Of a stretch of 64,000 bases of DNA, positions 1 to 64,000 are shown piece by piece. The DNA lies in contig SHMX01000001.1 of the NCBI GenBank assembly GCA_008080745.1, positions 372,617-436,616 of the forward strand. The letters are read 5' to 3'. The stretch comes from Candidatus Thorarchaeota archaeon (GTDB lineage: Archaea; Asgardarchaeota; Thorarchaeia; Thorarchaeales; Thorarchaeaceae). The stretch's first letter is position 1. Every line of letters begins with the position of its first letter. A program made the position numbers and the translations under genes. The notes under the pieces are model-generated. The model had not been told where the DNA came from. It saw nothing but the letters and a program-made list of their open reading frames with translations, and searched no databases.

Positions 1-288
1 GAACTCAGCATATCTATCAAGAGTATGATCGAAGGTTGCACCAAAGGGACTTGCAAGATTTGCAGCTCGTGCCACAGCCCCGTCAAACATATCCATAACA
101 ACAGTGAAAATCATAACTGCAAGACCAATTAGAAGTTCACCCATGAAGAAGAAATAGGTGCTAATCATTGCGACTAGAACTGTTAGACCTGTAATCATAT
201 TGGGAGTGATTCCAGTCTTTGCTAGTGTACGTCCTACAGGCATCATTACCTTTTGGTATCGTTCTCGCAGTTTTCCAAGCATGTTCAT
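1..288 (-). CDS. CDP-alcohol phosphatidyltransferase (partial, N-terminal part)
   Basis: The first 96 residues are present and the rest runs off the left edge. The full family signature D-x2-DG-x2-AR-x8-G-x3-D-x3-D is visible (D66, D69, G70, A73, R74, G83, D87, D91), which binds Mg2+ and the CDP group. Hydrophobic helices at about 31-49 and 52-65 precede it, as expected for this integral membrane enzyme. The family joins a CDP-activated (ether) lipid to an alcohol such as serine, inositol phosphate or glycerol. The exact alcohol cannot be read from this fragment. The ATG at 288 is preceded by GGTG. The gene lies 60 bp downstream of the LysRS gene on the same strand, so co-transcription is possible. 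Confidence 0.85.
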   Translation of the reverse strand, partial: MNMLGKLRERYQKVMMPVGRTLAKTGITPNMITGLTVLVAMISTYFFFMGELLIGLAVMIFTVVMDMFDGAVARAANLASPFGATFDHTLDRYAEF

Positions 289-348
289 CACCAAACTATG
301 CGGCGAGGTCCCGCAATTGGGGACCTCTAATAAACATGTTGAGTGGTT

Positions 349-2016
349 CTAAATTATACTCTCAATGCGTTTTGCAACCCATTTGGTACCAAGCATGTTC
401 AGAAATGGTCCAATTCGTGGACCCGATTTGGATGAGATGAGTATCCGATAGAGGATGACAAATGCACGTCGGGTCTTGATACCAACCTCTCTAGCTGATT
501 CAAATATCGCTGATTGAAGTTCTTCATCATCAAGAGGAGGTCCCCTGAGAATACCTAATAGGATTTCGAGGAATTTCTTATCATCCTCGGTAATAGTAGA
601 AATGATTGAATCTGGTACTTTAGGAGGTACTGCAATCTTGTCTCGTTCGGATCCAAATTCAGATACCCAGCTAAGCGCTCGATCCAATCTTTTCCGTATA
701 TGAGCAAGAACATCGTCTGAAACCACAAGCGTTTCGTATTTCTTCTGCATGACCTCTATGCATTTCGCAATCACTGGCTCGGTGCCAATCACCTCTTCTA
801 ATTGAGAGATTGTTACTGCGAACTTGAACGGAAGCTTTGGTAGATATTCGTCACGAACAGGTCTTGACTCGCTGAGTGGATACAGAAGTCTTGCTAGCTC
901 TTGCTCCTCCTCACTCACATCCTCTAAGCCATAATAGACTCGTTCAAATCGATCATAGTTATCCACCAAGTCCGGTACTCTTTCGGGTTGGATGTTAATT
1001 GTCCTTTGAAGATCTGTCTTAAGCATGAGGAATCGGTATAATTCAGGGGGTGCAATCTCAGTCCAGACCTTTGGACTGAACACTATACCAGTAGAGGTCC
1101 CCATATCCCGACCGCCAATCATTACCCATTCATAGGGAACTTTAACCGGTCCAGGCCAATCAAAGATACGACGAGACACCTCAAGTCCTGTATCATAAGA
1201 CCCCCCTTTGACTGAGTGATCTTTACCTGCGGGCTCACAGGTGACATCTAAGACATACCATTTTGCAGGCCAATCAATACGCCAAGTCAGTTTCACACGT
1301 ACAGAATCGAGGGGGACAGATGCCTTGTGTCCACAGCCCGGACACTCGAAACTGATGTGATCAGTTTCAACGTCATAATCAGTGACTCGATTTGGTTTTA
1401 TGGCCCCTTTCGCGCCAGCTTGGAATTTCCCACATTCAGGACAGAGAACCGATGCGGGGTACCAATCTTTCATTGTTTCCAGATATTGTACTCGCTGTTC
1501 ATCATTGAAGTCACTTGCTACATATTTGATCATTATCTCTCTGATTATTTCTGTTTCTTTGAGACATATTCGAACAGCTTCGAGCATCTCTGGGGTCTCA
1601 TAGAGCTTACTTGTCCAGATAATTTCAGGATCAAGCCCAAAGTCTGGAAATGTTTGAATCAGCTCGTTAGCCCAATGCGCTCCAAAGCTATCACAACAAC
1701 CGAACTCATCAGGAATGTCGCAATATGGCACACCCACCCACTCATCCAAAGAAAGAGATACACTTGGGGGAAATGCTCGAACTGGGTCATAATCATCAAC
1801 TACGAATAGTGATCGAGACTTTTTGCCTAAGTCCTTGAGTTCTCGTTTGATGACATTAGATGTAATGAGTTCTCTAACAAACCCGATATGGATACTTCCA
1901 CTAGGGCTCTTTCCAGTAGAGAGAACATACTCGTCTACATTGCGCGCTAGTACTTCATCTACAACGTCCTTAATCCAATGGATATTGAACTCGTCGGCTT
2001 CTACTTCATTAGACAT
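349..2016 (-). CDS. lysK: Class I lysyl-tRNA synthetase
   Basis: A 555-residue protein of the archaeal class I LysRS family, which charges tRNA-Lys with lysine. The motif SGSIHIGF at about 39-46 corresponds to the class I HIGH signature. A zinc-binding insertion with paired cysteines (CPECGK and, about 30 residues on, CPGCGH) follows. The position of the KMSKS loop reads GGRDMGTSTG, which lacks the usual first lysine and is therefore degenerate. The C-terminal half is the helical anticodon-binding region. I chose ATG 2016 because GAGGT sits 7 bp upstream; an in-frame TTG at 2022 lies inside that leader. The neighbours are an ABC permease upstream and a phospholipid synthase downstream, with no functional link evident. 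Confidence 0.93.
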   Translation of the reverse strand: MSNEVEADEFNIHWIKDVVDEVLARNVDEYVLSTGKSPSGSIHIGFVRELITSNVIKRELKDLGKKSRSLFVVDDYDPVRAFPPSVSLSLDEWVGVPYCDIPDEFGCCDSFGAHWANELIQTFPDFGLDPEIIWTSKLYETPEMLEAVRICLKETEIIREIMIKYVASDFNDEQRVQYLETMKDWYPASVLCPECGKFQAGAKGAIKPNRVTDYDVETDHISFECPGCGHKASVPLDSVRVKLTWRIDWPAKWYVLDVTCEPAGKDHSVKGGSYDTGLEVSRRIFDWPGPVKVPYEWVMIGGRDMGTSTGIVFSPKVWTEIAPPELYRFLMLKTDLQRTINIQPERVPDLVDNYDRFERVYYGLEDVSEEEQELARLLYPLSESRPVRDEYLPKLPFKFAVTISQLEEVIGTEPVIAKCIEVMQKKYETLVVSDDVLAHIRKRLDRALSWVSEFGSERDKIAVPPKVPDSIISTITEDDKKFLEILLGILRGPPLDDEELQSAIFESAREVGIKTRRAFVILYRILISSKSGPRIGPFLNMLGTKWVAKRIESII

Positions 2017-2061
2017 AGGCAAACCTCAATGGTCCGCCTATGATTTGTCTAATGAAATTAT

Positions 2062-3912
2062 CTATACATAAAATTCAGAGACCTTCAGTTCGTTTCTTCT
2101 CAAAAACAGGAAATAGACTGGCATGGCTGCTAATGTTACAATTACAATCAAACTAATCAGCATGACCGCAATGGATATTGGTAGAAACAGAGCTGAAGTC
2201 ACAGCTGCCTCAGGTACAAGTAGATAGACACTAAAGAATATTGCACTTAGTACCCCGGGTAAACCTGCCTTAAGACCAACATCTACACCCTCAGCAATCA
2301 TTGTCTTCGCTATGAAACTAGCTTTCGCACCAATAGATTTCATAATCACATAGTCATTAAATCTGCCAAATACGGAAACAAGAAGGTAGTTAGCAAGACT
2401 AGCAAATGCACTAATTAGTGCTATAAGTGGCAAAGGCTGCAAGAGAGTCCATACCAGATTAATTGCTCTGATGTTTTCTTCTAGAATATTCTGCTGCAAA
2501 GTTATAGTTACACCATAACTTGCTGCAACAGATTCTATTTCATCGATAACTGTAGATGAATACTCCTCTAATTGTATCAGAGCCAAATTGGGACCTGAAA
2601 AATCCCAGAGGTCTTGCATTGTAGTGAGAGGCATCATTGCAAGCATCCCACCATTTAGTATGTCGAATGCAATACCAGCTATCTCCATGGACGCTCCTTT
2701 CACCCCTAAGCGCTGGATGAGTGGGTCCTCGTACAGGGTAGTTGCTAACTCTCCTCCAATCCATACTTGTTGAGGGTCACTTACCTCTGCACCTTCAAAA
2801 TACCAATCTGAGATGGTGTTCTCCCAATCGACACCTACAATCAAAGATGAGTTGGTACGATCTTTCCCTATTCGTTCATATTGTTCTAAGGTAGGATTCC
2901 AGATGATTGCAGGCCCCTCGTACACCCGCGTATACGCAATCATACGCTGTTCTACAACGCTAACACCATCAATGTCGGCAAGATCTGCAAATAAGCTACT
3001 AGGCAATAGGTATTGATTATCTGTGAAATTGAATGTATCATCCACACGCTCACCAGAGAGGTCGTAAGCATCATAGTATACTTGCAGCAAGTCAGAGTTT
3101 CCAACTGCTATTACATTACTTCCCATGGCACGAGTGACGTACGCATTTGTAGTTGTACTGGTGATTCCTCCACCGACCCAGAGCAATGATGCTAATGAAA
3201 AACTCAGAAATAAGGATAACAATGTTCGACGAGACCCCTTTATTCTGCGTCCAGTTGCTTTTGTAGCCAACCGGAAGGGAAGGCCGAAAGTGTCCAGATA
3301 TCCAACACGACGGACTTTCATTCCTACCTCTGGATTTAGAGCAGAAACCGGTGATTCATTTACTGTGTCGTAGATAGGTTTCTGAGCAGCAACATATCCC
3401 ATGAAGAGATAGATTCCTGCTATTGCGCCTAATTGAATATATGGGAAGACAAAGGAGAATTCTGCACCGGTAATTACACTGGACAGCCAAATCATACCAA
3501 CAATGTATAATCCAAGTCCTACTGAGAGACCAATACCTATGCTGAGAAGAAGTAGAATGACAGCCTGAGCCATAAAATGGTCAAACAGGGTATCCATAAG
3601 TGTACCGACAGCCTTCATTAATCCAATATCACGCCTACGGCTAACCATCTCTAAAGAGATTGTAGATGATACGACCACACCACCCAAAATCACAGCTAAT
3701 AGGAGTGTACCCCAGATGAAGGTCTCAAAGAATACTCCAAAAGAGGAATTCAGACCTGTAGATGAAACAAAGACGGTAACATCAAGCAAAACACCTCCAA
3801 AAAGGAATAGGAAAGTGGTAGCCGCGATTACACTGGCCATTGAAAAGATGGTCAGGCCTGTTCGAAATGGTCGTCTTCGAAGGTCTTTTGAGGCGTAGTC
3901 TTGTTCAGACAC
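2062..3912 (-). CDS. ABC transporter permease, FtsX/MacB-like
   Basis: A 616-residue membrane protein. The N-terminal half has a transmembrane helix near residues 20-45, then three clustered helices (roughly 65-180). A large extracytoplasmic domain of about 250 residues comes next, followed by a C-terminal block of three helices with the FtsX-type pattern (ALISAFASLANYLLVSVFGR). Family members work with LolD/MacB ATPases as mechanotransmission pumps or lipid/peptide exporters. The preferred start is GTG 3912, with GGGAG about 9 bp upstream. An upstream in-frame TTG at 3921 is too close to that site. The start overlaps the end of the ATPase gene by 8 bp, so the two are translationally coupled. 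The substrate is unknown. Confidence 0.85.
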   Translation of the reverse strand: MSEQDYASKDLRRRPFRTGLTIFSMASVIAATTFLFLFGGVLLDVTVFVSSTGLNSSFGVFFETFIWGTLLLAVILGGVVVSSTISLEMVSRRRDIGLMKAVGTLMDTLFDHFMAQAVILLLLSIGIGLSVGLGLYIVGMIWLSSVITGAEFSFVFPYIQLGAIAGIYLFMGYVAAQKPIYDTVNESPVSALNPEVGMKVRRVGYLDTFGLPFRLATKATGRRIKGSRRTLLSLFLSFSLASLLWVGGGITSTTTNAYVTRAMGSNVIAVGNSDLLQVYYDAYDLSGERVDDTFNFTDNQYLLPSSLFADLADIDGVSVVEQRMIAYTRVYEGPAIIWNPTLEQYERIGKDRTNSSLIVGVDWENTISDWYFEGAEVSDPQQVWIGGELATTLYEDPLIQRLGVKGASMEIAGIAFDILNGGMLAMMPLTTMQDLWDFSGPNLALIQLEEYSSTVIDEIESVAASYGVTITLQQNILEENIRAINLVWTLLQPLPLIALISAFASLANYLLVSVFGRFNDYVIMKSIGAKASFIAKTMIAEGVDVGLKAGLPGVLSAIFFSVYLLVPEAAVTSALFLPISIAVMLISLIVIVTLAAMPVYFLFLRRNELKVSEFYV

Positions 3913-4654
3913 CGGAAACAACTCTCCCTTCGCGCATGACGAGATGGCGTATCTTTGGTAGTGTGATTATCTTCATATCATGGGTCATGACAATTACTGT
4001 CTTACCGACCTTATTGAGATCTAGGAGAATTTGACGGACTATCTCTGCACTCTCCTCATCCAAATTAGCAGTAGGTTCGTCAGCCAGTACGATAGCAGGA
4101 TCGTTTGCCATAGCCCGTGCTATTGCAACTCGTTGTTGTTCACCAGAACTGAGTTGCCAAGGTAGATGATCAAGACGTTCTTCAAGACCGACTCCAGCTA
4201 ACAAAGATGCTGCGTTCTTTTCTAGCTCGGACTTGGACTTATCAGAAATCTGCATCGGAAACATCACATTTTCAAGAGCAGTGAGCGTGGAGATTAAGTT
4301 GTAACTCTGGAAAATGAAACCAGTATTATTGAGTCTAAAAGTGGCTCGAAATGATTCATCATAATCAGCGATGGGCACATCCAATATGTGCACCCGACCT
4401 TCTGTTGCATAGTCGATACAACCGATAATATTGAGCATCGTTGTCTTTCCAGATCCAGAGGGTCCGGATACAACCACATACTCACCAGGCCGAATTTCCA
4501 AGTCGATATGATCTAGGGCAACTACTTCACGACGGCCTAGAGAATACTTTCTTGTAACCCCATTCATTCTTACAGCATACGCTACCTGATCTAACCCTTC
4601 AAAATCCATCGATTCATCATAATCATCGGCACCCAGAATCATATCGTCGGACAT
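3905..4654 (-). CDS. ABC transporter ATP-binding protein, LolD/MacB type
   Basis: A 249-residue ATPase subunit. Walker A is GPSGSGKTT, the signature motif is [14 protein letters not shown] (S replaces the first G of LSGGE), and Walker B is [12 protein letters not shown]. It ends with the H-loop MTHD and has the short length typical of LolD/MacB ATPases. An acidic N-terminal extension of about 25 residues precedes the core. ATG 4654 is supported by GAGAGTGGTG just upstream; the open frame extends to 4702 but that part is probably promoter. It overlaps the permease gene and should power it. The membrane-bound regulator gene lies 118 bp upstream on the same strand. Confidence 0.9.
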
Positions 4655-4772
4655 AATGACACCACTCTCATATCTAATTGAAAAGCTAAGTAAGAAATTC
4701 AATTAGACTAGTTTACGAGTCAGATTTTCTAAAAATAAAGGTAAAGGTGCAACAAAAGATGTACTAGAACAT

Positions 4773-5546
4773 CTATTGCACCATTAAACCCAACGAATCT
4801 ATTGATATCTGAGCCCATTCTGCTAATTGTACAGGTTTCTCTCTGCCAAAGACTCGAATGGTTTCAAAGACTTCTGCCTTGATCAAGCCAGATACATAAT
4901 ACGATACAAGGCTCTTATCGAGGTCAAGAGTTCTACTCAGGTCTGCCTGAGTAGTTCGACCGTTTTCAATGGTTTCGTGTACTATAGAATGAGTTGTCGG
5001 ATTTCTCAGTAGTGCTGTTAGCTCTAGTACCTTTTCATCATCTGAAAAATCAAGAGGATAGAAATGTTTTGAATTTCCCACCTTGAGGGATTTAATCATT
5101 CCAGCATCTTCTAAATTTTTTAAATGATATTGGAGTGCACCCATAGCGCAATCTAGAATTCTATGGAGACCTCTTAGATGAATTCCAGGATTCAGAGCAA
5201 TTTCCTCAACTATCCGGTCACGTAATTTTGTAGAGCTTTTTTCTTCTCTACGATCCATTGAAACTGTACCCAGAATTAGTGTTGCTAAGCTGGTAGTGCT
5301 GAAGAATGAACAGAAATCACTCTCCAGTTGGACAGACGTAATCATGTCAGAGGGAGCAGTTGACAGGGTCAAGTTGTGGAGTGAGATGTTTCTGCTAGTC
5401 GCAGATGAAATCTCATTGACCACCATTGATTCTCCTCCCGCAGACATCTGGATAAGCATGGAAACTGAGAAACCAAACATCAATGTGAACAGGAGAGAAG
5501 CCAACAATGTCTTCCTCATTCTAGTAGATAACATTCTCTTAACCAT
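4773..5546 (-). CDS. Membrane-anchored tandem winged-helix regulator
   Basis: A 257-residue protein with an N-terminal hydrophobic helix (about 12-34), a short polar segment, a second hydrophobic stretch (about 77-95) and then two winged-helix domains (about 105-165 and 170-245). The first contains the ArsR-like helix pair HLRGLHRILDCAMGALQYHL; the second has TQADLSRTLDLDKSLVSYYV. This topology places the DNA-binding part in the cytoplasm and a small sensor loop outside. It is divergent from the membrane protein gene at 5682, whose promoter carries a perfect palindrome, and lies upstream of the ABC operon. It is therefore a good candidate regulator of one or both. No ribosome binding site is seen before ATG 5546, so it may be leaderless. 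Confidence 0.75.
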   Translation of the reverse strand: MVKRMLSTRMRKTLLASLLFTLMFGFSVSMLIQMSAGGESMVVNEISSATSRNISLHNLTLSTAPSDMITSVQLESDFCSFFSTTSLATLILGTVSMDRREEKSSTKLRDRIVEEIALNPGIHLRGLHRILDCAMGALQYHLKNLEDAGMIKSLKVGNSKHFYPLDFSDDEKVLELTALLRNPTTHSIVHETIENGRTTQADLSRTLDLDKSLVSYYVSGLIKAEVFETIRVFGREKPVQLAEWAQISIDSLGLMVQ

Positions 5547-5632
5547 TCGATTCTTGATTTATTCCTAATTAAGCCCTATGTTTGATGAAAACCTGTACTA
5601 CAGATATATTGAGAGATTCAAACACATGACCA

Positions 5633-5642
5633 AAGATAAATA
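5633..5642 (+). promoter_or_regulatory. TATA-like element for the 5682 gene
   Basis: AAGATAAATA lies immediately before the palindromic operator and about 40 bp before the ATG at 5682. This spacing would put a start site near 5665-5670, giving a very short leader that still contains GGAGTGAG. It is read by eye only. Confidence 0.45.
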
Positions 5643-5658
5643 GTTACATTATGTAACT
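5642..5658. promoter_or_regulatory. 17-bp palindromic operator candidate
   Basis: AGTTACAT-T-ATGTAACT is a perfect 8+1+8 inverted repeat. It sits between the TATA-like element and the ribosome binding site of the divergent membrane protein gene, a position where archaeal repressors block polymerase. The neighbouring tandem winged-helix regulator is the obvious candidate to bind it. Confidence 0.55.
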
Positions 5659-5681
5659 TAATCAGTTGGAGTGAGTTACCA

Positions 5682-6806
5682 ATGATATCCCCTAGGAAAA
5701 TAATTCCAGTAATTGTAGCTGTACTCATCATTGGCGGAGTGTTGCTACCTCTAGGAGTCTATTCAATAAGCCGTTGGGATTCTGATGGAGCATACATCAA
5801 AGGTACAGCAATTTCAGAATCAAGATTTGGAGATTTCATAGCTGATGAAGTAGATTCAGATATGTTTCCTGATGCGTACAAGATTGTTTCAGAGAGGCCT
5901 TATCTCGTGACAAGGGATTATTCACCATTTACACATCACATCGATAATGAAACAGCAATATCCAGGGCAACCTCATTCCTTGAAGATGTAGGTCCACCTC
6001 TTGTGGATTGGTCCATTCTTGCTATTTCCAAGGAAGAGAGTCCCCCATCGTGGAAAATAATATTTGATCATAGGGATTTCTCCGCATTTGTAGTAGTGGA
6101 TGCATTGTTAGGAAGAGTGATTCAATATGAGAGCAGATACCTGCATGAGTATGACCCCACTGCAATTACACTGGAAGAGGCAGAAGATCTAGTGTCCCAA
6201 TTCCTGACATACTATAATATAACAATCCCCAGTTCTGCACGATATATCGAAGGATACCCTTACGACTGCCAACGATTCTATTCGCTGGTATTTCAAGAGT
6301 ATCTAGGACCTATTGAAGTTGAAGATTCAACTATCGTAGTGAGAGCTTCAGCTTTTACTCATGGGATATCATATTATCACTATAACTGGATTGGCCTCGA
6401 TTCATTCGATGTGACACAAATTATTGACCACCAACAAGCCCTGGTAAATGCACTGACTATATACAATCTTCCAGAGTATTTGACTAATCAATCTTCAGAG
6501 AGCCCCAGAATAGTATTAGCTAACTTGTACGATGGTTCCGGAAATCTACATCATCGATTATCATGGGTTTTTGAATTCAAATCAGAGATAAGAAATCTTC
6601 ACCTATATGTTGATGCATTCTCTGGAAAACTTTTTGGTGTTCGAGGAGAATTTGAACCATATGTAGTAATCCAAGAACAGATGATTGTGGGCTCTACAGA
6701 TTTTCTCTTGACAATTCCTGTGGTATCTTCAATAATGTTGGTAGTTGTGAGTCTGATATCCCTATGGAAATTTGGTGGTCGGAAGAAATACATCATATCA
6801 GACTAG
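5682..6806 (+). CDS. Membrane-anchored extracytoplasmic protein, unknown function
   Basis: 374 residues. An N-terminal membrane helix (about 8-28) and a C-terminal one (about 344-366, followed by KFGGRKK) bracket a roughly 310-residue exterior domain. Inside are repeated segments of the kind AISRATSFLEDVG and LEEAEDLVSQFL followed by beta strands, which resemble PepSY-type repeats, though I cannot confirm this. GGAGTGAG is 6-7 bp before ATG 5682. It is transcribed away from the membrane-tethered regulator, suggesting the pair senses and responds at the cell surface. No catalytic motif is apparent. Confidence 0.7.
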   Translation: MISPRKIIPVIVAVLIIGGVLLPLGVYSISRWDSDGAYIKGTAISESRFGDFIADEVDSDMFPDAYKIVSERPYLVTRDYSPFTHHIDNETAISRATSFLEDVGPPLVDWSILAISKEESPPSWKIIFDHRDFSAFVVVDALLGRVIQYESRYLHEYDPTAITLEEAEDLVSQFLTYYNITIPSSARYIEGYPYDCQRFYSLVFQEYLGPIEVEDSTIVVRASAFTHGISYYHYNWIGLDSFDVTQIIDHQQALVNALTIYNLPEYLTNQSSESPRIVLANLYDGSGNLHHRLSWVFEFKSEIRNLHLYVDAFSGKLFGVRGEFEPYVVIQEQMIVGSTDFLLTIPVVSSIMLVVVSLISLWKFGGRKKYIISD

Positions 6807-6823
6807 TACAAAAGTAAGGTGGA

Positions 6824-6847
6824 AAAGTGCGGATTAATCCGCACTTT
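6824..6847. terminator. 24-bp perfect palindrome between convergent genes
   Basis: AAAGTGCGGATT followed directly by its reverse complement forms a 12+12 perfect palindrome, located between the stop codons of two convergent genes (6806 and 6855). It would fold into a hairpin in either transcript, so a bidirectional terminator is the simplest reading. Confidence 0.6.
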
Positions 6848-6854
6848 GGACGAA

Positions 6855-7403
6855 TTAACCCTTAGCGGGATAGGTCAGTTTCATTCTGAAAGAGCAATGA
6901 TCAGAGCCAGCGGCCATACAAGTTTCTTCGACTACCTCGAGTTTCTCATACTCAAGTCGATTATAATCCGTCAGATACTCCAATACTGCTTCAACAAATC
7001 CCTTCAGGAAATAACAGGAGGGTTCGTCCATCGCCATTCCTGCAGCATAGGGATTATCACGTATCTCAATGATTGCCTCCTCATCAAGCCAGAGTTTATA
7101 CAATTTTGCAATTTTTACATCACCAAAGGGGACAATTAGAGTACCTAGGGCCATCTTGATGAATTCGATGATTCCTTTGAAGTCACCAGGTGGCTTCTGT
7201 TTTCCTACTTTGAAATATTCCCGTTGTGCTTCTAGTCCTGCAAGACGACCTGCACTATAGTAGAGGTCTCTGACACGTTCTGGAAACATCACTGCAATAC
7301 GGCTACCTAATTTATTCCATGTCTTCGAGAAGAAGGCAAGCATCAATTCTCGTTCTTTAAGTCGTCCTTGCCACCATTCGATTACTTCATCATCTTTCGA
7401 CAT
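6855..7403 (-). CDS. V4R-domain (Bet3-fold) protein
   Basis: A 182-residue protein. The C-terminal half ends with the V4R-type signature EETCMAAGSDHCSFRMKL. V4R shares the NO-signalling/Golgi-transport ligand-binding fold with Bet3 of the TRAPP tethering complex. The N-terminal half is helical with no recognised motif. ATG 7403 is chosen because GGAGCTGG lies just upstream; the open frame to 7430 has no better site. It lies beside two more compact proteins with the same C-terminal Cys pattern, so the cluster is enriched for this fold. V4R proteins bind small hydrophobic ligands or mediate protein contacts; which applies here is not known. Confidence 0.7.
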   Translation of the reverse strand: MSKDDEVIEWWQGRLKERELMLAFFSKTWNKLGSRIAVMFPERVRDLYYSAGRLAGLEAQREYFKVGKQKPPGDFKGIIEFIKMALGTLIVPFGDVKIAKLYKLWLDEEAIIEIRDNPYAAGMAMDEPSCYFLKGFVEAVLEYLTDYNRLEYEKLEVVEETCMAAGSDHCSFRMKLTYPAKG

Positions 7404-7510
7404 CAGACCAGCTCCGTAATAAGAAAACAATAGAAGACTGTATTAAGTGCTTTTTGCTGATACATTCAAAATAAGAGAAAATGATAAACCGTTGTAATAA
7501 AGTAGGAAAA

Positions 7511-7526
7511 GAGAGGTGTCCCTCTC
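7511..7526 (-). terminator. Hairpin terminator of the roadblock/Bet3 operon
   Basis: GAGAGG and CCTCTC flank a 4-base loop. On the minus strand the hairpin is followed by TTTTCCTACTTTATT, fitting a terminator just after the gene that ends at 7535. Confidence 0.5.
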
Positions 7527-7534
7527 ATTTGGAA

Positions 7535-8008
7535 TTATGTTAATCGAACATTCCAAGTGCAATTATCCGACCCAGTTGCACGACACATTTCTTGGAATAC
7601 CTTGGCTTGGACACCTTTGAAATCTAGCAACGATTCCATGATGCCACTGAATATTTCGCAATATCCAAATCCACGCATACCCTCAAGATTGACCTCTTGA
7701 CACCATATGCAGTCTTCATCTGTGATTCGAACAGAGCCTCGGGCACTCTCCATATCGATGTCGTCAGGTTTCTTGTCAAATAGAATCTTGTAGGCGGTTT
7801 CCACCATTTTGGAAACATCTTCACGAGTTGTGATTGTGTCCTTTGTTTTTTCCGCTATCTCGGTATTGAGATAAATTTGGGATCCCAAATTACGACCAAT
7901 CTCACGCAGCTCTTGATTAGCCTCTTCAATACTGGTAGTTTTGGCAAGTATATCTTGGACTATGTGAGAGTATATAGAAACAAGCATTGGATTCTCTATC
8001 TTTGGCAT
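7535..8008 (-). CDS. Bet3/TRAPP-like protein (copy 1)
   Basis: A 157-residue single-domain protein. The layout follows eukaryotic Bet3 (TRAPPC3): helix with EEANQELREIGRNLGSQIY (compare the Bet3 segment NKQLDKMGFNIG), a middle helix with MVETAYKILF, then a beta segment, YCEIFSGIMESLL (Bet3: YSNLLCGVLRGAL), and a final C-x5-GSDNCTW strand as in V4R proteins. In eukaryotes this fold builds the core of a Rab-activating tethering complex. GAGGT precedes ATG 8008. The roadblock protein gene ends 25 bp upstream, so the two are an operon. The same gene pair recurs at 10407-11842. The TRAPP homology is my reading of patterns, not an alignment score. Confidence 0.72.
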   Translation of the reverse strand: MPKIENPMLVSIYSHIVQDILAKTTSIEEANQELREIGRNLGSQIYLNTEIAEKTKDTITTREDVSKMVETAYKILFDKKPDDIDMESARGSVRITDEDCIWCQEVNLEGMRGFGYCEIFSGIMESLLDFKGVQAKVFQEMCRATGSDNCTWNVRLT

Positions 8009-8033
8009 TTCATATGAACCTCTTCAATACTAT

Positions 8034-9011
8034 TTAGATTGTTTTTCCAATCATCTTCAGTCCGTGGCGTCGATATCGTGCTATGATTTGAATTACTTTT
8101 GATTTTGGAAGACTGGCTTCTTTAGCAACCTGTTCAGTGGTTCTAGTTCCATCACAGAGTTTTATGACAGGATGGTCACTTTCATCGACTTTGGACATGT
8201 CACCCTCGAATTTCGGTACCTGCACAAAACGTCCTAGTTTTCCACTTGCAGATGTTCCACCTTCACTTTCAGACACAGGAACATCAACAATTTGTTTGGA
8301 TGCAGCCCATTTTAATAATTCAACTACACGTTCATTTGGTTGAAACATCGAATCTGCAATGGCTGAAACAGACCGTTTTTCATCTACCAACATAAGAACG
8401 TCGAATCCAAAGTTTCGGTAAAGTTTTTTCATCTCTTTATACAAGTCCGAATCAAGGGACAAACAGGTAGAATATTTTTCACCACGTTTTGGAATCGTAC
8501 TAGGTTGTACCTCAAAGTTTTCGGGTGTAAGCTCGACCTCTTCTTCTTCCTCAGGTTCTGGTACTGCAGGGGTGGTATCAGGAGTAGTTTCTGCATCTGT
8601 TGAAGCAGCCTTTATAGCAATCGATTCAAGAACTTGTAAGTTGTCTTCCGAAGCTTCTTCAAATTCATCGGGTGGAGGAGGAAGCTCGATTCCTTCCAAC
8701 AATCGCAGAACATTCTTTGTCTTTGCTATTGCCAATCCAAGCTGAAGTTCAGGGACATATAACACAGTAAGAATCCAATTATCATCCACTGGTGCTAGTA
8801 CGACGAGACCCTTTTCGGTGTCAATAGTCATCAACCGCAGGTCCGCCTTGTAGAGTTTAATACTATTTTTCACACGTGGAAATAGATTCTCTGGAAACGC
8901 AAAACTGACAAATGGTCTGCCAGCTTTCGTCATTAAAGAATATCCCAATACTTGATCATCAAATCGAAGCTTAGACAAAGCACGTTCCAAATCGTTGCTC
9001 AATTCTGACAC
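8034..9011 (-). CDS. Roadblock-like / winged-helix protein (copy 1)
   Basis: A 325-residue protein. Residues 1-110 have the alternating helix/strand pattern and the line LTVLYVPELQLGLAIAKTKN typical of roadblock/LC7 (MglB-like) domains. A Pro- and Glu-rich linker follows (about 112-170), then two HTH-like segments (about 205-245, VSAIADSMF; and about 275-325, TEQVAKEASLPKSKVIQII). Roadblock domains bind small GTPases. GTG 9011 or TTG 9002 could initiate: GAGGTG lies 6 bp before the TTG, and the paralogue at 10928 starts at the equivalent residue. It is co-transcribed with the Bet3-like gene downstream. Function is inferred: a GTPase-linked scaffold or regulator. Confidence 0.7.
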   Translation of the reverse strand: MSELSNDLERALSKLRFDDQVLGYSLMTKAGRPFVSFAFPENLFPRVKNSIKLYKADLRLMTIDTEKGLVVLAPVDDNWILTVLYVPELQLGLAIAKTKNVLRLLEGIELPPPPDEFEEASEDNLQVLESIAIKAASTDAETTPDTTPAVPEPEEEEEVELTPENFEVQPSTIPKRGEKYSTCLSLDSDLYKEMKKLYRNFGFDVLMLVDEKRSVSAIADSMFQPNERVVELLKWAASKQIVDVPVSESEGGTSASGKLGRFVQVPKFEGDMSKVDESDHPVIKLCDGTRTTEQVAKEASLPKSKVIQIIARYRRHGLKMIGKTI

Positions 9012-9083
9012 CTCACGCTCTCTGTGTATGAATATAGACCTGCGTGTACACTATAACTTCCGCGTCTGACTCTCAAAAGGATT

Positions 9084-9821
9084 GTGGTAATATACTCGAA
9101 AAATATCATAATGGATAGAGAAAATTGCGCAAATGAGCCCAGGAACCAAGATTTTGTCGCGTTTTGGAAAGCATTAAGTGCTAGCTTCTATTCATTTCGA
9201 AATCAGAATAATCAGAATGGAGAAAGCAGTTTGCGAAATTTTGTTGGTGGCTTGTTTGGCGCGATAATTGGATTGATTATCAGTGTTCTCATTTTTAATC
9301 CGGTAATGATAGTATATCCATCCCCATACGATATACTTACACCACTATTACAAGGCTCGCATGTGCTTCAGGACATATCATACCTACTAAATCTCGAAAC
9401 GGCTCCAGTATATTTTATAATTTGGATCATGATAGGAGGAATTAGTGGAATTGTATCTTCATCAAAATGGAATACATTTCGTACAGCAGTTTGGACGGGT
9501 GTAGTCATAGCAATTTTTTCATTGATGTCGACTTTGCTTCAGAATCCATCTTTTTGGACTGGCAATCAGACAGAACGAAATGTTGCAATCCTTTTACAAT
9601 TCATTCAAGCAATTAGTATATCCCAAATTAGTGTGATTTCAGCAGCTCCTACAGTAATAATTAAGAAAAAAATCAGAGAAGATACCGAGAGGGAAGCTCC
9701 AAGCAGTATTGAAACCATATGTGATTGCGGTGCTGTATTCAAATCAAACCCAATCATCTGCTCGGAATGTGGAAAGGTGCTTCGTCCAGAAGCACACGGT
9801 TTGATTAGCGTTCGCGAGTGA
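9084..9821 (+). CDS. Membrane protein with C-terminal zinc ribbon
   Basis: A 245-residue protein of unknown family. Four hydrophobic segments lie at about 50-78, 110-128, 133-155 and 160-190. A cytoplasmic tail follows, with a zinc ribbon made by CDCG and CSECGK near residues 212-232. The start is uncertain: GTG 9084 has only a weak AGG nearby, and ATG 9111 has no binding site. It sits between the two roadblock/Bet3 modules, and its last 17 bp overlap the end of the convergent membrane protein gene. A link to membrane trafficking is possible only by context. Confidence 0.6.
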   Translation: MVIYSKNIIMDRENCANEPRNQDFVAFWKALSASFYSFRNQNNQNGESSLRNFVGGLFGAIIGLIISVLIFNPVMIVYPSPYDILTPLLQGSHVLQDISYLLNLETAPVYFIIWIMIGGISGIVSSSKWNTFRTAVWTGVVIAIFSLMSTLLQNPSFWTGNQTERNVAILLQFIQAISISQISVISAAPTVIIKKKIREDTEREAPSSIETICDCGAVFKSNPIICSECGKVLRPEAHGLISVRE

Positions 9822-10317
9822 TTGCTCCGCCCAATAATCCTCCAATTCCACCAACTATACACGGATAGATAATTCCTTCAAGAGCTGATTGCATAATGAT
9901 TAAGGACGAAGTCCCAAGAATCTGCCCAAAATCGGATGTTTGAATAACAAATATCAAAATCCAGGTAAGGAGGGCACCAATCGCAGCTGCAAATACTGCA
10001 GCAAACACACCTTGAATGATATCACGTGATAGAAGGCCAGCAGCAAGACCACCGATACCCCAACTTAGAAACATAAGAACAGTCCAACTGCGTGCACCTA
10101 ATCCTAGAATATCACCAAGAGTTGCACCAATTGCTGAGGGGAAAAGTACAGTACCAGTAATAGCTAATTTCAGTTCCAAGTCTGAAAATCGCAGAAAATC
10201 ATCTACTATCTGAGTTGATATTAGTTCTGCAGGCATAAAAGCTCCAAATGTAAGCACAATAAACGAAATGATAAACGCTGTAATTAGACCTAAGAGAGTC
10301 CCAGTGAGCTGACCCAA
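9805..10317 (-). CDS. Small polytopic membrane protein
   Basis: A 170-residue hydrophobic protein with about four glycine-rich helices: TLLGLITAFIISFIVLTFG, WTVLMFLSWGIGGLAAGLL, VFAAVFAAAIGALLTWILIFVI and IIYPCIVGGIGGLLGGA. No family is recognised. The TTG start at 10317 is well supported by GGAGG 7 bp upstream. A TATA-like CTATAAAT on the minus strand (10369-10376) lies about 55 bp upstream. It is encoded between the two copies of the roadblock/Bet3 module, and its 3' end overlaps the convergent zinc-ribbon membrane protein gene. Confidence 0.6.
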   Translation of the reverse strand: MGQLTGTLLGLITAFIISFIVLTFGAFMPAELISTQIVDDFLRFSDLELKLAITGTVLFPSAIGATLGDILGLGARSWTVLMFLSWGIGGLAAGLLSRDIIQGVFAAVFAAAIGALLTWILIFVIQTSDFGQILGTSSLIIMQSALEGIIYPCIVGGIGGLLGGAITRER

Positions 10318-10368
10318 GTTATTTCCTCCAAAGGAAGTTCATTCTATATTCTGCATTCGGTCAAGTAC

Positions 10369-10386
10369 ATTTATAGCTATGCTATA
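10369..10386 (-). promoter_or_regulatory. TATA box and inverted repeat upstream of 10317
   Basis: The minus-strand TATA-like CTATAAAT (10369-10376) overlaps a perfect 6+3+6 inverted repeat, TATAGC-TAT-GCTATA (10372-10386). The overlap means a bound protein would block TBP access. This may be chance in AT-rich DNA. Confidence 0.35.
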
Positions 10387-10406
10387 GATGAAATAACGGT
10401 AATAAT

Positions 10407-10910
10407 TTAGATCTGTTTTATTGTCCAAGTACAGGTTTCATCCCCAAGAGCGCTGCAAGATTCTTGATATGCATCGCCTTTGAAACCCCGAAGAGTCAAT
10501 ACTGCTTGAAACACACCGCTTACAAGATTGCAATACTGTAAACCAGGCATATCATTGATAACAACACCTTCACAGATTGCGCAATCATCATCGCTAAATT
10601 TGATTGTCATCTCATCATCGCTAATCCAAACATCGGTGAAGTCCTGTCCGGAATTGACTTTGTATGCGAGTTGCAGAGTGCTTGCAAATTCAGTAAAGCT
10701 CTGAGCATGTTGTTTTATTCGTTCTGCATAGTCCATTAGAAGATGTTCTCCCACTTTGAAGCCAATTTGTTTTAGTTTCTCATTGATTTCATCTACACTA
10801 TCACAGGTCTGAAAGAGATTATTCAATAACTCTCTCCATACTGCTTGAAACAAGGGCTTGGAAACCTTATCGATTTTCAAAGCCCAGGCTAATCTTCCCT
10901 TAATTCCCAT
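10407..10910 (-). CDS. Bet3/TRAPP-like protein (copy 2)
   Basis: A 167-residue paralogue of the protein at 7535. The Bet3-like order is clearer here: VDEINEKLKQIGFKVGEHLL then MDYAERIKQHAQSFTEFAS, resembling Bet3's GFNIG-x-RLIEDFLAR region; then LQYCNLVSGVFQAVLTL (Bet3: YSNLLCGVLRGAL), and a closing C-x5-GDETCTWTIK strand. CAIC also recalls the CIWC of copy 1, so paired cysteines are conserved between copies. ATG 10910 follows AAGGAG. It lies 17 bp downstream of the roadblock-winged helix gene, so the two are one operon. Its probable role is as a partner subunit of that protein; this is inference. Confidence 0.72.
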   Translation of the reverse strand: MGIKGRLAWALKIDKVSKPLFQAVWRELLNNLFQTCDSVDEINEKLKQIGFKVGEHLLMDYAERIKQHAQSFTEFASTLQLAYKVNSGQDFTDVWISDDEMTIKFSDDDCAICEGVVINDMPGLQYCNLVSGVFQAVLTLRGFKGDAYQESCSALGDETCTWTIKQI

Positions 10911-10927
10911 TTTCCTATATCTCCTTG

Positions 10928-11842
10928 TTATTTCGTCGATTTATCTCTACGAATGAATTTGACACTCTTTCCACGATAAGGTACTATGCTCTGGAGTGCT
11001 TGGAAATAGGTGATGCCTAGCTGATCAGCTATCTGCTGAACTGTAAGATTTCCAGAACATAATTCCAGCACGGATCGGTGTTCCTTCTTTGCTTTTTTCA
11101 GCTCTCCTTCAAAAACAGGCACCTCTACAATCTCACGAGCGCCAGGTTGTTGTTCAGAAGGACACTCAACTGATAGGACATGTTTTGAAACACACCATTT
11201 CACGATGTCAATGATTAGTTCAAGTCTTTTTGATAGAGTTTCACTGATTTTATGGACCGTCCTCTGCTCATCTACCATAAGTAGAGTGTCAAGGGCAGTA
11301 TTGGAAAATTTGAAAAGTAGCTCATCATTCAACTTCGAACCCATATTCATTGCTTCAGAATATCTATCATTCTTATGTACAACACACCCATGTTTGACTT
11401 GAATCTCTTCAAACGGAATATCTGGTGGACCTTCCTCTTCTAAATCAAATTCTGTGGATTTATCAATAGTAGGTGATTCCGTGATTGTTTCAGGAGGTTC
11501 TTGGTCAATACCTCTTGGAGGTGGGGGTAGTTCTACACCTTCGAGGGATTCAACTACATTTTGAGCCTTCTGAAGGCACATTCCTAGACTCTGGTCAGGA
11601 TTGAATAGAACCGCAAGTACCCAATTCTTATCGACCCTGGCAAGAACCACTGTTCCCTGTCCGGTCATTATATTCATGAGTCGGAGAGATTTAGAATGCA
11701 CCTCTAGAGTACCACGAATTTGGGGGATGACCTCATCAGGAATACTGAAGGTTAGAAAGGGAGCTCCAGTAGTGGTAATTAATGAATACCCACTGACACT
11801 TTCATCGTAACGAAGTTTCGTTAAAACCCGTTCTAAATCCAA
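10928..11842 (-). CDS. Roadblock-like / winged-helix protein (copy 2)
   Basis: A 304-residue paralogue of the 8034 protein with the same plan: a roadblock-like N-terminus (1-105), a shared LEGVELPPPPRG junction, an acidic linker, and two HTH-like segments (about 185-225, VHKISETLSKRLELIIDIV; and about 255-300, VQQIADQLGITYFQALQSI). The first residues DLERVLTKLRYDESVSGYS align directly with DLERALSKLRFDDQVLGYS of copy 1, which fixes the start at TTG 11842. It is the first gene of a two-gene operon with a Bet3-like protein. Roadblock folds commonly regulate Ras-like GTPases, a plausible role here. Confidence 0.7.
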   Translation of the reverse strand: MDLERVLTKLRYDESVSGYSLITTTGAPFLTFSIPDEVIPQIRGTLEVHSKSLRLMNIMTGQGTVVLARVDKNWVLAVLFNPDQSLGMCLQKAQNVVESLEGVELPPPPRGIDQEPPETITESPTIDKSTEFDLEEEGPPDIPFEEIQVKHGCVVHKNDRYSEAMNMGSKLNDELLFKFSNTALDTLLMVDEQRTVHKISETLSKRLELIIDIVKWCVSKHVLSVECPSEQQPGAREIVEVPVFEGELKKAKKEHRSVLELCSGNLTVQQIADQLGITYFQALQSIVPYRGKSVKFIRRDKSTK

Positions 11843-11893
11843 GATTCCACACTCAATTCAAGATTGTTGTACAATTTACATTGTCAATCTGGT

Positions 11894-12979
11894 TTAAGTA
11901 ACTTTTCGCCCTTGCGATAAACAGGGTTTTCTCTTGAGAAAAGTAATAATCTCATCCAGACTTGCGTGACGAGTCTTGCTTGATGAAACATATAGGGCTG
12001 CAGCAGCATTTGCAAAAGCTAATCGATCTACATGTTCAAGAGTGAGAAGAGTACCATAGATGTTTCCTGCATTCCAAGTATCCCCTGCGCCAAGAGAGAT
12101 TTTTGGAACAACATCGAATGTAGGAACAGCAGTAACTACATCTTCCTCAATGGTGGCAGCAAATTGAGGAGTATGAAGATCTACACGTATGCCTGTTTCT
12201 AGAGAAAGATGTTTTGCAGCATCTATCCAGCGATTGGGATTAGATATATTTTCTCGCCATTCCTCATTTCGATTGTCTAATGCCCATGCACACCAGCAGA
12301 CTTCATTCTCATTAACACCAATAATATCAACCAAGTCCTTCTTGAGAACGTGGGTTACTAAACTTTGAATCATATTGGGCCGTGCTGAAGGATCTCCAGT
12401 ATCAATGAAGGAAATCAAGTCCTTTCTTTTCAGTGTCGAGAATAAATCGAAAGCAAACTCAACACCTGCACTGTTATGATTGAGATTCAATAAAGCTACA
12501 AGCCCGCATTTCTCTAATGCCTTTATATCATCTTCAGCAAGGTCATCAAAAGTAAACCGTGCTGCAGAACCACTATCACTTATCATCAGATTGACATGAC
12601 GGCCTTGATATTCACCCTCAACGGAAACGGTTGCAGACAGGGCTCCATCTGTATGGACATGGGATAGATCAAGATCAGGATCTACCAACGCCTTAAGCAT
12701 TGAGGCACCATACGAATCGGTAGTTATAACCATGAGAGGATTTAGACCAAGCTTGAGAAGTGCTGAAGATGTATTGACCGTGTTTCCACCAGGACGGATG
12801 AATTGAGAATTACCTAGAAGATTTCCACCCCCCTGAGATGCAATGCGAAGGAGACCTTCAATCAGCTCTTCTATATTCTCTGTAACAACAAAATGATCTA
12901 GAAAGAAATCAGGAAGTATAGCTGGACGAGGAACTGCTGGGGGATTTTCCAGTACATTGATGAGCCGGGTTAAATCCAG
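11894..12979 (-). CDS. PfkB-family carbohydrate kinase with non-canonical start
   Basis: The catalytic signature SLGAGDTWNAGN (near the C-terminus) and the N-terminal sugar-binding motif RPGGNTVNTSSALLKLG are both present, so this is a ribokinase/PfkB-fold kinase. The coding frame is continuous from 11894 back to the TAG at 13007. However, no ATG, GTG or TTG exists in frame before the internal ATG at 12733, which would delete the GGN motif. The extended reading, (M)DLTRLINVLENPP then PAILPDFFLDHFV, looks genuine, so I place the start at CTG 12979 (about 361 aa). That TAG is the stop codon of the eL13 gene in the same frame. Alternatives are initiation at another near-cognate codon, read-through, or a sequence error. 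The substrate is unknown. Confidence 0.7.
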   Translation of the reverse strand: MDLTRLINVLENPPAVPRPAILPDFFLDHFVVTENIEELIEGLLRIASQGGGNLLGNSQFIRPGGNTVNTSSALLKLGLNPLMVITTDSYGASMLKALVDPDLDLSHVHTDGALSATVSVEGEYQGRHVNLMISDSGSAARFTFDDLAEDDIKALEKCGLVALLNLNHNSAGVEFAFDLFSTLKRKDLISFIDTGDPSARPNMIQSLVTHVLKKDLVDIIGVNENEVCWCAWALDNRNEEWRENISNPNRWIDAAKHLSLETGIRVDLHTPQFAATIEEDVVTAVPTFDVVPKISLGAGDTWNAGNIYGTLLTLEHVDRLAFANAAAALYVSSSKTRHASLDEIITFLKRKPCLSQGRKVT

Positions 12980-13006
12980 CCCTAATTCCCCCAGAGATAA
13001 GCTACT

Positions 13007-13456
13007 CTATGCCTTTTTCAGAGCAGCCTTTACCATTTCGGTGACTCGTTCTTCGTCAATTCCAGTCTTATTGGCAACCTTTGGGATTTCACAGTATGCT
13101 AAGTCTTCAATGGAAGAAATACCTGCCTTTGCTAATAGTTCAGCATCCTCTTTGTTGACCGCTTTAATTGAGGAGAGCTCCTTGATGATTTTAGCAGAAA
13201 TGCTTGGTTCCGTGGTAGTTTCTCCTTCATACACATCCATGAATTCCTCAATGTCCTTAACATATTGCTTGAGAATTTCGACATTTTCATCATATGAGGA
13301 CTTTCTACGAATATCAACAATGAGACCCATACGACGCGCCTCATCGATTGTAAGATCCGCCTTTTTGACTTCTTCTATACTAAATCCACGACCTCGTCTG
13401 GGACGTTTGTCTCCAGGGGATTTTACAACAGACTCGGCAAATAACTCAAAGCTCAT
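13007..13456 (-). CDS. rpl13e: Ribosomal protein eL13 with C-terminal HhH domain
   Basis: A 149-residue protein. Residues about 10-65 match eukaryotic/archaeal eL13: RPRRGRGFSIEEVKKA, then ARRMGLIVDIRRKSSYDENVE (human RPL13 has AGRGFSLEELRVAG and ISVDPRRR). The last ~60 residues form a helix-hairpin-helix unit (AELLAKAGISSIEDLAYCE, then TGIDEERVTEMVKAAL) like that of RadA. It belongs in the large ribosomal subunit. ATG 13456 has AGGTGA 8 bp upstream; in-frame GTG codons at 13468 and 13462 fall in or near that site. The kinase reading frame continues directly after its stop codon. Confidence 0.82.
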   Translation of the reverse strand: MSFELFAESVVKSPGDKRPRRGRGFSIEEVKKADLTIDEARRMGLIVDIRRKSSYDENVEILKQYVKDIEEFMDVYEGETTTEPSISAKIIKELSSIKAVNKEDAELLAKAGISSIEDLAYCEIPKVANKTGIDEERVTEMVKAALKKA

Positions 13457-13525
13457 GGTCACATTCACCTGTTTTGCTGGTCAGCTTTTGGACTGCTTAT
13501 ATCACTTTCTAAAGGAATAAGATTT

Positions 13526-14344
13526 CTAGAATTGATCCAATGTGGTCTGACTAGATGAGAAATGTTTGGTCAATGATGCAAGTTTTCTTTCCTGTTTCTC
13601 ATCTAAGCGTCCAAGCATGTTGAGCATCTGTAGTGCATTAAACGGAGCATATGCTTCAAAATGGTTGTTGAAATATGCAACGATAGAATCGACCTTGTCC
13701 GATAGGGAGTCTAGTCGAGGAATCCATTCTTGAAGCTCTTGTTTACTGTATTGATAATGATACCAAATATCATCTCCATGACCATGCCATCGAATGTAAG
13801 AGAAATCTGTTGTGATTCTCATATCGATGGGAAGACGAGGTTCATCGACAATGACATGAGCGATATTATAGCTCTCAAGTAGATTCCATGTGGACGAAGA
13901 TAGCCAGCTCTCATCACGGAATTCTATTGCATATCGATAGGATGTATCCAATTCTGAAAAGAAAGTCTCCACATCACCCATGGTCTTGGCATCCCATGGT
14001 GGAAGTTGAATAAGTAATGCGAAGAGACGGGTTGAAAGTGGGCGTATTCTATCAAAGAAATCCTCCAGAATAAACCGACTCTCGGTATTCAAGTTTAATC
14101 GGTGATCATGTGTCACTTTCTGTGGTAATTTTGCAGTGAAGAACTTCTCTTCAGGGACCGATGTCACCAAATACCGGACAAATCCTTTACTTGGGGGTGT
14201 ATAGAAGGTTGAATTGATCTCTGCAGTGTCAAAGATATGCAGATATTGATCAAGCATGGATTTCTTGCTATAATAGAACGGTCCAACCCAGTCGTCCTCA
14301 TAGGACCACCCACTAGTTCCTATATGAAGTCCTTTTCTCATCAT
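13526..14344 (-). CDS. DUF72 (YecE-like) family protein
   Basis: A 272-residue TIM-barrel-like protein of the DUF72 family. Diagnostic segments are IGTSGWSY-x3-WVGPFYY at the N-terminus, EINSTFYTPPS, FFTAKLPQKVTHDHRL, LFALLIQLPPW, YAIEFRDESW and the late IVAYFNNHFEAYAPFNA. The biochemical role of the family is not established. ATG 14344 is taken as the start; a TTG at 14350 and an ATG at 14341 are alternatives. It is a single gene, divergent from the 14446 gene. Confidence 0.88.
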   Translation of the reverse strand: MMRKGLHIGTSGWSYEDDWVGPFYYSKKSMLDQYLHIFDTAEINSTFYTPPSKGFVRYLVTSVPEEKFFTAKLPQKVTHDHRLNLNTESRFILEDFFDRIRPLSTRLFALLIQLPPWDAKTMGDVETFFSELDTSYRYAIEFRDESWLSSSTWNLLESYNIAHVIVDEPRLPIDMRITTDFSYIRWHGHGDDIWYHYQYSKQELQEWIPRLDSLSDKVDSIVAYFNNHFEAYAPFNALQMLNMLGRLDEKQERKLASLTKHFSSSQTTLDQF

Positions 14345-14445
14345 TCTCAAACCTATAGATACATTTCAAGCAATCTGTCTTTCTGCTATCACTCTAATAA
14401 CGAACTTCATAAGTTATTGTAATTAAATGAGTACTCGTGTCGACT

Positions 14446-14757
14446 ATGAAAGCTGAGAAATTAAAAGCCGAATTGGAGAATTTGGAAACTCATATGGGCG
14501 ACTTTCGTGATAATAAAATCAAGATGAAAGGCGATGTTGCATACGAAGAACAGATGTTGACAATCGATGATGGAAAGACAGTCGTACGGCTCCATGCCAG
14601 AAATATCCGTAATGTCCACCTGGAGAAAAAGGCCATCAGAATAGCAGCTATGAATTTCGAAATTCGACAAGGAGAGGATGTTAGTGTTGTCAGTGGTGCA
14701 ATCAAGCTAGAACTCAAGGGCGAATCCGAGGCATGGTATAAAGAACTGTGGGGCTAA
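14446..14757 (+). CDS. Small conserved-looking protein, unknown
   Basis: A 103-residue protein. An N-terminal helix (KAEKLKAELENLETHM) is followed by alternating beta strands (MKGDVAYEEQMLTIDD, TVVRLHARNIRNVHLE, AIRIAAMNFEIRQGED, VSGAIKLEL) and a closing helix with EAWYKELWG. This pattern suggests a small PH-like or beta-barrel fold, but no family is recognised. In-frame GTG 14437 is an alternative start. No ribosome binding site is seen, so the mRNA may be leaderless. It lies 47 bp before the glutamine synthetase gene on the same strand and may be co-transcribed with it. Confidence 0.55.
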   Translation: MKAEKLKAELENLETHMGDFRDNKIKMKGDVAYEEQMLTIDDGKTVVRLHARNIRNVHLEKKAIRIAAMNFEIRQGEDVSVVSGAIKLELKGESEAWYKELWG

Positions 14758-14804
14758 TCTAAATCGGCCAAAATGCTATCGTTAAAATATCAGTATGATA
14801 AAGA

Positions 14805-16136
14805 ATGAGTACCACCCTTCAAACGGCGGGACTAATAATGTCTGAACACATTGAGTATGTTGAACTTCGCTTCACCGACCTACTGGGAAATTTGAAAGCC
14901 ATGATTGTGCCATGCAATCCAGCAGAGTCGCTTGAGAAGCTAAAAGAAGATCCGGTAATGAAAAAGGGATCCAGCTGTGATGGAAGCTCTGTTACGGGAC
15001 TGGCATCAGTAGAGGCATCTGATCTTCGTCTGTACCCGGATGTTTCAAGTCTAATCGAATTGCCATATTCCATCTATAGAACTGCTGCAGTGATGTGCTA
15101 TGTAAAGCCAAAGATAGCTTCAGAAGGAAAGAAAGACTTCTTCCCGCTTGACTCACGGGGTATTCTTCAGAAGGTGTATGACAATATCCTTGAAGATATG
15201 GTCTTACAGGTAAAGACAGAACCAGAATTCCATCTTATCACTCGAGAGGGTGCACCTTACGATTTTGGTGGTTATGCAGATACCTATCCACAGAACCCAG
15301 GTGCAGATATTTTGTTAGAGATGTCCGCCGCCATTAGAGAGATTGGGATGGAACCCAGAGTCATACACCATGAAGTGGGTAAATCACAACAAGAGATTGA
15401 GATTGATTTTGAAGATGCCAGAAAGATGGCAGATTATCTTATCTTCTTTAAGAATCTAGCTAGAACGATTGCTAGAAATTATGATGCAGATGTGACATTT
15501 ATGCCAAAACCATTTGAAGGAGATGCAGGAAATGGCTTACACTGTCACATCCAACTGTGGAAAGGCAACACTAACTTATTTGGTAAGGATGATGGAGATT
15601 ATCTCTCAGATACTGGAAAGAGTTTCATTGCAGGACTGCTCAAGCATGCTCCCGCAATAACTGCTATTGCCAATCCCACGATAAATTCATACAAACGACT
15701 GGTACCGCATCATGAAGCCCCGGTGTATATTTCATGGGGCTTTAGAAATAGGACTGTGCTTGTTCGGGTGCCATTATTCAATTCTGCAGAGAAAGCGGCT
15801 GTTGAATTCAGGTCATCAGACCCTATGGCCAACCCCTATCTACTCTTTTCCGCGCTCATAGCTGGTGGTATGGACGGTGTTAGAAACAATTTAGAGCCCC
15901 CAGAACCACGAAGTGAAAATATCTTCAACTACAATGACGAAGAGTTAGAGAAACTGGGGATAACGACCTTACCCACCACACTGGGTGAGGCTCTTGACCA
16001 TCTCGAAAAAGACAAGGTCATTATCGAAGCTTTGGGAGAACCGATAATCAAATCCTATATCAGACTCAAAAGAGCTGAATGGGAGGAATATACTAGTAAG
16101 ATAGTTACCCAGTGGGAATGGGAGAAATACTACTAG
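14805..16136 (+). CDS. glnA: Glutamine synthetase type I
   Basis: A 443-residue enzyme making glutamine from glutamate, ammonia and ATP. Visible signatures are GSSCDGSSVTGLASVEASDL (N-terminal substrate loop), NGLHCHIQLW (metal-binding His), PTINSYKRLVPHHEAP-x9-RNR, and EFRSSDPMANPYL. The adenylylation-site motif of bacterial GSI-beta (NLYDLP) is not present. ATG 14838 (MSEHIEYVELRFTDLLGN) is an alternative start, with GGCGGGA about 6 bp upstream and TATA-like elements (14784-14803) that suit it better. It converges on the aminotransferase gene with a 4-bp overlap of the 3' ends. Confidence 0.95.
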   Translation: MSTTLQTAGLIMSEHIEYVELRFTDLLGNLKAMIVPCNPAESLEKLKEDPVMKKGSSCDGSSVTGLASVEASDLRLYPDVSSLIELPYSIYRTAAVMCYVKPKIASEGKKDFFPLDSRGILQKVYDNILEDMVLQVKTEPEFHLITREGAPYDFGGYADTYPQNPGADILLEMSAAIREIGMEPRVIHHEVGKSQQEIEIDFEDARKMADYLIFFKNLARTIARNYDADVTFMPKPFEGDAGNGLHCHIQLWKGNTNLFGKDDGDYLSDTGKSFIAGLLKHAPAITAIANPTINSYKRLVPHHEAPVYISWGFRNRTVLVRVPLFNSAEKAAVEFRSSDPMANPYLLFSALIAGGMDGVRNNLEPPEPRSENIFNYNDEELEKLGITTLPTTLGEALDHLEKDKVIIEALGEPIIKSYIRLKRAEWEEYTSKIVTQWEWEKYY

Positions 16137-17293
16137 AAATGATGAGCGAAATAATCAGATAACCGATTAAAAGCCTCATCAACAGCTTCTGGTGTTAAGG
16201 GGCCTATCGATAGTCGGATATGTCCCTCACCCGCATCTCCAAAAACAGAACCTGGAAGTACCAGAGTTTTTGTTTCTTGAAGAATATCTAGCACTAACTT
16301 GCGCGAGTCCTCACAACCCTTAACTTTCGGGAACAGATAGAAGGTTCCTCTCGTTCTAGTTAAGTCCCACTGATCGATTTCGTTTGCCCTAAGATAAGCT
16401 AAATCGCGTAATAGACCAAGTCCATCTATTTCAGAATCGATTTCATCCATTCCGTTCTTCAGAATCTCTAAAGCTAGTAACTGACTGGGCGTTGGCGCAC
16501 AAATAGTCATAGTATCCTGTACTTTCAAATACTCTTCCATGAAGTCTTCAGGACCTGCAATATACCCAATTCGCCATCCACTCATTCCAAAGTCTTTGGA
16601 AAAACTTCCAATAGATATCACATGGTTTTGTGCATCGCGTCGAGACCGAGGACTATAGTGATTTGCCGATTCAAATGCCATTCGCCCATAGGTTTCATCT
16701 GATATCAAGAAGATATCTCGATCTACACAAAGGTCTACAAGAGCATCAATGCGTTCTTGTTCATATACCGCCCCTGTAGGATTGTTAGGTGATACAATGA
16801 GAATAGCTCTTGTGGTTTCATCTATTGATGATTGTATACCATCTATATCAGGCTGAAAATCAGAATCCACAGGAACCAAGCTAACATCACCACCAACTAA
16901 ACGAATTGCCATTACCGAATTGAAGTAAAACGGTGACGACATGATGATAGTCTGACCAGGATCGAATAGAGTAAGAGCAATTCCTGCAAAAGCATTGTTG
17001 CCCCCAGCGGTAATCATCAATTCAGTTTCAGGATCGGCATATAATCCCATTTGTTGACGAAGATATAATGCGAGTTCTTCACGTAATTCTAATAGTCCCT
17101 GGTCAGGCGTATATAGATGGGCGGATGGGTGAGACAATCTCTCCTGAAGGCCTTTAAGACTGCTGTTTGGAGGAATGTGACCAGACAGACCTTGTCCTAG
17201 ATTTAGGAAATCGGGAGAGTCGATAAACCGTCTTGCGGCCTCGACGATTTTTACTATGGGAGGGGCCATAATCTCTTCGGTTCTGAATCGCAT
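16133..17293 (-). CDS. Pyridoxal-phosphate aminotransferase, class I/II
   Basis: A 386-residue fold-type I aminotransferase. Key segments are AGGNNAFAGIALTLFDPG, IVSPNNPTGAVY, ISDETYGRMAF and the PLP lysine in SIGSFSKDFGMSGWRIGY. The C-terminal LVLPGSVFGDAGEGHIRLS supplies the substrate-carboxylate arginine. It resembles aspartate/aromatic aminotransferases, but the exact amino acid cannot be assigned. ATG 17293 has GGTG 8 bp upstream; in-frame GTG 17302 is an alternative. Its neighbour, glutamine synthetase, also belongs to nitrogen metabolism but runs on the opposite strand. Confidence 0.9.
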   Translation of the reverse strand: MRFRTEEIMAPPIVKIVEAARRFIDSPDFLNLGQGLSGHIPPNSSLKGLQERLSHPSAHLYTPDQGLLELREELALYLRQQMGLYADPETELMITAGGNNAFAGIALTLFDPGQTIIMSSPFYFNSVMAIRLVGGDVSLVPVDSDFQPDIDGIQSSIDETTRAILIVSPNNPTGAVYEQERIDALVDLCVDRDIFLISDETYGRMAFESANHYSPRSRRDAQNHVISIGSFSKDFGMSGWRIGYIAGPEDFMEEYLKVQDTMTICAPTPSQLLALEILKNGMDEIDSEIDGLGLLRDLAYLRANEIDQWDLTRTRGTFYLFPKVKGCEDSRKLVLDILQETKTLVLPGSVFGDAGEGHIRLSIGPLTPEAVDEAFNRLSDYFAHHF

Positions 17294-17490
17294 CTCAATC
17301 ACACCAGCAATCTATCTAAATTAACTTACTCTACTTAACTGCATCTCACCACATGAGAGCATAGCATTGTTATTTCAATTCACAATTTGAGTCTAAATCT
17401 GAAAATATTGGACATGATCGCCAATTTCCGTCACAACATTGAGTGAAAGTTAATATTGTGCAAGCCACTAGTAGAAACAGGGTTGTGATT

Positions 17491-18270
17491 ATGGCCGACA
17501 AAGGTGAGATTAAAGGACTAGGAGCGCCCGAAGCAAAAGTTGTTCAAACAAAGACTCCTGAATTTAAAAATCCACTACTAATTTGCTGTTTCCCATCAGC
17601 AGGCGTAGTAGGAATTATAGCTGCTAACACTATCATTGAGCAATTCGATATGGAGGAGATTGCCCATGTGAGATCAAAATATCTTCCCTCCGCTGCAGTG
17701 TTCATGGATGGAAGGTTAAGACATCCTTTCAGAATTTATGGGAATTCGGAAAAGAATCTAATCGTAGTTACAACAGAACTTCCAGTTGCCGATGAGGGAA
17801 TGTACTTTGTAAGTTCTGCAATTTTGGATTGGGCAGCAAGGATTGGTGTGAAGGAAACAGTTATTCTAGATGGAATACCCGTTCAGGGAATACCATCTGA
17901 TAGAAAAGTTCTCTATGCCGCAGAAAAAGAAAAGCTTGCGGATCTTGAAGAAGATGAAGAAATGGAAATTCTGAGTAAAGGAATAATTACAGGAATAGCA
18001 GGTTCTATTCTTTCAGAAACATTATGCAGAGAGATGGTGGGTTTTGCACTTCTCACACCAGCTATGCCAATGATGCCTGACCCAGAAGGGGCTATTCAAT
18101 TACTTCATGCATTAACAAGACTGTATGATGTACAGGTAGATACCAAAGAACTACAGGATAGTGCAGATCAGATCAAAAAGAAGCTAGAAGAAGTCGCCCA
18201 TCAAGTAGATGGAATGCGACGTAGCCGACCCACACCTGGTAGGCCAGGCTACGATCGAATCTATGCTTAA
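17491..18270 (+). CDS. PAC2-family protein (proteasome-assembly chaperone-like)
   Basis: A 259-residue protein of the archaeal PAC2 family, related to eukaryotic proteasome-assembling chaperone 2. The N-terminal KNPLLICCFPSAGVVGIIAA, then LPSAAVFMDGRLRHPFRIY, and LLTPAMPMMPDPEGAIQLL are family-typical. The last 40 residues form a helix that ends in a basic tail. The open frame begins at GTG 17443, but ATG 17491 (MADKGEIKGLG) is preferred because the additional 16 residues are not family-like. It converges on the PorG-like gene with 9 bp between stops. Confidence 0.85.
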   Translation: MADKGEIKGLGAPEAKVVQTKTPEFKNPLLICCFPSAGVVGIIAANTIIEQFDMEEIAHVRSKYLPSAAVFMDGRLRHPFRIYGNSEKNLIVVTTELPVADEGMYFVSSAILDWAARIGVKETVILDGIPVQGIPSDRKVLYAAEKEKLADLEEDEEMEILSKGIITGIAGSILSETLCREMVGFALLTPAMPMMPDPEGAIQLLHALTRLYDVQVDTKELQDSADQIKKKLEEVAHQVDGMRRSRPTPGRPGYDRIYA

Positions 18271-18279
18271 ACGTGAGAA

Positions 18280-18837
18280 TCAATCACTGCAGGTGTCGTA
18301 TGCCTCTCTGGCGCCTGCAGCATTTCTTGCGCCAACGTTCCCAGACCATTTTTCTTTGATGACCTGTTCAATGGTTTCGATTTTGACGAGTCCAGTGGCC
18401 TTTGCAAAAGCACCCAACATGGTAGTATTCACAACTGGTAATCCTGCAACTAACAGTCCATGTTTGAGTGCAATACCAGTCCCATCATAGGTGTATACAT
18501 GACCCTTCTCAAACTCGTACTCGGAGGCCTCTTTGTCGGAATTAATGATAATCTTTCCACCCTCTTTGAGCCCTTCGCTGACATCGATGAGGTCAATGAT
18601 ACCAGGATCTAAGACCGCCACAATATCAGGCGTATATATCTGACTTCGAACATTGATTGTTTCATCCGATATACGTGTGAATGCTTTAACCGGAGCTCCT
18701 CGCCTCTCGGCCCCGAAATAAGGGAAAGCTTGTACACCTTCGTATCCATCAATAAGAGCAGCTTTAGCTAGTAGCTCCGCTGAGGTTACGCCACCTTGGC
18801 CACCTCTTCCGTGCCAACGTATCTCAATCATAGGCAT
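18280..18837 (-). CDS. 2-oxoacid:ferredoxin oxidoreductase, gamma subunit
   Basis: A 185-residue PorG/KorC-type subunit. Signatures are MIEIRWHGRGGQGGVTSAELLAKA at the N-terminus and VQAFPYFGAERRGAPVKAFTRIS. In full enzymes it joins alpha, beta and delta subunits to convert pyruvate (or another 2-oxoacid), CoA and ferredoxin to acyl-CoA and CO2. None of these partner genes is nearby in this window, so the gene is an orphan here. ATG 18837 is preceded by AAGGAG with about 10 bp spacing. The 2-oxoacid specificity cannot be read from the gamma subunit alone. Confidence 0.88.
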   Translation of the reverse strand: MPMIEIRWHGRGGQGGVTSAELLAKAALIDGYEGVQAFPYFGAERRGAPVKAFTRISDETINVRSQIYTPDIVAVLDPGIIDLIDVSEGLKEGGKIIINSDKEASEYEFEKGHVYTYDGTGIALKHGLLVAGLPVVNTTMLGAFAKATGLVKIETIEQVIKEKWSGNVGARNAAGAREAYDTCSD

Positions 18838-19014
18838 TTTGAATTGACTCCTTGTGAGAACACACAGTCAAGCAGCTGGCAACATCGGTGAAATAAAGGA
18901 CTTTCGCTAGAGCAAGGTGGTTTCTATCAGGATAAAATGTATTGTGCAATATAGTCACAAATAAGACTTATACATAATCAAAATAATTTCAGTATTGAAA
19001 ATTCAATTGTTGAT

Positions 19015-19242
19015 GTGATAAATTTGGATGATGACTGGTATAAAGGCAAAGTCTTCAAGAAAAGACCCAAAAAAAGAGTTGAATCGGACCCAAAAGACTC
19101 ACCTATGGAGAAATGCGTTGTTTGTGGTAAGGAATTTCATAGGTTGGAAGGAGAATACCTAGTGGTTTCCCCCGAAGGATATAGATGTCCTGAGTGTTGT
19201 AAGAAGCATTTTGGTAGTTTAGAAATTGATTACTCTGACTGA
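19015..19242 (+). CDS. Small zinc-finger protein
   Basis: A 75-residue protein with a basic N-terminus (KGKVFKKRPKKR) and one four-cysteine zinc site formed by CVVCGKEFH and CPECCKKHF about 27 residues apart. The start is GTG 19015; TTG 19024 is an alternative. A TATA-like CTTATACATAA lies about 40 bp upstream (18967-18977). It may bind nucleic acid, but nothing else identifies it. Confidence 0.55.
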   Translation: MINLDDDWYKGKVFKKRPKKRVESDPKDSPMEKCVVCGKEFHRLEGEYLVVSPEGYRCPECCKKHFGSLEIDYSD

Positions 19243-19357
19243 CAAAATAGAAGAGTAACATTTCTAGACAGGAATACAATCCAAAAATTATGGATAACAA
19301 AATCTCATATTCCGACAATCTCATTAGTGGGCAGGTTGAACAGATTTCTTGATTGCA

Positions 19358-20176
19358 ATGGATGAATACATCAAGAAGAACCAACAGATGTGGGACCACT
19401 TGGCACCCATCCATCGCGGAACATCCCTCTATAAGGTAGACGATTTCCTAGAGGGGGCACTAACACTAGACCCCCTTGAGATTGAAGAGGTAGGGGATGT
19501 CAAAGGAAAGTCGTTGCTCCATCTCCAATGTCATTTTGGTCTCGACACCATGTCCTGGGCTAGATTAGGGGCGGAGGCGACTGGTGTAGACTTTTCTGGT
19601 GAGTCAATAGACCTTGCACAGACTTTGAATGAACAAGTTGATGATAAAGCAAAGTTTCTTGAATCTAACGTCTATGATTTGCCAGATAAGCTAGATGAGC
19701 AATTCGACATTGTATTCACCTCTGGTGGTGTCCTATGTTGGCTTCCCGATTTGAAAAAATGGGCTAATATAGTAGCAAGCTTCGTTAAACCAGGTGGTTT
19801 CTTCTATATTCGAGAATTTCATCCTGTTGCGTATATCTTCAATGATGCCGAGGATTCTGATAACCTAAAAGTGCATTACCCATATTTCCACAAAGACGAA
19901 CCCGTTGAGTTTGAACAAAGTGGTACCTATGCAGATCCTGCAGTTCGATTTCCTATTGCAATGAAGACCTATGAATGGACTCATAGCCTTTCTGACATAA
20001 TCAACAGCGTTATTGATGCAGGTCTCCAGGTTGAGTTCTTTAATGAATTTCCATTTACAACCTATCAAGCTCTACCATTTATGGAAGAAGATGAGGAGAA
20101 TAATAGGTGGGTCCTGCCAGATTTTGCAGAGTCCGTACCCCTTATGTTCTCACTTAAGGCATCAAAACCGAGTTAA
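19358..20176 (+). CDS. Class I SAM-dependent methyltransferase
   Basis: A 272-residue methyltransferase. Motif I is KSLLHLQCHFGLDTMSWA, followed by the acidic loop GVDFSGESI, then FDIVFTSGGVLCWLPDL and FVKPGGFFYIREFHPV. The C-terminal ~80 residues, with YEWTHSLSDIINSVIDAG, resemble the substrate-cap region of small-molecule methyltransferases. The substrate is unknown. ATG 19358 is the likely start; a TTG at 19349 is in frame. The stop abuts the stop of the convergent flavoprotein gene. Confidence 0.87.
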   Translation: MDEYIKKNQQMWDHLAPIHRGTSLYKVDDFLEGALTLDPLEIEEVGDVKGKSLLHLQCHFGLDTMSWARLGAEATGVDFSGESIDLAQTLNEQVDDKAKFLESNVYDLPDKLDEQFDIVFTSGGVLCWLPDLKKWANIVASFVKPGGFFYIREFHPVAYIFNDAEDSDNLKVHYPYFHKDEPVEFEQSGTYADPAVRFPIAMKTYEWTHSLSDIINSVIDAGLQVEFFNEFPFTTYQALPFMEEDEENNRWVLPDFAESVPLMFSLKASKPS

Positions 20177-21550
20177 TCACATCTCTTCAAGCAATGTATT
20201 CACAACACCAGTAGCTGAATTTGCAGCTTGCTGTAGACCAACACCAGAACCTGCAGTATCGGTACCGACGATATAAAGACCATCAGCAGGTGTTTTGGGA
20301 CCGGGTCTGTCTAGGTCTGTCTGCCCAGGAATAAGGGCAGCACGTGTAGCATAGGATGTCTGAACATGTTCCATCTCAATGTGCTCCAATATTTCGGGAT
20401 GGAATCTCTTAATGCCGTTATCCTTTACTTGTTGTACTATTTCTTCAGTTGTCATTCCTTCAGGCAATATAGTGGCTAATCCGAGTAGTTCCTTGCCCTC
20501 AGGAGCACAGGTGGGATCGAAACTAGAGAGAGAGATAATCCAAGTATTAGGATTAGGATGTACAATAACCCGTGACTTCCTGTCACCGATTACAACCTCA
20601 TCCAAACCAAGCCAAATAGTCACACCCTTTGTGAATTTCATAGTGCTCCAGGTTTTGAAAAATTCTGTCACATCGGATGAATCCGAATCGACAATACTGG
20701 GCATTGACCAAAGAGGTATATTGCTTACGATTCTATTAGGATGTAATTCCCGCCCCCCTGCAATGAGTCCTTTTACCTTCCCACTTTGAATAAGAATTTT
20801 TTCCACGGGTGTATTCAGAATATATTCACCATCAATCGCTTCGATGACACGATCTAGTAGACCCTGCATACCTCCAATTACGTAACCCTCATCGTATTCA
20901 TCTGAACCCATCAAAAGTTTCTTGACAGAAGATAATTTTGATGACTCCTTATCGGTGTCTTTCAACGTGCGAAGTGCCTCATAGGCAGAGGCTTTGTCAA
21001 TACCAACCCCAGCAGCCATATAGATAGCACTCTGCATCACATCGAGCATGACTGGGTTAGTTGCGTCACGGGATTGCATGAACTCCAGAAATGTGATGTC
21101 CTTGTATGATTCCATCTCTTCAAGTTTCATAGTCTTAATTTTTGCTCCAATCTTGGCGAGCCCTAATCGACCCTTCATGCCCGTGAGAGGCCAACGTAAG
21201 GTCTCTCCAACACTAGTAGGGATAGTTCCAACCTTATCATGGACTCGGAAAAACCAACCTTCATGCAATACAAACTCAGGGGGTGGAGTGATGTGTTTAC
21301 GCATAAATTCTGCAAATGAGCCGTGATTCACACGAGTAATGATATGAAGTCCTTGATCTACTCGATATCCATCAACGTAGTAGCTGTGCCATACGCCTCC
21401 AAGGTGTGACTCTTTCTCAATAATTAGAGACCTCTTACCTTCTGCCGTTAGAGCGAGTGCAGTAAGTAATCCGCCAGCTCCAGCACCAGCTATAACAACA
21501 TCATAGTCAGATACATCAATCTGGTCAATGGACGTTTCCTTCATATCCAT
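20177..21550 (-). CDS. FAD-dependent oxidoreductase, phytoene desaturase-like
   Basis: A 457-residue flavoprotein. The N-terminus has the Rossmann dinucleotide motif DYDVVIAGAGAGGLLTALAL, ending in the acidic residue of LIIEKESHLGG. A central substrate domain follows, with the C-terminal FAD motif GLYIVGTDTAGSGVGLQQAANSA. The general plan is that of the phytoene desaturase / amine oxidase superfamily. A CruF-like carotenoid gene lies 9 kb away, but no direct link exists. The open frame extends to 21640 and overlaps the upstream gene; ATG 21550 or 21544 is preferred. It is probably co-transcribed with the Gfo/Idh gene. Confidence 0.8.
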   Translation of the reverse strand: MDMKETSIDQIDVSDYDVVIAGAGAGGLLTALALTAEGKRSLIIEKESHLGGVWHSYYVDGYRVDQGLHIITRVNHGSFAEFMRKHITPPPEFVLHEGWFFRVHDKVGTIPTSVGETLRWPLTGMKGRLGLAKIGAKIKTMKLEEMESYKDITFLEFMQSRDATNPVMLDVMQSAIYMAAGVGIDKASAYEALRTLKDTDKESSKLSSVKKLLMGSDEYDEGYVIGGMQGLLDRVIEAIDGEYILNTPVEKILIQSGKVKGLIAGGRELHPNRIVSNIPLWSMPSIVDSDSSDVTEFFKTWSTMKFTKGVTIWLGLDEVVIGDRKSRVIVHPNPNTWIISLSSFDPTCAPEGKELLGLATILPEGMTTEEIVQQVKDNGIKRFHPEILEHIEMEHVQTSYATRAALIPGQTDLDRPGPKTPADGLYIVGTDTAGSGVGLQQAANSATGVVNTLLEEM

Positions 21551-21590
21551 CTTGGCATTCTGATAGGTAAGTCTACTTAAGAATAACTCA

Positions 21591-22721
21591 TTATGAAAGG
21601 GAGATTTTAGAGCTCTTGTCAGCAGACTCGTAAGCAGCATCGACTATTCGATGAGCCGACACACCCTCTTTGAAGCTGGGTACTACTCTCGTATCCTCAA
21701 TGACAGACTTAAGAAACGAATAACTTAGAGCAGCATATCGTTCCGAGCCGACCATGGTCAAGGTTTCTATGGCCTCTGGACTTAGCTCTTTTTCTTTAAG
21801 CCCTAAATGTTCAATGAGGGTGGGATTGACCGATTCAGCCCATAACTTCACGGGTCTCTCACCCTGTAATTGATACTCAACGTATTTTTTATCCGATTCG
21901 AGTTTTATTCCAAGATATCCTTTTTCGAAGAAAAACTCAAAACGGCGTTCATTTGGTCTTTCAACCCAATGCCAGACAGAATCCAGAGTACTCACACTTC
22001 CCTCTTTGTGAGTAAGAATGAGTGAGGCATGATCTTCGACATCCATTCCACTGAAATTATTCACAGTTGCATATACATGCTCTACAGGGCCGAAGAACCA
22101 CTGTAGAACATCAATGTCATGAATGCTGTGTTCTATTAGGGTACCGCCGCCAGCGATGGATCGGTCCATTCGCCATTTGCTAGCATAAATATAGTCTATT
22201 GGAAACCTCTGATCATCTCTGATGTGTGCTAACATAGGTTTACCAAAATCATGGGTGTCTAAGAGATTCTTAGCTTGAACCAGAAACTGGTCATACCTCA
22301 AAACAAGACCAACAGCGGCTTTAATTCCGTTTGATTTTGCAATCATATAGAGGTCCTGAGCTTGAGGACCACTGTGTGCAAGAGGCTTCTCACAAAAGAC
22401 AGCTTTACCTGCTTTAGCGGCCGCTTTCACCATATCTCTATGTTTGTTCGTAGGAGTACAAACATAGATTACATTTAGATTCTCATTATCAATCATTTCT
22501 TGATAATCAGTATAGGTTGATGAGACCTCAAATAATCCAGCTGCATTGCTAAGAGTCGAAGAATCGATATCACAAATAGCTGAAATCTCCAAGTCTATCA
22601 AATTGGATTCACGAAGTGCTGCGAGACTAAGAAGATGCATCTTTCCGATGGTCCCGGCACCAATCAGTCCCAGTCTAATGTCAGGTTGACTCAAGACGAC
22701 TACCAGATTTGGTGTTAACAC
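21591..22721 (-). CDS. Gfo/Idh/MocA-family oxidoreductase
   Basis: A 376-residue NAD(P)-dependent oxidoreductase. The Rossmann motif is RLGLIGAGTIGKMHLL; the family motif CEKPLAHS lies near residue 113 with the nucleotide-binding VCTPTNKH before it. The C-terminal alpha/beta domain carries GGGTLIEHSIHDIDVLQWFFG, holding the catalytic His/Asp region. Family members oxidise or reduce sugars and related alcohols; the substrate here is unknown. The first in-frame start is GTG 22721; TTG 22691 is an alternative that begins closer to the Rossmann strand. Confidence 0.87.
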   Translation of the reverse strand: MLTPNLVVVLSQPDIRLGLIGAGTIGKMHLLSLAALRESNLIDLEISAICDIDSSTLSNAAGLFEVSSTYTDYQEMIDNENLNVIYVCTPTNKHRDMVKAAAKAGKAVFCEKPLAHSGPQAQDLYMIAKSNGIKAAVGLVLRYDQFLVQAKNLLDTHDFGKPMLAHIRDDQRFPIDYIYASKWRMDRSIAGGGTLIEHSIHDIDVLQWFFGPVEHVYATVNNFSGMDVEDHASLILTHKEGSVSTLDSVWHWVERPNERRFEFFFEKGYLGIKLESDKKYVEYQLQGERPVKLWAESVNPTLIEHLGLKEKELSPEAIETLTMVGSERYAALSYSFLKSVIEDTRVVPSFKEGVSAHRIVDAAYESADKSSKISLS

Positions 22722-22830
22722 AGAACTATTTGAGTCTTACCGAGGCATTTTGTACTAGGTGTCACGCAATATCAATTATAAGATGATGATATCTGACATA
22801 CGTGTCGCAAGTAAATAATGAGGTGACCTA

Positions 22831-24627
22831 ATGCCATCCATAAATGATATGCTGGAGAAGGCGCGAGACATTCTAAAAATAGGAAATGCACTGGATGGTG
22901 CCAAATTACTCGAGAAAGCAGCAGACATTCTAGCATCAAAGGGAGAACTAGCCGAAGCGTCTAAGATTTACGAGGAAACAGGTCTCGCCTATAGTAAGCT
23001 CTATCGAGCTGAAGAAGCATTTCAAGCGTTCCAGAATGCTACATTGATGTTAATTCGAATGAATTCCAGTCCAGCAGTCCATAGGGAAATTGTGAGAATA
23101 AACAGAGAGGCAGCCAAAATCGCAGAACAGGCAACAGAATACAAGCAGGCTGCAGAATTCTATTTTAGAGCTGCTGATTTTGGAGAAACTGAAAAGCAAA
23201 AAAATGCCCTAACTCTAAAGGCTGCGGACGCATTAGAAGAATTAGCGGATATCAGAGAAGTAGATAGAGATTATGAAGCCACAATCAATCTTCTAAAGAA
23301 GGTTGGTAGACTCTACTACAAATGTGGAGATGACGAGCTTGGTGAGAGAATCAATGATCGAGCCATCCGGATTGCTATGAAATGGGTAGATGTCGCCAAG
23401 GAAGAAAACGACTACCTTTCAGCAGGGAATGCTTTAGCTGAAGCAGCTCAAATTTTACAGACCAAGGGGGATATGATTGAGGCAACGAGACTAATGATGG
23501 AATCCGGGGAGTATTACGAGGCTGCAGAACTCTATGAGAAGGCCGGGAATATTTTTGATGCTGCTCAGGAAGCGTACAGATTAGAACGATTAACTAGTGC
23601 GAGGAAAAAAGCCATGCTTAAAGCTGCTGAAGCCTACATGAAGATGGAAGGGAAACCAGCAGTCTTGGCCCCACTTTTGATTAAAGCTGGCGAATTGTTT
23701 AAGGACCTGGGACGGGTGATGAAGGCTAAATGGGCATTTAAAAAAGCCGGGGAACTCTTTGAACAACTTTCAGAAAAAGCAAAGGATGAGAATGAACTCG
23801 CATCGGAGAAGAGCTATCTTAGACATATGGCATTTTGTCTGAATGGTTGGGGTCAGGATGAAGAAGCTGACAGAATATATCAACAGGTAGTGGATTACTA
23901 TCTGGAGCAGGCAGAAAAAGAGAGAGAAAAGGAACACTTTGAAGAGGAGGCAGTTTCTCTTGAGGAGGCGTCAGCAGTGCTAAGAGAAGCAGGAAAGGAG
24001 GAGGAAGCCAAACAGCACTTTGAAGAAGCTATGAAAATCTATGTTAAACTTGCTGAGGAAGTGGCAGAGCAAGGTCAAAACGATGAAGCCTCGAAATATT
24101 ACAATAAAGCTGCTACTTGTGCTGAATACCTTGGAGACCAAGAAAAACACCAAGAATATCACACAATTGCAAGTAAGAAGGCATTAGAAGCTGCGCAATT
24201 CTATGAAGAATTAGAAGTACCTGAATTGGCAACGATATGGCTTCGAGCGGCCGGAGTAGAAGCAATGTTGACGAATGACCCAAAAAAGATAACAGAAGCT
24301 ATCCAGTATCTGGAAAAGTCTGCAGAAGGATTCATTGAGATTAACGAACCAAGAGAAGCTTTTGAAGATCTCTATCTGGTGTTCACCTCAGTTTATGAAC
24401 ATGGAATTGGAGATGGCGATACATTAGCAAGAATTGTTAAGAAAATGGATGATATAGTCAAGAAATACGACTATGAAAAAGAGGCCGCCATTCTTGAGGT
24501 GGTACTAGCTCTTGAGAAGAGAAGTGGGGTGGCTGCTCTGCTGTCCCTTCAGGAGAGAGAAGAGGAGCTTGTTGAAGAGGCACCTACACTAAGAAGGCTC
24601 GTTGATATAGCAAAAGAAAAGAAGTAA
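22831..24627 (+). CDS. Large TPR-repeat protein (SNAP-like helical repeats)
   Basis: A 598-residue, almost all-helical protein. Repeating units such as LEKAADILASKGELAEASKI, YKQAAEFYFRAADF, YEAAELYEKAGNIFDAAQEA and ATIWLRAAGVEA match TPR or alpha-SNAP-type helical hairpins along its entire length. The density of A-x2-Y/F-x2-A patterns recalls SNAP proteins of eukaryotes, but SNAP identity is not established. It is presumably cytoplasmic and a scaffold. The start is well fixed by GAGGTGA 4 bp before ATG 22831. Confidence 0.75.
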   Translation: MPSINDMLEKARDILKIGNALDGAKLLEKAADILASKGELAEASKIYEETGLAYSKLYRAEEAFQAFQNATLMLIRMNSSPAVHREIVRINREAAKIAEQATEYKQAAEFYFRAADFGETEKQKNALTLKAADALEELADIREVDRDYEATINLLKKVGRLYYKCGDDELGERINDRAIRIAMKWVDVAKEENDYLSAGNALAEAAQILQTKGDMIEATRLMMESGEYYEAAELYEKAGNIFDAAQEAYRLERLTSARKKAMLKAAEAYMKMEGKPAVLAPLLIKAGELFKDLGRVMKAKWAFKKAGELFEQLSEKAKDENELASEKSYLRHMAFCLNGWGQDEEADRIYQQVVDYYLEQAEKEREKEHFEEEAVSLEEASAVLREAGKEEEAKQHFEEAMKIYVKLAEEVAEQGQNDEASKYYNKAATCAEYLGDQEKHQEYHTIASKKALEAAQFYEELEVPELATIWLRAAGVEAMLTNDPKKITEAIQYLEKSAEGFIEINEPREAFEDLYLVFTSVYEHGIGDGDTLARIVKKMDDIVKKYDYEKEAAILEVVLALEKRSGVAALLSLQEREEELVEEAPTLRRLVDIAKEKK

Positions 24628-24673
24628 CAAAAAAGACAAGTAGATTGGTGTGAGCTAACATCTTGTGAAGACG

Positions 24674-25093
24674 ATGGCCACGTATCATTCCACATTATCA
24701 TTACAGACTCAAGGCAATTGCGATATGATAGATATCACTCAAAAGATTGAAGAAGTAGTACTCAAGAGCGGTTTGAACACAGGGATTTGTACTGTATTTT
24801 GCCCTGGTTCGACGGGTTCAATAATAACAATAGAGTACGAGGGAGGTCTATTGAAAGACTTTCCAGAGGCAATGGAACGTCTTGCACCACAAGATGCAAC
24901 CTACGAGCATCATCTCAGATGGCGAGATGGAAATGGACACTCACATATTCGAGCGTCTATCATTGGCCCAAGCCTTACTATTCCCTTCGTTGATACCAAG
25001 TTGACATTGGGAACTTGGCAACAAGTAACCTTTGTTGATTTTGATAATAAGTCAAGAAATAGGAAAATTGAGATTCTAATCATTGGTGAATGA
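24674..25093 (+). CDS. YjbQ/UPF0047 family protein
   Basis: A 139-residue protein. Diagnostic segments are GICTVFCPGSTGSIITIEYEGG, ATYEHHLRWRDGNGHSHIRAS and the C-terminal LTLGTWQQVTFVDFD. The conserved His and Glu residues form the pocket of this trimeric family. Thiamine-phosphate synthase activity has been reported for a member, but the role here is open. Alternative start GTG 24665. The stop abuts that of the convergent 25094 gene. Confidence 0.9.
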   Translation: MATYHSTLSLQTQGNCDMIDITQKIEEVVLKSGLNTGICTVFCPGSTGSIITIEYEGGLLKDFPEAMERLAPQDATYEHHLRWRDGNGHSHIRASIIGPSLTIPFVDTKLTLGTWQQVTFVDFDNKSRNRKIEILIIGE

Positions 25094-25363
25094 TTAGAAT
25101 TGTGTATCTGAAGCTTCGAACTCCCAAGTAAGATCATGCATGTTACTCGGTTCAGGGGTAGTTTCACGGATTTTGAGAGCAAGATAGTGAATTCGCAAAG
25201 CACGTCTGAGTCGATGAAGCTGAAAAGGCATGGTCCATCCTGGGGGAGTATTTCTGTATCCAAAATCGTCCATTAGAGATTTGATTGTTTCAAGCTCTCG
25301 TTTCACCTGATATTTTATATCTTCGATTTCATGATCGATCTCTCGGCCTTTTCTTGTAATCAT
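25094..25363 (-). CDS. Small helical protein, unknown
   Basis: An 89-residue protein with a charged N-terminal helix (REIDHEIEDIKYQVKRELETIKSL), a linker with NTPPGWTMPFQ, and a basic helix (LHRLRRALRIHYLALKIRET). No family is recognised. It fills the gap between YjbQ and the Nob1 gene, and its stop sits directly beside the YjbQ stop. It is separated from Nob1 by 64 bp on the same strand. Confidence 0.5.
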   Translation of the reverse strand: MITRKGREIDHEIEDIKYQVKRELETIKSLMDDFGYRNTPPGWTMPFQLHRLRRALRIHYLALKIRETTPEPSNMHDLTWEFEASDTQF

Positions 25364-25427
25364 ATTTTATGCCTCATCGATATCTCGTAAAGATAGAACA
25401 TAACTAAGAGTATGACTAAGGTAATAC

Positions 25428-25946
25428 TCACTTTTGTACTCGAAAACGCCGCTTTGATTTTCGATCCATCATCGTACCACATACAGGACATTCAAGATTT
25501 TTGGGAGCTCGTTCTTCCACTCTACCACATGCCTTACAACGATATACCCACTTTATACGTTCACGCATTCTCATCTTAGGATCCAATATTGAAATACCTA
25601 AAGATGTGGATGTATTAAGTACTGCAAAATCTGTTGATACAAGAACAACATCAAAGTTTTTTCTATGTTTTGCGAGAGCTATGGCAAGTAGTTCAATATC
25701 GGTTTCAGATAGGACTGTACTATCTCCCATCTGTTCCGATTTGTTCCTTACTTCAGCAATGAATCTAGATTCTGGCGTAATCAACTGCAGTCGGTCTAGT
25801 GAGATCAAAGTTTCAGCTCGATTTCGACTGGGACGGTTCTCTAATTCATCAATTACACTTTGAGTGGAGAGAAATCGATTCTCGGGCATAGTCTGTGTCC
25901 AAGTAGAAAGCAAAGCACCAGTATCGAGAACATAGAGTTTACCCAT
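25428..25946 (-). CDS. nob1: Nob1-like PIN-domain rRNA endonuclease
   Basis: A 172-residue protein with an N-terminal PIN domain (YVLDTGALLS holding the first catalytic Asp, SVIDELENRPS, LSETDIELLAIAL, VLVSTDFAVLN) and a C-terminal zinc ribbon (CKACGR and CPVCGT). This is the archaeal Nob1 layout, which cuts the 3' end of 16S rRNA in the pre-40S-like particle. ATG 25946 is preferred because AGGTGG lies 5 bp upstream; GTG 25955 falls within that site. It follows the NAD kinase gene with almost no gap, so they are coupled. Confidence 0.88.
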   Translation of the reverse strand: MGKLYVLDTGALLSTWTQTMPENRFLSTQSVIDELENRPSRNRAETLISLDRLQLITPESRFIAEVRNKSEQMGDSTVLSETDIELLAIALAKHRKNFDVVLVSTDFAVLNTSTSLGISILDPKMRMRERIKWVYRCKACGRVEERAPKNLECPVCGTMMDRKSKRRFRVQK

Positions 25947-25955
25947 TGGTTCCAC

Positions 25956-26825
25956 CTAGAGTGTGCGAGGGATTAATCTAGTTCTGAGTCGCTCATAGTA
26001 GTTATCATACAAACGTATGAATCGGGTATATGTGTCCGATTTCTTAATCCATACACGCTCCCCAGGTTCAACATCCCATCTCGTCTGTCCATCGATAACT
26101 GCCAACCCCCTTGCACCAGCTTTAACTAATTCTAGTTCTAGCAGACTATCATCAGGAATTACAATGGACTTGAGCTCGAAACGAGGAGGACAAACAGGTA
26201 CGAATATGAAACCATGAACATTGGGAGCTAGAATAGAGCCTCCCGCTGCCAGAGCGTATGCAGTAGACCCTGTGGGAGTCGCTAGCATTGCACCATCTGC
26301 CCGTCCATAATCAACATTGGTGTCATTAAGATAGACCTGAAATGTCAGCAACCGTCCTGGTACCCGTGATACTACATAAACCTCATTCAGTGCATCCTCG
26401 AACCGACGAGATTTCACGCCAGAACAGATGTTTACACTAGATTCAATGATACAGTCGTTCTCCAGAACCTTTTCAAGTGCTGAAAAGGCAGTAGTAGTGC
26501 TTGCCTCGGTCATAAAACCAACAGTGCCACGATTGATACAGAAGAATGGTGTTTCTCGGTCTGGAAGATTAGACAATGTGTAAAGGATAGTACCATCACC
26601 ACCAATAGTAATCACAAAGTCCACATTCATATCTTCAATTAATGTTGGAATCGCACTGAGATGAGCAAGATTGAGAGAGCCTGGGTCAAATTGTACCTCA
26701 ATATTTCGTTCAATCAGGAATTCAGCCACTCTGATTCCAATTCGTTCGATTTCGGGCCGTCCCGGTTTGCATACCAAGCCCACTGTTCTGCGTTCACTAA
26801 GAATCTGTGGATTCTCTTCTATCAA
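25956..26825 (-). CDS. nadK: NAD kinase
   Basis: A 289-residue enzyme phosphorylating NAD to NADP. It carries the glycine-rich ITIGGDGTILYTL motif with INRGTVGFMTEA after it, and TPTGSTAYALAAGGSI, both diagnostic. The start is TTG 26825, with GGAAGTGTTGGG upstream, which is only moderately convincing. Its stop is followed at once by the Nob1 ribosome binding site. It is divergent from aIF5A. Confidence 0.92.
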   Translation of the reverse strand: MIEENPQILSERRTVGLVCKPGRPEIERIGIRVAEFLIERNIEVQFDPGSLNLAHLSAIPTLIEDMNVDFVITIGGDGTILYTLSNLPDRETPFFCINRGTVGFMTEASTTTAFSALEKVLENDCIIESSVNICSGVKSRRFEDALNEVYVVSRVPGRLLTFQVYLNDTNVDYGRADGAMLATPTGSTAYALAAGGSILAPNVHGFIFVPVCPPRFELKSIVIPDDSLLELELVKAGARGLAVIDGQTRWDVEPGERVWIKKSDTYTRFIRLYDNYYERLRTRLIPRTL

Positions 26826-26902
26826 GACCCAACACTTCCAGTGAGGGAGAATCCTTGCCCCTTTTTACCGTTGTTGGTTGGTTTAGAAGATATGCTGTCG
26901 CA

Positions 26903-26911
26903 AAGTATATC
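26903..26911 (+). promoter_or_regulatory. TATA-like element of the aIF5A promoter
   Basis: AAGTATATC lies about 60 bp before the aIF5A start, followed at once by the 26914 inverted repeat. Spacing would give initiation near 26935. Confidence 0.4.
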
Positions 26912-26913
26912 AG

Positions 26914-26934
26914 TAGTCTAATAGGTGTAGACTA
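26914..26934. promoter_or_regulatory. 7+7+7 inverted repeat in the aIF5A promoter
   Basis: TAGTCTA and TAGACTA flank a 7-bp spacer with perfect complementarity. The repeat lies between the TATA-like element and the predicted start site of the aIF5A transcript, the usual place for a negative operator in archaea. Confidence 0.4.
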
Positions 26935-26968
26935 GACTTGGTCTGTAAGTCCAGTCAAGTCAGGTTTG

Positions 26969-27373
26969 GTGAAACAATTGAGCATCCGAAAAACCGATGC
27001 AAAGAGCTTGAAACCAGGTAGTTATTTCATAATTGATGAAGAGCCCTGTAAAGTTGTTTCCGTTGAGAAATCAAAACCGGGAAAACACGGGTCAGCAAAA
27101 GCAAACATCATGGCAATTGGATTCTTTGATGGCAGAAAACGTAATGTCATCATGCCTGTAGACCGTATGGTCGATGTTCCAGTGATTGATAAGCGAAGCG
27201 CTACCGTTATTGCTGATTTAGGTGACAACCTACAGTTGATGGATAGCGATACGTACGAAACCTACGAAGTACCACGACCAAAAGATGAAGAAATGGCAGC
27301 CAAGATTGAATTGAATGTCGGCGTCGAGGTCTGGGACCTTATGGGCAGAAAAATAATTACCAGAGTAAAGTAA
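26969..27373 (+). CDS. eif5A: Translation factor aIF5A
   Basis: A 134-residue factor that helps ribosomes elongate through difficult peptides. The hypusine loop is KSKPGKHGSAKANIM, with the modified Lys in GKHG. The C-terminal OB-like domain follows (DLGDNLQLMDSDTYETYEV). Start GTG 26969 (VKQLSIRK) is taken; the in-frame TTG 26966 is adjacent. A strong hairpin just beyond the stop likely terminates it. Confidence 0.94.
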   Translation: MKQLSIRKTDAKSLKPGSYFIIDEEPCKVVSVEKSKPGKHGSAKANIMAIGFFDGRKRNVIMPVDRMVDVPVIDKRSATVIADLGDNLQLMDSDTYETYEVPRPKDEEMAAKIELNVGVEVWDLMGRKIITRVK

Positions 27374-27379
27374 GACTAG

Positions 27380-27401
27380 GCGCCAACTACCTTGTTGGCG
27401 C
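27380..27401 (+). terminator. Hairpin after aIF5A
   Basis: GCGCCAAC and GTTGGCGC pair perfectly over 8 bp around a 6-base loop, starting 7 bp after the aIF5A stop codon. The stem is GC-rich in an AT-rich context, supporting a real structure. No long T-run follows. Confidence 0.55.
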
Positions 27402-27470
27402 TCAGCGCATCCTATTCTAGACCAATGATTTATCACTAAAAGAGGATACGCCATATGTACAGGGTTAACG

Positions 27471-27917
27471 ATGGGCTCTACACAACAACTGGATGCAAAA
27501 GATCGAAAAATAATTGCAATCCTTCAAGAAGACTCTAGACGATCATTGAGAGATATTGCTGCAGATAAAGAGGTCGATCTCAGCCCAAGCTCGGTACGAA
27601 ATCGAATAGCACGATTGGAAGAAGATGGATTTATTCGGAAGTTTACTATCGATATCGATTACAGAAAAATGGGATATGAGATTCAGGTTGTAGCTCTTAT
27701 AACATCAAAACCAGGGTCATCTGATAAGCTGTTTAAGAAACTTCAAGATTTCCATCAAATCGACAATGTATATTGTACTGCAGGTCCTGCAAACTTCATA
27801 TGTCTGATTCGAGTAGAAGATATGGTGAATTTATCAGGCTTTATTACTACCAGACTTGAAGTTTTAGATGGCATAGAGAAGATTGAAACTCTTTTCATAA
27901 TTCCGCGAGCTGAATAA
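27471..27917 (+). CDS. Lrp/AsnC-family transcription regulator
   Basis: A 148-residue regulator. The N-terminal HTH (LDAKDRKIIAILQEDSRRSL, then LSPSSVRNRIARLEEDGFI) is followed by the RAM ligand-binding domain (YEIQVVALITSKPGSSDKL, DNVYCTAGPANFICLIRVED). Members usually respond to amino acids and bind as octamers. No ribosome binding site precedes ATG 27471, consistent with a leaderless mRNA. Regulatory targets are unknown. Confidence 0.92.
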   Translation: MGSTQQLDAKDRKIIAILQEDSRRSLRDIAADKEVDLSPSSVRNRIARLEEDGFIRKFTIDIDYRKMGYEIQVVALITSKPGSSDKLFKKLQDFHQIDNVYCTAGPANFICLIRVEDMVNLSGFITTRLEVLDGIEKIETLFIIPRAE

Positions 27918-27932
27918 CGCGTTGTTTCCCTA

Positions 27933-28484
27933 CTACTTCAGGGGAATATAATCAACATGCAATTTTGGTAGTTGTTTTTTGAGGTATTGATATGCATGCA
28001 GAAATCGCGATGCCGCTTCTTCAATATATTTCTCAATTAGATGATACTCCTTACGAGCATACCAGATTGATACTTGATTATCTTGTAACTCACTCTTAAC
28101 AAACCACTCAAGTGATGATCCCTTGAATTGACCCTGATTCATCATTACAATTGTGCTTTTCACATCAATTCTTGGCAAGTCATAATATAACCATTCATCA
28201 CTGAGGTCGAACTTTAGCAGCTTTCGCAATCGTGCCTGTAGAAAATATAATTCGAAACGAAGATTATAGCCAACAGGAATAAAGTCCCACGAGTTATCTG
28301 GATTTATTATGTCAATAAAATCCCTTAGCATCTCTTTCTCTGAAGATTCCCATTCCTTGAGAATTGTAAGAGGGCCCGTCGGCTTCCCTGTAGTAGTATC
28401 CAATTGCTGGTACTGAATTGTTATCAGCTTATTACGTTCTGGATTGACTCCAAGGGTTTCTATATCAAGATAATATTCGGTCAT
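27933..28484 (-). CDS. DEDD-family 3'-5' exonuclease-like protein
   Basis: A 183-residue RNase H-fold protein. The Exo I motif YYLDIETLG supplies the paired acids; an Exo II-like segment is VGYNLRFELYFLQARL, where the usual Asp appears to be Glu. The C-terminal part (EYHLIEKYIEEAASRFLHAY) could carry Exo III, again with Glu. It could be a deviant DnaQ-like nuclease or an RNase H-fold protein with altered activity. It converges on the Lrp gene; ATG 28484. Confidence 0.65.
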   Translation of the reverse strand: MTEYYLDIETLGVNPERNKLITIQYQQLDTTTGKPTGPLTILKEWESSEKEMLRDFIDIINPDNSWDFIPVGYNLRFELYFLQARLRKLLKFDLSDEWLYYDLPRIDVKSTIVMMNQGQFKGSSLEWFVKSELQDNQVSIWYARKEYHLIEKYIEEAASRFLHAYQYLKKQLPKLHVDYIPLK

Positions 28485-28650
28485 ATCTCTCCCGTGTTTG
28501 AAATACTAGTCTTACTTGTTGATTAGTTATTTGGTTTTCAAATAGAACAAAGTTTAATCAGAAATGGTTCCGAAAACCATAGCTGTTTTGAAGTCAAGTT
28601 ACTCAAAACTACCTCGTATTTGCACCCTCTATTATGTATACATAGTTACG

Positions 28651-28657
28651 TATATAT
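28651..28657 (+). promoter_or_regulatory. TATA box for the 28687 regulator
   Basis: The run TATATAT begins 36 bp before ATG 28687, giving a start site at or very near the ATG. This supports a leaderless mRNA and the shorter protein start. Confidence 0.5.
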
Positions 28658-28686
28658 TGGATTTTACTATTTTTTTATTGATTATA

Positions 28687-29013
28687 ATGTCAGTGCCCAG
28701 CTCAGAATTCGGATTTGAAAGGCATGGTCTTGAACAGGTGATGAGAGGGGTCATACAAGAGATGAAGAAAGGAACACCAATGACCATAGCAAAACTATCC
28801 AGGGCGTTGGGGGTTGACAGACGTACCATCTCTACAGTTATCGATATGCTCCTAGATATTCAAAATACGTTAGTGGAGAAGCAGATTGAAACTGAGAGAA
28901 GGGGACGTGCTTTTGTGATCAGCTTCAAGGAACGCACAAAAGATTTGCAAAAGAGGCTGAAATCATCACTGAAAGGGAAAGTTAAGCGTAGGCGTACAAA
29001 GAGGTCCACCTAG
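28687..29013 (+). CDS. Winged-helix DNA-binding protein
   Basis: A 108-residue protein with one HTH: MTIAKLSRALGVDRRTISTVIDMLLDIQ, then a beta wing (VEKQIETERRGRAFVISF) and a very basic tail (RLKSSLKGKVKRRRTKR). The open frame begins at 28564, but the upstream 41 codons are hydrophobic and overlap the TATA box, so ATG 28687 is preferred. The CruF-like gene follows after 17 bp, and the two probably form one operon. No ligand domain is present. Confidence 0.65.
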   Translation: MSVPSSEFGFERHGLEQVMRGVIQEMKKGTPMTIAKLSRALGVDRRTISTVIDMLLDIQNTLVEKQIETERRGRAFVISFKERTKDLQKRLKSSLKGKVKRRRTKRST

Positions 29014-29030
29014 GGGGGATAAGGTAGAGA

Positions 29031-29555
29031 GTGTCCAGACAAACCGGCATATTCCTTTTGATGTTATCAATTTCAACAAGTGCAATCATCTTGCATTATC
29101 TAGGAATTGTTTTTGGGTTGAGTGTTTTTCCACACTTTTTGTTGATATTTTCAATCGGGTTAATTGGTGAACATTATGTTTCTGGGAAGGGTTATTATCA
29201 CTACACCGAACCAAATGGTATTTTTATTGGGAGGGTACCAGCATGGATTCCGTTCATGTGGACATCAATGATACAAGGGAGTATTCTGATTTTGATATAT
29301 CTGGGCCTAGATCTTAATCTGGCAGTCCTTGGCTCAGGTCTAACCAATTCGTTTCTTGATCTAGCAATTATAGAACCGCTGCTCTGTAAGACCCGAGGGC
29401 TCTGGAGGTGGACTCCTGTAGAGAAGGGGTATTTCTCGTTCGTTCCACCCGATTTGAATCGATTCACAGCACCAATAGGAAATTATGTAACATGGTTATT
29501 GTTTCCACTAATAGCTAACTCATTACTTCTCTATTTGCACACGCTCATGACGTAA
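29031..29555 (+). CDS. Polytopic membrane protein, carotenoid hydratase (CruF)-like
   Basis: A 174-residue membrane protein with about five helices. The segment EHYVSGKGYYHYTEPNG, a lumen-facing RVPAWIPFMW, LAIIEPLLCKTRGLWRWTP and YFSFVPPDLNRF-x12-W follow the order of polar motifs seen in the DUF422/CruF carotenoid hydratases (E-x-G-Y.., EP-x7-G-W-W, P-x-NF-x-W). It is shorter than typical CruF. If the assignment is right it would act on a terminal isoprenoid double bond. GTG 29031 has GGTAGAGA upstream. It is co-transcribed with the winged-helix protein. Confidence 0.5.
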   Translation: MSRQTGIFLLMLSISTSAIILHYLGIVFGLSVFPHFLLIFSIGLIGEHYVSGKGYYHYTEPNGIFIGRVPAWIPFMWTSMIQGSILILIYLGLDLNLAVLGSGLTNSFLDLAIIEPLLCKTRGLWRWTPVEKGYFSFVPPDLNRFTAPIGNYVTWLLFPLIANSLLLYLHTLMT

Positions 29556-29642
29556 TTTGGGTGGTGAATTCCATTTGATTCGGTTATACGAATAAAACCT
29601 CATAGATAATAGCATAGAAAGTATTTGAAATCGTGAGGTTTC

Positions 29643-30386
29643 ATGGTGGATGTCTTAAAAAAATACAAATTCTCAAGGTATTCCAGAGAGGGAATTCAGG
29701 AAGCTCCTGAAGAGATTCTAGTAGAATCAAGCCTTGAACTCTGGCTTGAAGATATGATGTTATCTAAATTTTCCTGTAGTCCCGGCCTCCAAGAACAACT
29801 GGCTATTGGGTACTTGATAACGAGTGGGTTGATAACAAGAATAGAGGATGTTGAACTGCTATCGATAGAATCTGGAAGCATAATTGTATCATCGCAAAAT
29901 AAGACAGAGTTAATCCGTAAGTTTCTTCATCTTCAAACCCAAAATACCCCTCTTTTGTATCCAATTGCAGATAGCAAAATCAATGTTCATCTTAGCGATA
30001 TTACTGAATCCTTGGCGCAACTACAGAAGCAACAGAGTCTTCACAAACGAACTGGAGGTGCCCACGGCGCTTTGTTATTCTCTCCAGAATCTGGAGAGAA
30101 TTTGATTGTCGAAGACATTGGTCGTCTGAATTCGATGGATAAAATCATAGGATTAGCCCTGGGAAAAGAATGGAGTCTGACTCATTCAGTAATCATAGTA
30201 ACAGGTAGACTCACATCAGAGATGGTCATAAAGGCAGTAAATGCCAGAATTCCCATGCTTTGCTCATTAGCAATAGCTACAGACAAAGGTATTGCTATTG
30301 CAGAAGAGAATAACCTAACCCTCGTTGGTTCGCTTAAACCGGTCTCGTTCTGGGTCTATAATCAGGGTGCTGTAAAGCTACAATGA
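29643..30386 (+). CDS. fdhD: FdhD-like sulfurtransferase family protein lacking the cysteine loop
   Basis: A 247-residue protein of the FdhD/NarQ family. The conserved core is RTGGAHGALLFS, then VEDIGRLNSMDKIIGLAL, VIIVTGRLTSEMVIKAVNA, IPMLCSLAIATDKGIAIAEE and TLVGSLKP. FdhD normally passes sulfur from IscS to the molybdenum cofactor of formate dehydrogenase through a CxxC loop near the middle of the protein. I find no such loop: the corresponding region (LHLQTQNTPLLYPIAD) has no Cys. No formate dehydrogenase gene is in the window. ATG 29643 follows GAGGT closely. Confidence 0.85.
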   Translation: MVDVLKKYKFSRYSREGIQEAPEEILVESSLELWLEDMMLSKFSCSPGLQEQLAIGYLITSGLITRIEDVELLSIESGSIIVSSQNKTELIRKFLHLQTQNTPLLYPIADSKINVHLSDITESLAQLQKQQSLHKRTGGAHGALLFSPESGENLIVEDIGRLNSMDKIIGLALGKEWSLTHSVIIVTGRLTSEMVIKAVNARIPMLCSLAIATDKGIAIAEENNLTLVGSLKPVSFWVYNQGAVKLQ

Positions 30387-30401
30387 TTATAAGAGATGAT
30401 T

Positions 30402-30519
30402 TGGTGCGGAGGGCGTGATTTGAACACGCGATTAGGCAAAAACGTGGCAGGCACGCTTTTTACTCCTACGAGATAGGGATCTGAACCCTACGCCTTTGGC
30501 CTGGCTTGGCAACCTCCGC
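30402..30519 (-). tRNA. tRNA-Leu(CAG) with insertion at the variable/T-arm junction
   Basis: On the minus strand the acceptor (GCGGAGG/CCTCCGC), D arm (GCC/GGC), anticodon arm (TAGGG-TTCAGAT-CCCTA, anticodon CAG at 30481-30483), type II variable arm (CTC-GTAG-GAG) and T arm (GCGTG-TTCAAAT-CACGC) are all present, followed by A73 and an encoded CCA (30402-30404). An extra segment of about 29 nt (30433-30461) lies between the variable arm and the T stem. Without it the length is 89 nt, normal for archaeal tRNA-Leu. The insertion folds on itself and is best read as a non-canonical intron. Confidence 0.85.
30433..30461 (-). other. Putative non-canonical tRNA intron
   Basis: About 29 nt that interrupt tRNA-Leu before the T stem. 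They form a hairpin on the minus strand: AAAAA-(G)-CGTG, loop CCTGC, CACG-TTTTT. The flanking TAGG (variable arm) and CCTA can also pair. Exact splice points are not fixed by eye; they may shift by a few bases to suit a bulge-helix-bulge motif cut by the archaeal splicing endonuclease. Confidence 0.65.
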
Positions 30520-30622
30520 ATAAGAATACAATGTGTACGAGTATGAATCATTTCAGACTTGATAATGATATAATGCTTTTGTAATTGCTGTCAAAAAAAA
30601 TAGACTTGAAAAAGAGAGAGAT

Positions 30623-30649
30623 CAACACCAAATGAACGATTTGGTGTTG
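30623..30649 (-). terminator. Strong hairpin terminator
   Basis: CAACACCAAAT and ATTTGGTGTTG form a perfect 11-bp stem with a 5-base loop. On the minus strand it is followed by CTCTCTCTTTTTC, fitting a terminator for the PH-like protein gene ending at 30714. It also separates that gene from tRNA-Leu. Confidence 0.65.
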
Positions 30650-30713
30650 TTACCAAGTGTCATCAAGTGATGAAGATCTAGGGATTCACAATAAAGGAAA
30701 TCCTTGAGAGATA

Positions 30714-31067
30714 TCAGTTCTCGACGACTAATTCTTTAAGTTTAGATTCCCATTCATCAACGTTGCTGACACTGAATACATCCGATTCATAATTACCGTT
30801 GACGGAATAACCAACAACCAGGGATTTTCTTAGCATTCCTTCAGTGTCAACTTTCTTAATTTGGCTTAATTCGACATCAAGATCAACTCTTGTATCTTTA
30901 AACAAGAAAAATAGGAAGGATGTATGCCGGCCAAAAAGCAGTCGTTGGTCAGTTAGTACAAGGGTGCCACCCTGTTTCGTCTGTCCACCGTGGAGAACAT
31001 GTTTGGCCTTGTCTTCACGGATTATAGTTTCTTCGGGGTTCAATTTAGGAAATTCATCTTCAGGCAT
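30714..31067 (-). CDS. Small PH/GRAM-like protein
   Basis: A 117-residue protein. An N-terminal PEETIIREDKAKHVLHGGQTKQGG leads into TLVLTDQRLLFGRHT, LDVELSQIKKVDTEGML, VGYSVNGNYESDVFSV and a final helix DEWESKLKELV. The T-L-x-L-T-x-x-R-L-x-F motif is typical of bacterial/archaeal PH and GRAM domains, which bind lipids or proteins. ATG 31067 starts the recognisable protein; TTG 31076 is in frame. It ends in front of a hairpin terminator. Confidence 0.65.
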   Translation of the reverse strand: MPEDEFPKLNPEETIIREDKAKHVLHGGQTKQGGTLVLTDQRLLFGRHTSFLFFLFKDTRVDLDVELSQIKKVDTEGMLRKSLVVGYSVNGNYESDVFSVSNVDEWESKLKELVVEN

Positions 31068-31239
31068 TTTATTCAATCCCTATCTAATAGAAAATGTTTC
31101 TATCATAATATAATCGAATAGTATATAGTATATAATGTTATACCATTCGGATGTAGTTTCTCTAAATAGTTCAGTAAATTTTCAAGCATATTTGATATTA
31201 TTTCAACAAGTCTTAGTATCAGTTAGCAAGACATATAGA

Positions 31240-31617
31240 ATGAGAAAAGGATATAGATACTGCGATGCGAAACAGCAGAAACAAGCAGAACTTGGTGTTT
31301 TAACTTTGAGTTGGTCATCAATTGCACGAAAACTAAAACGAGCTAAAAAACTCGAGGAAGAAGAAGCCACAAGACACGCCAAGTTCAAAAATTTGACCGT
31401 CCTGTCTATGAGTTACACCCGAATTCTAAAGAAACTTCAAGACGAGAGAGAGGAAATTGCGAAATCACGAGAGAATGGAGAAATAGAGTTCAAAGAATAT
31501 TGGAGAAGGCGTATGGATCTTGAAAAGAAGATTCAGACGGTAATGAAAAACAGGGCAGAAATCTTCAAAAAAATGATGCTCCTCTTTCCGGAAAAAGTGA
31601 AACAAGAAGAAAAATGA
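31240..31617 (+). CDS. Small charged coiled-coil protein
   Basis: A 125-residue protein, Lys/Glu/Arg-rich and helical. Long coiled-coil stretches include ARKLKRAKKLEEEEATRHAK and RILKKLQDEREEIAKSRENG, followed by KEYWRRRMDLEKKIQTVM. The open frame extends upstream to 31135 but that portion is hydrophobic and lies in promoter-like DNA, so ATG 31240 is preferred. The function is unknown; the short C-terminal layout resembles SHOCT-like tails. Confidence 0.5.
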   Translation: MRKGYRYCDAKQQKQAELGVLTLSWSSIARKLKRAKKLEEEEATRHAKFKNLTVLSMSYTRILKKLQDEREEIAKSRENGEIEFKEYWRRRMDLEKKIQTVMKNRAEIFKKMMLLFPEKVKQEEK

Positions 31618-31752
31618 ACACAATTAAACCAGCGATTGTTTTTGAACAGAAGTTAAGATGTATAAGGGATTATTTCCATTATAGTTTGAGAGAAGGAATA
31701 TACATAACTAGTTTAGTACTTTAAATTTCACTTCTTCATAGAGGAATCCTGT

Positions 31753-32502
31753 ATGTTTAGAATAATTAAAGCAGATGAGAGACATTTTGCGGACTTTGGA
31801 TGGCTTCGAACCTACTGGCTTTTTTCATTCTCTCATTATTACGATCCGGAAAATATTAGATTTGGTCCCTTACGAGTGTTTAACGACGACTTAGTTGCAC
31901 CAAAGACAGGGTTCCCAATGCATAGACATGAGAACATGGAAATTATCACAATTGTAGAAGAGGGTCAGATGACCCACCGGGATAGTCTAGGCAATGAATC
32001 AATCATAGGAGTCTGTGATGTACAACGAATGTCTGCAGGTACGGGAATAGAGCATTCGGAATTCAATCTTATAGACATTAATACTAACTTCTATCAGATA
32101 TGGATAGAACCGAATGAATTGAATATCGAACCAAACTATGCCCAGAGAACCTACATGCCAACTAAATGGAAGAATACACTCCTGCCAATTGCTTCAGGAA
32201 AGGAAATGAACAATGCAATCAAACTTCATGCAGATGCTACAATCTACAGGTCGACGCTAGAGCCGGGTGAAAAAGTAACTCTTGAGTTTGACAGCCCACG
32301 AAGAGTCTTTTTGTATGTAACTGCAGGGTACTTGGATATTGACGACCATACATTGGGTACAAAGGATCAGGCAAGATTTGAATGGGACAAGCCTATAGAT
32401 ATTCAGGCAAACTTCGATTCGAGTTTTATTCTCATAGAGTTACCTTCAGAAAAAGGCTTTGGATACTCTGAAAAGACCCTACTTGGAAAGTACAGTGAAT
32501 GA
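31753..32502 (+). CDS. Pirin-family protein
   Basis: A 249-residue bicupin of the pirin/YhhW type. The N-terminal cupin has FPMHRHENMEIITIVEEGQM and VQRMSAGTGIEHSEFN, with metal-binding His residues; the C-terminal cupin is more divergent (LEPGEKVTLEFDSPRRVFLY). Some pirins are quercetin dioxygenases, others transcription cofactors; which applies is not readable. GAGG lies 8 bp before ATG 31753. Confidence 0.9.
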   Translation: MFRIIKADERHFADFGWLRTYWLFSFSHYYDPENIRFGPLRVFNDDLVAPKTGFPMHRHENMEIITIVEEGQMTHRDSLGNESIIGVCDVQRMSAGTGIEHSEFNLIDINTNFYQIWIEPNELNIEPNYAQRTYMPTKWKNTLLPIASGKEMNNAIKLHADATIYRSTLEPGEKVTLEFDSPRRVFLYVTAGYLDIDDHTLGTKDQARFEWDKPIDIQANFDSSFILIELPSEKGFGYSEKTLLGKYSE

Positions 32503-32508
32503 TTCAAT

Positions 32509-33222
32509 TTACTTTCCGGGGGCCCCATATTTTAGTGAATATATACCAAATATCACCACTGCCAGAATCACTCCACCGAGAATTATAACAGGCAGTGAAT
32601 TATCACAGCAAGCACAAGGGATGGTTGTTGCGTGGTATGTCAATAGAGAACCGGAAGTATCGAATAGCAGGGTCCATCTCTGACTCTCTGCAACCAAGTG
32701 AAATTTAAAACGCCAAATATATTCATCATCCAGATTGACGAGAGATCCTGGAAGAACAACTATTTCTTCACAGAGACCCCAATAGCGATCTTCATCAGCA
32801 AAGAAATCAATCGCCTCTTCAACTACAACTGTAAAATTTGAGGCAATGGTTGTATCAAGATGCCTAACCCATTTCAAAGTCTGATTGTCAGAAGATAGCC
32901 CCACGATCGTTTGAAAGAACCCACTATTGTTCACTTGAACTACTGTAAAAGTGCTGACATCAGGTTCTTGAACAAATGTTGCATTGTAATTTCCTAAAGG
33001 TTCCCAAAAGAATGTATTATTGGAGGAAAGCAGGTTACTAAGAGTGACCTCTGATGAAAAAGGAGGTGCCTGCATCGAGAGAAACGAGAAATCTTCAGGC
33101 ACCATCCTAATCTCTCTATAATTAACTATCACAGTGGGATAGGTGTCATACTGTGCACTAACAGGCGCAATAAGAAGAGCAGTAATAGAAAGTATAACAA
33201 AAAACGGTATTATGCTTCTCAT
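32509..33222 (-). CDS. Secreted, membrane-anchored protein, unknown
   Basis: A 237-residue protein with a signal peptide (RSIIPFFVILSITALLIAPVSA, likely cut near residue 24), an extracytoplasmic domain of about 170 residues with mixed beta strands (TVIVNYREIRMV, ATFVQEPDVSTFTVVQVN), a CACC pair, and a C-terminal helix (VIILGGVILAVVIFGIYSL) that would hold it in the membrane. No family is recognised. It converges on the pirin gene with 6 bp between stops. ATG 33222. Confidence 0.6.
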   Translation of the reverse strand: MRSIIPFFVILSITALLIAPVSAQYDTYPTVIVNYREIRMVPEDFSFLSMQAPPFSSEVTLSNLLSSNNTFFWEPLGNYNATFVQEPDVSTFTVVQVNNSGFFQTIVGLSSDNQTLKWVRHLDTTIASNFTVVVEEAIDFFADEDRYWGLCEEIVVLPGSLVNLDDEYIWRFKFHLVAESQRWTLLFDTSGSLLTYHATTIPCACCDNSLPVIILGGVILAVVIFGIYSLKYGAPGK

Positions 33223-33406
33223 CTTTCTCGATTCTAGCTGGAACTCCTAGATTGATAAAATTGACCCTATGGATGATTTTGACTGTCTTCGCAGATTTAG
33301 AGCTAAGTAATGTCTTATAGCCAATTAGTAAGAAAATGATGAGTTACTAAATTAGTTCATTAGGTGTTTTGCACCAATCTTTTTTAGAAAATCATAGGTG
33401 ATTACA

Positions 33407-34078
33407 ATGAATAAATCCGCAATAGCCTTTTTAGCGATTTCACTAATAATATGCTCAATTCCAGCTGTTCATGCAGAAAATATTCATGGTTGGGAGTGGG
33501 ACGTATCAGTTGGAGATACACCAAAATATAGAATAATTATTGATGTTGATATTGATATGTACGACATTGACCGGAATGTCTACCTAAATATAACTGAACT
33601 ATCCAATCTAACTACCACGAACCAAGTTTCTGATATCTCGGTATCTTACGAATTGCTGTATACAGATTATTCAAGTTTTGATGATATGATGAACATACGT
33701 AGTTTGATTTTCTTTCCTGTTGCATTACCAATTGGAAATTGGGAAGTCATTATTGAGAATGCAGAAAACATGATTTCCACCATACCATCTAGCATTGATG
33801 CTTGGAAACAAGATAATGGTACACATTTCAACATCGGTGTAGATTTGGAAGATGATATCGGGGTGAAATTCAATTCATCTTGGTACAAAATTGATGGTTC
33901 ACTCGCATTATACAATGTAAGCTATTCAGGAGTGGCAAATCAAATATCATTGATACGACAAGATCCACCAATTGCTCCAGGATTCGATGTTATGGAATTC
34001 GTTATGGAGAACCAGCTTCTTGTGATTGGCGGCATTGGAGCCATTGTGCTCATCGCCTTAATTGCAAAATTCCGCTAG
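33407..34078 (+). CDS. Secreted, membrane-anchored protein, unknown
   Basis: A 223-residue protein with a signal peptide (KSAIAFLAISLIICSIPAVHA), a beta-rich exterior domain (WEWDVSVGDTPKYRIIIDVD), and a C-terminal membrane helix (LLVIGGIGAIVLIALIAKF). AGGTGA lies 5 bp before ATG 33407; GTG 33398 is within that site. The general plan mirrors the 32509 protein (signal peptide, beta domain, C-terminal anchor), but I see no clear sequence similarity. It is divergent from that gene. Confidence 0.6.
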   Translation: MNKSAIAFLAISLIICSIPAVHAENIHGWEWDVSVGDTPKYRIIIDVDIDMYDIDRNVYLNITELSNLTTTNQVSDISVSYELLYTDYSSFDDMMNIRSLIFFPVALPIGNWEVIIENAENMISTIPSSIDAWKQDNGTHFNIGVDLEDDIGVKFNSSWYKIDGSLALYNVSYSGVANQISLIRQDPPIAPGFDVMEFVMENQLLVIGGIGAIVLIALIAKFR

Positions 34079-34082
34079 TAAA

Positions 34083-34103
34083 ATGGGTGATTTCATCGCC
34101 CAT
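34083..34103 (+). terminator. Hairpin after the 33407 gene
   Basis: ATGGGTGA pairs with TCGCCCAT (one G-T pair) around a 5-base loop, beginning 5 bp after the stop codon. Confidence 0.5.
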
Positions 34104-34203
34104 ATACACTTTCTAATAATATTTCAAATTAGAGGTGCATGATAGAGATTACAAAATAAATACTCTCACTTAGAATGCTAAATTAGCTTAGAACGAAAAT
34201 GGT

Positions 34204-34229
34204 ATGAGGTGCCTTTTTCGACACCTCAT
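34204..34229. other. Stem-loop in the intergenic region
   Basis: ATGAGGTG and CACCTCAT form a perfect 8-bp stem with the 10-base loop CCTTTTTCGA. It does not follow a stop codon directly, so it could be a second terminator or part of a small RNA. Confidence 0.4.
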
Positions 34230-34390
34230 GTTGTTAGAAACACTATAGCGGATTTACCAGGGGCCGTCTCCGCCAGAACTTGGGGTATAATTTGTCTTGG
34301 TCATATTTATTCACTGAATACTAGTTCTACTCCTCGTTCGAAAGTTCCGTTGACAAAAGAAAGCTAATCTGCTGGAAAAAAAGGCCAAAT

Positions 34391-34410
34391 TATAACTAGA
34401 TATAACTAGA
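34391..34410. repeat. 10-bp tandem direct repeat
   Basis: TATAACTAGA occurs twice in a row, exactly. It lies in the non-coding stretch upstream of the subtilase, and might be a binding site for a regulator. Confidence 0.6.
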
Positions 34411-34823
34411 TCCCGACACGAAATTGTGGTAGTTTATTAGGCAAAAAGTGGGAATCAATGTAAAGAAGGATAGCATTAATCTGCGCAATTTCCTATCCAC
34501 TTTTTTTATCCTCAAAAGGGAATGGGTATTTTCATTAAATCCGATGTGCTTCTTACTGGAAAAATATCGTATTCTTCTCTATGTCAAATTGTGTGATAAT
34601 ATTGTGAAAAAATTCGATTGTATATCGCTCCATGAACACCTGAGAGGTACAGATTTCTAATTTGTAGAGGAGCATATTTTGCAGTGCAGAATTTGTTGAT
34701 ATCAAAGTGAGAGTTAATTTCACTTTTTTCATTGATACTTGGATTGAAGAGATTGATCATCTTGAAAATTTGGTATGTAGCTCAATTTATCGACAGAAAT
34801 TCATATTCGGGAAAATGTCAAAA

Positions 34824-34833
34824 TATTTATAAG
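34824..34833 (+). promoter_or_regulatory. TATA box of the subtilase gene
   Basis: TATTTATAAG is about 90 bp before ATG 34924, implying a leader of roughly 65 nt. It is the best archaeal promoter match in the region. Confidence 0.5.
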
Positions 34834-34923
34834 TAATGTTTCATTCTCCCAAGATATTCTACAGGTTCATGATCGTTGGCTTCAATTCGACGATTATGAG
34901 TGAGAATATGGAGTCACTTCAAA

Positions 34924-36549
34924 ATGAAGCTTAAACAGACCTTTGGTCTATTATTCATGTTCGTCTTCGTTTCATCCATGTTTTTGGGAAGTGTAGCTAT
35001 TGCTGACAATGCAGGTAGCATTGATTCAGCCCTAATGGCACCACCAAGTCGTTATGTGTCAATAACAAATCCTGCAAATGGTGATACTGTTTCAGGAACT
35101 GTTACCATAACAATTGATGCCTCAACTACACCTACTCTCTACATAGATGGATCAAGAATCGACAAGGTATCTACTTACAATTGGGACACCACACTATACA
35201 GTGATGGTCAACATGTCATCGAGGCAAAAGTCCCAGGTAATACTGACACTGTTACTGTAACTGTTAGCAACGGTGGCGGAACAGTAAACAACCCACCCAC
35301 AGTAACCATCACAGCACCTGCCGATGGCGAAACTGTTAGTGGTACTTACACAATAACTGTTACCGTTGAAGATGAGGATGCAGGTCTCACACCTGACATT
35401 TACATTGACGATGTTTATGTGGCCTCAGGTACCTCCTATGCTTGGGATACAACCGCTTACGCAGACGGATCCCATACAATTTATGCAGAAGCTACTGATT
35501 CCGAAGGACTCACAGGTTCAGACTCCAACACCGCAACTGTTGATAACAGCGGCAGTGGACAGGGATGGACAAAAGATAGCCTGACCCAGAAGACACCCTG
35601 GTGGAATGACGTCATTGACAAAGATCAAACAAGCTATACAGGTGCAGGAACTGTTGTCGTTGTAATTGACACAGGTCTTGTTCCCGAATGGCGTGACTAC
35701 TTCCCCGAGGGAAATGTCCTTACTCAGTATTCTCGCAGTTACACTCAAGAGCTGGGATACGACAATCTTGGTTTTGAGGACGACAACGAGGGTCACGGAA
35801 CTGCAGTAACTGGAACCATCATTGGTTACAGACTAGACAGCACTACCGACTATTGGATCACTGGTGTTGCTGAAGATGCCAAAATCGTCATGCTCAGATG
35901 TATTTACTGGATTGGTGGTTTTGGACCTAACCGAGTAACTGAAACAGACATGCTCAACAATTGGGCAGACTGTATCAATTATGCTCGCTCACTTCATGCT
36001 AACGAGCTAAGTAGTTACAACATGGTCATTTCTATGTCACTTGGATATTCCAATACTAATGACGCACTCACCAACGCTATTGATGGCGCTGAAAGTGAAG
36101 GTATTGTTGTTTCTACCTCAGCTGGTAATGATGGACCAAATGAGAACACAACCGCTTATCCAGCTAACTTAGCAGATACTACTTCAGTAGCTGCAGCTGG
36201 ACATGTTGGTCTAACTGATTCTTATGGTCTTGAAGGAATCTGGACAGATATTCCGGAAGGAGACTTCTCTGGAGTATTCATCTCAGATTTCTCATCACGC
36301 GGTAAAGTAGATATCACCGGTATTGGAGAGAATCTAATTCTTCCTTACGCAGGAGGATACTACTATATCAGTGGAACCAGCTTTAGCTGTCCACAAGTGT
36401 CTGGTGTATACTGTCTTATGTTCGAAGCTCACGGTACTCAGAGTGTATCATGGCTTGAAGGTCGCATGCAATCAACTGCTGTCGATCTAGGTTATGGTAC
36501 AACAGCTCAAGGTGCTGGCTTCGTTCAAGCAGATGGTGCAACTGCATAA
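34924..36549 (+). CDS. Exported subtilisin-like serine protease with two Ig-like domains
   Basis: A 541-residue protein. A signal peptide (KQTFGLLFMFVFVSSMFLGSVAIA) is followed by two repeats of about 80 residues (SITNPANGDTVSGTVTITI and TITAPADGETVSGTYTITV, each ending near YNWDTT/YAWDTT and DG-x-H), which look like Ig-fold modules. The S8 catalytic domain follows: Asp in VVVIDTGLV, His in GHGTAVTG, and Ser in GTSFSCPQVSG. Placing the Ig-like repeats before the protease is less usual than after it. ATG 34924 has GGAG 10 bp upstream. Arg codons favour CGN (7 CGN to 3 AGA), unlike the AGA-rich neighbours. Confidence 0.9.
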   Translation: MKLKQTFGLLFMFVFVSSMFLGSVAIADNAGSIDSALMAPPSRYVSITNPANGDTVSGTVTITIDASTTPTLYIDGSRIDKVSTYNWDTTLYSDGQHVIEAKVPGNTDTVTVTVSNGGGTVNNPPTVTITAPADGETVSGTYTITVTVEDEDAGLTPDIYIDDVYVASGTSYAWDTTAYADGSHTIYAEATDSEGLTGSDSNTATVDNSGSGQGWTKDSLTQKTPWWNDVIDKDQTSYTGAGTVVVVIDTGLVPEWRDYFPEGNVLTQYSRSYTQELGYDNLGFEDDNEGHGTAVTGTIIGYRLDSTTDYWITGVAEDAKIVMLRCIYWIGGFGPNRVTETDMLNNWADCINYARSLHANELSSYNMVISMSLGYSNTNDALTNAIDGAESEGIVVSTSAGNDGPNENTTAYPANLADTTSVAAAGHVGLTDSYGLEGIWTDIPEGDFSGVFISDFSSRGKVDITGIGENLILPYAGGYYYISGTSFSCPQVSGVYCLMFEAHGTQSVSWLEGRMQSTAVDLGYGTTAQGAGFVQADGATA

Positions 36550-36557
36550 TCACAATG

Positions 36558-36576
36558 AGGAAGGCTCCGCCTTCCT
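36558..36576 (+). terminator. Terminator of the subtilase gene
   Basis: AGGAAGGC-TCC-GCCTTCCT is a perfect 8-bp stem 9 bp after the stop, followed by a T-rich run (TTCTTTCTATTTTT). This is a textbook U-tract terminator. Confidence 0.75.
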
Positions 36577-36701
36577 TCTTTCTATTTTTCCGCCTATATC
36601 TCTCTTTTCTCAAGCTGTTCAATTGTTTAATCTGTGATGATTTTTTCTTGTGAATGGAACAAGCGTGATGAGTGTTTGCTCATCCTAAAAAAAGAAAAAG
36701 G

Positions 36702-36720
36702 ATAGGGCGCAGGGCCCTAT
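36702..36720 (-). terminator. Terminator of the UMF1-type transporter gene
   Basis: ATAGGGC and GCCCTAT (7 bp, 5-base loop) lie just after the transporter stop. On the minus strand the hairpin runs into CCTTTTTCTTTTTTT. Confidence 0.7.
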
Positions 36721-36724
36721 TGGA

Positions 36725-38107
36725 TTATACGACTTCTCCAGGAACAATATCATCCTCAAGGTAGACCTTTGCTTCACCTTTTACAGGTTGTTTTACTTTT
36801 AGGAGTAGCAATACCGCCACAACAAAGAAGAGAAGCACAGCAAGAATAGCAGTTAGGTGTGCATCTACAACTAAAGACGGAAGCTGCTGAGGATTCACAA
36901 GGAGAAGTACACTAGCATAGACAAAGGGTCCTAGAATGGCAGCAAATTTACCAGTTAGTGCATAGAAACCAAACATCTCTGTCTTCTTCTCTTCAGGGAT
37001 GAATTGGCCATACATGCTTCGTGCTGTACTCTGTGATGAACCCATTCCAACACCAGCAATGAGTCCAACAATCCACCACACGATCTGTCCCAATGGGGTC
37101 AAAAAGTAGGCAAGGAGAAGGGCACCTATCCAGATAAATAGTGTACTAATCAATGTGTTCTTTGTTCCAATCTTGTCAGCAATCCAACCAAATACAAACG
37201 CACCAGGGATAGCTGCAAGCTGAGTGACAGCAAAGAAGATGAGGATCATTGTAGTACTAAATCCATAAACCACTTGTCCAAAGATAGCTGCGTAATAAAT
37301 CACTGTAGTTATAGCATCACTGAATAAGAAGTAAGCAACCAAGTAGAGAGGTAAGCCTTCATAGTTTCGAATTTGCTTAATGGTGTTCTTTACACGACGG
37401 AATCCCACTGTGATAAGACTGACATACTCTTCACCAGGTAACTTCTTTGCAGGACGGCTTTTCAGCATAATAAAACTAGGTATTGAAAAAATAAGGAAGA
37501 ATATTGCGCTCAGGAAGAATGCAAGAGTGTAGGGCAGATTCATGGCAAAAACAATCAGTGCAATTACAATAGTAGCCATTGCACCAACATAGCCTGCCGC
37601 GAAGCCATAACCTCCTATTCTGCCAATATTTTCTTCTGTTGAAATCTCTGGCAACCACGCATTGTAGAATGGTAGTGCACCTTGGAATCCGATGTTTGCT
37701 ATTATGAAGATAATCCAAGCCCATATCCAGAGATCAATGCCAAGAAAGGGAGGAAATGAAAAGGGACCTTCCTCCGCTGGTAAGATGTCTGGAAGGAATA
37801 GCATTGATGCGGTAAAGGTGACACATACCGCGGTATAGAATGCCATGAATTTCTTTTTGGAACCACCAAAATCAGCTATTGCACCAAGAACCGGGGAGCT
37901 CAATGCAATGATTATCATCGTGATACTACCGGCATAACCCCACATTGCATCACCAAGGGTCTCATTTCCGACCAGCAATCTGAAGTATAAGGGAAAAAGG
38001 GCAGTGACAATGAGGACGGTGAAACTTGTATTAGCCAAGTCATATAGATACCATCCAATCTGCTCTTTCTTATCGGTAGGAACTTTTTGTGTTTCAGTCT
38101 CCGACAA
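36725..38107 (-). CDS. MFS transporter, UMF1 (Atg22-like) family
   Basis: A 460-residue protein with about 12 membrane helices. The N-terminal IGWYLYDLANTSFTVLIVTALFP is the signature of the UMF1/Atg22 family, whose yeast member exports amino acids from the vacuole. ALSSPVLGAIADFGGSKKKF is the loop 2-3 MFS motif (G-x3-D-x2-G-x2-K-K). TTG 38107 is well supported by GGAGG 8 bp upstream. The transported substrate is not known in archaea. Confidence 0.87.
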   Translation of the reverse strand: MSETETQKVPTDKKEQIGWYLYDLANTSFTVLIVTALFPLYFRLLVGNETLGDAMWGYAGSITMIIIALSSPVLGAIADFGGSKKKFMAFYTAVCVTFTASMLFLPDILPAEEGPFSFPPFLGIDLWIWAWIIFIIANIGFQGALPFYNAWLPEISTEENIGRIGGYGFAAGYVGAMATIVIALIVFAMNLPYTLAFFLSAIFFLIFSIPSFIMLKSRPAKKLPGEEYVSLITVGFRRVKNTIKQIRNYEGLPLYLVAYFLFSDAITTVIYYAAIFGQVVYGFSTTMILIFFAVTQLAAIPGAFVFGWIADKIGTKNTLISTLFIWIGALLLAYFLTPLGQIVWWIVGLIAGVGMGSSQSTARSMYGQFIPEEKKTEMFGFYALTGKFAAILGPFVYASVLLLVNPQQLPSLVVDAHLTAILAVLLFFVVAVLLLLKVKQPVKGEAKVYLEDDIVPGEVV

Positions 38108-38207
38108 TTGAATATCCTCCTTTATGAGAATAACTATCTTCTAGAATGGAAATACTGCTATATATCAGTGTGGAAAATGAAACATTTGCATGAGAACATC
38201 TCAGTAG

Positions 38208-40538
38208 TCACTCATCAGAATCATCAACTAGAGCATCAGACAAGTTAAATTTTAGTATTTCACCATCAGGAGATGCCTCATAGTCATCAGACATTATCGC
38301 AGACATTTGCTTCTCGAACTGTTCATGCAATTTCTGTAAAGACACCTTCTTAGAACCAATCTTCTCAAGTTGTTTCAGACCATTTAGTGCTGGTGGAAAA
38401 TTGGGAATAATATTCAATGCAGATGAGTATGCTGCCTTTGCATGATCAAACTGGCAGTGCATCGCAAAAATGGCCCCTGCACGAACATGAATCATTGGAT
38501 CTTTGGACATCTTAATTGCTTTCTCTAATTGTTTGAGTCCAACATCATTGTTCTGTCTCAGCTGAATATCACCAAGCATTATGAAAAGTGTTGGATCATC
38601 AGGTTTGTGCTCAATTGCTCGCTTTGCATACTTCTCTGCAATCTCATAATTCTCCGATAGTAACTGTAGGTCAGCATAAATTCGTAAAACAATAGAAGAT
38701 TCGGAGAATATATCCAATTTGGACTCAACAAAATCTAGAGCTGATTTGATGTCAAGTTGACGTTTGAAAACCATCGCCAAATCATGAACATAAGTAGCTT
38801 CCTTGGGGTCGAGAGAGATTGCCTTCCGGATTGCGTATTCTGCCAGATTCAAAGCACCCTCATTAGAAAATACAACCCCATACTCTCGCCATGCTTTGGG
38901 GTCTTTCTTTGAAGATTTCATGACCTTATCGAGCTTTTTTATCGCCTTTTGTGTGTCGCCCTTCATATCCAACATCATGGAAATATACAACTCATACTTA
39001 TCACCCTCTTCGCTGAGCTTCTGTGCTTGCTTGTAGCAATCAATCGCAGAGTCATACCTCTTCTGTTCTTTCAGAAGTTTCGCTTTGAGCTCATAGGCGT
39101 TTGTACTCTTCGGCTTCAATGAAATGTACTCGTCCACGATCGTCATTGCTTCTTTTTGACGATTCATGGTGAATAGTATTTTCGATAACCTATCGGTAAT
39201 ATCGAAATAGTCAGGACTCATCTCTCGTGCTTTCTGCAATAGTGTTAGAGCTTTCATGGCATCATGATTATGAAGTAATACTTTAGCCTTGAAACAGAGA
39301 AGTTCACCACTCGGATAATGTTCAAGATCGGACTCTAAAGCCCTGAGAACACGCTCTTGTGAACCACGCCTTAGATGAAATACATACATAGTATGATAGA
39401 AATCTGCCAGAAATGGGGGAAAGTCGAAATTTGACACTATTACTGCATATATCTTCATAGCACTCAAGAGGGCGCCCATTGAACTGTATCGTTCTGCTTG
39501 ATGTTTTAGCATTATCACACGAAGAGGTAGAGGGACATCAGACCTACTCAGCACATTATCCAAGAAGTTATCCACTTCTTTTGCTTCAAACATCGTGTAT
39601 GAAATATCCATCATAGTGGTTATATACTGCATGGAACTCCAGAGTCTGAGAATAGCAAGGCCCTCAGGTTTCTTCTTGGGGATTGATGTTGTTTTGGATG
39701 ATTTCTTGGCCTTGAGTTTGTAGGTGCCATCGTGAACCTCGGCACCAATAAACTGTGTAAGAATGTATTTCATAACATCAGAAGATATTGAAAATTCATC
39801 ACATAGATTAGTAACCAATCCCTCTTCGCCAGCATGTTTTTGGATTTCATACACAAAATTAGGCGATAAGACATCATCAGATTCAAGTATCCATCGAATA
39901 CGTTGTCCAATATTGTGTCTGAGAATTCCACGCAAAGTAGCAGTTGGAATTTCAAAGTTTTCCGCAATTTCATCTAAGGTGGTATGTTTCTTTGAATATA
40001 CGAAATCCAATACTGATTCAATGAATGGCTTAAGCGCTCTGACTTTGTTGTCATACTCAATCACAACTATCGATAATCCCTTTATCAGAGACTGCACATT
40101 TTCCAAATTTAGCCCGATTGAAGAAGCGTACTCGGGAATGTTGATTATCTCTCCTAGTCCGAGCCGTTTGACAAGGTCCACTTCTAGTCTGGATCCCTTC
40201 ACAACGAGCCCAGAACTGATATCAAGTTCGGATTCTTGTTCTATCACATCACGGAGAATATCTTGTGAAATACTGAGGCGTTCTGATAGTTCATCTAATG
40301 CACAAATACCAGATGTTGATAGATGGTCCTGTATTGTATATGGTAATGATTTTCTAGCATATATCACTCGATTATCATTTGACAAGACTGCAATATCAAT
40401 ATCTGAAATGATATCGAGCACTTTTTCCGGTTTCCAGCCCAGACTCTGGGCAACACTCTCGACCATTACATAATATTTCTGTTCAAACTCTGCTTCCAAT
40501 TTTTTTTGCAGAGCTTTCTCTGAGCGACCAAAGACCAA
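38208..40538 (-). CDS. Large protein: N-terminal winged-helix-like repeats + TPR array
   Basis: A 776-residue protein. The first ~280 residues contain several winged-helix-like units (ALDELSERLSISQDILRDVI, TLDEIAENFEIPTATLRGIL, VTNLCDEFSISSDVMKYIL). From about 300 to 740 the chain is TPR-like (YSSMGALLSAMKIYAVIV, PDYFDITDRLSKILFTMNRQ, SKILFTMNRQKEAMTIVDEY, AEYAIRKAISLDPKEATYVH, AEKYAKRAIEHKPDDPTLFI), ending with an acidic tail (DDSDE). The repeated wings preceding a scaffold recall eukaryotic PCI- or UFL1-type proteins in outline only. No ribosome binding site is convincing. Confidence 0.65.
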   Translation of the reverse strand: MVFGRSEKALQKKLEAEFEQKYYVMVESVAQSLGWKPEKVLDIISDIDIAVLSNDNRVIYARKSLPYTIQDHLSTSGICALDELSERLSISQDILRDVIEQESELDISSGLVVKGSRLEVDLVKRLGLGEIINIPEYASSIGLNLENVQSLIKGLSIVVIEYDNKVRALKPFIESVLDFVYSKKHTTLDEIAENFEIPTATLRGILRHNIGQRIRWILESDDVLSPNFVYEIQKHAGEEGLVTNLCDEFSISSDVMKYILTQFIGAEVHDGTYKLKAKKSSKTTSIPKKKPEGLAILRLWSSMQYITTMMDISYTMFEAKEVDNFLDNVLSRSDVPLPLRVIMLKHQAERYSSMGALLSAMKIYAVIVSNFDFPPFLADFYHTMYVFHLRRGSQERVLRALESDLEHYPSGELLCFKAKVLLHNHDAMKALTLLQKAREMSPDYFDITDRLSKILFTMNRQKEAMTIVDEYISLKPKSTNAYELKAKLLKEQKRYDSAIDCYKQAQKLSEEGDKYELYISMMLDMKGDTQKAIKKLDKVMKSSKKDPKAWREYGVVFSNEGALNLAEYAIRKAISLDPKEATYVHDLAMVFKRQLDIKSALDFVESKLDIFSESSIVLRIYADLQLLSENYEIAEKYAKRAIEHKPDDPTLFIMLGDIQLRQNNDVGLKQLEKAIKMSKDPMIHVRAGAIFAMHCQFDHAKAAYSSALNIIPNFPPALNGLKQLEKIGSKKVSLQKLHEQFEKQMSAIMSDDYEASPDGEILKFNLSDALVDDSDE

Positions 40539-40689
40539 TCAAATACACCAAGTACTATAACAAGGAAGAAAAATATAAGTTTGACCAGATAAACCCACAA
40601 GCCAGTTTTCCTGAATTCCCATCCCCAATCAATTCAATTAGGAGGAAAAGTACAAACATATTTCATTATAGCCAGAAGATAATTAGGTG

Positions 40690-40761
40690 GGCCCGAGGCG
40701 GGAATCGAACCCGCAGCTAGAGATCCACAGTCTCCAAGGTTACCGCTACCCCACTCGGGCC
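40690..40761 (-). tRNA. tRNA-His(GTG)
   Basis: On the minus strand: acceptor GCCCGAG/CTCGGGC, an encoded G at -1 (40761) opposite C73 (40690), anticodon loop CTGTGGA (anticodon GTG), and T arm GCGGG-TTCGATT-CCCGC. The G(-1):C73 pair is the identity element for HisRS. The CCA end is not encoded (CAC follows C73). It lies between the TPR protein and the next membrane protein gene. Confidence 0.9.
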
Positions 40762-40797
40762 ATAAATCGGTATCTGTGGAAACAGTCACAAGAGATA

Positions 40798-40816
40798 ACT
40801 GCTTGCCAGAAGCAGT
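40798..40816. other. Short hairpin upstream of tRNA-His
   Basis: ACTGCTT and AAGCAGT form a perfect 7-bp stem with a GCCAG loop. It lies about 40 bp upstream of tRNA-His in the intergenic space; no role is evident. Confidence 0.35.
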
Positions 40817-40927
40817 CGAGTATTTTGGGCTTATTAGATTATCTATGTAGAGAGGATAAATATCACCAAACACCTATAGCGTTGTTTATTTTAATGATTG
40901 AGATAATAAGCAAATGAGGAGTACGAT

Positions 40928-41494
40928 TTGAAGAAACCTTTTGATGTCATGATGAGATGGTCCACGGGACGCAATTTGCTCTTAATGATTATTCTCAGTG
41001 CGGTAAGCGTGCTAATAATGGGATATTTCACCCAGACTCTTGTCTATGATGTATTCGGTGAAGTAACCATGCCAGATACACGTATCTCATATACCTATCA
41101 GGAAATTCTCACAGCATTCAATGAATTAGGTGGAGAAGGACTCCAAGTTTGGTCACAAGTCCATCTATTAGATACCATTTTTCCCATAGGATATTCTTTT
41201 GCAATGATTTTTGCTTTGGGGTTAGAGATTAAGAAGACCTTACCAGAGAAACAATCACTCAGAATAATACTATTGTTGCCAATCCTTGGAGCAATAATGG
41301 ACTACATGGAGAATGCACTCATCGCATCTCAAGTTGGTGTTTATCCCAATATATCTGAAAGTGTGATTGCAGTTGCTAGTATATTCACCAGTCTGAAATG
41401 GATTTTCATCTATACCTCATTTGCCATCATATTCATACTAGCGATAGTTTGGATAATTCAGAAAATAAAAAAACCACGAGTTACAGCAGTATAG
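40928..41494 (+). CDS. Four-helix membrane protein, unknown
   Basis: A 188-residue protein with four predicted helices: LLLMIILSAVSVLIMGYF, TIFPIGYSFAMIFALGL, IILLLPILGAIMDYMENAL and WIFIYTSFAIIFILAIVWI, ending in a basic tail. A 40-residue exterior loop follows helix 1. GAGGAG lies 6 bp before TTG 40928, making this start secure. No family recognised. The MDYMENA motif, acidic within a helix, might be functional. Confidence 0.6.
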   Translation: MKKPFDVMMRWSTGRNLLLMIILSAVSVLIMGYFTQTLVYDVFGEVTMPDTRISYTYQEILTAFNELGGEGLQVWSQVHLLDTIFPIGYSFAMIFALGLEIKKTLPEKQSLRIILLLPILGAIMDYMENALIASQVGVYPNISESVIAVASIFTSLKWIFIYTSFAIIFILAIVWIIQKIKKPRVTAV

Positions 41495-41670
41495 TAAAAA
41501 TATCAGATGATCAAGCCAATCTCCCATGATGATAACCAACCGAGGATGCTCAATTAAGCAAACTCAGGTTTCGCATCTTATGAATCCATTTGTGAAATGA
41601 GCGAGTAAAAAAAGAGTGCTATCAGAATTCTTACATAAAGAATAAGATAAGGTATGATAAGAGAAAAGCC

Positions 41671-42150
41671 ATGTCGTATAAGATTTTAGAATTTAATATT
41701 GCAATTGTTGGACCAAGAGATGCTGGAAAGACAAAACTCTTTCCAGAGATTCGAGATAAAAAAAAGACTGAGAGAGAGGTTATTTTATCAGAGGTTGAAT
41801 CTGACGTTCATCTCAAGTTGCAGAGAATTCATACACCCTTTGACAAAGATTCAATTGATTTCTCAGAGTTTGATGGGATAATTGGTGTCTACGATGCCAC
41901 ATCAATCGATACTTACGAAGAGCTCAAGGAATCGCTCCTATCCATTAAACACGAGATGGAGAAAAAACCATTATTTATCGTAGGAAATAAGTTGAATCCT
42001 GGCGAACCATGCGCGACCGAGAATACAGTAACCACAGACATAGGATATAATAAAGTCATCTTCTGTATGTCAGAGTATAAATCCAGGAAGGAATTTGAGA
42101 TTCGACTTAGGTGGTTCGCTGCAGACCTTGTCAGACGGCTGGAGAGATAG
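41671..42150 (+). CDS. Degenerate Ras-like small GTPase
   Basis: A 159-residue P-loop protein. The G1 loop is GPRDAGKT, hydrophobic strands follow, and VYDATSIDTYEELKESLLSI closely matches the segment after switch II in Ras-like proteins (VYDIT-x3-SFENL). G4 is VGNKLN, in which Asp of NKxD is replaced by Asn. The switch II DxxG is not evident (TPFDKDSIDFSEFDG stands there). It may bind GTP poorly or not at all. Asgard archaea have many small GTPases, and this seems a divergent one. ATG 41671. Confidence 0.7.
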   Translation: MSYKILEFNIAIVGPRDAGKTKLFPEIRDKKKTEREVILSEVESDVHLKLQRIHTPFDKDSIDFSEFDGIIGVYDATSIDTYEELKESLLSIKHEMEKKPLFIVGNKLNPGEPCATENTVTTDIGYNKVIFCMSEYKSRKEFEIRLRWFAADLVRRLER

Positions 42151-42238
42151 AAAGTAATCCTATGCTAAAGGCTCAATCCACAACGATTATACATACTTGC
42201 TGAGTGAGGACAATACTCTTGGTCATGGAGACATCATT

Positions 42239-43420
42239 ATGTTGAACGAACAGGGACTTAGTGAGGAGCAAGTATTCTCTAGATTGAACGAGCTCCTAAA
42301 AAATGACGCAACATACAGAAGTGGTCATCCCGTTGCATCTATGTCAACTATTCCTCATTCTATCGGTTCAAAGGTGTTTTTCAAGACCATAGAGAAAAAT
42401 GCTGGAAGACTCCATACCTTCAAGGGTTCTGCACAGGTTGAGAGAGAGGTAATAGAAATGATCGGAGATCTTCTCAGTCTGGATGAACCGTATGGGACTA
42501 CTACATCTGGAGGTACAGAATCAAACATACTTGCAATGCTTGCTGCTAGGGAGAGCAAGAGGAAAATCAAAGGAACTCCAGAGATAATTGCCCCCAAAAC
42601 CGTTCATTCCTCCGTTGACAAAGCCGCTTGGTTGTTGGGCATCAAACTGGTAAAGACAGGCGTAGATAAGGAATTTCGGGGGAACCCAACGAGTCTAGAG
42701 AAAAAAATTACTTCCAACACTATCGGAATCTTCACTACCGCGGGAACAACATATCTCGGACAAATAGACCCTATAGAGAAAATTGGGGAGATTGCGGAAG
42801 ATTACAATCTACCCCTTCATGTTGATGCTGCCTTTGGGGGATATGTAATTCCGTTCTTGAAGGATCTTGGCATTGCGTTTCATAAGTTTGCCTTTGAGGT
42901 CGATGGTGTTACTAGTGTTAGCTCTGACCCCCACAAGATGGGACTAGCTCCCATTCCAGCAGGTAGTCTTTTGTTCCGAGAAAAAACATTCATGAAGAAG
43001 ATTACCAAAGATATCCCATACTTGCAAGGGGCTAGCTCTACGCAGTCTACAATACTTGGAACAAGACCGGCAGGAGCTATACTTGCAACATGGGCGGTTA
43101 TGAAACACCTTGGGAAAGAAGGGTACAGAGATATTGTCCTAGAATGTATGGAGAACACAAGGGTCGCTCTAGATAGACTAGAATTGAATCCTCTACTAAA
43201 ACCAGCCATACCACCAGTGATGAATATCATAGGTATTGAGAGTACCGAGGTAACTATCGATTATATTGTAGAAAAAATGGAACAAAAAGGATGGAGAATG
43301 GCAACATCTCCAAAACCACATACCATCAGACTTGTGATAATGCCCCATGTCAATGCTGGGGCGTTGAATGCATTCTTCAATGATTTAGATCAGGTTTCAA
43401 CAACTATTCCAGCAGACTAG
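42239..43420 (+). CDS. mfnA: Tyrosine/aspartate decarboxylase MfnA-like (PLP)
   Basis: A 393-residue PLP enzyme of group II decarboxylases. Family signatures are GTTTSGGTESNILAMLAARE, TAGTTYLGQIDPI, HVDAAFGGYVIPF and the PLP lysine in VSSDPHKMGLAPIPAG. Archaeal members make tyramine or, as aspartate decarboxylase, beta-alanine for CoA. ATG 42239 is supported by GGAG 8 bp upstream; the frame stays open to 42197. Substrate choice between Tyr and Asp is not clear from the sequence. Confidence 0.9.
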   Translation: MLNEQGLSEEQVFSRLNELLKNDATYRSGHPVASMSTIPHSIGSKVFFKTIEKNAGRLHTFKGSAQVEREVIEMIGDLLSLDEPYGTTTSGGTESNILAMLAARESKRKIKGTPEIIAPKTVHSSVDKAAWLLGIKLVKTGVDKEFRGNPTSLEKKITSNTIGIFTTAGTTYLGQIDPIEKIGEIAEDYNLPLHVDAAFGGYVIPFLKDLGIAFHKFAFEVDGVTSVSSDPHKMGLAPIPAGSLLFREKTFMKKITKDIPYLQGASSTQSTILGTRPAGAILATWAVMKHLGKEGYRDIVLECMENTRVALDRLELNPLLKPAIPPVMNIIGIESTEVTIDYIVEKMEQKGWRMATSPKPHTIRLVIMPHVNAGALNAFFNDLDQVSTTIPAD

Positions 43421-43884
43421 GCAGATGCACTGAGGCTCGAACGGATTTCTTCCATTTCCTCCTCAAGTTCGGACACCTTGTCAACAAGGTCAAGCATAGT
43501 TTCGAGTAGTACTGAGATAAGACGCCCATAGTTCACTGCATAGCCATCTTCTCGATTTATTAGTTCAGCTTCTTCAAGTCTTCTAGCTGCATTGGTAACC
43601 GATTGTTTTGATAGCTTTCGTTCGCCCACTAACCTGTTGACCATTTTTCTAACGTCTTTTGGAGCAATAGGGTCACCCTGTAGAGGTTCAAGTAGACTAT
43701 AGAGAACGTGAATCCCAGCACTCATTCTGGGGTTTTTTAACTTGGCAAATGCAAGCTCCAATTCATCTTTCATATCTGTGGCATCCTTCCTCCATGCTTT
43801 ATGGAAATAGACATCTGCTGCATGAAAAACCTTCGTATCTACAATATTTCCGAAAGCTGATGTCGGTAGACATTCTAAACTCAA
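43417..43884 (-). CDS. Winged-helix protein with C-terminal coiled coil
   Basis: A 155-residue protein. The central region has a winged-helix pattern (APKDVRKMVNRLVGERKLSK, then SVTNAARRLEEAELINREDG) and a helical C-terminus (VLLETMLDLVDKVSELEEEM) that probably dimerises. It could be a PadR/TrmB-like regulator. The start is uncertain: TTG 43884 is the first candidate, with no good binding site. Its end overlaps the end of mfnA by 4 bp in convergent fashion. Confidence 0.55.
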   Translation of the reverse strand: MSLECLPTSAFGNIVDTKVFHAADVYFHKAWRKDATDMKDELELAFAKLKNPRMSAGIHVLYSLLEPLQGDPIAPKDVRKMVNRLVGERKLSKQSVTNAARRLEEAELINREDGYAVNYGRLISVLLETMLDLVDKVSELEEEMEEIRSSLSASA

Positions 43885-44004
43885 ATGATAAGTTGTGTCT
43901 GAGTAGGAAATCGAAGCACGGTGATAAGAAAGCCAGTGTTACTTGGGAAATAGACATGTAATAAAGATGAAAAGGAGTCAGGAGTCAGAGATACTGATTT
44001 TACC

Positions 44005-44691
44005 ATGTCACCTCATGACCTCGAACGAATCATCTTCGTCCCTGTTATTCATACTGATAAAGAGAGTATAGAGAGGGCAAGAAAAATGGTAAGAGAAATC
44101 AAACCAGATGTTGTGGCTGTTGAACTTGATAAGGATAGATATAATCAGCTTCTGAATCAAAATCAAGAGGCGGACATATCTAAGCCAGTCACTGGCGATC
44201 CAACTCAGGATATGCTGAATCAGATAGCTCTGCTGCTAAAAAATTTTGGTCAGCAAACTGGAGCGGGAGTAGGTCAAGAGATGCTAGCAGCTATTGAAGA
44301 GGGCCGTGCTCATGGTTCGAAAATAGCCTTAGTTGATAGACCTATTCAAGCTACAATGTATGCAATCTCTCAGGTCCCATTAGAAGAGATTTACAAGCTT
44401 ACCTATTCCGTACCTGAAACCGAGGAGGATATTGCAAATATTGGTGTGCAGGGATTGTTAGCAATGCTGAAAGACGATGCCAAAGTCGATGAGTTACTCG
44501 CCGAATTTAGAAAAGAATTTCCAAGACTAACTGAAGCACTGATAGATCAGAGAGACGATTATGTAGCTTCTGCACTTCATGCTATCCTTAATGATGTAGA
44601 GGGAAAAATAGTGGCCGTATTGGGTGCCGGCCACATTGAGGGAGTAACGAGGATTCTGAAAGAAAGACTTCGTTCCGATGCAGCAGGTTAG
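44005..44691 (+). CDS. TraB-family protein
   Basis: A 228-residue protein of the TraB/PrgY family. VVAVELDKDRYNQLL is the conserved D-x-VxVELd-x-R core, and VAVLGAGHIEGVTRIL near the C-terminus is the second motif (G-x-GH-x-x-G). It lacks the membrane helices present in longer TraB members, so it is probably soluble. The role of archaeal TraB proteins is not established. Convergent overlap of 4 bp with hypB. ATG 44005. Confidence 0.85.
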   Translation: MSPHDLERIIFVPVIHTDKESIERARKMVREIKPDVVAVELDKDRYNQLLNQNQEADISKPVTGDPTQDMLNQIALLLKNFGQQTGAGVGQEMLAAIEEGRAHGSKIALVDRPIQATMYAISQVPLEEIYKLTYSVPETEEDIANIGVQGLLAMLKDDAKVDELLAEFRKEFPRLTEALIDQRDDYVASALHAILNDVEGKIVAVLGAGHIEGVTRILKERLRSDAAG

Positions 44692-45338
44692 AGTTCTATT
44701 GCTTCAATAAGTTGGTCAATGCCATCGCCGGTCCTAGCACTCACACTTATGACAGGGATGGTTGCATCCACCTCACGCACATCTGCAATGAGGGACTCAA
44801 CATCAAATCCTATTGCCTCAGCTAAGTCCACCTTATTGATTACGACCATATCACTTCGTTTGATGGTCAATGGATGCTTTTTCACCATATATGGACCCTC
44901 AGTTACACTGACTACAACAATTTTCTTGTCCACACCAAGACTATAGCCAGCTGGACAGATCAAATTACCCACATTTTCAATGAAAACGAGTTGATATTTT
45001 GATATATCAATATCATTGAGAGCTACGCGTATCATTCTAGCATCGAGATGACACGCAGTTCCTGTATTAATCTGAACAGTATCCACACCGTGAGCCGAAA
45101 CTCGATCAGCATCAATTGTTGTGGCTAGGTCTCCAGCAATCATAAGAATCTTGTATCTTTTGGATAATTTTTCGCAGAGTGCTTCAATAAGCTGTGTCTT
45201 TCCTGTACCTACTGAACCCATGATATCTAGTGCGGTTATACCGTGCTTTTTGAATAGAGCAGCATTTAGTTCAGCCGCATCTTCATTTGCACCAAAAAGA
45301 TCCTTTCGAATATCAATAGACAAGGTCCTGTCAGTCAT
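44688..45338 (-). CDS. hypB: Hydrogenase maturation GTPase HypB
   Basis: A 216-residue nickel-insertion GTPase. Walker A is GSVGTGKT, HypB's FIENVGNLICPAGYSLG is complete, and G4 NKVD is present. HypB delivers Ni2+ to [NiFe] hydrogenase with HypA. Neither hypA nor hydrogenase subunits lie in the window. The His-rich N-terminal tail of some HypB proteins is absent. ATG 45338 has GAGGA upstream. It overlaps the ECF-S-like membrane protein by 8 bp, pointing to joint expression and a link to metal import. Confidence 0.92.
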   Translation of the reverse strand: MTDRTLSIDIRKDLFGANEDAAELNAALFKKHGITALDIMGSVGTGKTQLIEALCEKLSKRYKILMIAGDLATTIDADRVSAHGVDTVQINTGTACHLDARMIRVALNDIDISKYQLVFIENVGNLICPAGYSLGVDKKIVVVSVTEGPYMVKKHPLTIKRSDMVVINKVDLAEAIGFDVESLIADVREVDATIPVISVSARTGDGIDQLIEAIEL

Positions 45339-45903
45339 CTTTGGGGTCCTCAACTAATTCTTCTTTTGCTCCCATATTAGGATAGAGATAATGGCCTATT
45401 ACAGGACGGATTATTTGTTTCTCTACGACGATTGCAACTATGGCCCATAGAAAAGCCTGTATCATGTCCATGAAGGCATAGAAAAATACTGTTTCAAATG
45501 GGACACCTACACCAGCAAAAATAGTCATGCTCGGAATAAATCCACCAATTATTCCACCACCTAGAATTGCAAGAATAGCATATTTAATTCCGTCGCGAGT
45601 TTTGGTGATGTGTATTGCATATCCCGTTCCCAATCCAAGCGCCATATTTCCAATTAGAGGTAGTAAAGGTACTTCACCTCCCGCTATCGCACCGCCGATA
45701 CCAACAATGGTCCCGACAAGAATTCCTCCTGGAATGCCTCCCACTACTCCACCTAATTCTGAGAATAGAAAACCAGGTGTCAGTTCCAATAGACCCGGTA
45801 TCAACGGAATCCGTACAAACATTCGAACAACAATGCCAAGTGTCCCCAAAAAAGCAAGGGTTACAATGCCAACTGTGTTCTTTTCTAATGGATATATACT
45901 CAT
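45331..45903 (-). CDS. ECF-type S-component-like membrane protein
   Basis: A 190-residue membrane protein with about five helices, including LTPGFLFSELGGVVGGIPGGILVGTIVG and LGLGTGYAIHITKTRDG. The Gly-rich pattern and size suit substrate-specific S components of energy-coupling factor transporters. Because it is coupled to hypB, nickel or cobalt import is an attractive guess. An EcfA/EcfT pair is not in the window. ATG 45903. Confidence 0.55.
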   Translation of the reverse strand: MSIYPLEKNTVGIVTLAFLGTLGIVVRMFVRIPLIPGLLELTPGFLFSELGGVVGGIPGGILVGTIVGIGGAIAGGEVPLLPLIGNMALGLGTGYAIHITKTRDGIKYAILAILGGGIIGGFIPSMTIFAGVGVPFETVFFYAFMDMIQAFLWAIVAIVVEKQIIRPVIGHYLYPNMGAKEELVEDPKDD

Positions 45904-45931
45904 TATATTTTCCTCAAGCAGTCGAGTATTA

Positions 45932-46303
45932 CTAAGACTGCTCTGGCCAGCTGTTCAACAAGAAGTCTCTGGTTTTCTCATAAAAATCCTTAAGCTTCTG
46001 AAGAATCTCATCCCTAACTTCTTCGCTAGAAACAGCATGATAGATATAATATCGCCCACCACGTTCCAAGTACTTCTCCTCACGGTGGACCAGGCCTTTT
46101 CTGCATAAACGAACGATGAATCGCTGCACAGTACTGCGATCCCTGCCAATTCGCTCAGCTATTACCTCTACTGTTTTTGGTCCAGAAAGTAACGCAAAAT
46201 AAGCATCGAGTTCAGTACTCTTCAAGTCGTAAGCACAGCATAACAGATCAGAGGGCCTCTCGAATCGTTTCTCAAAGAGTCCCGATAGAGGGTCACTTGT
46301 CAT
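45932..46303 (-). CDS. TrmB-like HTH regulator
   Basis: A 123-residue protein. The HTH is STELDAYFALLSGPKTVEVI plus ERIGRDRSTVQRFIVRLCRKGLV, then a wing with ERGGRYYIYHAV, and a C-terminal helix with basic residues. It matches the single-domain TrmB-type archaeal regulators. It is the first gene of the operon with the ECF-S-like protein and hypB, so it is likely to regulate it, perhaps in response to metal. ATG 46303; TTG 46309 is an alternative. Confidence 0.75.
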   Translation of the reverse strand: MTSDPLSGLFEKRFERPSDLLCCAYDLKSTELDAYFALLSGPKTVEVIAERIGRDRSTVQRFIVRLCRKGLVHREEKYLERGGRYYIYHAVSSEEVRDEILQKLKDFYEKTRDFLLNSWPEQS

Positions 46304-46398
46304 TGTCAATCACAGAGGTTATTATCTACTAGAACAAATTAAGGATTGTGCAATAGACATGCACATTCCCTCGACATAATACAGCCCTTCAAAAGTCA

Positions 46399-46881
46399 AT
46401 GATACAATCAAGTATACTAGGTGCAAAAATGAACTTTGATGCATATAGAGAAGACCACAGCACAAACCCTTGGGAGAATCCAGATAGAGGAGGTAAGCAT
46501 CTTCAGTCCATTAACATCGCACCATTAAAGGGAGTACTTGAGTCAGACCCTGTTAGATCAAAGATTCTTCGACTACTCATTGATGATGGGGGATGGGTTA
46601 CTACTGCAGATTTACTCAAAGTAGGCCGCCAAGTAAGATCTATAATGGGTGCAGTCACTGTGGGAACCATTTTGAATGGACTCAATGAACTTGTAGCATC
46701 TCGATTAATTCTTAGTAGAACATCTATGAACTCGGGTATTGATTGGGCAGAATGGAGAATCAATCCGGACTGGTTAGAGCCAACAAGAAAACTGGTTCAG
46801 ATGCTTAGCAGACCCCGTATTCGTACTTCAGAAGATGTTATTCACGAAAAGGTCCAAAGAAGACTTTCAGAAATGGAATAA
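46399..46881 (+). CDS. Winged-helix protein, unknown
   Basis: A 160-residue protein. After a ~45-residue polar N-terminus, the domain VRSKILRLLIDDGGWVTTADLLKVGRQ, then VGTILNGLNELVASRLILS, forms a winged helix with a long wing (SGIDWAEWRINPDWLEP). No ligand domain follows. In-frame ATG 46429 is an alternative start. It is divergent from the TrmB-like regulator, so they share a promoter region. Confidence 0.55.
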   Translation: MIQSSILGAKMNFDAYREDHSTNPWENPDRGGKHLQSINIAPLKGVLESDPVRSKILRLLIDDGGWVTTADLLKVGRQVRSIMGAVTVGTILNGLNELVASRLILSRTSMNSGIDWAEWRINPDWLEPTRKLVQMLSRPRIRTSEDVIHEKVQRRLSEME

Positions 46882-46983
46882 TATTACTCATTATCGAGTA
46901 GCATATTTCCTTTGAGTAAGATTCATAAGGGACTTGTGCCCAAGATGGCATGTCCTTTGATGACAATCTGGAGAATGTCGGAT

Positions 46984-47613
46984 ATGAATGATACAATTCA
47001 GCAGTTGGACGGAGATAGCGAAAACGAAGATCACATCGAATGGTTTGATGGAGTCACATCAGGAATCGATAGTAAGCGAGTTGCTGCTGCGGGAATATTA
47101 GCAGCACTGTCAATTGCTATCGCACCAGTTGCGGAGTTCATTCCCAGAATTCCCGGATGGGGAATTGCTCTTTTTGATCCAGTTTCAATAATCTGGATAA
47201 TTGCATTTCTCATCGGAGGATTTTGGATTGGTATTGTAACTACACTTGCTGGTACCATGGGACTCTTTCTATACGACCCTACCGGTATTGGGCCATTCTT
47301 CAAGATAGTCGCTACCCTTCCAATGATTGTGATTCCATATCTCGGACTGAAACTTCGTCGCCAAGCAGACAGCGGTTCAAATCTTGCATCACCTCGCAAA
47401 TACACCGTATTAATGCTTGTCGCACTTCTTGTGAGACTGTCACTGATGGTTCCGTTGAACATCATTATTGTACCATTATTTTTTGATTGGGGAATCGAAC
47501 AGATTGTACAATACACGGTCATTCTGAATGTTTTACAGAGTTTATGGGACGCCCTAGTTCCATATTTGGTCGTGTATCCAACGGGACTCTATAGGCATTA
47601 TGGAATGTGGTGA
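46984..47613 (+). CDS. ECF-type S-component-like membrane protein
   Basis: A 209-residue membrane protein with about six helices (VAAAGILAALSIAIAPVAEF, IIWIIAFLIGGFWIGIVTTL, FFKIVATLPMIVIPYLGL, VLMLVALLVRLSLMVPLNII, VLNVLQ-type end segment). The ~25-residue N-terminus is acidic. The order is reminiscent of ECF S components (QueT/ThiT type), but the substrate is unknown. ATG 46984 is preferred; the frame extends to 46912 with non-conserved sequence. It lies downstream of the winged-helix protein gene. Confidence 0.55.
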   Translation: MNDTIQQLDGDSENEDHIEWFDGVTSGIDSKRVAAAGILAALSIAIAPVAEFIPRIPGWGIALFDPVSIIWIIAFLIGGFWIGIVTTLAGTMGLFLYDPTGIGPFFKIVATLPMIVIPYLGLKLRRQADSGSNLASPRKYTVLMLVALLVRLSLMVPLNIIIVPLFFDWGIEQIVQYTVILNVLQSLWDALVPYLVVYPTGLYRHYGMW

Positions 47614-47664
47614 AAACTAGGCCCTACTAACTAGTCGCGTGGTTTAGGAGGGACCCTTTTCACC
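47609..47664 (+). other. Long-stem hairpin after the ECF-S-like gene
   Basis: GGTGAAAA (overlapping the stop codon) and TTTTCACC pair perfectly across a 40-nt loop that contains further short complementary segments (CTAG twice, GGCCC/GGGACC). It could be a terminator or a structured RNA. No T-run follows. Confidence 0.4.
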
Positions 47665-47742
47665 TACCTCTGTTGTAGCCCAGTAATCTCTATATGGAAT
47701 TGGGTTAATCTACACTAGATAATCTAGTGAAGGGAATCAACA

Positions 47743-48567
47743 TTGAGAAGATGCGAGTTCTGTGACTCCCCCGTTCCAGCAGACGCAGTTGTCTGTCCAG
47801 TCTGTAAAGAAGAGATTGCTGAGGAAACATTAGAAAGACTACTGCCATTGCTCAAGAGGCCAGAGGAACCAGAAGTCAAGAGAATGGGAATTACTCAGCG
47901 TATGTGGGGAACTATCAGAAGACCAGCTGCAACATATCGAGATATAGGGCAACGACCTGATAGTGCTGGTCCCTTTGTTATTGTTTTGCTAAACGCGCTT
48001 ATCATGGGTGTTATCATGCTGTTGATGACATCAAGATTCACTACGACGGTTTCTATGTTTGATCCCGTTGTTAATGCAACAGTGCCCACTCAAGTAAGTG
48101 TATTAACTGGACCCCAAGCCCTCTCATTTTGGATGGTGGGACTAGCAACGATTGTTCCAAATATTTTGATTGGGATGATATTTCTTGGAATGGGAAGTGT
48201 CTTTGCACATATTGCGATTAAGATAATGGGAGGTAGTGGTACAAAGGGACAAACTCTTTCGATTGTTGGATACAGTATGATGCCTGTTCTGTTAATTAGA
48301 TTGATCTCTATCATTTTGATTTATTCCGCCATGCCCACTGCTCCAATAGGAACAGCACAGGCAAATGCGGAAACGCTAGTGTTGCAGATATTTAGTTCAT
48401 CAATATGGTTGACCATCGATTATCTGACAACAGGTGCATTTCTATGGACTGGATTCCTCCTAATATTTGGTGTTCGCGAGGCGCATAATACCTCCACTCA
48501 ATGGGCAACAATCATATCAATAGCATGTATAATAGTGCTTGTCTGGACATTTTGGCAGATGCATTGA
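47743..48567 (+). CDS. Zinc-ribbon + Yip1-domain membrane protein
   Basis: A 274-residue protein. A zinc ribbon (CEFCDSPVPADAVVCPVCKEE) leads into MWGTIRRPAATYRDIGQRPDSAG, the conserved front of Yip1 domains, and five membrane helices (VIVLLNALIMGVIMLL, WMVGLATIVPNILIGMIFLG, IKIMGGSGTKGQTLSIVGYS, LLIRLISIILIYSAMP, WLTIDYLTTGAFLWTGFLL). In eukaryotes Yip1 proteins bind prenylated Rab GTPases; the family is also widespread in prokaryotes with unknown roles. TTG 47743 follows AGGGAAT. Confidence 0.8.
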   Translation: MRRCEFCDSPVPADAVVCPVCKEEIAEETLERLLPLLKRPEEPEVKRMGITQRMWGTIRRPAATYRDIGQRPDSAGPFVIVLLNALIMGVIMLLMTSRFTTTVSMFDPVVNATVPTQVSVLTGPQALSFWMVGLATIVPNILIGMIFLGMGSVFAHIAIKIMGGSGTKGQTLSIVGYSMMPVLLIRLISIILIYSAMPTAPIGTAQANAETLVLQIFSSSIWLTIDYLTTGAFLWTGFLLIFGVREAHNTSTQWATIISIACIIVLVWTFWQMH

Positions 48568-48569
48568 GA

Positions 48570-49490
48570 TTAGAATAACACACCATATAGTGGAATGATT
48601 ACAAACGCGATAAGCCCTACTAAAGCGCCAATCTTATCCAATGTGCTACCTATGAGAAGCTTCTTTTCATCACTTGGACCAAGTAAGGGAGATATTGCAG
48701 CACCAAGTACTATTGCATCTCCTAACAACAACAAAATCCACAAATCCCAACTCGCATAACCCAGCAACCAAATCAATGAATAACAGATTACTCCAATGAT
48801 GTTTAGTATTGCTTGTACTCCAGCTGCTGCACGATATCCATATACACGAGCAATAGTGCGAACATTCCGTAATGCATCTCCTTCAACATCCTCGGATCCC
48901 TTTATAGTTTCACGAGCCTGAAGAATCATGAATGCAGTTAGGAAGAACAGCCAAGATGGTACAGGAATAACCCACACGCCAACTTGTTCTGCATAAATCA
49001 AGGATCCATAGATTACCCCGAATGCAAAGGAGAAGGCAACCATGAAGTTTCCAGCAAGTCCCAATTCTTTCACTTTTGCAGCATAAGCGTAACCCACGAT
49101 GAGAAAGATAATCACAATAATAGCACCAATCATGCCATTGAGCCATGCAAAGAACACACCGAGTAAGCTAAGAACACCTACATATGCCCAAGCTTGTTTC
49201 ACAGTCATTCTCCCACTTGGTAAAGCACGATTTGGACGATTTATTTTATCAATCTCAATGTCAAAGATATCATTAACAACATTTCCTCCTGCAGCCACAA
49301 AGAAATAGGTAATATAACCATACAAAAATACTTCCCAGTTAGCGCCCAAGGATGTCCACACATTAGTAATCTGATGTGCTATGGCAATTCCTGCAAGGAC
49401 TGTAAGACCACCAATGATGCAATTCTGTGGTCTGATGATGGATAAGAAAGCCTTTGGATCAGTTTTCTGCTTCTCTGTTGTTTCAGACAT
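48570..49490 (-). CDS. UbiA-family prenyltransferase (DGGGP synthase-like)
   Basis: A 306-residue membrane enzyme with eight or nine helices. The first aspartate motif is NVVNDIFDIEIDKINRPNRALPSGRM; the second is EDVEGDALRNVRTIARVYG. Archaeal members mostly join geranylgeranylglyceryl phosphate and geranylgeranyl diphosphate to make digeranylgeranylglyceryl phosphate, the second ether link of archaeal lipids. This function is probable but inferred. ATG 49490. It converges closely on the Yip1 gene. Confidence 0.87.
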   Translation of the reverse strand: MSETTEKQKTDPKAFLSIIRPQNCIIGGLTVLAGIAIAHQITNVWTSLGANWEVFLYGYITYFFVAAGGNVVNDIFDIEIDKINRPNRALPSGRMTVKQAWAYVGVLSLLGVFFAWLNGMIGAIIVIIFLIVGYAYAAKVKELGLAGNFMVAFSFAFGVIYGSLIYAEQVGVWVIPVPSWLFFLTAFMILQARETIKGSEDVEGDALRNVRTIARVYGYRAAAGVQAILNIIGVICYSLIWLLGYASWDLWILLLLGDAIVLGAAISPLLGPSDEKKLLIGSTLDKIGALVGLIAFVIIPLYGVLF

Positions 49491-49608
49491 CTAATTCTCC
49501 TCTAACCACTGGAAACGGTATGGCAGATAAAAGACTTTTCAAAAGAAAAAACCAAGTTCTCAACCCAATCACTCATATGTTTGATACGAACCTCTACTTG
49601 TGGGGAAA

Positions 49609-50118
49609 ATGAATTTCGAAGACCTAAGTAAGGAAGAATTGCTGAAGATTGTTGATGCGTATGCAAAGGCATGGCAAGCAATGGATGGTGCGTACTTTCT
49701 AGCCCTTGAGAAAAAGTACGGAATGGATGTTGCTATTGAGATGGATAAGGAAGCTTGGCGTATTTTCTCACCTATCGAAGCAAAACGAATAATGCGAGAG
49801 TTCGATGTGGAGAAAAATGGAGGACTTGATGCACTTGAAAAAGCACTGGGATACAGAGTCTACGCTCGTTTGAATACTCAATCATGTACCAGAGAAGATG
49901 ACAAGTCACTGATTTTCAAGATGCATGCGTGTCGAGTACAGGTTGCTAGAAATAGAAAGGGCCTACCAGATTTCCCATGTAAACAGGTAGGAATAATTGA
50001 ATACGAAGAGTTTGCAAAGACTATCGATCCACGGATAAAGACGCGATGTATCAGTTGTCCACCAGATCCTCATCCAGATGAGTACTATTGTGCTTGGGAA
50101 TTCACTCTGGAGGAATGA
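49609..50118 (+). CDS. DUF6125-like cysteine-containing protein
   Basis: A 169-residue soluble protein. The N-terminal half (LLKIVDAYAKAWQAMDGAYF, ALEKKYGMDVAIEMDKEAWRI) and the C-terminal Cys-rich half (SCTREDD, ACRVQVARNRKGLPDFPCK, RCISCPPDPHPDEYYCAWEF) match the plan of the DUF6125 family, whose function is unknown. The clustered cysteines may bind a metal. GTG 49600 is an alternative start. It is the first gene of a three-gene overlapping operon. Confidence 0.7.
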   Translation: MNFEDLSKEELLKIVDAYAKAWQAMDGAYFLALEKKYGMDVAIEMDKEAWRIFSPIEAKRIMREFDVEKNGGLDALEKALGYRVYARLNTQSCTREDDKSLIFKMHACRVQVARNRKGLPDFPCKQVGIIEYEEFAKTIDPRIKTRCISCPPDPHPDEYYCAWEFTLEE

Positions 50119-50969
50119 ATAATCTGGGAACTCTGAAATTTGGTCCAGCAGGATATCCTGCAGAAGCAAAAGGGAACTTAGAAAGAGTATTCCAAATTCT
50201 ATCGGAGGCTGATTTAGACGCTCTTGAATATGCTGCAGTGTATGGACTAAGAATGAGCGAGGAAAAGGCTATCTCAATCGGTAAAGCTGCAAAGAAGACC
50301 AACATAACAATGAGTATGCATGCACCCTATTACATCAGTCTAGCTTCAAAACGTGAAGATGTGAGAGAACGGTCTCGAGAGAGGTTGATCAAGGCTCTGA
50401 AATTTGCGCCACTGATGGGAGTCAAACGAATTGTCTTTCATGCAGGAGGATACAGTGGAAGAAGCCCAATTGAAGCTTATAGATTAATTCTTGATAGTTT
50501 ACAAGAAGTATGGAATACAGCAGGACACCACGGAAATGGAGCATTTCTTGCTCCTGAGATTGCTGGAAAGCTAAAAGCATTCGGATCCGTTGAAGAGATA
50601 ATCAGAATATGTGAAGATGTAGAAGGATGTATTCCTACAATTGATTGGGCCCATATGTATGCCAGAAGGCAAGGAGAGATAGAGGGAAAAGAAGATTATG
50701 CCAAGATATTAGGCATATTTGAGGATAGATTGGGCGAAAAGTTCACCAAAAACATGCACTTCCATGCAAGCGGAATAATCTATACAAAAGCCGGAGAGAA
50801 AGCGCATAGACCATTGGATGGAAAATGGGGACCAGATCTTCTTCCGTTAGCAGAGATAATCAGAGAGGGTGGTTATAAGCCCACCTTCATATCTGAAACT
50901 CCTGATTCACTAAGGGGTGCTCTGTACATCAAGTATCTATTCGAAGAATTGGAGAAAGCAAAGCAATGA
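50115..50969 (+). CDS. AP endonuclease 2 / endonuclease IV family TIM-barrel protein
   Basis: A 284-residue protein. LKFGPAGYPAEAKGNLERVF, SMHAPYYISLAS, KRIVFHAGGYSGRSP, LAPEIAGKLKAFGSVEEIIRIC, PTIDWAHMYARRQG and MHFHASGIIY give the metal-binding His/Glu/Asp set of endonuclease IV (Nfo). It would cleave DNA at abasic sites, though sugar isomerases share the fold. ATG 50115 overlaps the previous stop by 4 bp (ATGA); GGAGGA lies just before it. A second such overlap links it to the methyltransferase gene. Confidence 0.85.
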   Translation: MNNLGTLKFGPAGYPAEAKGNLERVFQILSEADLDALEYAAVYGLRMSEEKAISIGKAAKKTNITMSMHAPYYISLASKREDVRERSRERLIKALKFAPLMGVKRIVFHAGGYSGRSPIEAYRLILDSLQEVWNTAGHHGNGAFLAPEIAGKLKAFGSVEEIIRICEDVEGCIPTIDWAHMYARRQGEIEGKEDYAKILGIFEDRLGEKFTKNMHFHASGIIYTKAGEKAHRPLDGKWGPDLLPLAEIIREGGYKPTFISETPDSLRGALYIKYLFEELEKAKQ

Positions 50970-52309
50970 CAGACTACACGTTCATACTTGGAAAAAATTG
51001 GTTATTATCCCTAGCAGAGTTGATTCTCTATCTACAAGATAGAGACTTGATTGTACGAGTGAAGGATCATTCTCGGAATGCAGCAATTGTGGAGATGAAA
51101 GAAAGACTCGATTTGGAACAAATTGTTGAGATTCAAAGTGCTCTTGGTGGTAGTTTTAAACTGGGAGAGGTGATTACCAGCTTCGATAAAGAGCTAGTAA
51201 AGGATGCTTTTCCAAGAAGGGGAAAACCTGACAAGACTGCTAGGAAAAAACTACAGGGGTGCGAATGGACAGAGAAGATATGGAAAGGAAGAAAATACAA
51301 CAAGGTTAGATTTGGTGTAAGTTCATATCCAATGATTGATAGAAGACCAGAGGTTGATCTTAAACGATTCACCTATGGACTGAACCAATGGATAAAGAGT
51401 AAACTTCTCTCTGAGGGTGTGAGGAAAGCATCATTTTTCATCTATGAAGAACCAGATAGACGGGATAAGAGAAGAGCAAGTGTAGCGCTATGGCCTCATA
51501 CAATAGCAAGACATGGCCTTCTTGTTCCACCAAATGCAGAGATTTTGGCAACGTTCACCGATTCAAAATTATATCTATCCAAAACCATTGTAGTCTACGA
51601 CTCGCAATTACAAAAGTATAGAGATGAATCAAGACCATACATTTCAGCGGAAATCAGCACAAGTCCAAAGATATGTCGCACGCTCCTCAATTTTGCTGGT
51701 GCTCGACCAGGTGAAACCGTACTCGATCCATTCTGTGGAACAGGTACGCTCCTAATGGAAGCAATAATGCTTGGAATAAGAGCTATTGGTATAGATGTCG
51801 ATCCTGATGTTTTACAGGGAGCCCATCAGAATATCATGTGGCTAAGTCGAGACCTTGGAGAACACGTTGATTTTGAATTGATTAGGGGTGATTCAAGAGA
51901 GGTTGCCGAAATTCTTAGTGAATCTGTAGATGCAATTGCTTTCGAACCCCATCTCGGACCAGTTTTGGAGGAAAAACCAGATACCAAGACGGCTGAAGGA
52001 ATAATTGAGGATCTTACGGAACTATACAATACAGTCCTTCGTGGGCTTTCAAAGGTATTGAAACCCGGAGGTCGAATAGGGATGACATTACCTGTACTCA
52101 TAAGCAAACAAGAGACACATGCCATCGATTTATCTCGAATTTTGATGGGGACAGATTTTGAAGTCGGCCTTCTTCTTCCGGACTCGATAATCGATAAATC
52201 TCTTGCAACAGATAATAGAATAACAATCAGCCCCAATCGAGACAGACTTCCTGAAAGAAAGATGGGACAGCAAGTTCAACGCGAACTCATTATGCTAATC
52301 AAAGCCTGA
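50966..52309 (+). CDS. TRM11-like tRNA methyltransferase
   Basis: A 447-residue protein with an N-terminal THUMP-like region (about 1-170), RRKYNKVRFGVSSYPMIDRR-like linker, and a C-terminal SAM-dependent domain (ARPGETVLDPFCGTGTLLME, AIGIDVDPDVLQGAHQN). The catalytic loop, normally DPPY, reads AFEPHLGPV, with Glu-Pro-His in place. Members methylate guanosine N2 in tRNA (Trm11/Trm-G10). The altered loop could mean a different target base. It is the third gene of the operon, overlapping the endonuclease IV-like gene by 4 bp. Confidence 0.8.
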   Translation: MTDYTFILGKNWLLSLAELILYLQDRDLIVRVKDHSRNAAIVEMKERLDLEQIVEIQSALGGSFKLGEVITSFDKELVKDAFPRRGKPDKTARKKLQGCEWTEKIWKGRKYNKVRFGVSSYPMIDRRPEVDLKRFTYGLNQWIKSKLLSEGVRKASFFIYEEPDRRDKRRASVALWPHTIARHGLLVPPNAEILATFTDSKLYLSKTIVVYDSQLQKYRDESRPYISAEISTSPKICRTLLNFAGARPGETVLDPFCGTGTLLMEAIMLGIRAIGIDVDPDVLQGAHQNIMWLSRDLGEHVDFELIRGDSREVAEILSESVDAIAFEPHLGPVLEEKPDTKTAEGIIEDLTELYNTVLRGLSKVLKPGGRIGMTLPVLISKQETHAIDLSRILMGTDFEVGLLLPDSIIDKSLATDNRITISPNRDRLPERKMGQQVQRELIMLIKA

Positions 52310-52338
52310 ATAAAAAGTGGGAATTATCAAGAAATTGC

Positions 52339-53172
52339 TTAGAAAAGATAGCGAACCACATCATCTAGAATTGCATAGGTTTGTAACCGGTCGATATCCC
52401 GTTTTACATAGGGCATAGCATACTCAAATAACATCTCGCGGTAAGTGGTCTTGTCAACGTTGCTTCGAATCACATCTGCTAAAACTTTGAGTAAATCTTC
52501 CAATCCATTTCTTAGATGACGGTATGAAACATTGTAGACATCAACAGAAAGTATCTCAATACCAGTATTATCTATAGGTACAGTCTGGAGGAACTGGTAA
52601 GATTCAAGGATTGGTTCTAGTCTGTTCTGAACTTTCGACATAATCTTCTTTCGAGTTCCTTTATCTACATCAATACGTAAAAGAGCTCGAATAAGATGAC
52701 TATACACCTCAAGACAGTCCATGGACTTTCCGGCTACTAAGCATTCGTCCGTTTCTTCATATTGTGATACAAGCTCGTCTACAAATTCGGCAAAGTCATT
52801 GAAAGTGGTCGATACACCCGGCCAATGATTCAGCATAGTTTCAACGGTTTCAGTTTTTGGAACTACTTTTCTCATAAATTCATTCATCGCAAAATCCAAA
52901 ATGAATCGCATATGGGGGAGTCTTGCCCTTTTTGAAACCACCATGACAAACAATAGGTGTTCATTAGCAGACCATACATAGCGACTTGTTTCTGTGTCTA
53001 TTGTCTTGAGGGTTTCGTTAGATGCCTTGTCAATAAATGTGTGAGTTGCTGAGAGAAAGGGTGCTATTAGGTCCATATCAATTTCAATTTCAGTGTACGC
53101 TCGTGCGATAAGATTTCTACCAGTAGTTTTCTCTATCAACCAGACGCCTTGGATAGAGCGTTTATTGGACAT
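52339..53172 (-). CDS. Longin-like domain protein
   Basis: A 277-residue protein. Residues 1-105 show a longin-type layout: IQGVWLIEKTTGRNLIARAY, then DLIAPFLSATHTFIDKA, TIDTETSRYVWSANEHLLFVMVVS, and a long helix RLPHMRFILDFAMNEFMRKV. This matches the start of many Asgard and eukaryotic longin proteins (SNARE, AP small/mu chains). The rest (110-277) is helical, with no known fold. Longin domains bind small GTPases or tether coats. ATG 53172. Confidence 0.65.
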   Translation of the reverse strand: MSNKRSIQGVWLIEKTTGRNLIARAYTEIEIDMDLIAPFLSATHTFIDKASNETLKTIDTETSRYVWSANEHLLFVMVVSKRARLPHMRFILDFAMNEFMRKVVPKTETVETMLNHWPGVSTTFNDFAEFVDELVSQYEETDECLVAGKSMDCLEVYSHLIRALLRIDVDKGTRKKIMSKVQNRLEPILESYQFLQTVPIDNTGIEILSVDVYNVSYRHLRNGLEDLLKVLADVIRSNVDKTTYREMLFEYAMPYVKRDIDRLQTYAILDDVVRYLF

Positions 53173-53316
53173 TTACACCTCAGACTCCATTTTGAAATTC
53201 ACTTGGAAGATAATAAGCATATCTTGCGTAATTACAAGTAATATTTCATGTTCAAATAGAACAAAGAGGTGAGGACATAAAATCCCTCACCTTTCTGCAC
53301 ATGATTTGTACTCCAT

Positions 53317-54279
53317 TTACGTAGTGCTGATGTTAAGCTTAGCCACCATCTCTTTGTACCTATTCCGCACTGTAACTTCGGTCACTCTAGCGGTCTTAGC
53401 TATCTCTAGCTGAGTTCGTCGAGAACCAGTCAAAATGCTGGCAACATAGATAGCAGCGGCAGCCATACCTTTTGGATCTTTACCAATTGTAAGGCGTTCA
53501 GCTTTCGCTAATTCAAGAATATCAATTGCTTTCTTTTTCGCCTTTCCAGGGAGATCCAGTTCGGTACCAAATCTATGCACAAAATCAATTGGATTTGAAT
53601 GAGGAATCTTAAGATTGAGATGTCTCAAAATAAGCCTCACACACAGACTCAATTCTTTTCGTGTGATATGTATTTGGTCACAAACCTCCTCCAGGGGTCG
53701 GGGAACTTTATGCACTCTACATGCAAGATATAGAGATGCAGCAATCATACCAAGGATAGTTCGTCCACGAGTTAATCGTTTACGTAGGGCTTTCCTGTAT
53801 AGCACAGCGGATGTCTCACGAATCGAGTATGGGATACTCAACTGCGAAGATATTCGATGGAGCTCTGTCATCGCAACTGCGAGGTTGCGTTTGTCAGAAG
53901 AGTGCACTTTGGTGCGTATCTGCCATTTCCGTAGCCTATGAATTTGTGCACGCCTTGTTGAAGACAACTTTCTTCCCGATGCGTCAACATTCTGTCTTCC
54001 AATGATAGTAGTGAGTCCTTGGTCGAATTTACTCCAGTCAGCTGGACCTCCTACACGCTGGCGAGATTTCTTCTCATCAGCAGTAAAGGCTCTCCACTCA
54101 GGACCCATATCAATCGAGTGGTCAGAAAGAACTAATCCGCATTGGGAACAGGTGACTTCACCTCGGGTGCTGTCAATATGGACATCAGTAGAACTACAGG
54201 CTGAACAGACATAAGCCGCAGCGCTTGTGCGCTCATTGGTTTTCTTTGTTTTCGATTGTCTGCTGGCCAGTCCAATCAT
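53317..54279 (-). CDS. tfb: Transcription initiation factor TFB (TFIIB homologue)
   Basis: A 320-residue factor with an N-terminal zinc ribbon (CSACSSTDVHIDSTRGEVTC, SQCGLVLSD), the B-finger region (MGPEWRAFTADEKKSRQRVG) and two cyclin-like repeats (about 120-210 and 215-315; LGMIAASLYLACRVHKVPRPL, GMAAAAIYVASILTGSRRTQ) ending in the HTH that reads BRE (TARVTEVTVRNRYKEMVAKL). It recruits RNA polymerase to TATA/BRE promoters. ATG 54279 immediately follows GAGGGAG; TTG 54294 is the alternative. The upstream leader carries a repeated element. Confidence 0.95.
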   Translation of the reverse strand: MIGLASRQSKTKKTNERTSAAAYVCSACSSTDVHIDSTRGEVTCSQCGLVLSDHSIDMGPEWRAFTADEKKSRQRVGGPADWSKFDQGLTTIIGRQNVDASGRKLSSTRRAQIHRLRKWQIRTKVHSSDKRNLAVAMTELHRISSQLSIPYSIRETSAVLYRKALRKRLTRGRTILGMIAASLYLACRVHKVPRPLEEVCDQIHITRKELSLCVRLILRHLNLKIPHSNPIDFVHRFGTELDLPGKAKKKAIDILELAKAERLTIGKDPKGMAAAAIYVASILTGSRRTQLEIAKTARVTEVTVRNRYKEMVAKLNISTT

Positions 54280-54352
54280 CTCCCTCAGCCACAACGGGGG
54301 GATTTGTAGCTGTTCTCAGAGCATTCATGTTCCTTTGGCGTGTTCTCCTTGG

Positions 54353-54367
54353 CGTAAGGGAACACAG
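54353..54367 (-). repeat. 15-bp direct repeat copy A in the TFB leader
   Basis: CGTAAGGGAACACAG on the plus strand. It matches copy B (54413-54427) at 13 of 15 positions, with exactly 60 bp between starts. Confidence 0.5.
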
Positions 54368-54412
54368 TGTGTACGCGGGGTTTTTGGGGAACCGTTCTCG
54401 TAAAGAGAATCA

Positions 54413-54427
54413 CGTTACGGAACACAG
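54413..54427 (-). repeat. 15-bp direct repeat copy B in the TFB promoter
   Basis: CGTTACGGAACACAG on the plus strand, located between the minus-strand TATA box (54432-54441) and the probable start site. The copy is six helical turns from copy A. It could bind a repressor of TFB. Confidence 0.5.
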
Positions 54428-54431
54428 AAAA

Positions 54432-54441
54432 CATAAATAAG
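54432..54441 (-). promoter_or_regulatory. TATA box of the TFB gene
   Basis: CTTATTTATG on the minus strand, about 150 bp before ATG 54279, implying a leader of about 125 nt. The surrounding ~250 bp to ArgS is AT-rich and otherwise featureless; nothing else is seen up to 54690. Confidence 0.45.
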
Positions 54442-54690
54442 CGTTTGCACGATTTTTATTAATATTATTATAATTGTTTTAAAAATATTAGAAAGGTATG
54501 TGATTGTTTATGCTGTTAAGAAAAACAGTCATTTCTAAGATTAATTATTTTTTGTAACAAACCATCTTATTTTTCAAGTTTCTTTCGGAATGTAACTTTG
54601 ATGGAATGGCATTCCCACAACACTTTTTCTCCATCCATGCCGCTTCATTTATCTGTAATGTGAAGGCCAAGAATATAGGTGAGTGTATTG

Positions 54691-56601
54691 ATGCGAGGAA
54701 CCAGCTCAAATCCATGGAAATCAGTTATTGATTTTATCGTCGAGATAATAGCAGAGAAGACAGAATTGGATAGGATGCAAATTATAGAGAGTCTTGAGGT
54801 TCCACCAGATCCAAATTTAGGAGATTTAGCAACAACAGTATCGTTTCAACTTGCAAAAATTGAGAAGAAAAATCCTGCACTTATTGCCAACAAGATAGTT
54901 GAATACCTTGAGCAAGCAGCCGAGAAAGAGGGATTCATCGAGCGAATTGAATCAAAAGGGCCTTACATCAATATTTTTCTCAATAGGGGCGCTTTAGCAA
55001 AATTCGTAATCAGTTGTGTTTCTGAACTTGATACGGATTACGGTAAGTCCGACTCGTATAAAGGGCTTCGTGCGCTATTGGAATATCCAGCTGTTAACCC
55101 TTCAAAACCATGGCATATTGGTCATACTAGAAATGCTGTCATCGGAGATACTCTTGGAAATATTCTTGAACATGTAGGGTATGATGTCATTAGACTTGAT
55201 TACATCAATGATTTGGGTTTGCAAATAGCTCAGATTACTTGGAAACTTATGATGGATGGAGAGCCAGAAAATATCGAGGAGAAGTATGATCATTTTTTGG
55301 GGAAAATCTACGTCGAAGTTCAAGAGGCATTTGAAAAATTTGAGTCAATAGAAAAGGAGATTCGTGAAGTATCTAGAAAACTGGAGGATCTCTCTAGTTC
55401 TGAATCTAAGCACAGTCTCAAAATGGTAACAAAATGTGTCAAAGCGCAGTACCAAACAGCATATAGATTGGGGATATATCACGATTACCAAGTCTGGGAA
55501 AGTGCCATTGCTCATAGTGGACTATTAGAGATTGCAAGAGAAAAAATGATGGAATGTGAAAATGTAGTAAAGCTGGAAGAAGGCGAAAAGGCTGGATGCA
55601 TCGTTGCTAAACTCGATTCAATCGATGATTTCAAAGATATGAAAGACCCGAATAAAGTCCTGTTCAGATCGGATGGTACAAGAACCTATACTGGTGCAGA
55701 TATTGCCCTTCAAATGTGGAAATTTGGAATCTATCCAGACCCATTTTTCTATCAGATCTTTGAGAAACAACCCAATGGAGAAGAAATTTTACGGACTGCC
55801 TTGGAAGGAAAAAAGAATGGGATTGGAAAAGTAGATCTAGTATTCAATGTGATTGGCACAGCTCAAGCCCACCCACAAAAACTTGTTTACTCGATTCTGG
55901 ACTTGTTGGGTTATGAGGAGGAGAGCCAAAACTCCCACCACATAGCATATGAATTTGTAGGCTTAGAGGAAACAGATTTCTCAGGGAGAAAAGGAACTTG
56001 GATAGGATATACATGTGACGAAGTTCTTGACAAAGCGAAAGAACTAGCATATGAAGAAGTGGCAAAAAGAAATCCCGATTGGGGAGAAGAGCAGAATGAC
56101 CAAGTTGCAGAACAAGTTGCAGTAGGTGCGCTAAGATATTTCATGCTTAATGCATCTCCAGACAGAAAAATAACCTTCAGATGGGAGGACGCACTCGACT
56201 TTAATGGGGATGCAGCACCATACTTGCAGTATTCCTATGCAAGAGCTACAAGAATCTTAGAGAAGATAGATGCTCAAGAAAATCAAGAGGGAAACCTATC
56301 CCTACTTTCAGCACCTCAGGAATTTGAACTTGTAAAGGCAATAGCAAAACTACCAGAAGAGATACTGGAGGTCGCTAGAGGAATGCGCAAGAATGTTTGG
56401 GGTACTGGGTTTAGCTCGAATAGGATTACCAGTTATAGCTATAATCTTGCAACTCTTTTCAGTAGGTTTTATGATTCATGCCCGGTTCTGAAAGCAGAGC
56501 CAGGTCTGATGGCAGCACGTCTCGAACTCGTCAAATCCTTTAGGACAACAATATCGAACTGTCTGAGTTTGCTGGGAATTCCAGTCATAGAGAGAATGTA
56601 G
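54691..56601 (+). CDS. argS: Arginyl-tRNA synthetase
   Basis: A 636-residue class I synthetase that charges tRNA-Arg. The N-terminal Add1-like domain (LEVPPDPNLGDLATTVSFQLAK) is typical of ArgRS. The HIGH motif is in NPSKPWHIGHTRNAVIGD. TYTGADIALQ, then QIFEKQPNG and the late LQYSYARATRIL (DALRM anticodon domain), confirm it. No canonical KMSKS Lys pair is clear, as is often the case in ArgRS; the region reads EETDFSGRKGTWIGY. ATG 54691 has AGGTGAG 7 bp upstream; other in-frame starts begin at 54679. Confidence 0.95.
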   Translation: MRGTSSNPWKSVIDFIVEIIAEKTELDRMQIIESLEVPPDPNLGDLATTVSFQLAKIEKKNPALIANKIVEYLEQAAEKEGFIERIESKGPYINIFLNRGALAKFVISCVSELDTDYGKSDSYKGLRALLEYPAVNPSKPWHIGHTRNAVIGDTLGNILEHVGYDVIRLDYINDLGLQIAQITWKLMMDGEPENIEEKYDHFLGKIYVEVQEAFEKFESIEKEIREVSRKLEDLSSSESKHSLKMVTKCVKAQYQTAYRLGIYHDYQVWESAIAHSGLLEIAREKMMECENVVKLEEGEKAGCIVAKLDSIDDFKDMKDPNKVLFRSDGTRTYTGADIALQMWKFGIYPDPFFYQIFEKQPNGEEILRTALEGKKNGIGKVDLVFNVIGTAQAHPQKLVYSILDLLGYEEESQNSHHIAYEFVGLEETDFSGRKGTWIGYTCDEVLDKAKELAYEEVAKRNPDWGEEQNDQVAEQVAVGALRYFMLNASPDRKITFRWEDALDFNGDAAPYLQYSYARATRILEKIDAQENQEGNLSLLSAPQEFELVKAIAKLPEEILEVARGMRKNVWGTGFSSNRITSYSYNLATLFSRFYDSCPVLKAEPGLMAARLELVKSFRTTISNCLSLLGIPVIERM

Positions 56602-56617
56602 ATACGATTGATAACCG

Positions 56618-57967
56618 CTAACCAGATGTCACTCTGGCAGAGTCAATCACAAGAGATGGGCTGATTATGGATGATGCTACTCTTGTATCATCCCCCACTC
56701 GATGAATTCTCTTAAGTAATTCCATCATATTGATGCCAACTAGAGTGTTCTTGACGGGATGAATAATTTCACCTTTCTCGATATAGAAACCCTCCATAAG
56801 CATAGCGCTCAATTCACCCGTGGTTAGGTTAGGTCTATCAGCAGTATACTTGCACAAGACGCCCCTTTTAACCTCAGAAATTAAATCATCCAGACTGCCT
56901 TTTCCAGATGAAATGACAAAGTTTGAAGAAGAGATTGAAGGTGTGCCAGAATAGGATGGACGCGCTGCATTACCAGTGTTTGTAACTTGATCTTTGTTCG
57001 CAGTATAGGAATTATGAAGCAAGCTTTTCAGGATGCCTTTTTCTAGAATGGTTGTCTGTTGTGAGGGGTATCCTTCTGCGTCATAAGGTCGTGAACCAAT
57101 TCCAGCCTTTAATAATCCATTATCAATGATATTTACCTGCTCAGAGGCTATCTCATTTCCCAATGCATCATGGATATATGAACGACCATACTGTACCTCT
57201 TCAGCATTTACCGCGGATGCAAAACCAGCACCCATTACTGTTGCAACAGCAAGAGGAGCGAGAATTACAGACATATCACCACCCTCTATTGTTTTCCCAC
57301 CTAAGCCTTCAAGAGCTTGTTCTGTTGCTTTCGAACCGATATATTCCGGGTTTATTTCTGTGAGCTTTCGTGAAATCTGATATTCATAACTAGAAGTTTG
57401 TTCTCCATCCAATTTCACTGTAGGATAGCTGTAAATATAGAAGGAGGTGGATTCTGCAGATTGAGATATACCAACAGAATTAGCAATTGCCCTCTGCGAA
57501 TGAGATGCATTTAGAGTAGATTCAACAGCAATTTCTGCATTTCCAGAAACATCTATTGAAGCGTCAACAGTTCGCATGATTAGATCAGCAGCTAATTCCG
57601 ATTGCAGATCACGAATCTCCGGGTCAACCAACCCTTTGATTACCGGATATTTTCCAGTATAGGATGGAAGTGAAACAAAATCAGGGTCTGGGACTGATGC
57701 TTTAGCAATTCTCACTGCATCTTCAGCTATCTTAGTTATATCATCATCCAGAACTGTAGTAACATACGCAAAACCAATACCGTTGTCAACAATGACCCTA
57801 ATACCGCATCCAGCATCTCGAATTTCGGATGCCGTCTTGATTGTATTGTTCTCTACTTCAATAGAGAAGGACCTTGCAGATGCCACATAGGCTTCTGCTT
57901 GCTGTGCTCCAAATCTTTCTGCCTCACTCACGGCATTCTCAGCTAGTTCAAGCAGTTTTTCCGACAC
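56618..57967 (-). CDS. TldE/PmbA-like protease-family protein
   Basis: A 449-residue protein of the PmbA/TldD family (PmbA-like member). It lacks the HExxxH zinc site carried by its partner, as is usual for TldE. Typical segments are AEAYVASARSFSIEVENNTI, GIGFAYVTTV, YGRSYIHDALGNEIASEQVN and GYPSQQTTILEKGILKSLLH. With TldD it forms the complex that processes peptide substrates. GTG 57967 has GGAGG 8 bp upstream and follows the tldD stop within 2 bp; the frame stays open to 58093 inside tldD. Confidence 0.85.
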   Translation of the reverse strand: MSEKLLELAENAVSEAERFGAQQAEAYVASARSFSIEVENNTIKTASEIRDAGCGIRVIVDNGIGFAYVTTVLDDDITKIAEDAVRIAKASVPDPDFVSLPSYTGKYPVIKGLVDPEIRDLQSELAADLIMRTVDASIDVSGNAEIAVESTLNASHSQRAIANSVGISQSAESTSFYIYSYPTVKLDGEQTSSYEYQISRKLTEINPEYIGSKATEQALEGLGGKTIEGGDMSVILAPLAVATVMGAGFASAVNAEEVQYGRSYIHDALGNEIASEQVNIIDNGLLKAGIGSRPYDAEGYPSQQTTILEKGILKSLLHNSYTANKDQVTNTGNAARPSYSGTPSISSSNFVISSGKGSLDDLISEVKRGVLCKYTADRPNLTTGELSAMLMEGFYIEKGEIIHPVKNTLVGINMMELLKRIHRVGDDTRVASSIISPSLVIDSARVTSG

Positions 57968-57968
57968 A

Positions 57969-59360
57969 CTACATCCCTCCCACCGGAATCTCAATAATGC
58001 GTGCATGCGGCCCACCCGACATATCAGGCACGGATTGGCCATTCTTTCCACAGGTACCCGCTTCAAGTTGGAAATCGTTCCCAACAGCATCAATTTTACT
58101 TAGTATATCCAGAATCTGCCCTGCAAGAGAAACATCTCTAACCATTTGTCCCAGTTCACCGTTCTCAATCATATAACCATGGCTAGCTTGAAACATGAAC
58201 TGACCCTTTGCGGGTTCTGTATAACCATAATTAAAATTACAAAGAAGAATGCCATTCTTTGTTTCAGCAATTATTTCATCACGTTCCCAATCCCCAGGTT
58301 CCATGAAGGTATTGCTCATTCGAGGAATGGGTACATCCATAAAAGATTGAGCCCGAGCAGAGCCATTAGTGGTCATATCAAGACGTGATGCGGTTTCAAG
58401 AGAATGCAATAGTTCGGTCAAGATTCCATCTTTGACAAGACATCGTTTCTGTGTCTTAGTCCCCTCCCAGTCGTATTCAAATGATCCTCGCATCTCAGGA
58501 ATGGTGGGATCGTCACTAATATTGAGATGATCAGGTCCAACTGACATGTCCAACTTGTCCTCAAGTACTGTTGCGTGTGCTAAAAAACCGTCAGCCTCAC
58601 AAGCATGTCCAAAAGCCTCATGAACCATTACTCCATTGAGGACAGGGTCCATAACGACATCATATGTTCCGCCCTTCGCAGCTTTCGAGTCGAGAAGTTC
58701 TATTGCCTTTTTCGCGGATTCGGTCCCAATATTCTGAGGGCGTTCTTGTTCTATTTTTTCGAAGCCACCCAAAGTACCAAATGATCGATAGGCACGCTGG
58801 CGATTGGACCCCTCCTTAGCAGTTGTAACCGATACAATACGAGGGAGAGAATTCTCACGATAGATGGAAGTACCAAAAGAGTTGACTACATACAAATTTG
58901 TCCACAATTCGCCATAGACAGTTCGAGTGTTTGTTACACGTTCATCATAGACTCTAGCTTGGTCATCTATTGTCTTTGTATAGTGGATTTTATCTTCAAT
59001 CGGGATATCTCGGAAGTCTTTCTTTGGCTTGAAGAAGACCCTATCAGTATATGTAGGGCCATGTATCTCAAAAGACTCTTTTACTCGATGTTTAGTAGCT
59101 AAAGCAAGTTTTGCAACAGACTTTCCCGTTTCTCTCATTCCAGAGGGGGTCATATCTGTTGTCTGAGCAAAGGCCCATGCACCACCAACAAATGCACGAA
59201 TTCCAGCTCCCTTCAAATGAGATGATAGTGCTCGCTTAGTAATACCATCTGTCATCTCTATGATTGTGGATATAGAGTTCTCAATTCGTACATCAACAAA
59301 AGAAACCCCAGTTTCTAGTGCTGCGCTAATTGCAATGTTTGCCAAGTCTTCCATAGACAT
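57969..59360 (-). CDS. tldD: TldD metalloprotease
   Basis: A 463-residue protein. The zinc-binding motif HEAFGHACEAD lies in VMVHEAFGHACEADGFL. SFEYDWEGTKTQKRCLVKDG and a Gly-rich end (LEAGTCGKNGQSVPDMSGGP) are family-typical. It forms a heterodimeric peptidase with TldE (next gene) and is known from bacteria and archaea for trimming ribosomal or RiPP-type peptides. ATG 59360 is the start; in-frame ATG 59354 is an alternative. Co-transcribed with the PmbA-like gene. Confidence 0.93.
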   Translation of the reverse strand: MSMEDLANIAISAALETGVSFVDVRIENSISTIIEMTDGITKRALSSHLKGAGIRAFVGGAWAFAQTTDMTPSGMRETGKSVAKLALATKHRVKESFEIHGPTYTDRVFFKPKKDFRDIPIEDKIHYTKTIDDQARVYDERVTNTRTVYGELWTNLYVVNSFGTSIYRENSLPRIVSVTTAKEGSNRQRAYRSFGTLGGFEKIEQERPQNIGTESAKKAIELLDSKAAKGGTYDVVMDPVLNGVMVHEAFGHACEADGFLAHATVLEDKLDMSVGPDHLNISDDPTIPEMRGSFEYDWEGTKTQKRCLVKDGILTELLHSLETASRLDMTTNGSARAQSFMDVPIPRMSNTFMEPGDWERDEIIAETKNGILLCNFNYGYTEPAKGQFMFQASHGYMIENGELGQMVRDVSLAGQILDILSKIDAVGNDFQLEAGTCGKNGQSVPDMSGGPHARIIEIPVGGM

Positions 59361-59539
59361 CGCCTATAAATTGGCCAACATCACGAGATGGGAGTTTTAA
59401 CCGATTCGATTAAGGCGGAAAATCTGATGTGAGAACGCTCACAACCCACCTCTGAAAGAAGGACGAAGTATTACCTGAACAATACTCAGGTTATTGACGT
59501 AATATGTGCTCAATATAGTTGCACTTGGAGGACTATTAG

Positions 59540-61096
59540 TTGACACGAGATACAGATCGGGAAACTTGTAAGATATGTAGAGATGCGAGAGCTACACATC
59601 TCTGTCAAGGTTGTGGCGAACTACTTTGTTTGGAATGTCAAGGAACTAGATCTAGTGTGTTCTATGTCTGTAACGAATGTCATCATGTTCTTGGAACCCC
59701 CCAACCAGGCGAATCTTTTGAGAAATGTCCAGAGTGCGATTCTGACGATCTTGGTGAAGGAAAACGAGTCGAAAACATATGTCCTCGCTGTCATTCCACA
59801 GAAACAATTGTTCTTGAAGAAAAGAGGAGAACTTTGACAATGAATATGCGTCATGCGATACAGAGTTTATCCTATGGCCATACTAAACTTCGAGAGTTCC
59901 AAAGTAGATTTACAAGTGCAAAAAGACTGCTTGTATCACTAAGGATGGCTAATTTCCTTCATTATCATTGGCTAGAGAGCAAGATAGAAGATATGCAAGA
60001 AGAAATCCCAGCAGTTAAAACTAGAATTGCTAGTCAAGCAGAGATAGTTGCGAAACAGATCGCGGCAGAAACGAAGGGTCTAATGGATTATAATGACTGG
60101 GAGCCGTCACAGTTTCCTTTCATCGAAGGAGTAACCAATAGGGTAAATGAGCTTGGAAAACAATACAGAAGAAATGTTGATGAGTCGCTTCAACGAATAT
60201 TATTGAAAATAGAAGAATTAGAAAAACAACTAGATGGATTGAATTATTATAGAAATGAATTTAGCGATTTTTATGAATATGCTGAGCTATCAGTAAATGA
60301 ATTACCAGTTTGTGCGTTTCCTGATGTAAAACTAACAGGAAGCGACTTCATAAAAGCAGACAAGTCTACTGGTACCCTTTTTATCACAAACAAGCGTGTT
60401 GTCTTCATAGCTGAAACTGGAATAGTGAGAAAAAAGACCGATATTGTATTTGATTATCCTCTAATCTACCTGAATTCAATAGGAGAGGATGGAAGGATAC
60501 GAAAGAGAGTTGTACTAAAATTCAAACAGGGAGAGGTCAAAATAACATGCTGTGAGCAAACTGAGCGGGTGTTACCAGACTATATCGAGATTGCTAGAAA
60601 ATTCGATAAATATATCCAAACCGATCTCCAAAGAGTCAGAAAACTTGAGCAGGGAGACTTGAATATTAGTGAGGTCAGAATGAAAATTGAGAACCTTGTC
60701 TACTCGCTCTTAGCACCAACCAGAGCAATGCGAGATACAAAACAATCAGAACGCCGGTCTTCCGAATACACTAGACCATGGGATACAGGAAGAATTGTCA
60801 ACCCTTCAGGATATGACAGGCAGCCAAGAAGAAACTTTAGAGACCATCTTGAAGGAACCATTAGTAGGGGCAGTCAGGATGCAACACAGTATCGAAGAAA
60901 CCCCGAAATCAGAGGATTAGAACGGGAACTCCATAATCTAGAGAATGCCATGAGGAATATGGTTCATCTTTTCAGAGATGGAAGAATGGTCCCAGAAGAG
61001 TTCATCCGGAGATACAAGAGTTTGATGAGGGACTCTTTCTTTACCAAGAAGCGAATTAGCGATATTACCAGAGAAACTCAAGATTTCCGATGGTGA
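59540..61096 (+). CDS. B-box zinc finger / coiled-coil / PH-like protein (ESCRT neighbour)
   Basis: A 518-residue protein with a mixed eukaryote-like architecture. The N-terminus is a B-box-type finger (CKICRDARATHLCQGCGELL, CLEC, VCNECHH), followed by two zinc-ribbon-like pairs (CPECDSDDLG, CPRCHSTE). A long helical region (95-250) suggests a coiled coil. Residues about 260-360 show a PH/GRAM pattern (GTLFITNKRVVFIAETG, VVLKFKQGEVKITCC). The C-terminus (470-515) has a SHOCT-like helix pair. B-box plus coiled coil is the core layout of TRIM proteins; no RING is seen. TTG 59540 has GGAGG 8 bp upstream. Being next to ESCRT genes, it may be an adaptor; this is inference. Confidence 0.7.
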   Translation: MTRDTDRETCKICRDARATHLCQGCGELLCLECQGTRSSVFYVCNECHHVLGTPQPGESFEKCPECDSDDLGEGKRVENICPRCHSTETIVLEEKRRTLTMNMRHAIQSLSYGHTKLREFQSRFTSAKRLLVSLRMANFLHYHWLESKIEDMQEEIPAVKTRIASQAEIVAKQIAAETKGLMDYNDWEPSQFPFIEGVTNRVNELGKQYRRNVDESLQRILLKIEELEKQLDGLNYYRNEFSDFYEYAELSVNELPVCAFPDVKLTGSDFIKADKSTGTLFITNKRVVFIAETGIVRKKTDIVFDYPLIYLNSIGEDGRIRKRVVLKFKQGEVKITCCEQTERVLPDYIEIARKFDKYIQTDLQRVRKLEQGDLNISEVRMKIENLVYSLLAPTRAMRDTKQSERRSSEYTRPWDTGRIVNPSGYDRQPRRNFRDHLEGTISRGSQDATQYRRNPEIRGLERELHNLENAMRNMVHLFRDGRMVPEEFIRRYKSLMRDSFFTKKRISDITRETQDFRW

Positions 61097-61738
61097 TTAC
61101 ATCCCAAGTTCTTTCTCTAGCGATTTAATCTCGTCTTCTAATTCTTCTGTTTCCGAAACTGGGCCTGCTGGAGCCGCTTCAGCAACTCCCGCTTCACGAT
61201 CAATTTCAGCCATTGCTGCTGTGAGGTCATCAGTAGTAACTCGACTTTCACCTGTCGAATCAAATGCTTCTTCAGTGATACTGCTCTCTATCTCAAATTC
61301 TTCCAGTCTTCGAGATATTTCATCTATGTTCTCAACAACCTTCGTAGCGTCAGTAGAGTCACCAAGAAGACCTAATATTTTGGATACACGTTCTACAATC
61401 TTGGTTGCTTGTGCAGTGGTCTGTGCACGAGTCACATGTGCAAGTATCTTTAGAAGCTGTAATCGAGACCTATCGATAGATAAAGCATATCTTCTGAAAC
61501 GAACCATCTCTGTTGCATACATTCGATAGGCATCAGTACGTCCCTCTTTCCGAGCACGGACAGCACGAGCCTTAACATCGCGTTCTTCTTTTTCCAATTT
61601 GTTGCGTTGGCGTTCCAGTTGTTTTGTCATGATACGTAGCTGACTTGTTACTTCTGCAATGTCGGGTTTCTTTCGACCCCATGAAAATGCCTTTTTTAAC
61701 GCATCCAAGAATATCACCATCGGGAAGGTATCTTCCAT
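61097..61738 (-). CDS. ESCRT-III (Snf7/CHMP-family) protein
   Basis: A 213-residue Snf7-domain protein. The basic alpha-1 region (LDALKKAFSWGRKKPDIAEV) and long helices (LRIMTKQLERQRNKLEKEER, KEGRTDAYRMYATEMVRFRR) are followed by an acidic second half with a C-terminal helix (TEELEDEIKSLEKELGM), a likely MIT-interacting motif for the adjacent Vps4. It would polymerise to cut membranes. The open frame starts at 61804, but that part contains a TATA-like element. ATG 61738 or 61720 is preferred. The stop abuts that of the B-box gene. Confidence 0.88.
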   Translation of the reverse strand: MEDTFPMVIFLDALKKAFSWGRKKPDIAEVTSQLRIMTKQLERQRNKLEKEERDVKARAVRARKEGRTDAYRMYATEMVRFRRYALSIDRSRLQLLKILAHVTRAQTTAQATKIVERVSKILGLLGDSTDATKVVENIDEISRRLEEFEIESSITEEAFDSTGESRVTTDDLTAAMAEIDREAGVAEAAPAGPVSETEELEDEIKSLEKELGM

Positions 61739-61852
61739 CCAAAGGTATGAGGCAGTGCGTTTAAACCTTCGCAGAGAGGAGTATGATAAAGCAATTACAC
61801 TCATAACACGGAAGGTTTTAACCTGTTCAGAGCTTTGAAGTAGTGAGTAATC
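61739..61852. promoter_or_regulatory. Divergent promoter between ESCRT-III and Vps4
   Basis: About 110 bp separate the two starts. On the minus strand CTTTATCATA (near 61782-61793) is TATA-like. A 5+2+5 inverted repeat AGGTT-TT-AACCT (61813-61824) lies on the vps4 side. Both genes are probably co-regulated from here. Confidence 0.4.
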
Positions 61853-63079
61853 ATGTCAGGAAGTGGTGGCGATCGAGTCGACAGGGGTCTCAAGGCCCTG
61901 CTTGATAAAGCGATAGAGCTTGACAGGCGAGGAATGAATAAAGAAGCATGTGAGTATTATCTAAAATCCAGTAAGATTCTACTTAAATTATCAAATTCAG
62001 CATCGCTTCCGTCCATTCGAAAACACTACTTTGATCGAGCTCAAGAGTGCGTCGATAGAGTACGATATCTGACAGGTATTAAAAAGAAATCAAGAGGGCC
62101 AGTAGAAGGATTGAGTACTATCCCCGCCTCCGAATCCAGCTCAACAAGCTCAAGGCCTGCTGAAACGGAAGAACCAGAGAAGGAAGAGGACACTGATACT
62201 CGACGCCTCCAAGAAATGATTGCAGATACAATAATCACCGAACGCCCGGATATCAAGATGACCGAGATAGCAGGATTAGAAGATGCAAAACAAGCAATAC
62301 AAGACGCAATAATTGCCCCAGCCAAGCATCCAGAATTGTTCAAAGGCAAGTCTCGCCAACCTTGGAGAGGTATCCTTTTCTATGGACCTGCAGGATGTGG
62401 GAAAACTCTTATCGCTAAAGCAGTAGCAGCAGAGGTCAATGCAACATTCTTCAACGTTTCAGCAGCAAATATTGTTAGTAAATGGCTTGGAGAATCAGAG
62501 CGATTGATCATGACACTCTTTGATCTTGCAAGAAAGAATCAACCTGCCATTATATTTATGGATGAGTTGGATTCAGTTGGAGTAGCTAGGTCGGGAGATG
62601 ATGTAGGTGGAGAACGCCGGTTGAAGACACAATTGCTAACTGAACTTCAAGGTCTTGCTAGCAAACAGGAAGATCGGATTACTGTTATTGGTGCAACTAA
62701 TCTGCCTTGGGAAATTGATTTTGCGCTTAGATCCCGTTTTGAGAAACGGATTCATGTACCATTACCAGACAAAGAGGCAAGAACCGAGATATTTAGGATA
62801 CATATGGAAGAGATAGAAATTGGATCTGATGTTGATTTTGAAGAGCTAGCTGATTTGAGTGAGGGTTATAGTGGCAGAGATATCAGCGTTGTATGTAGAG
62901 AGGCAGCTATGGAACCAATAAGAGACCTTCAAAAAACAGGCCGGATGGATGAAGAAGGGGAGATTCTAGCCCTTAGACCAGTATCACGGGAAGACTTTCT
63001 ACAAGCTATTGATAATATCAGACCCGCAACGTCTCCAGAGGATATTAAGAAATACATTGACTGGGCGGAGGGCTCCTAA
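61853..63079 (+). CDS. vps4: Vps4-like AAA ATPase with MIT domain
   Basis: A 408-residue protein. Residues 10-75 form an MIT three-helix bundle (RGLKALLDKAIELDRRGMNK, EACEYYLKSSKILLKL). A Ser/Glu-rich linker (76-118) leads to the AAA core: Walker A GPAGCGKT (178-185), Walker B IIFMDELD (233-240), and arginine fingers in FALRSRFEKR. The Vps4-type C-terminal helix follows (EDFLQAIDNIRPATSPEDIK, YIDWAEGS). It disassembles ESCRT-III polymers. ATG 61853 has GTGAG 5 bp upstream. It is followed after 3 bp by the Vps25-like gene, so the two form an operon. Confidence 0.95.
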   Translation: MSGSGGDRVDRGLKALLDKAIELDRRGMNKEACEYYLKSSKILLKLSNSASLPSIRKHYFDRAQECVDRVRYLTGIKKKSRGPVEGLSTIPASESSSTSSRPAETEEPEKEEDTDTRRLQEMIADTIITERPDIKMTEIAGLEDAKQAIQDAIIAPAKHPELFKGKSRQPWRGILFYGPAGCGKTLIAKAVAAEVNATFFNVSAANIVSKWLGESERLIMTLFDLARKNQPAIIFMDELDSVGVARSGDDVGGERRLKTQLLTELQGLASKQEDRITVIGATNLPWEIDFALRSRFEKRIHVPLPDKEARTEIFRIHMEEIEIGSDVDFEELADLSEGYSGRDISVVCREAAMEPIRDLQKTGRMDEEGEILALRPVSREDFLQAIDNIRPATSPEDIKKYIDWAEGS

Positions 63080-63082
63080 ATC

Positions 63083-63805
63083 GTGAGTACACGAGAACGG
63101 TCACGTAAGACGGAAGAAAAGACTAAATCAAAGACGGTAGAGAAAAAATCTGATAGTTCTGAGAAGAGCAAAAGTAAGCAAAGTGAAAGCTTGAGATCTT
63201 CAAGACCCACAGAAATTGAAAAACTAACGTCTATTTCTTCCTCCGAAACTCAACAGGCTATTAGTGAGGAAACTACGGAGGTTGATCAAGCTCTTGAAAT
63301 ACTACTCCCAATTTGGGGAGACAGAAATGAGAGTGAGTGGATGTACCACGTCCCAGAAAGAAAAGAGGATAGGGGAATGTGGGCACAGGAATGGGCTGAC
63401 TTTCTGCTTGAATGGACGCAAAATAAAGTCGTTCATGTCATTTCTGTAACGATGTTCATCAAGGAGGCACCATTCAATGATATCCTGGGTAAGTCAGATG
63501 CCTTCAAAATGATTGGAGATGCATTGGTAGATAAGGAAATGGCGGATTGGACCAGTCGAAAGAAACGGCAACTCCGAGTGTATTGGAGACCTCTAGAGGA
63601 ATGGGCAGATATTATTTATCAGTGGGCATTAGATACGGGACATACAAGGCTTGATGTCAAGTCAATCATGATTCAAGAGGCGGATCAAGATTTTGCATCA
63701 CTTCCTGAGAAGGACCTTCATATTGTTATCGAGCTCATGGTGGAAAAAGAATTAGCAGAATGGGTAGACAAGAAGAGAGGAGCAATCAAAGTAAATATCA
63801 TCTAG
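63083..63805 (+). CDS. vps25: ESCRT-II subunit Vps25-like protein
   Basis: A 240-residue protein. The first ~65 residues are a Lys/Ser/Glu-rich disordered tail. Two winged helices follow (about 68-155 and 160-240). The segment LRVYWRPLEEWADIIYQWAL matches eukaryotic Vps25 (LIMWRRPEEWGKLIYQWV) closely, and WAQEWADFLLEWTQ corresponds to its first-domain helix. Vps25 links ESCRT-II to ESCRT-III. GTG 63083 has GGAGGG about 10 bp upstream. It is in an operon with vps4 and converges on the EAP30-like gene, 16 bp away. Confidence 0.9.
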   Translation: MSTRERSRKTEEKTKSKTVEKKSDSSEKSKSKQSESLRSSRPTEIEKLTSISSSETQQAISEETTEVDQALEILLPIWGDRNESEWMYHVPERKEDRGMWAQEWADFLLEWTQNKVVHVISVTMFIKEAPFNDILGKSDAFKMIGDALVDKEMADWTSRKKRQLRVYWRPLEEWADIIYQWALDTGHTRLDVKSIMIQEADQDFASLPEKDLHIVIELMVEKELAEWVDKKRGAIKVNII

Positions 63806-63821
63806 GCAACGCTCGCAATTC

Positions 63822-64000
63822 CTATGCAGATGGAATCTGAGTGTTGTCTGATTCTTCTCTAGAACGGAGACCAGGGAACCAGTATCTGCCACCTGTAGAA
63901 AATCTACGATCTGCTACAGCCATACCAGCATCAACTAAACTGCTTAACACCTGTCTAGCATGATCTTCTGACCACTTCAGACGCATCATAATTTCCTCAA
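63822..64000 (-). CDS. ESCRT-II EAP30 (Vps22/SNF8)-like subunit, C-terminal fragment
   Basis: 58 codons before the stop are visible; the gene continues beyond the right edge. The segment LKWSEDHARQVLSSLVDAGM followed by GRYWFPGL matches the last winged helix of eukaryotic SNF8/Vps22 (SWSEERARHALEHLLKEGL, then YWLPAL). The short tail (RSREESDNTQIPSA) is not conserved. With the Vps25-like protein it would make up an ESCRT-II complex. Whether it corresponds to Vps22 or Vps36 is not resolved from the fragment. Confidence 0.82.
   Translation of the reverse strand, partial: EEIMMRLKWSEDHARQVLSSLVDAGMAVADRRFSTGGRYWFPGLRSREESDNTQIPSA

Follow-up and report, generated by a model that had tools for sequence, protein, structure and literature searches.

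Duplicated pairs of roadblock and TRAPPC3-like genes in Thorarchaeota and their possible relation to the TRAPP core

Do archaea possess a counterpart of the eukaryotic TRAPP core, in which the TRAPPC1/C4 longin pair lies between two TRAPPC3 subunits? We know of no pre-eukaryotic TRAPP half-complex; the question is raised by two gene pairs, A and B, of a Candidatus Thorarchaeota archaeon. They are located in the window, the whole stretch of DNA analysed here (64,000 nucleotides of contig SHMX01000001.1), and each encodes a roadblock (RB) protein with winged-helix (wH) domains (RbA, RbB) and a TRAPPC3-like protein (TrA, TrB). Loci, genomes and families are labelled with L-, G- and f-numbers, respectively.

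Structure of the locus and its products

The original prediction described two same-order pairs arisen by duplication, and both points are borne out (Table 1). The open reading frames of both pairs lie on the minus strand throughout, with the Tr gene 3′ of the Rb gene and a stop-to-start gap of 25 nt in pair A and 17 nt in pair B. The A and B copies can be aligned over their full length (BLASTP: RbA and RbB, 33% over 316 aa, E 3e-61; TrA and TrB, 24% over 153 aa, E 7e-27). The similarity of the Rb proteins, predicted for the N-terminus and linker, extends over their entire length, and it is in the linker that conservation is lowest. The assumption of a strict two-gene module had to be abandoned because TrA is followed by V4R, a third member of the superfamily. 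The pairs are also not contiguous, since Mem1 and Mem2 lie between them.

Table 1. Genes of the locus (positions in the window)
Gene	Position	Strand	Basis
V4R (TRAPP/V4R fold, third such gene; immediately 3′ of TrA)	6855..7430	-	PF02830, AF2 model
TrA (TRAPPC3-like, 157 aa)	7535..8008	-	PF04051; PDB 7YH2/7YH3 matches
RbA (roadblock residues 1-114, acidic linker, two winged-helix-like domains; 325 aa)	8034..9011	-	AF2 model
Mem1 (intervening membrane-protein-like gene, C-terminal zinc-ribbon-like part; outside the pair)	9084..9821	+	ORF, weak Zn_ribbon_3
Mem2 (intervening, DUF5518-like, membrane-protein-like)	9805..10317	-	PF17647 E 5e-4, below cut-off
TrB (second TRAPPC3-like, 167 aa, N-terminal MGxKGxxAW signature)	10407..10910	-	PF04051, phmmer, profile
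RbB (RbA paralogue, RB + two wH, 304 aa)	10928..11842	-	BLASTP to RbA

The Bet3 homology foreseen for both Tr products was confirmed. TrA (E 1.4e-11, 44.8 bits) and TrB (E 6.6e-7, 29.6 bits) match the Pfam TRAPP family PF04051 above its cut-off of 27 bits and are the sole proteins of the genome to do so. As found by the phmmer search, TrA residues 1–156 match PDB entries 7YH3 (E 9e-81) and 7YH2 (E 9e-80), and nothing else was below 1e-3 in the single-sequence search; judging by sequence, TrA is an orthologue of the crystallised Thorarchaeota TRAPPC3. TrB matches eukaryotic TRAPPC3 at E 2e-6 (phmmer). The profile of B-type TRAPPs matched TRAPPC3 at E 2e-18 to 2e-9 (2e-18 for Naegleria, 2e-12 for 3KXC), Bet3 at 8e-11, TRAPPC5 at 2e-4 and ZGC 92866, the Trs31 partner in 2J3R, at 9e-4 to 1e-3, and no TRAPPC6 chain was among the matches listed up to E 10. 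On this profile comparison, the likeness of TrB and its Asgard relatives is specifically to TRAPPC3/Bet3, closer than to TRAPPC5/C6. The tree of Tr proteins (51 rows) placed TrA with the tandem TRAPPs of f27 and with L129, its long branches being flagged as possibly false.

Among the 42 TrA and TrB rows, Cys 100, 103 and 150 are invariant, Cys 117 is present in 41 and Cys 142 in 35. Matches of the Asgard profile stop at position 164–167 of 168, and yeast Bet3 (193 aa) is aligned to residue 178 only; the Asgard profile stops where the fold does, and the yeast chain has 15 residues more beyond the aligned stretch. The Bet3 C-terminus helps to open the Rab pocket, according to PMC10152722. The V4R product matches PF02830 (E 1.4e-10, 41.5 bits, cut-off 31), and its AlphaFold2 (AF2) model (pTM 0.76) is equally near to the MopR/PoxR phenol sensor domains and to Bet3/TRAPPC3 (Z up to 14.8).

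The roadblock-wH assignment is upheld by the AF2 model of RbA (mean pLDDT 86) despite the weak Pfam match. Residues 1–114 of the predicted model show the roadblock alpha-beta-beta-alpha-beta-beta-beta-alpha fold and match 1SKO (p14/MP1, LAMTOR2/3; Z 13.4), MglB 6HJM (12.5) and 7F8M, a Thorarchaeota RB (12.3); wH-like domains occupy about 161–247 and 260–325. In Pfam, Robl_LC7 matched RbA under the cut-off (E 0.028, 14.6 bits against 23) and did not match RbB; only 5 of 44 Rb family members reached E≤0.1, the best at 0.028. The modelled fold identifies the RbA N-domain as an RB of divergent sequence. Full-length matches of RbB in the genome (phmmer) were RbA and RbB only, the PDB profile search with the Rb alignment gave nothing significant, and Sybindin had no match at E≤0.05 in the window's own genome. 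The pair had been taken for the building blocks of TRAPP; this holds for the Tr half, with its TRAPPC3 match, but less well for the Rb half. In Thorarchaeota the latter joins tandem wH domains to an RB instead of being a longin of Sybindin type, and its full-length Foldseek matches include GATOR1/SEA chains.

Distribution and neighbours of the pairs in Asgard archaea

As expected, the pairing recurs in other Asgard genomes. TRAPP is encoded in 42 of the 47 Thorarchaeota-family genomes searched, with two copies in 33; five genomes of the family, 52–92% complete, gave no PF04051 match. Wherever both reading frames are readable, Rb and Tr adjoin in the same order and on the same strand (38/38 A loci, 34/34 B loci), and the recurrence of order, strand and spacing across the family rules out chance or an artefact. 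In L074 and L077, RbB is intact and TrB is a remnant. V4R was recorded in 38 loci of the family, the window included, and Mem1 and Mem2 in 37 each.

Of all stretches compared, the RB domain of RbA has the highest conservation, at a mean pairwise identity of 89.8% (26 genomes). The respective values are 77.0% for V4R, 71.3% for TrB, 70.7% for TrA, 64.4% and 58.4% for wH1 and wH2 of RbA, 58.7% for Mem2 and 46–63% for the ABC, FtsX, PfkB, HTH, DUF72 and SAP neighbours (16–26 genomes), LysRS and GS having no value and Mem1 being compared on 11 rows; the RB domain of RbB (66.0%) is not specially conserved. Mirror-tree residual correlations (22 genomes) gave no within-pair excess: 0.11 for TrA–RbA and 0.41 for TrB–RbB, beside 0.52 for the unrelated HTH–Mem2 and a top value of 0.59 for V4R–TrA.

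Among the 31 TRAPP loci outside the Thorarchaeota family that score 95 bits or more, 23 have a same-strand wH partner no farther than 300 nt away, the partners being counted by their wH part. An RB- or longin-like N-domain, assigned from weak Pfam matches and reading of the sequence, was recognised in 15 of these, belonging to six families; the other eight are f12 wH proteins with another N-domain, neither RB nor longin being visible. L128 ends at the contig end, the L147 partner is cut at its N-terminus, and the second, weaker TRAPP loci of G064, G065 and G067 are outside the count. The weaker TRAPP/V4R genes of L084, L085, L131, L138, L145, L150–L156, L159 and L160 lack a separate wH partner up to 300 nt away; L161 and L162, a second locus type of Thorarchaeota, have one. 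In f3 and f13, TRAPP has no adjoining wH partner, and RB-wH genes are found elsewhere in these genomes. Two loci encode fusions: a 300-aa longin-TRAPP protein in which no wH was detected (L142, f28) and a 497-aa X-wH-TRAPP protein (L129).

A thin resemblance of Sybindin/longin-like partners in other Asgard families to the TRAPP longin family is suggested by Sybindin matches of f13 longins (E 1.7e-6 and 2.7e-5) and of the L124 longin-wH partner (E 0.028); L125, 87% identical to L124, gave none at E 1, and the PDB profile search with the f27 longin-wH alignment found nothing significant, Bet5 appearing only at E 0.57. Among the best 20 matches (E≤3.1e-15) of a genome-wide wH search in 25 genomes, 14 adjoin TRAPP and six do not; as the query was made from TRAPP-adjacent proteins, only those of G077, G166 and G178 are non-seed among the 14, and these are close relatives of seeds. 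No TRAPP lies in the fetched stretch beside the G226, G166 and G003 reading frames with both Sybindin and wH matches.

Small-GTPase genes adjoin some related loci. In f27, three Ras-family genes (E 3e-40 to 5e-41) in L124 and two (1e-42, 6e-42) in L125 directly precede longin-wH and TRAPP genes on the same strand. GTPase-wH-V4R triplets, also on one strand, occur in L161, in the window's own genome away from the pairs (1.7e-26), and in L162 of G181 (1.3e-26); the V4R-like protein of L161 is below the V4R cut-off, its wH protein has no visible RB or longin, and neither is TrA or TrB. In L084, two Ras-family genes (1.6e-42, 5.6e-44) are divergent to a frame ending in TRAPP/V4R. With a profile made from GTPases of four TRAPP loci, GTPase neighbours were detected in 5 of the 94 TRAPP loci scanned and were absent from the fetched stretch of the other 89; the above-cut-off Ras-family match nearest to the window's pairs is about 21 kb away on the contig.

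A putative platform and the alternatives

We modestly favour the reading that each pair encodes both halves of a TRAPP-core-like complex, in which an RB dimer would carry TRAPP dimers and form a small-GTPase platform at the membrane. It draws on the homology, the RB and TRAPP folds, the operon pairing, the duplication, the fusions and GTPase neighbours of related loci, the TRAPPC3-specific match of the B-type profile and the strong constraint on the RB domain of RbA. RB and longin dimers form flat platforms; the RB domains of Rb would dimerise likewise (RbA/RbA or RbA/RbB) and be flanked by TRAPPC3-like dimers of TrA, TrB and perhaps the V4R protein. The wH domains and the acidic linker may dock regulators or a TRAPP subunit. 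The TRAPP subunits would supply a Zn-braced hydrophobic pocket, a possible lipid site; such a pocket could take a lipid, and we therefore propose a membrane-linked, ligand-responsive small-GTPase platform. A physical complex of Rb with Tr is probable. Regulation of GTPases by the pair, rather doubtful at first, became marginally the better bet because GTPase genes adjoin related wH-TRAPP pairs.

Several observations do not fit a TRAPP-core-like complex easily: the unlinked genes of f3 and f13, the TrB remnants of L074 and L077, the 89 loci of 94 with no GTPase, the C-terminus shorter than that of yeast Bet3, the modest identity of the RbB RB domain and the lack of a mirror-tree excess. To these are added the distance of about 21 kb from the window's pairs to the nearest above-cut-off Ras-family match, the own-genome GTPase triplet that involves neither TrA nor TrB, the eight f12 partners with another N-domain, the thin Sybindin support, and the diffuse localisation and preference for ligand binding reported by Tran et al. 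2024.

More tentatively, the RB/longin-wH and TRAPPC3 pair may be the ancestral half of the TRAPP core, an RB/longin dimer between TRAPPC3-type dimers that would be engaged in membrane GTPase control, in f27 with its GTPases encoded in one run of genes with it, and duplicated in Thorarchaeota as it might have been in proto-eukaryotes on the way to a two-fold octamer, its wH partners being kin of GATOR1 NPRL2/3. Two eukaryotic GTPase-control systems, TRAPP and GATOR1, would then have one archaeal root.

V4R domains of bacterial activators sense hydrophobic metabolites, and an unlikely alternative is a ligand-gated regulator acting with no GTPases, in which TRAPP/V4R dimers bind such a compound and switch a DNA- or protein-binding wH, RB serving for dimerisation only. 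The V4R gene directly downstream with its sensor-like modelled fold, the conserved Cys set of TrA and TrB, and the HMG-CoA reductase gene after the wH-TRAPP pair of L130 (f12) are consistent with it, as is the description of V4R domains as ligand-binding and regulatory in PMC2253512. The wH, by which the 23 partners were counted, is common to them all, including the eight from f12, which also suits a switch; the longin-TRAPP fusion of L142 does without it, and in RbA both wH domains are under much weaker constraint than the RB domain. The positive net charge of wH2 (mean +5.3 in A, +4.0 in B) counts for such a regulator and the negative one of wH1 against it, though charge does not discriminate: the window's HTH protein at 4773–5546, supported by Pfam, scores 0 and −1. 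The GTPase genes directly before related wH-TRAPP/V4R pairs in four loci argue against a GTPase-free regulator.

It is improbable that Rb alone is the working unit, a GATOR1/NPRL2-3-like platform and perhaps a GAP for Rag-like GTPases, with TRAPP as an accessory ligand sensor. Full-length Foldseek matches of RbA include SEA/GATOR1 chains, presumably NPRL2/NPRL3 (E 1.7e-6 to 2.6e-4, 348–424 columns), and LAMTOR2/3 is among the best RB matches, tied with an Asgard RB. Only the domain order agrees, since TM-scores are about 0.2 and rmsd values 17–23 Å (TM 0.20, rmsd 22 Å for the E 1.7e-6 match). An 'NPRL2-like longin domain' is a named asCOG class from Lokiarchaeia in PMC9834061, whereas the Thorarchaeota N-domain is RB, not longin, and the GTPases beside related pairs match Ras best and Rag weakly. 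Co-transcription alone, with two small proteins serving the same signalling response from one operon and forming no complex, would suit the unlinked genes of f3 and f13 and the TrB remnants beside intact RbB, but it is very improbable given fusions in two lineages and conservation of the pair in at least seven families.

Relation to published work and to known systems

The TRAPP half of the module had already been published: Tran et al. 2024 described structures of TrA orthologues, 7YH2/7YH3 (PMC10933270). Their source genomes, SMTZ1-45 and AB_25, correspond to loci L118 and L088, where both Rb-Tr pairs are present. The RB crystal of that study is a different protein, KXH72322.1; the word 'winged' is absent from its main text, and its available parts name no partner of Asgard TRAPPC3 and hold no description of the adjacent RB-wH gene or of the second pair. 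They report one Heimdall longin-TRAPPC3 fusion, regard operons as no major means of GTPase/regulator co-expression, saw the Asgard proteins spread diffusely in HeLa cells instead of at the membrane, and prefer a ligand-binding role for Asgard TRAPP/V4R. As far as open-licence PMC article text shows, the conserved, duplicated and sometimes fused Rb-TRAPP pairing appears to be new. A partner can now be named for the crystallised Asgard TRAPPC3, the conserved neighbour gene in the crystal source genomes, and the second pair, the single-chain fusions elsewhere and the adjoining candidate GTPase substrates of f27 add to the case. The question of archaeal TRAPP-like GTPase regulators becomes directly testable, the TRAPP side having been expressed and crystallised. 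The recurrence of similar pairs, fusions and small-GTPase neighbours in other Asgard archaea suggests that the partnership at the heart of this eukaryotic traffic-control complex may be older than eukaryotes.

With the eukaryotic TRAPP core, the pairs share TRAPPC3-specific B-type TRAPPs, a partner of RB/longin fold, Ras-family neighbours in f27 and duplicated halves, an origin of the TRAPP octamer via duplicated halves having been proposed in section 8 of PMC10152722. They differ in that the Thorarchaeota partner is an RB with two wH domains, not a bare longin, so that no Sybindin-type longin pair is present; the Asgard proteins keep their Cys set and have a C-terminus shorter than that of yeast Bet3. 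GATOR1 NPRL2/NPRL3 and SEA likewise have a small RB/longin-type N-domain followed by wH and are matched at the 3Di level, but the Thorarchaeota N-domain is an RB and whole chains do not superpose; to our knowledge, NPRL2/NPRL3 have no TRAPP partner. The V4R sensors PoxR, MopR and DmpR share the TRAPP/V4R fold and a genomic link to wH domains, whereas the Asgard proteins are separate chains, paired with RB/longin, and no AAA+ activator domain is seen in them.

Duplicated gene pairs in the window

Two gene pairs of identical order lie on the minus strand of the window, each comprising a gene for a roadblock (RB) protein with two winged-helix (wH) domains (RbA, RbB), followed by a gene for a TRAPPC3/Bet3-like protein (TrA, TrB). 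The duplicated pair noticed in the original prediction is real, and it is conserved. Both TRAPP genes exceed the Pfam cut-off, and both paralogue pairs align near end to end (33% over 316 aa for RbA and RbB; 24% over 153 aa for TrA and TrB). The stop-to-start spacing is 25 nt in module A (RbA-TrA) and 17 nt in module B (RbB-TrB). Genome-wide (3.16 Mb, 98% complete), TrA and TrB are the only TRAPP matches, and a search with RbB found only RbA and RbB as full-length Rb-type proteins. The module is not a strict two-gene one, as a V4R-fold gene adjoins TrA. A plus-strand membrane-protein-like gene (Mem1) and a DUF5518-like gene (Mem2) separate the modules. Other genes, including an ESCRT cluster, were also detected in the window.

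Coordinates of the paired genes and of other features in the window
Feature	Position	Strand	Location	Match
RbA	8034-9011	minus	upstream of TrA	
TrA	7535-8008	minus		PF04051 over Pfam cut-off, E 1.4e-11
RbB	10928-11842	minus	upstream of TrB	
TrB	10407-10910	minus		PF04051 over Pfam cut-off, E 6.6e-7
V4R gene	6855-7430		directly below TrA	PF02830, E 1.4e-10
TPR protein, 598 aa	22831-24627			alpha-SNAP (PF14938), E 7.6e-16
Vps36-type match	30714-31076			weak, E 0.004
Degenerate small Ras-like GTPase frame	41671-42150		30 kb from TRAPP pairs	Ras, E 0.001 (below cut-off)
MON1/FUZ longin match	52339-53172			weak, E 0.005
ESCRT cluster	59540-63805			
Protein beside ESCRT genes	59540-61096			weak B-box and PH
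Snf7/ESCRT-III	61097-61804			E 9e-8
Vps4-like AAA	61853-63079			MIT and Vps4_C
ESCRT-II subunit	63083-63805			E 5e-13

Conservation of the pairs in Asgard archaea

PF04051 was found in 42 of the 47 genomes of the window's family, with two copies in 33; the five unmatched genomes are 52-92% complete. The relatives that carry names (37 loci) are from Thorarchaeota MAGs, of which two bear the label Lokiarchaeota and two plain 'archaeon'. Where a locus is long enough to show it, the order LysRS-FtsX-ABC-HTH-V4R-TrA-RbA-Mem1-Mem2-TrB-RbB-PfkB recurs, the exceptions being losses in module B and minor gaps, for example PfkB undetected in L044. The pair is conserved: Rb immediately precedes Tr in all 38 A loci (gaps of 13-39 nt) and all 34 B loci (0-27 nt in 30, 54-209 nt in four) with both ORFs readable, the window included in each. 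Module A is intact in all 38 loci. Module B can decay: it is missing from L040 and, within the fetched stretch, from L067; both its genes are broken in L044; L074 and L077 retain an intact RbB with a TrB remnant, and TrB of L075 has one early stop.

Mean pairwise identity was compared over the 26 genomes with the full set of five genes. At 89.8%, the RB domain of RbA exceeds all other values and is therefore the most constrained stretch measured in the cluster (RB of RbB 66.0, TrA 70.7, TrB 71.3, V4R 77.0, wH1 64.4, wH2 58.4). The neighbours ABC, FtsX, PfkB, HTH, DUF72 and SAP show 46-63 over 16-26 genomes.

With a TRAPP profile of 18 rows, matches at E 1e-3 came from 142 of the 227 Asgard genomes. 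Most strong TRAPP loci were fetched for a survey of neighbours, and the counted set comprised 31 non-Thorarchaeota loci of at least 95 bits. In 23 of them a wH partner lies no more than 300 nt away on the same strand. Fifteen partners, from families f2, f4, f14, f24, f25 and f27, have an RB- or longin-like N-domain; the other eight, all from f12, have a different, Cys-containing one. The order in f27 is TRAPP-TRAPP-(longin-wH), and two genomes carry a second (longin-wH)-TRAPP locus elsewhere. The eight loci without a counted wH partner include those of f3 and f13, with tandem TRAPPs and RB-wH genes at other loci, two of f14 (one with a degenerate Rb), L128 at a contig edge and L142 (f28), a longin-TRAPP fusion of 300 aa. 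An X-wH-TRAPP fusion of 497 aa occurs in f29 (L129).

The RB/longin calls outside Thorarchaeota come from reading of the sequences and from weak hits to Pfam (Sybindin 0.028, Fuz_longin 0.0015, Longin 0.0014); the L125 partner has no such hit. Somewhat stronger longin support comes from f13 longins (Sybindin, 1.7e-6 and 2.7e-5) and from single ORFs of G226, G166 and G003 matching both Sybindin and wH, with no adjoining TRAPP within the fetched stretch.

Other arrangements were also observed. Two f13 loci (L163:3946-5817, L164:4030-5711) each have a roadblock gene with a MetOD1/V4R-like gene behind it; a Sybindin-type longin gene lies opposite. In f12 (L131, L138), a protein of 416-423 aa precedes a further TRAPP-like gene, with a weak SPFH/Band-7 match at that locus of L131. 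L151 (f14) encodes a 422-aa KaiC-V4R fusion, and in f20 (L155, L159, L160) a short TRAPP-like gene overlaps a 493-497-aa protein having a second TRAPP-like match. In L130 (f12) and the similar L133, L137, L139, L157 and L158, a wH protein with a Cys-containing N-domain precedes TRAPP; HMG-CoA reductase lies directly downstream in L130 (Pfam was run on this locus only), with similar frames in the other five. A link of this pair to isoprenoid lipid synthesis is possible.

TRAPP type and predicted folds

The proposed Bet3-type identity was confirmed for both proteins. Judging by sequence, TrA and the Thorarchaeota TRAPPC3 of crystal structure 7YH3 are orthologues (E 9e-81); as a single query TrA matched only 7YH2/7YH3 below E 1e-3, and TrB matched eukaryotic TRAPPC3 at E 2e-6. 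Proteins of the TrB type, in 17 rows from 11 Asgard families, share at the N-terminus an MG[IVL]KG-type signature, which TrA lacks. The B-type profile matched TRAPPC3 (Naegleria 2e-18, 3KXC 2e-12) and yeast Bet3 (8e-11), and more weakly TRAPPC5/Trs31 chains (2e-4 to 1e-3); no TRAPPC6 chains were listed up to E 10. All 42 rows have Cys 100, 103 and 150; Cys 117 occurs in 41 and Cys 142 in 35. This set appears in line with the published four-Cys Zn site of the TrA orthologue. The start of TrB (10881-10910) and B-type TRAPPs elsewhere show an MGxKGxxAW-type signature, possibly a motif for contact with membrane or partner.

RbA was modelled with AlphaFold2 (RbA and 54 further rows; mean pLDDT 86, pTM 0.41). 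In the model, residues 2-105 adopt an RB fold. A helix at 118-136 and a linker of low confidence near 138-152 come next, and the remainder forms two helical parts that resemble winged helices (about 161-247 and 260-325). Among known structures, the RB domain matched p14/MP1 and an MK-D1 roadblock (both Z 13.4), MglB (12.5) and a roadblock from Thorarchaeota (12.3). The V4R protein has a modelled TRAPP/V4R fold (pTM 0.76), equally near MopR/PoxR sensors and TRAPPC3 (Z 14.8).

GTPase neighbours and possible function

Ras-family GTPase genes adjoin five of the 94 scanned TRAPP loci. In L124 (f27), three such genes (1244-3391), a longin-wH gene (3570-4199) and a TRAPPC3-type gene (4298-4861) share one strand; a second f27 genome (L125:1581-4578) has two GTPases in the same position, then longin-wH and TRAPPC3-type genes, on one strand. 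A one-strand triplet GTPase-(Cys N-domain-wH)-V4R/TRAPP-like occurs in the window's own genome (L161:3957-5626, contig C6) and in G181 (L162:3038-4674), and in f29 (L084:3-2838) two Ras-family genes are divergent to a 420-aa frame ending in TRAPP/V4R. Ras-family matches over the cut-off number 33 in the own genome; the nearest lies about 21 kb from the A/B pairs.

Since the pairing recurs in at least seven families and in two kinds of fusion, RB/longin and TRAPP proteins probably form a physical complex. The strongest alternative is a ligand-gated wH regulator. In the accessible text of Podar et al. 2008 (PMC2253512), bacterial V4R domains are ligand-binding regulators, and that of Tran et al. 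2024 (PMC10933270) prefers ligand binding for Asgard TRAPP/V4R. The L130 pair preceding HMG-CoA reductase would also fit such a regulator, as would the net positive wH2, a charge that is non-discriminating (an HTH protein of the window scores 0 and -1). However, the wH domains are less constrained, a longin-TRAPP fusion exists without wH, and GTPase genes are found as neighbours, all of which argues against it.

The accessible text of Tran et al. presents structures of TrA orthologues and other roadblocks, models one Heimdall longin-TRAPPC3 fusion, and places MK-D1 GTPase genes generally outside operons of RB, longin or TRAPPC3 genes; the RB-wH neighbour and the duplicated pair are not described there. 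In the accessible portions of other sources, V4R was proposed as the TRAPP ancestor (Podar et al.), 'NPRL2-like longin' is a recognised class in Lokiarchaeia (PMC9834061), and TRAPP homologues are mentioned as known (PMC10307638). Relevant terms occur in PMC12872458 in the reference list only, citing Tran et al., and are absent from PMC12993045. No report of the Rb-Tr pairing was found in the main text of the openly readable literature. The TRAPP half is already known. What looks new, and can be tested directly, is its RB/longin-wH partner, together with the duplication, the repeated occurrence of fusions and the GTPase runs. The function of the pair is what we infer.

In the preferred reading, a physical complex, an RB dimer would occupy the centre with TRAPP dimers on its flanks, a TRAPP subunit with a pocket might sense lipid or membrane, and the RB face might engage a small GTPase, a step that gene neighbours at related loci support. 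As to known systems, SEA/GATOR1 chains were among the whole-chain Foldseek matches of RbA (best E 1.7e-6), with a TM of about 0.2; the likeness therefore seems limited to domain order. The proposed placement follows the analogy with eukaryotic TRAPP, in which TRAPPC1/C4 is flanked by TRAPPC3, according to the accessible text of PMC10152722.
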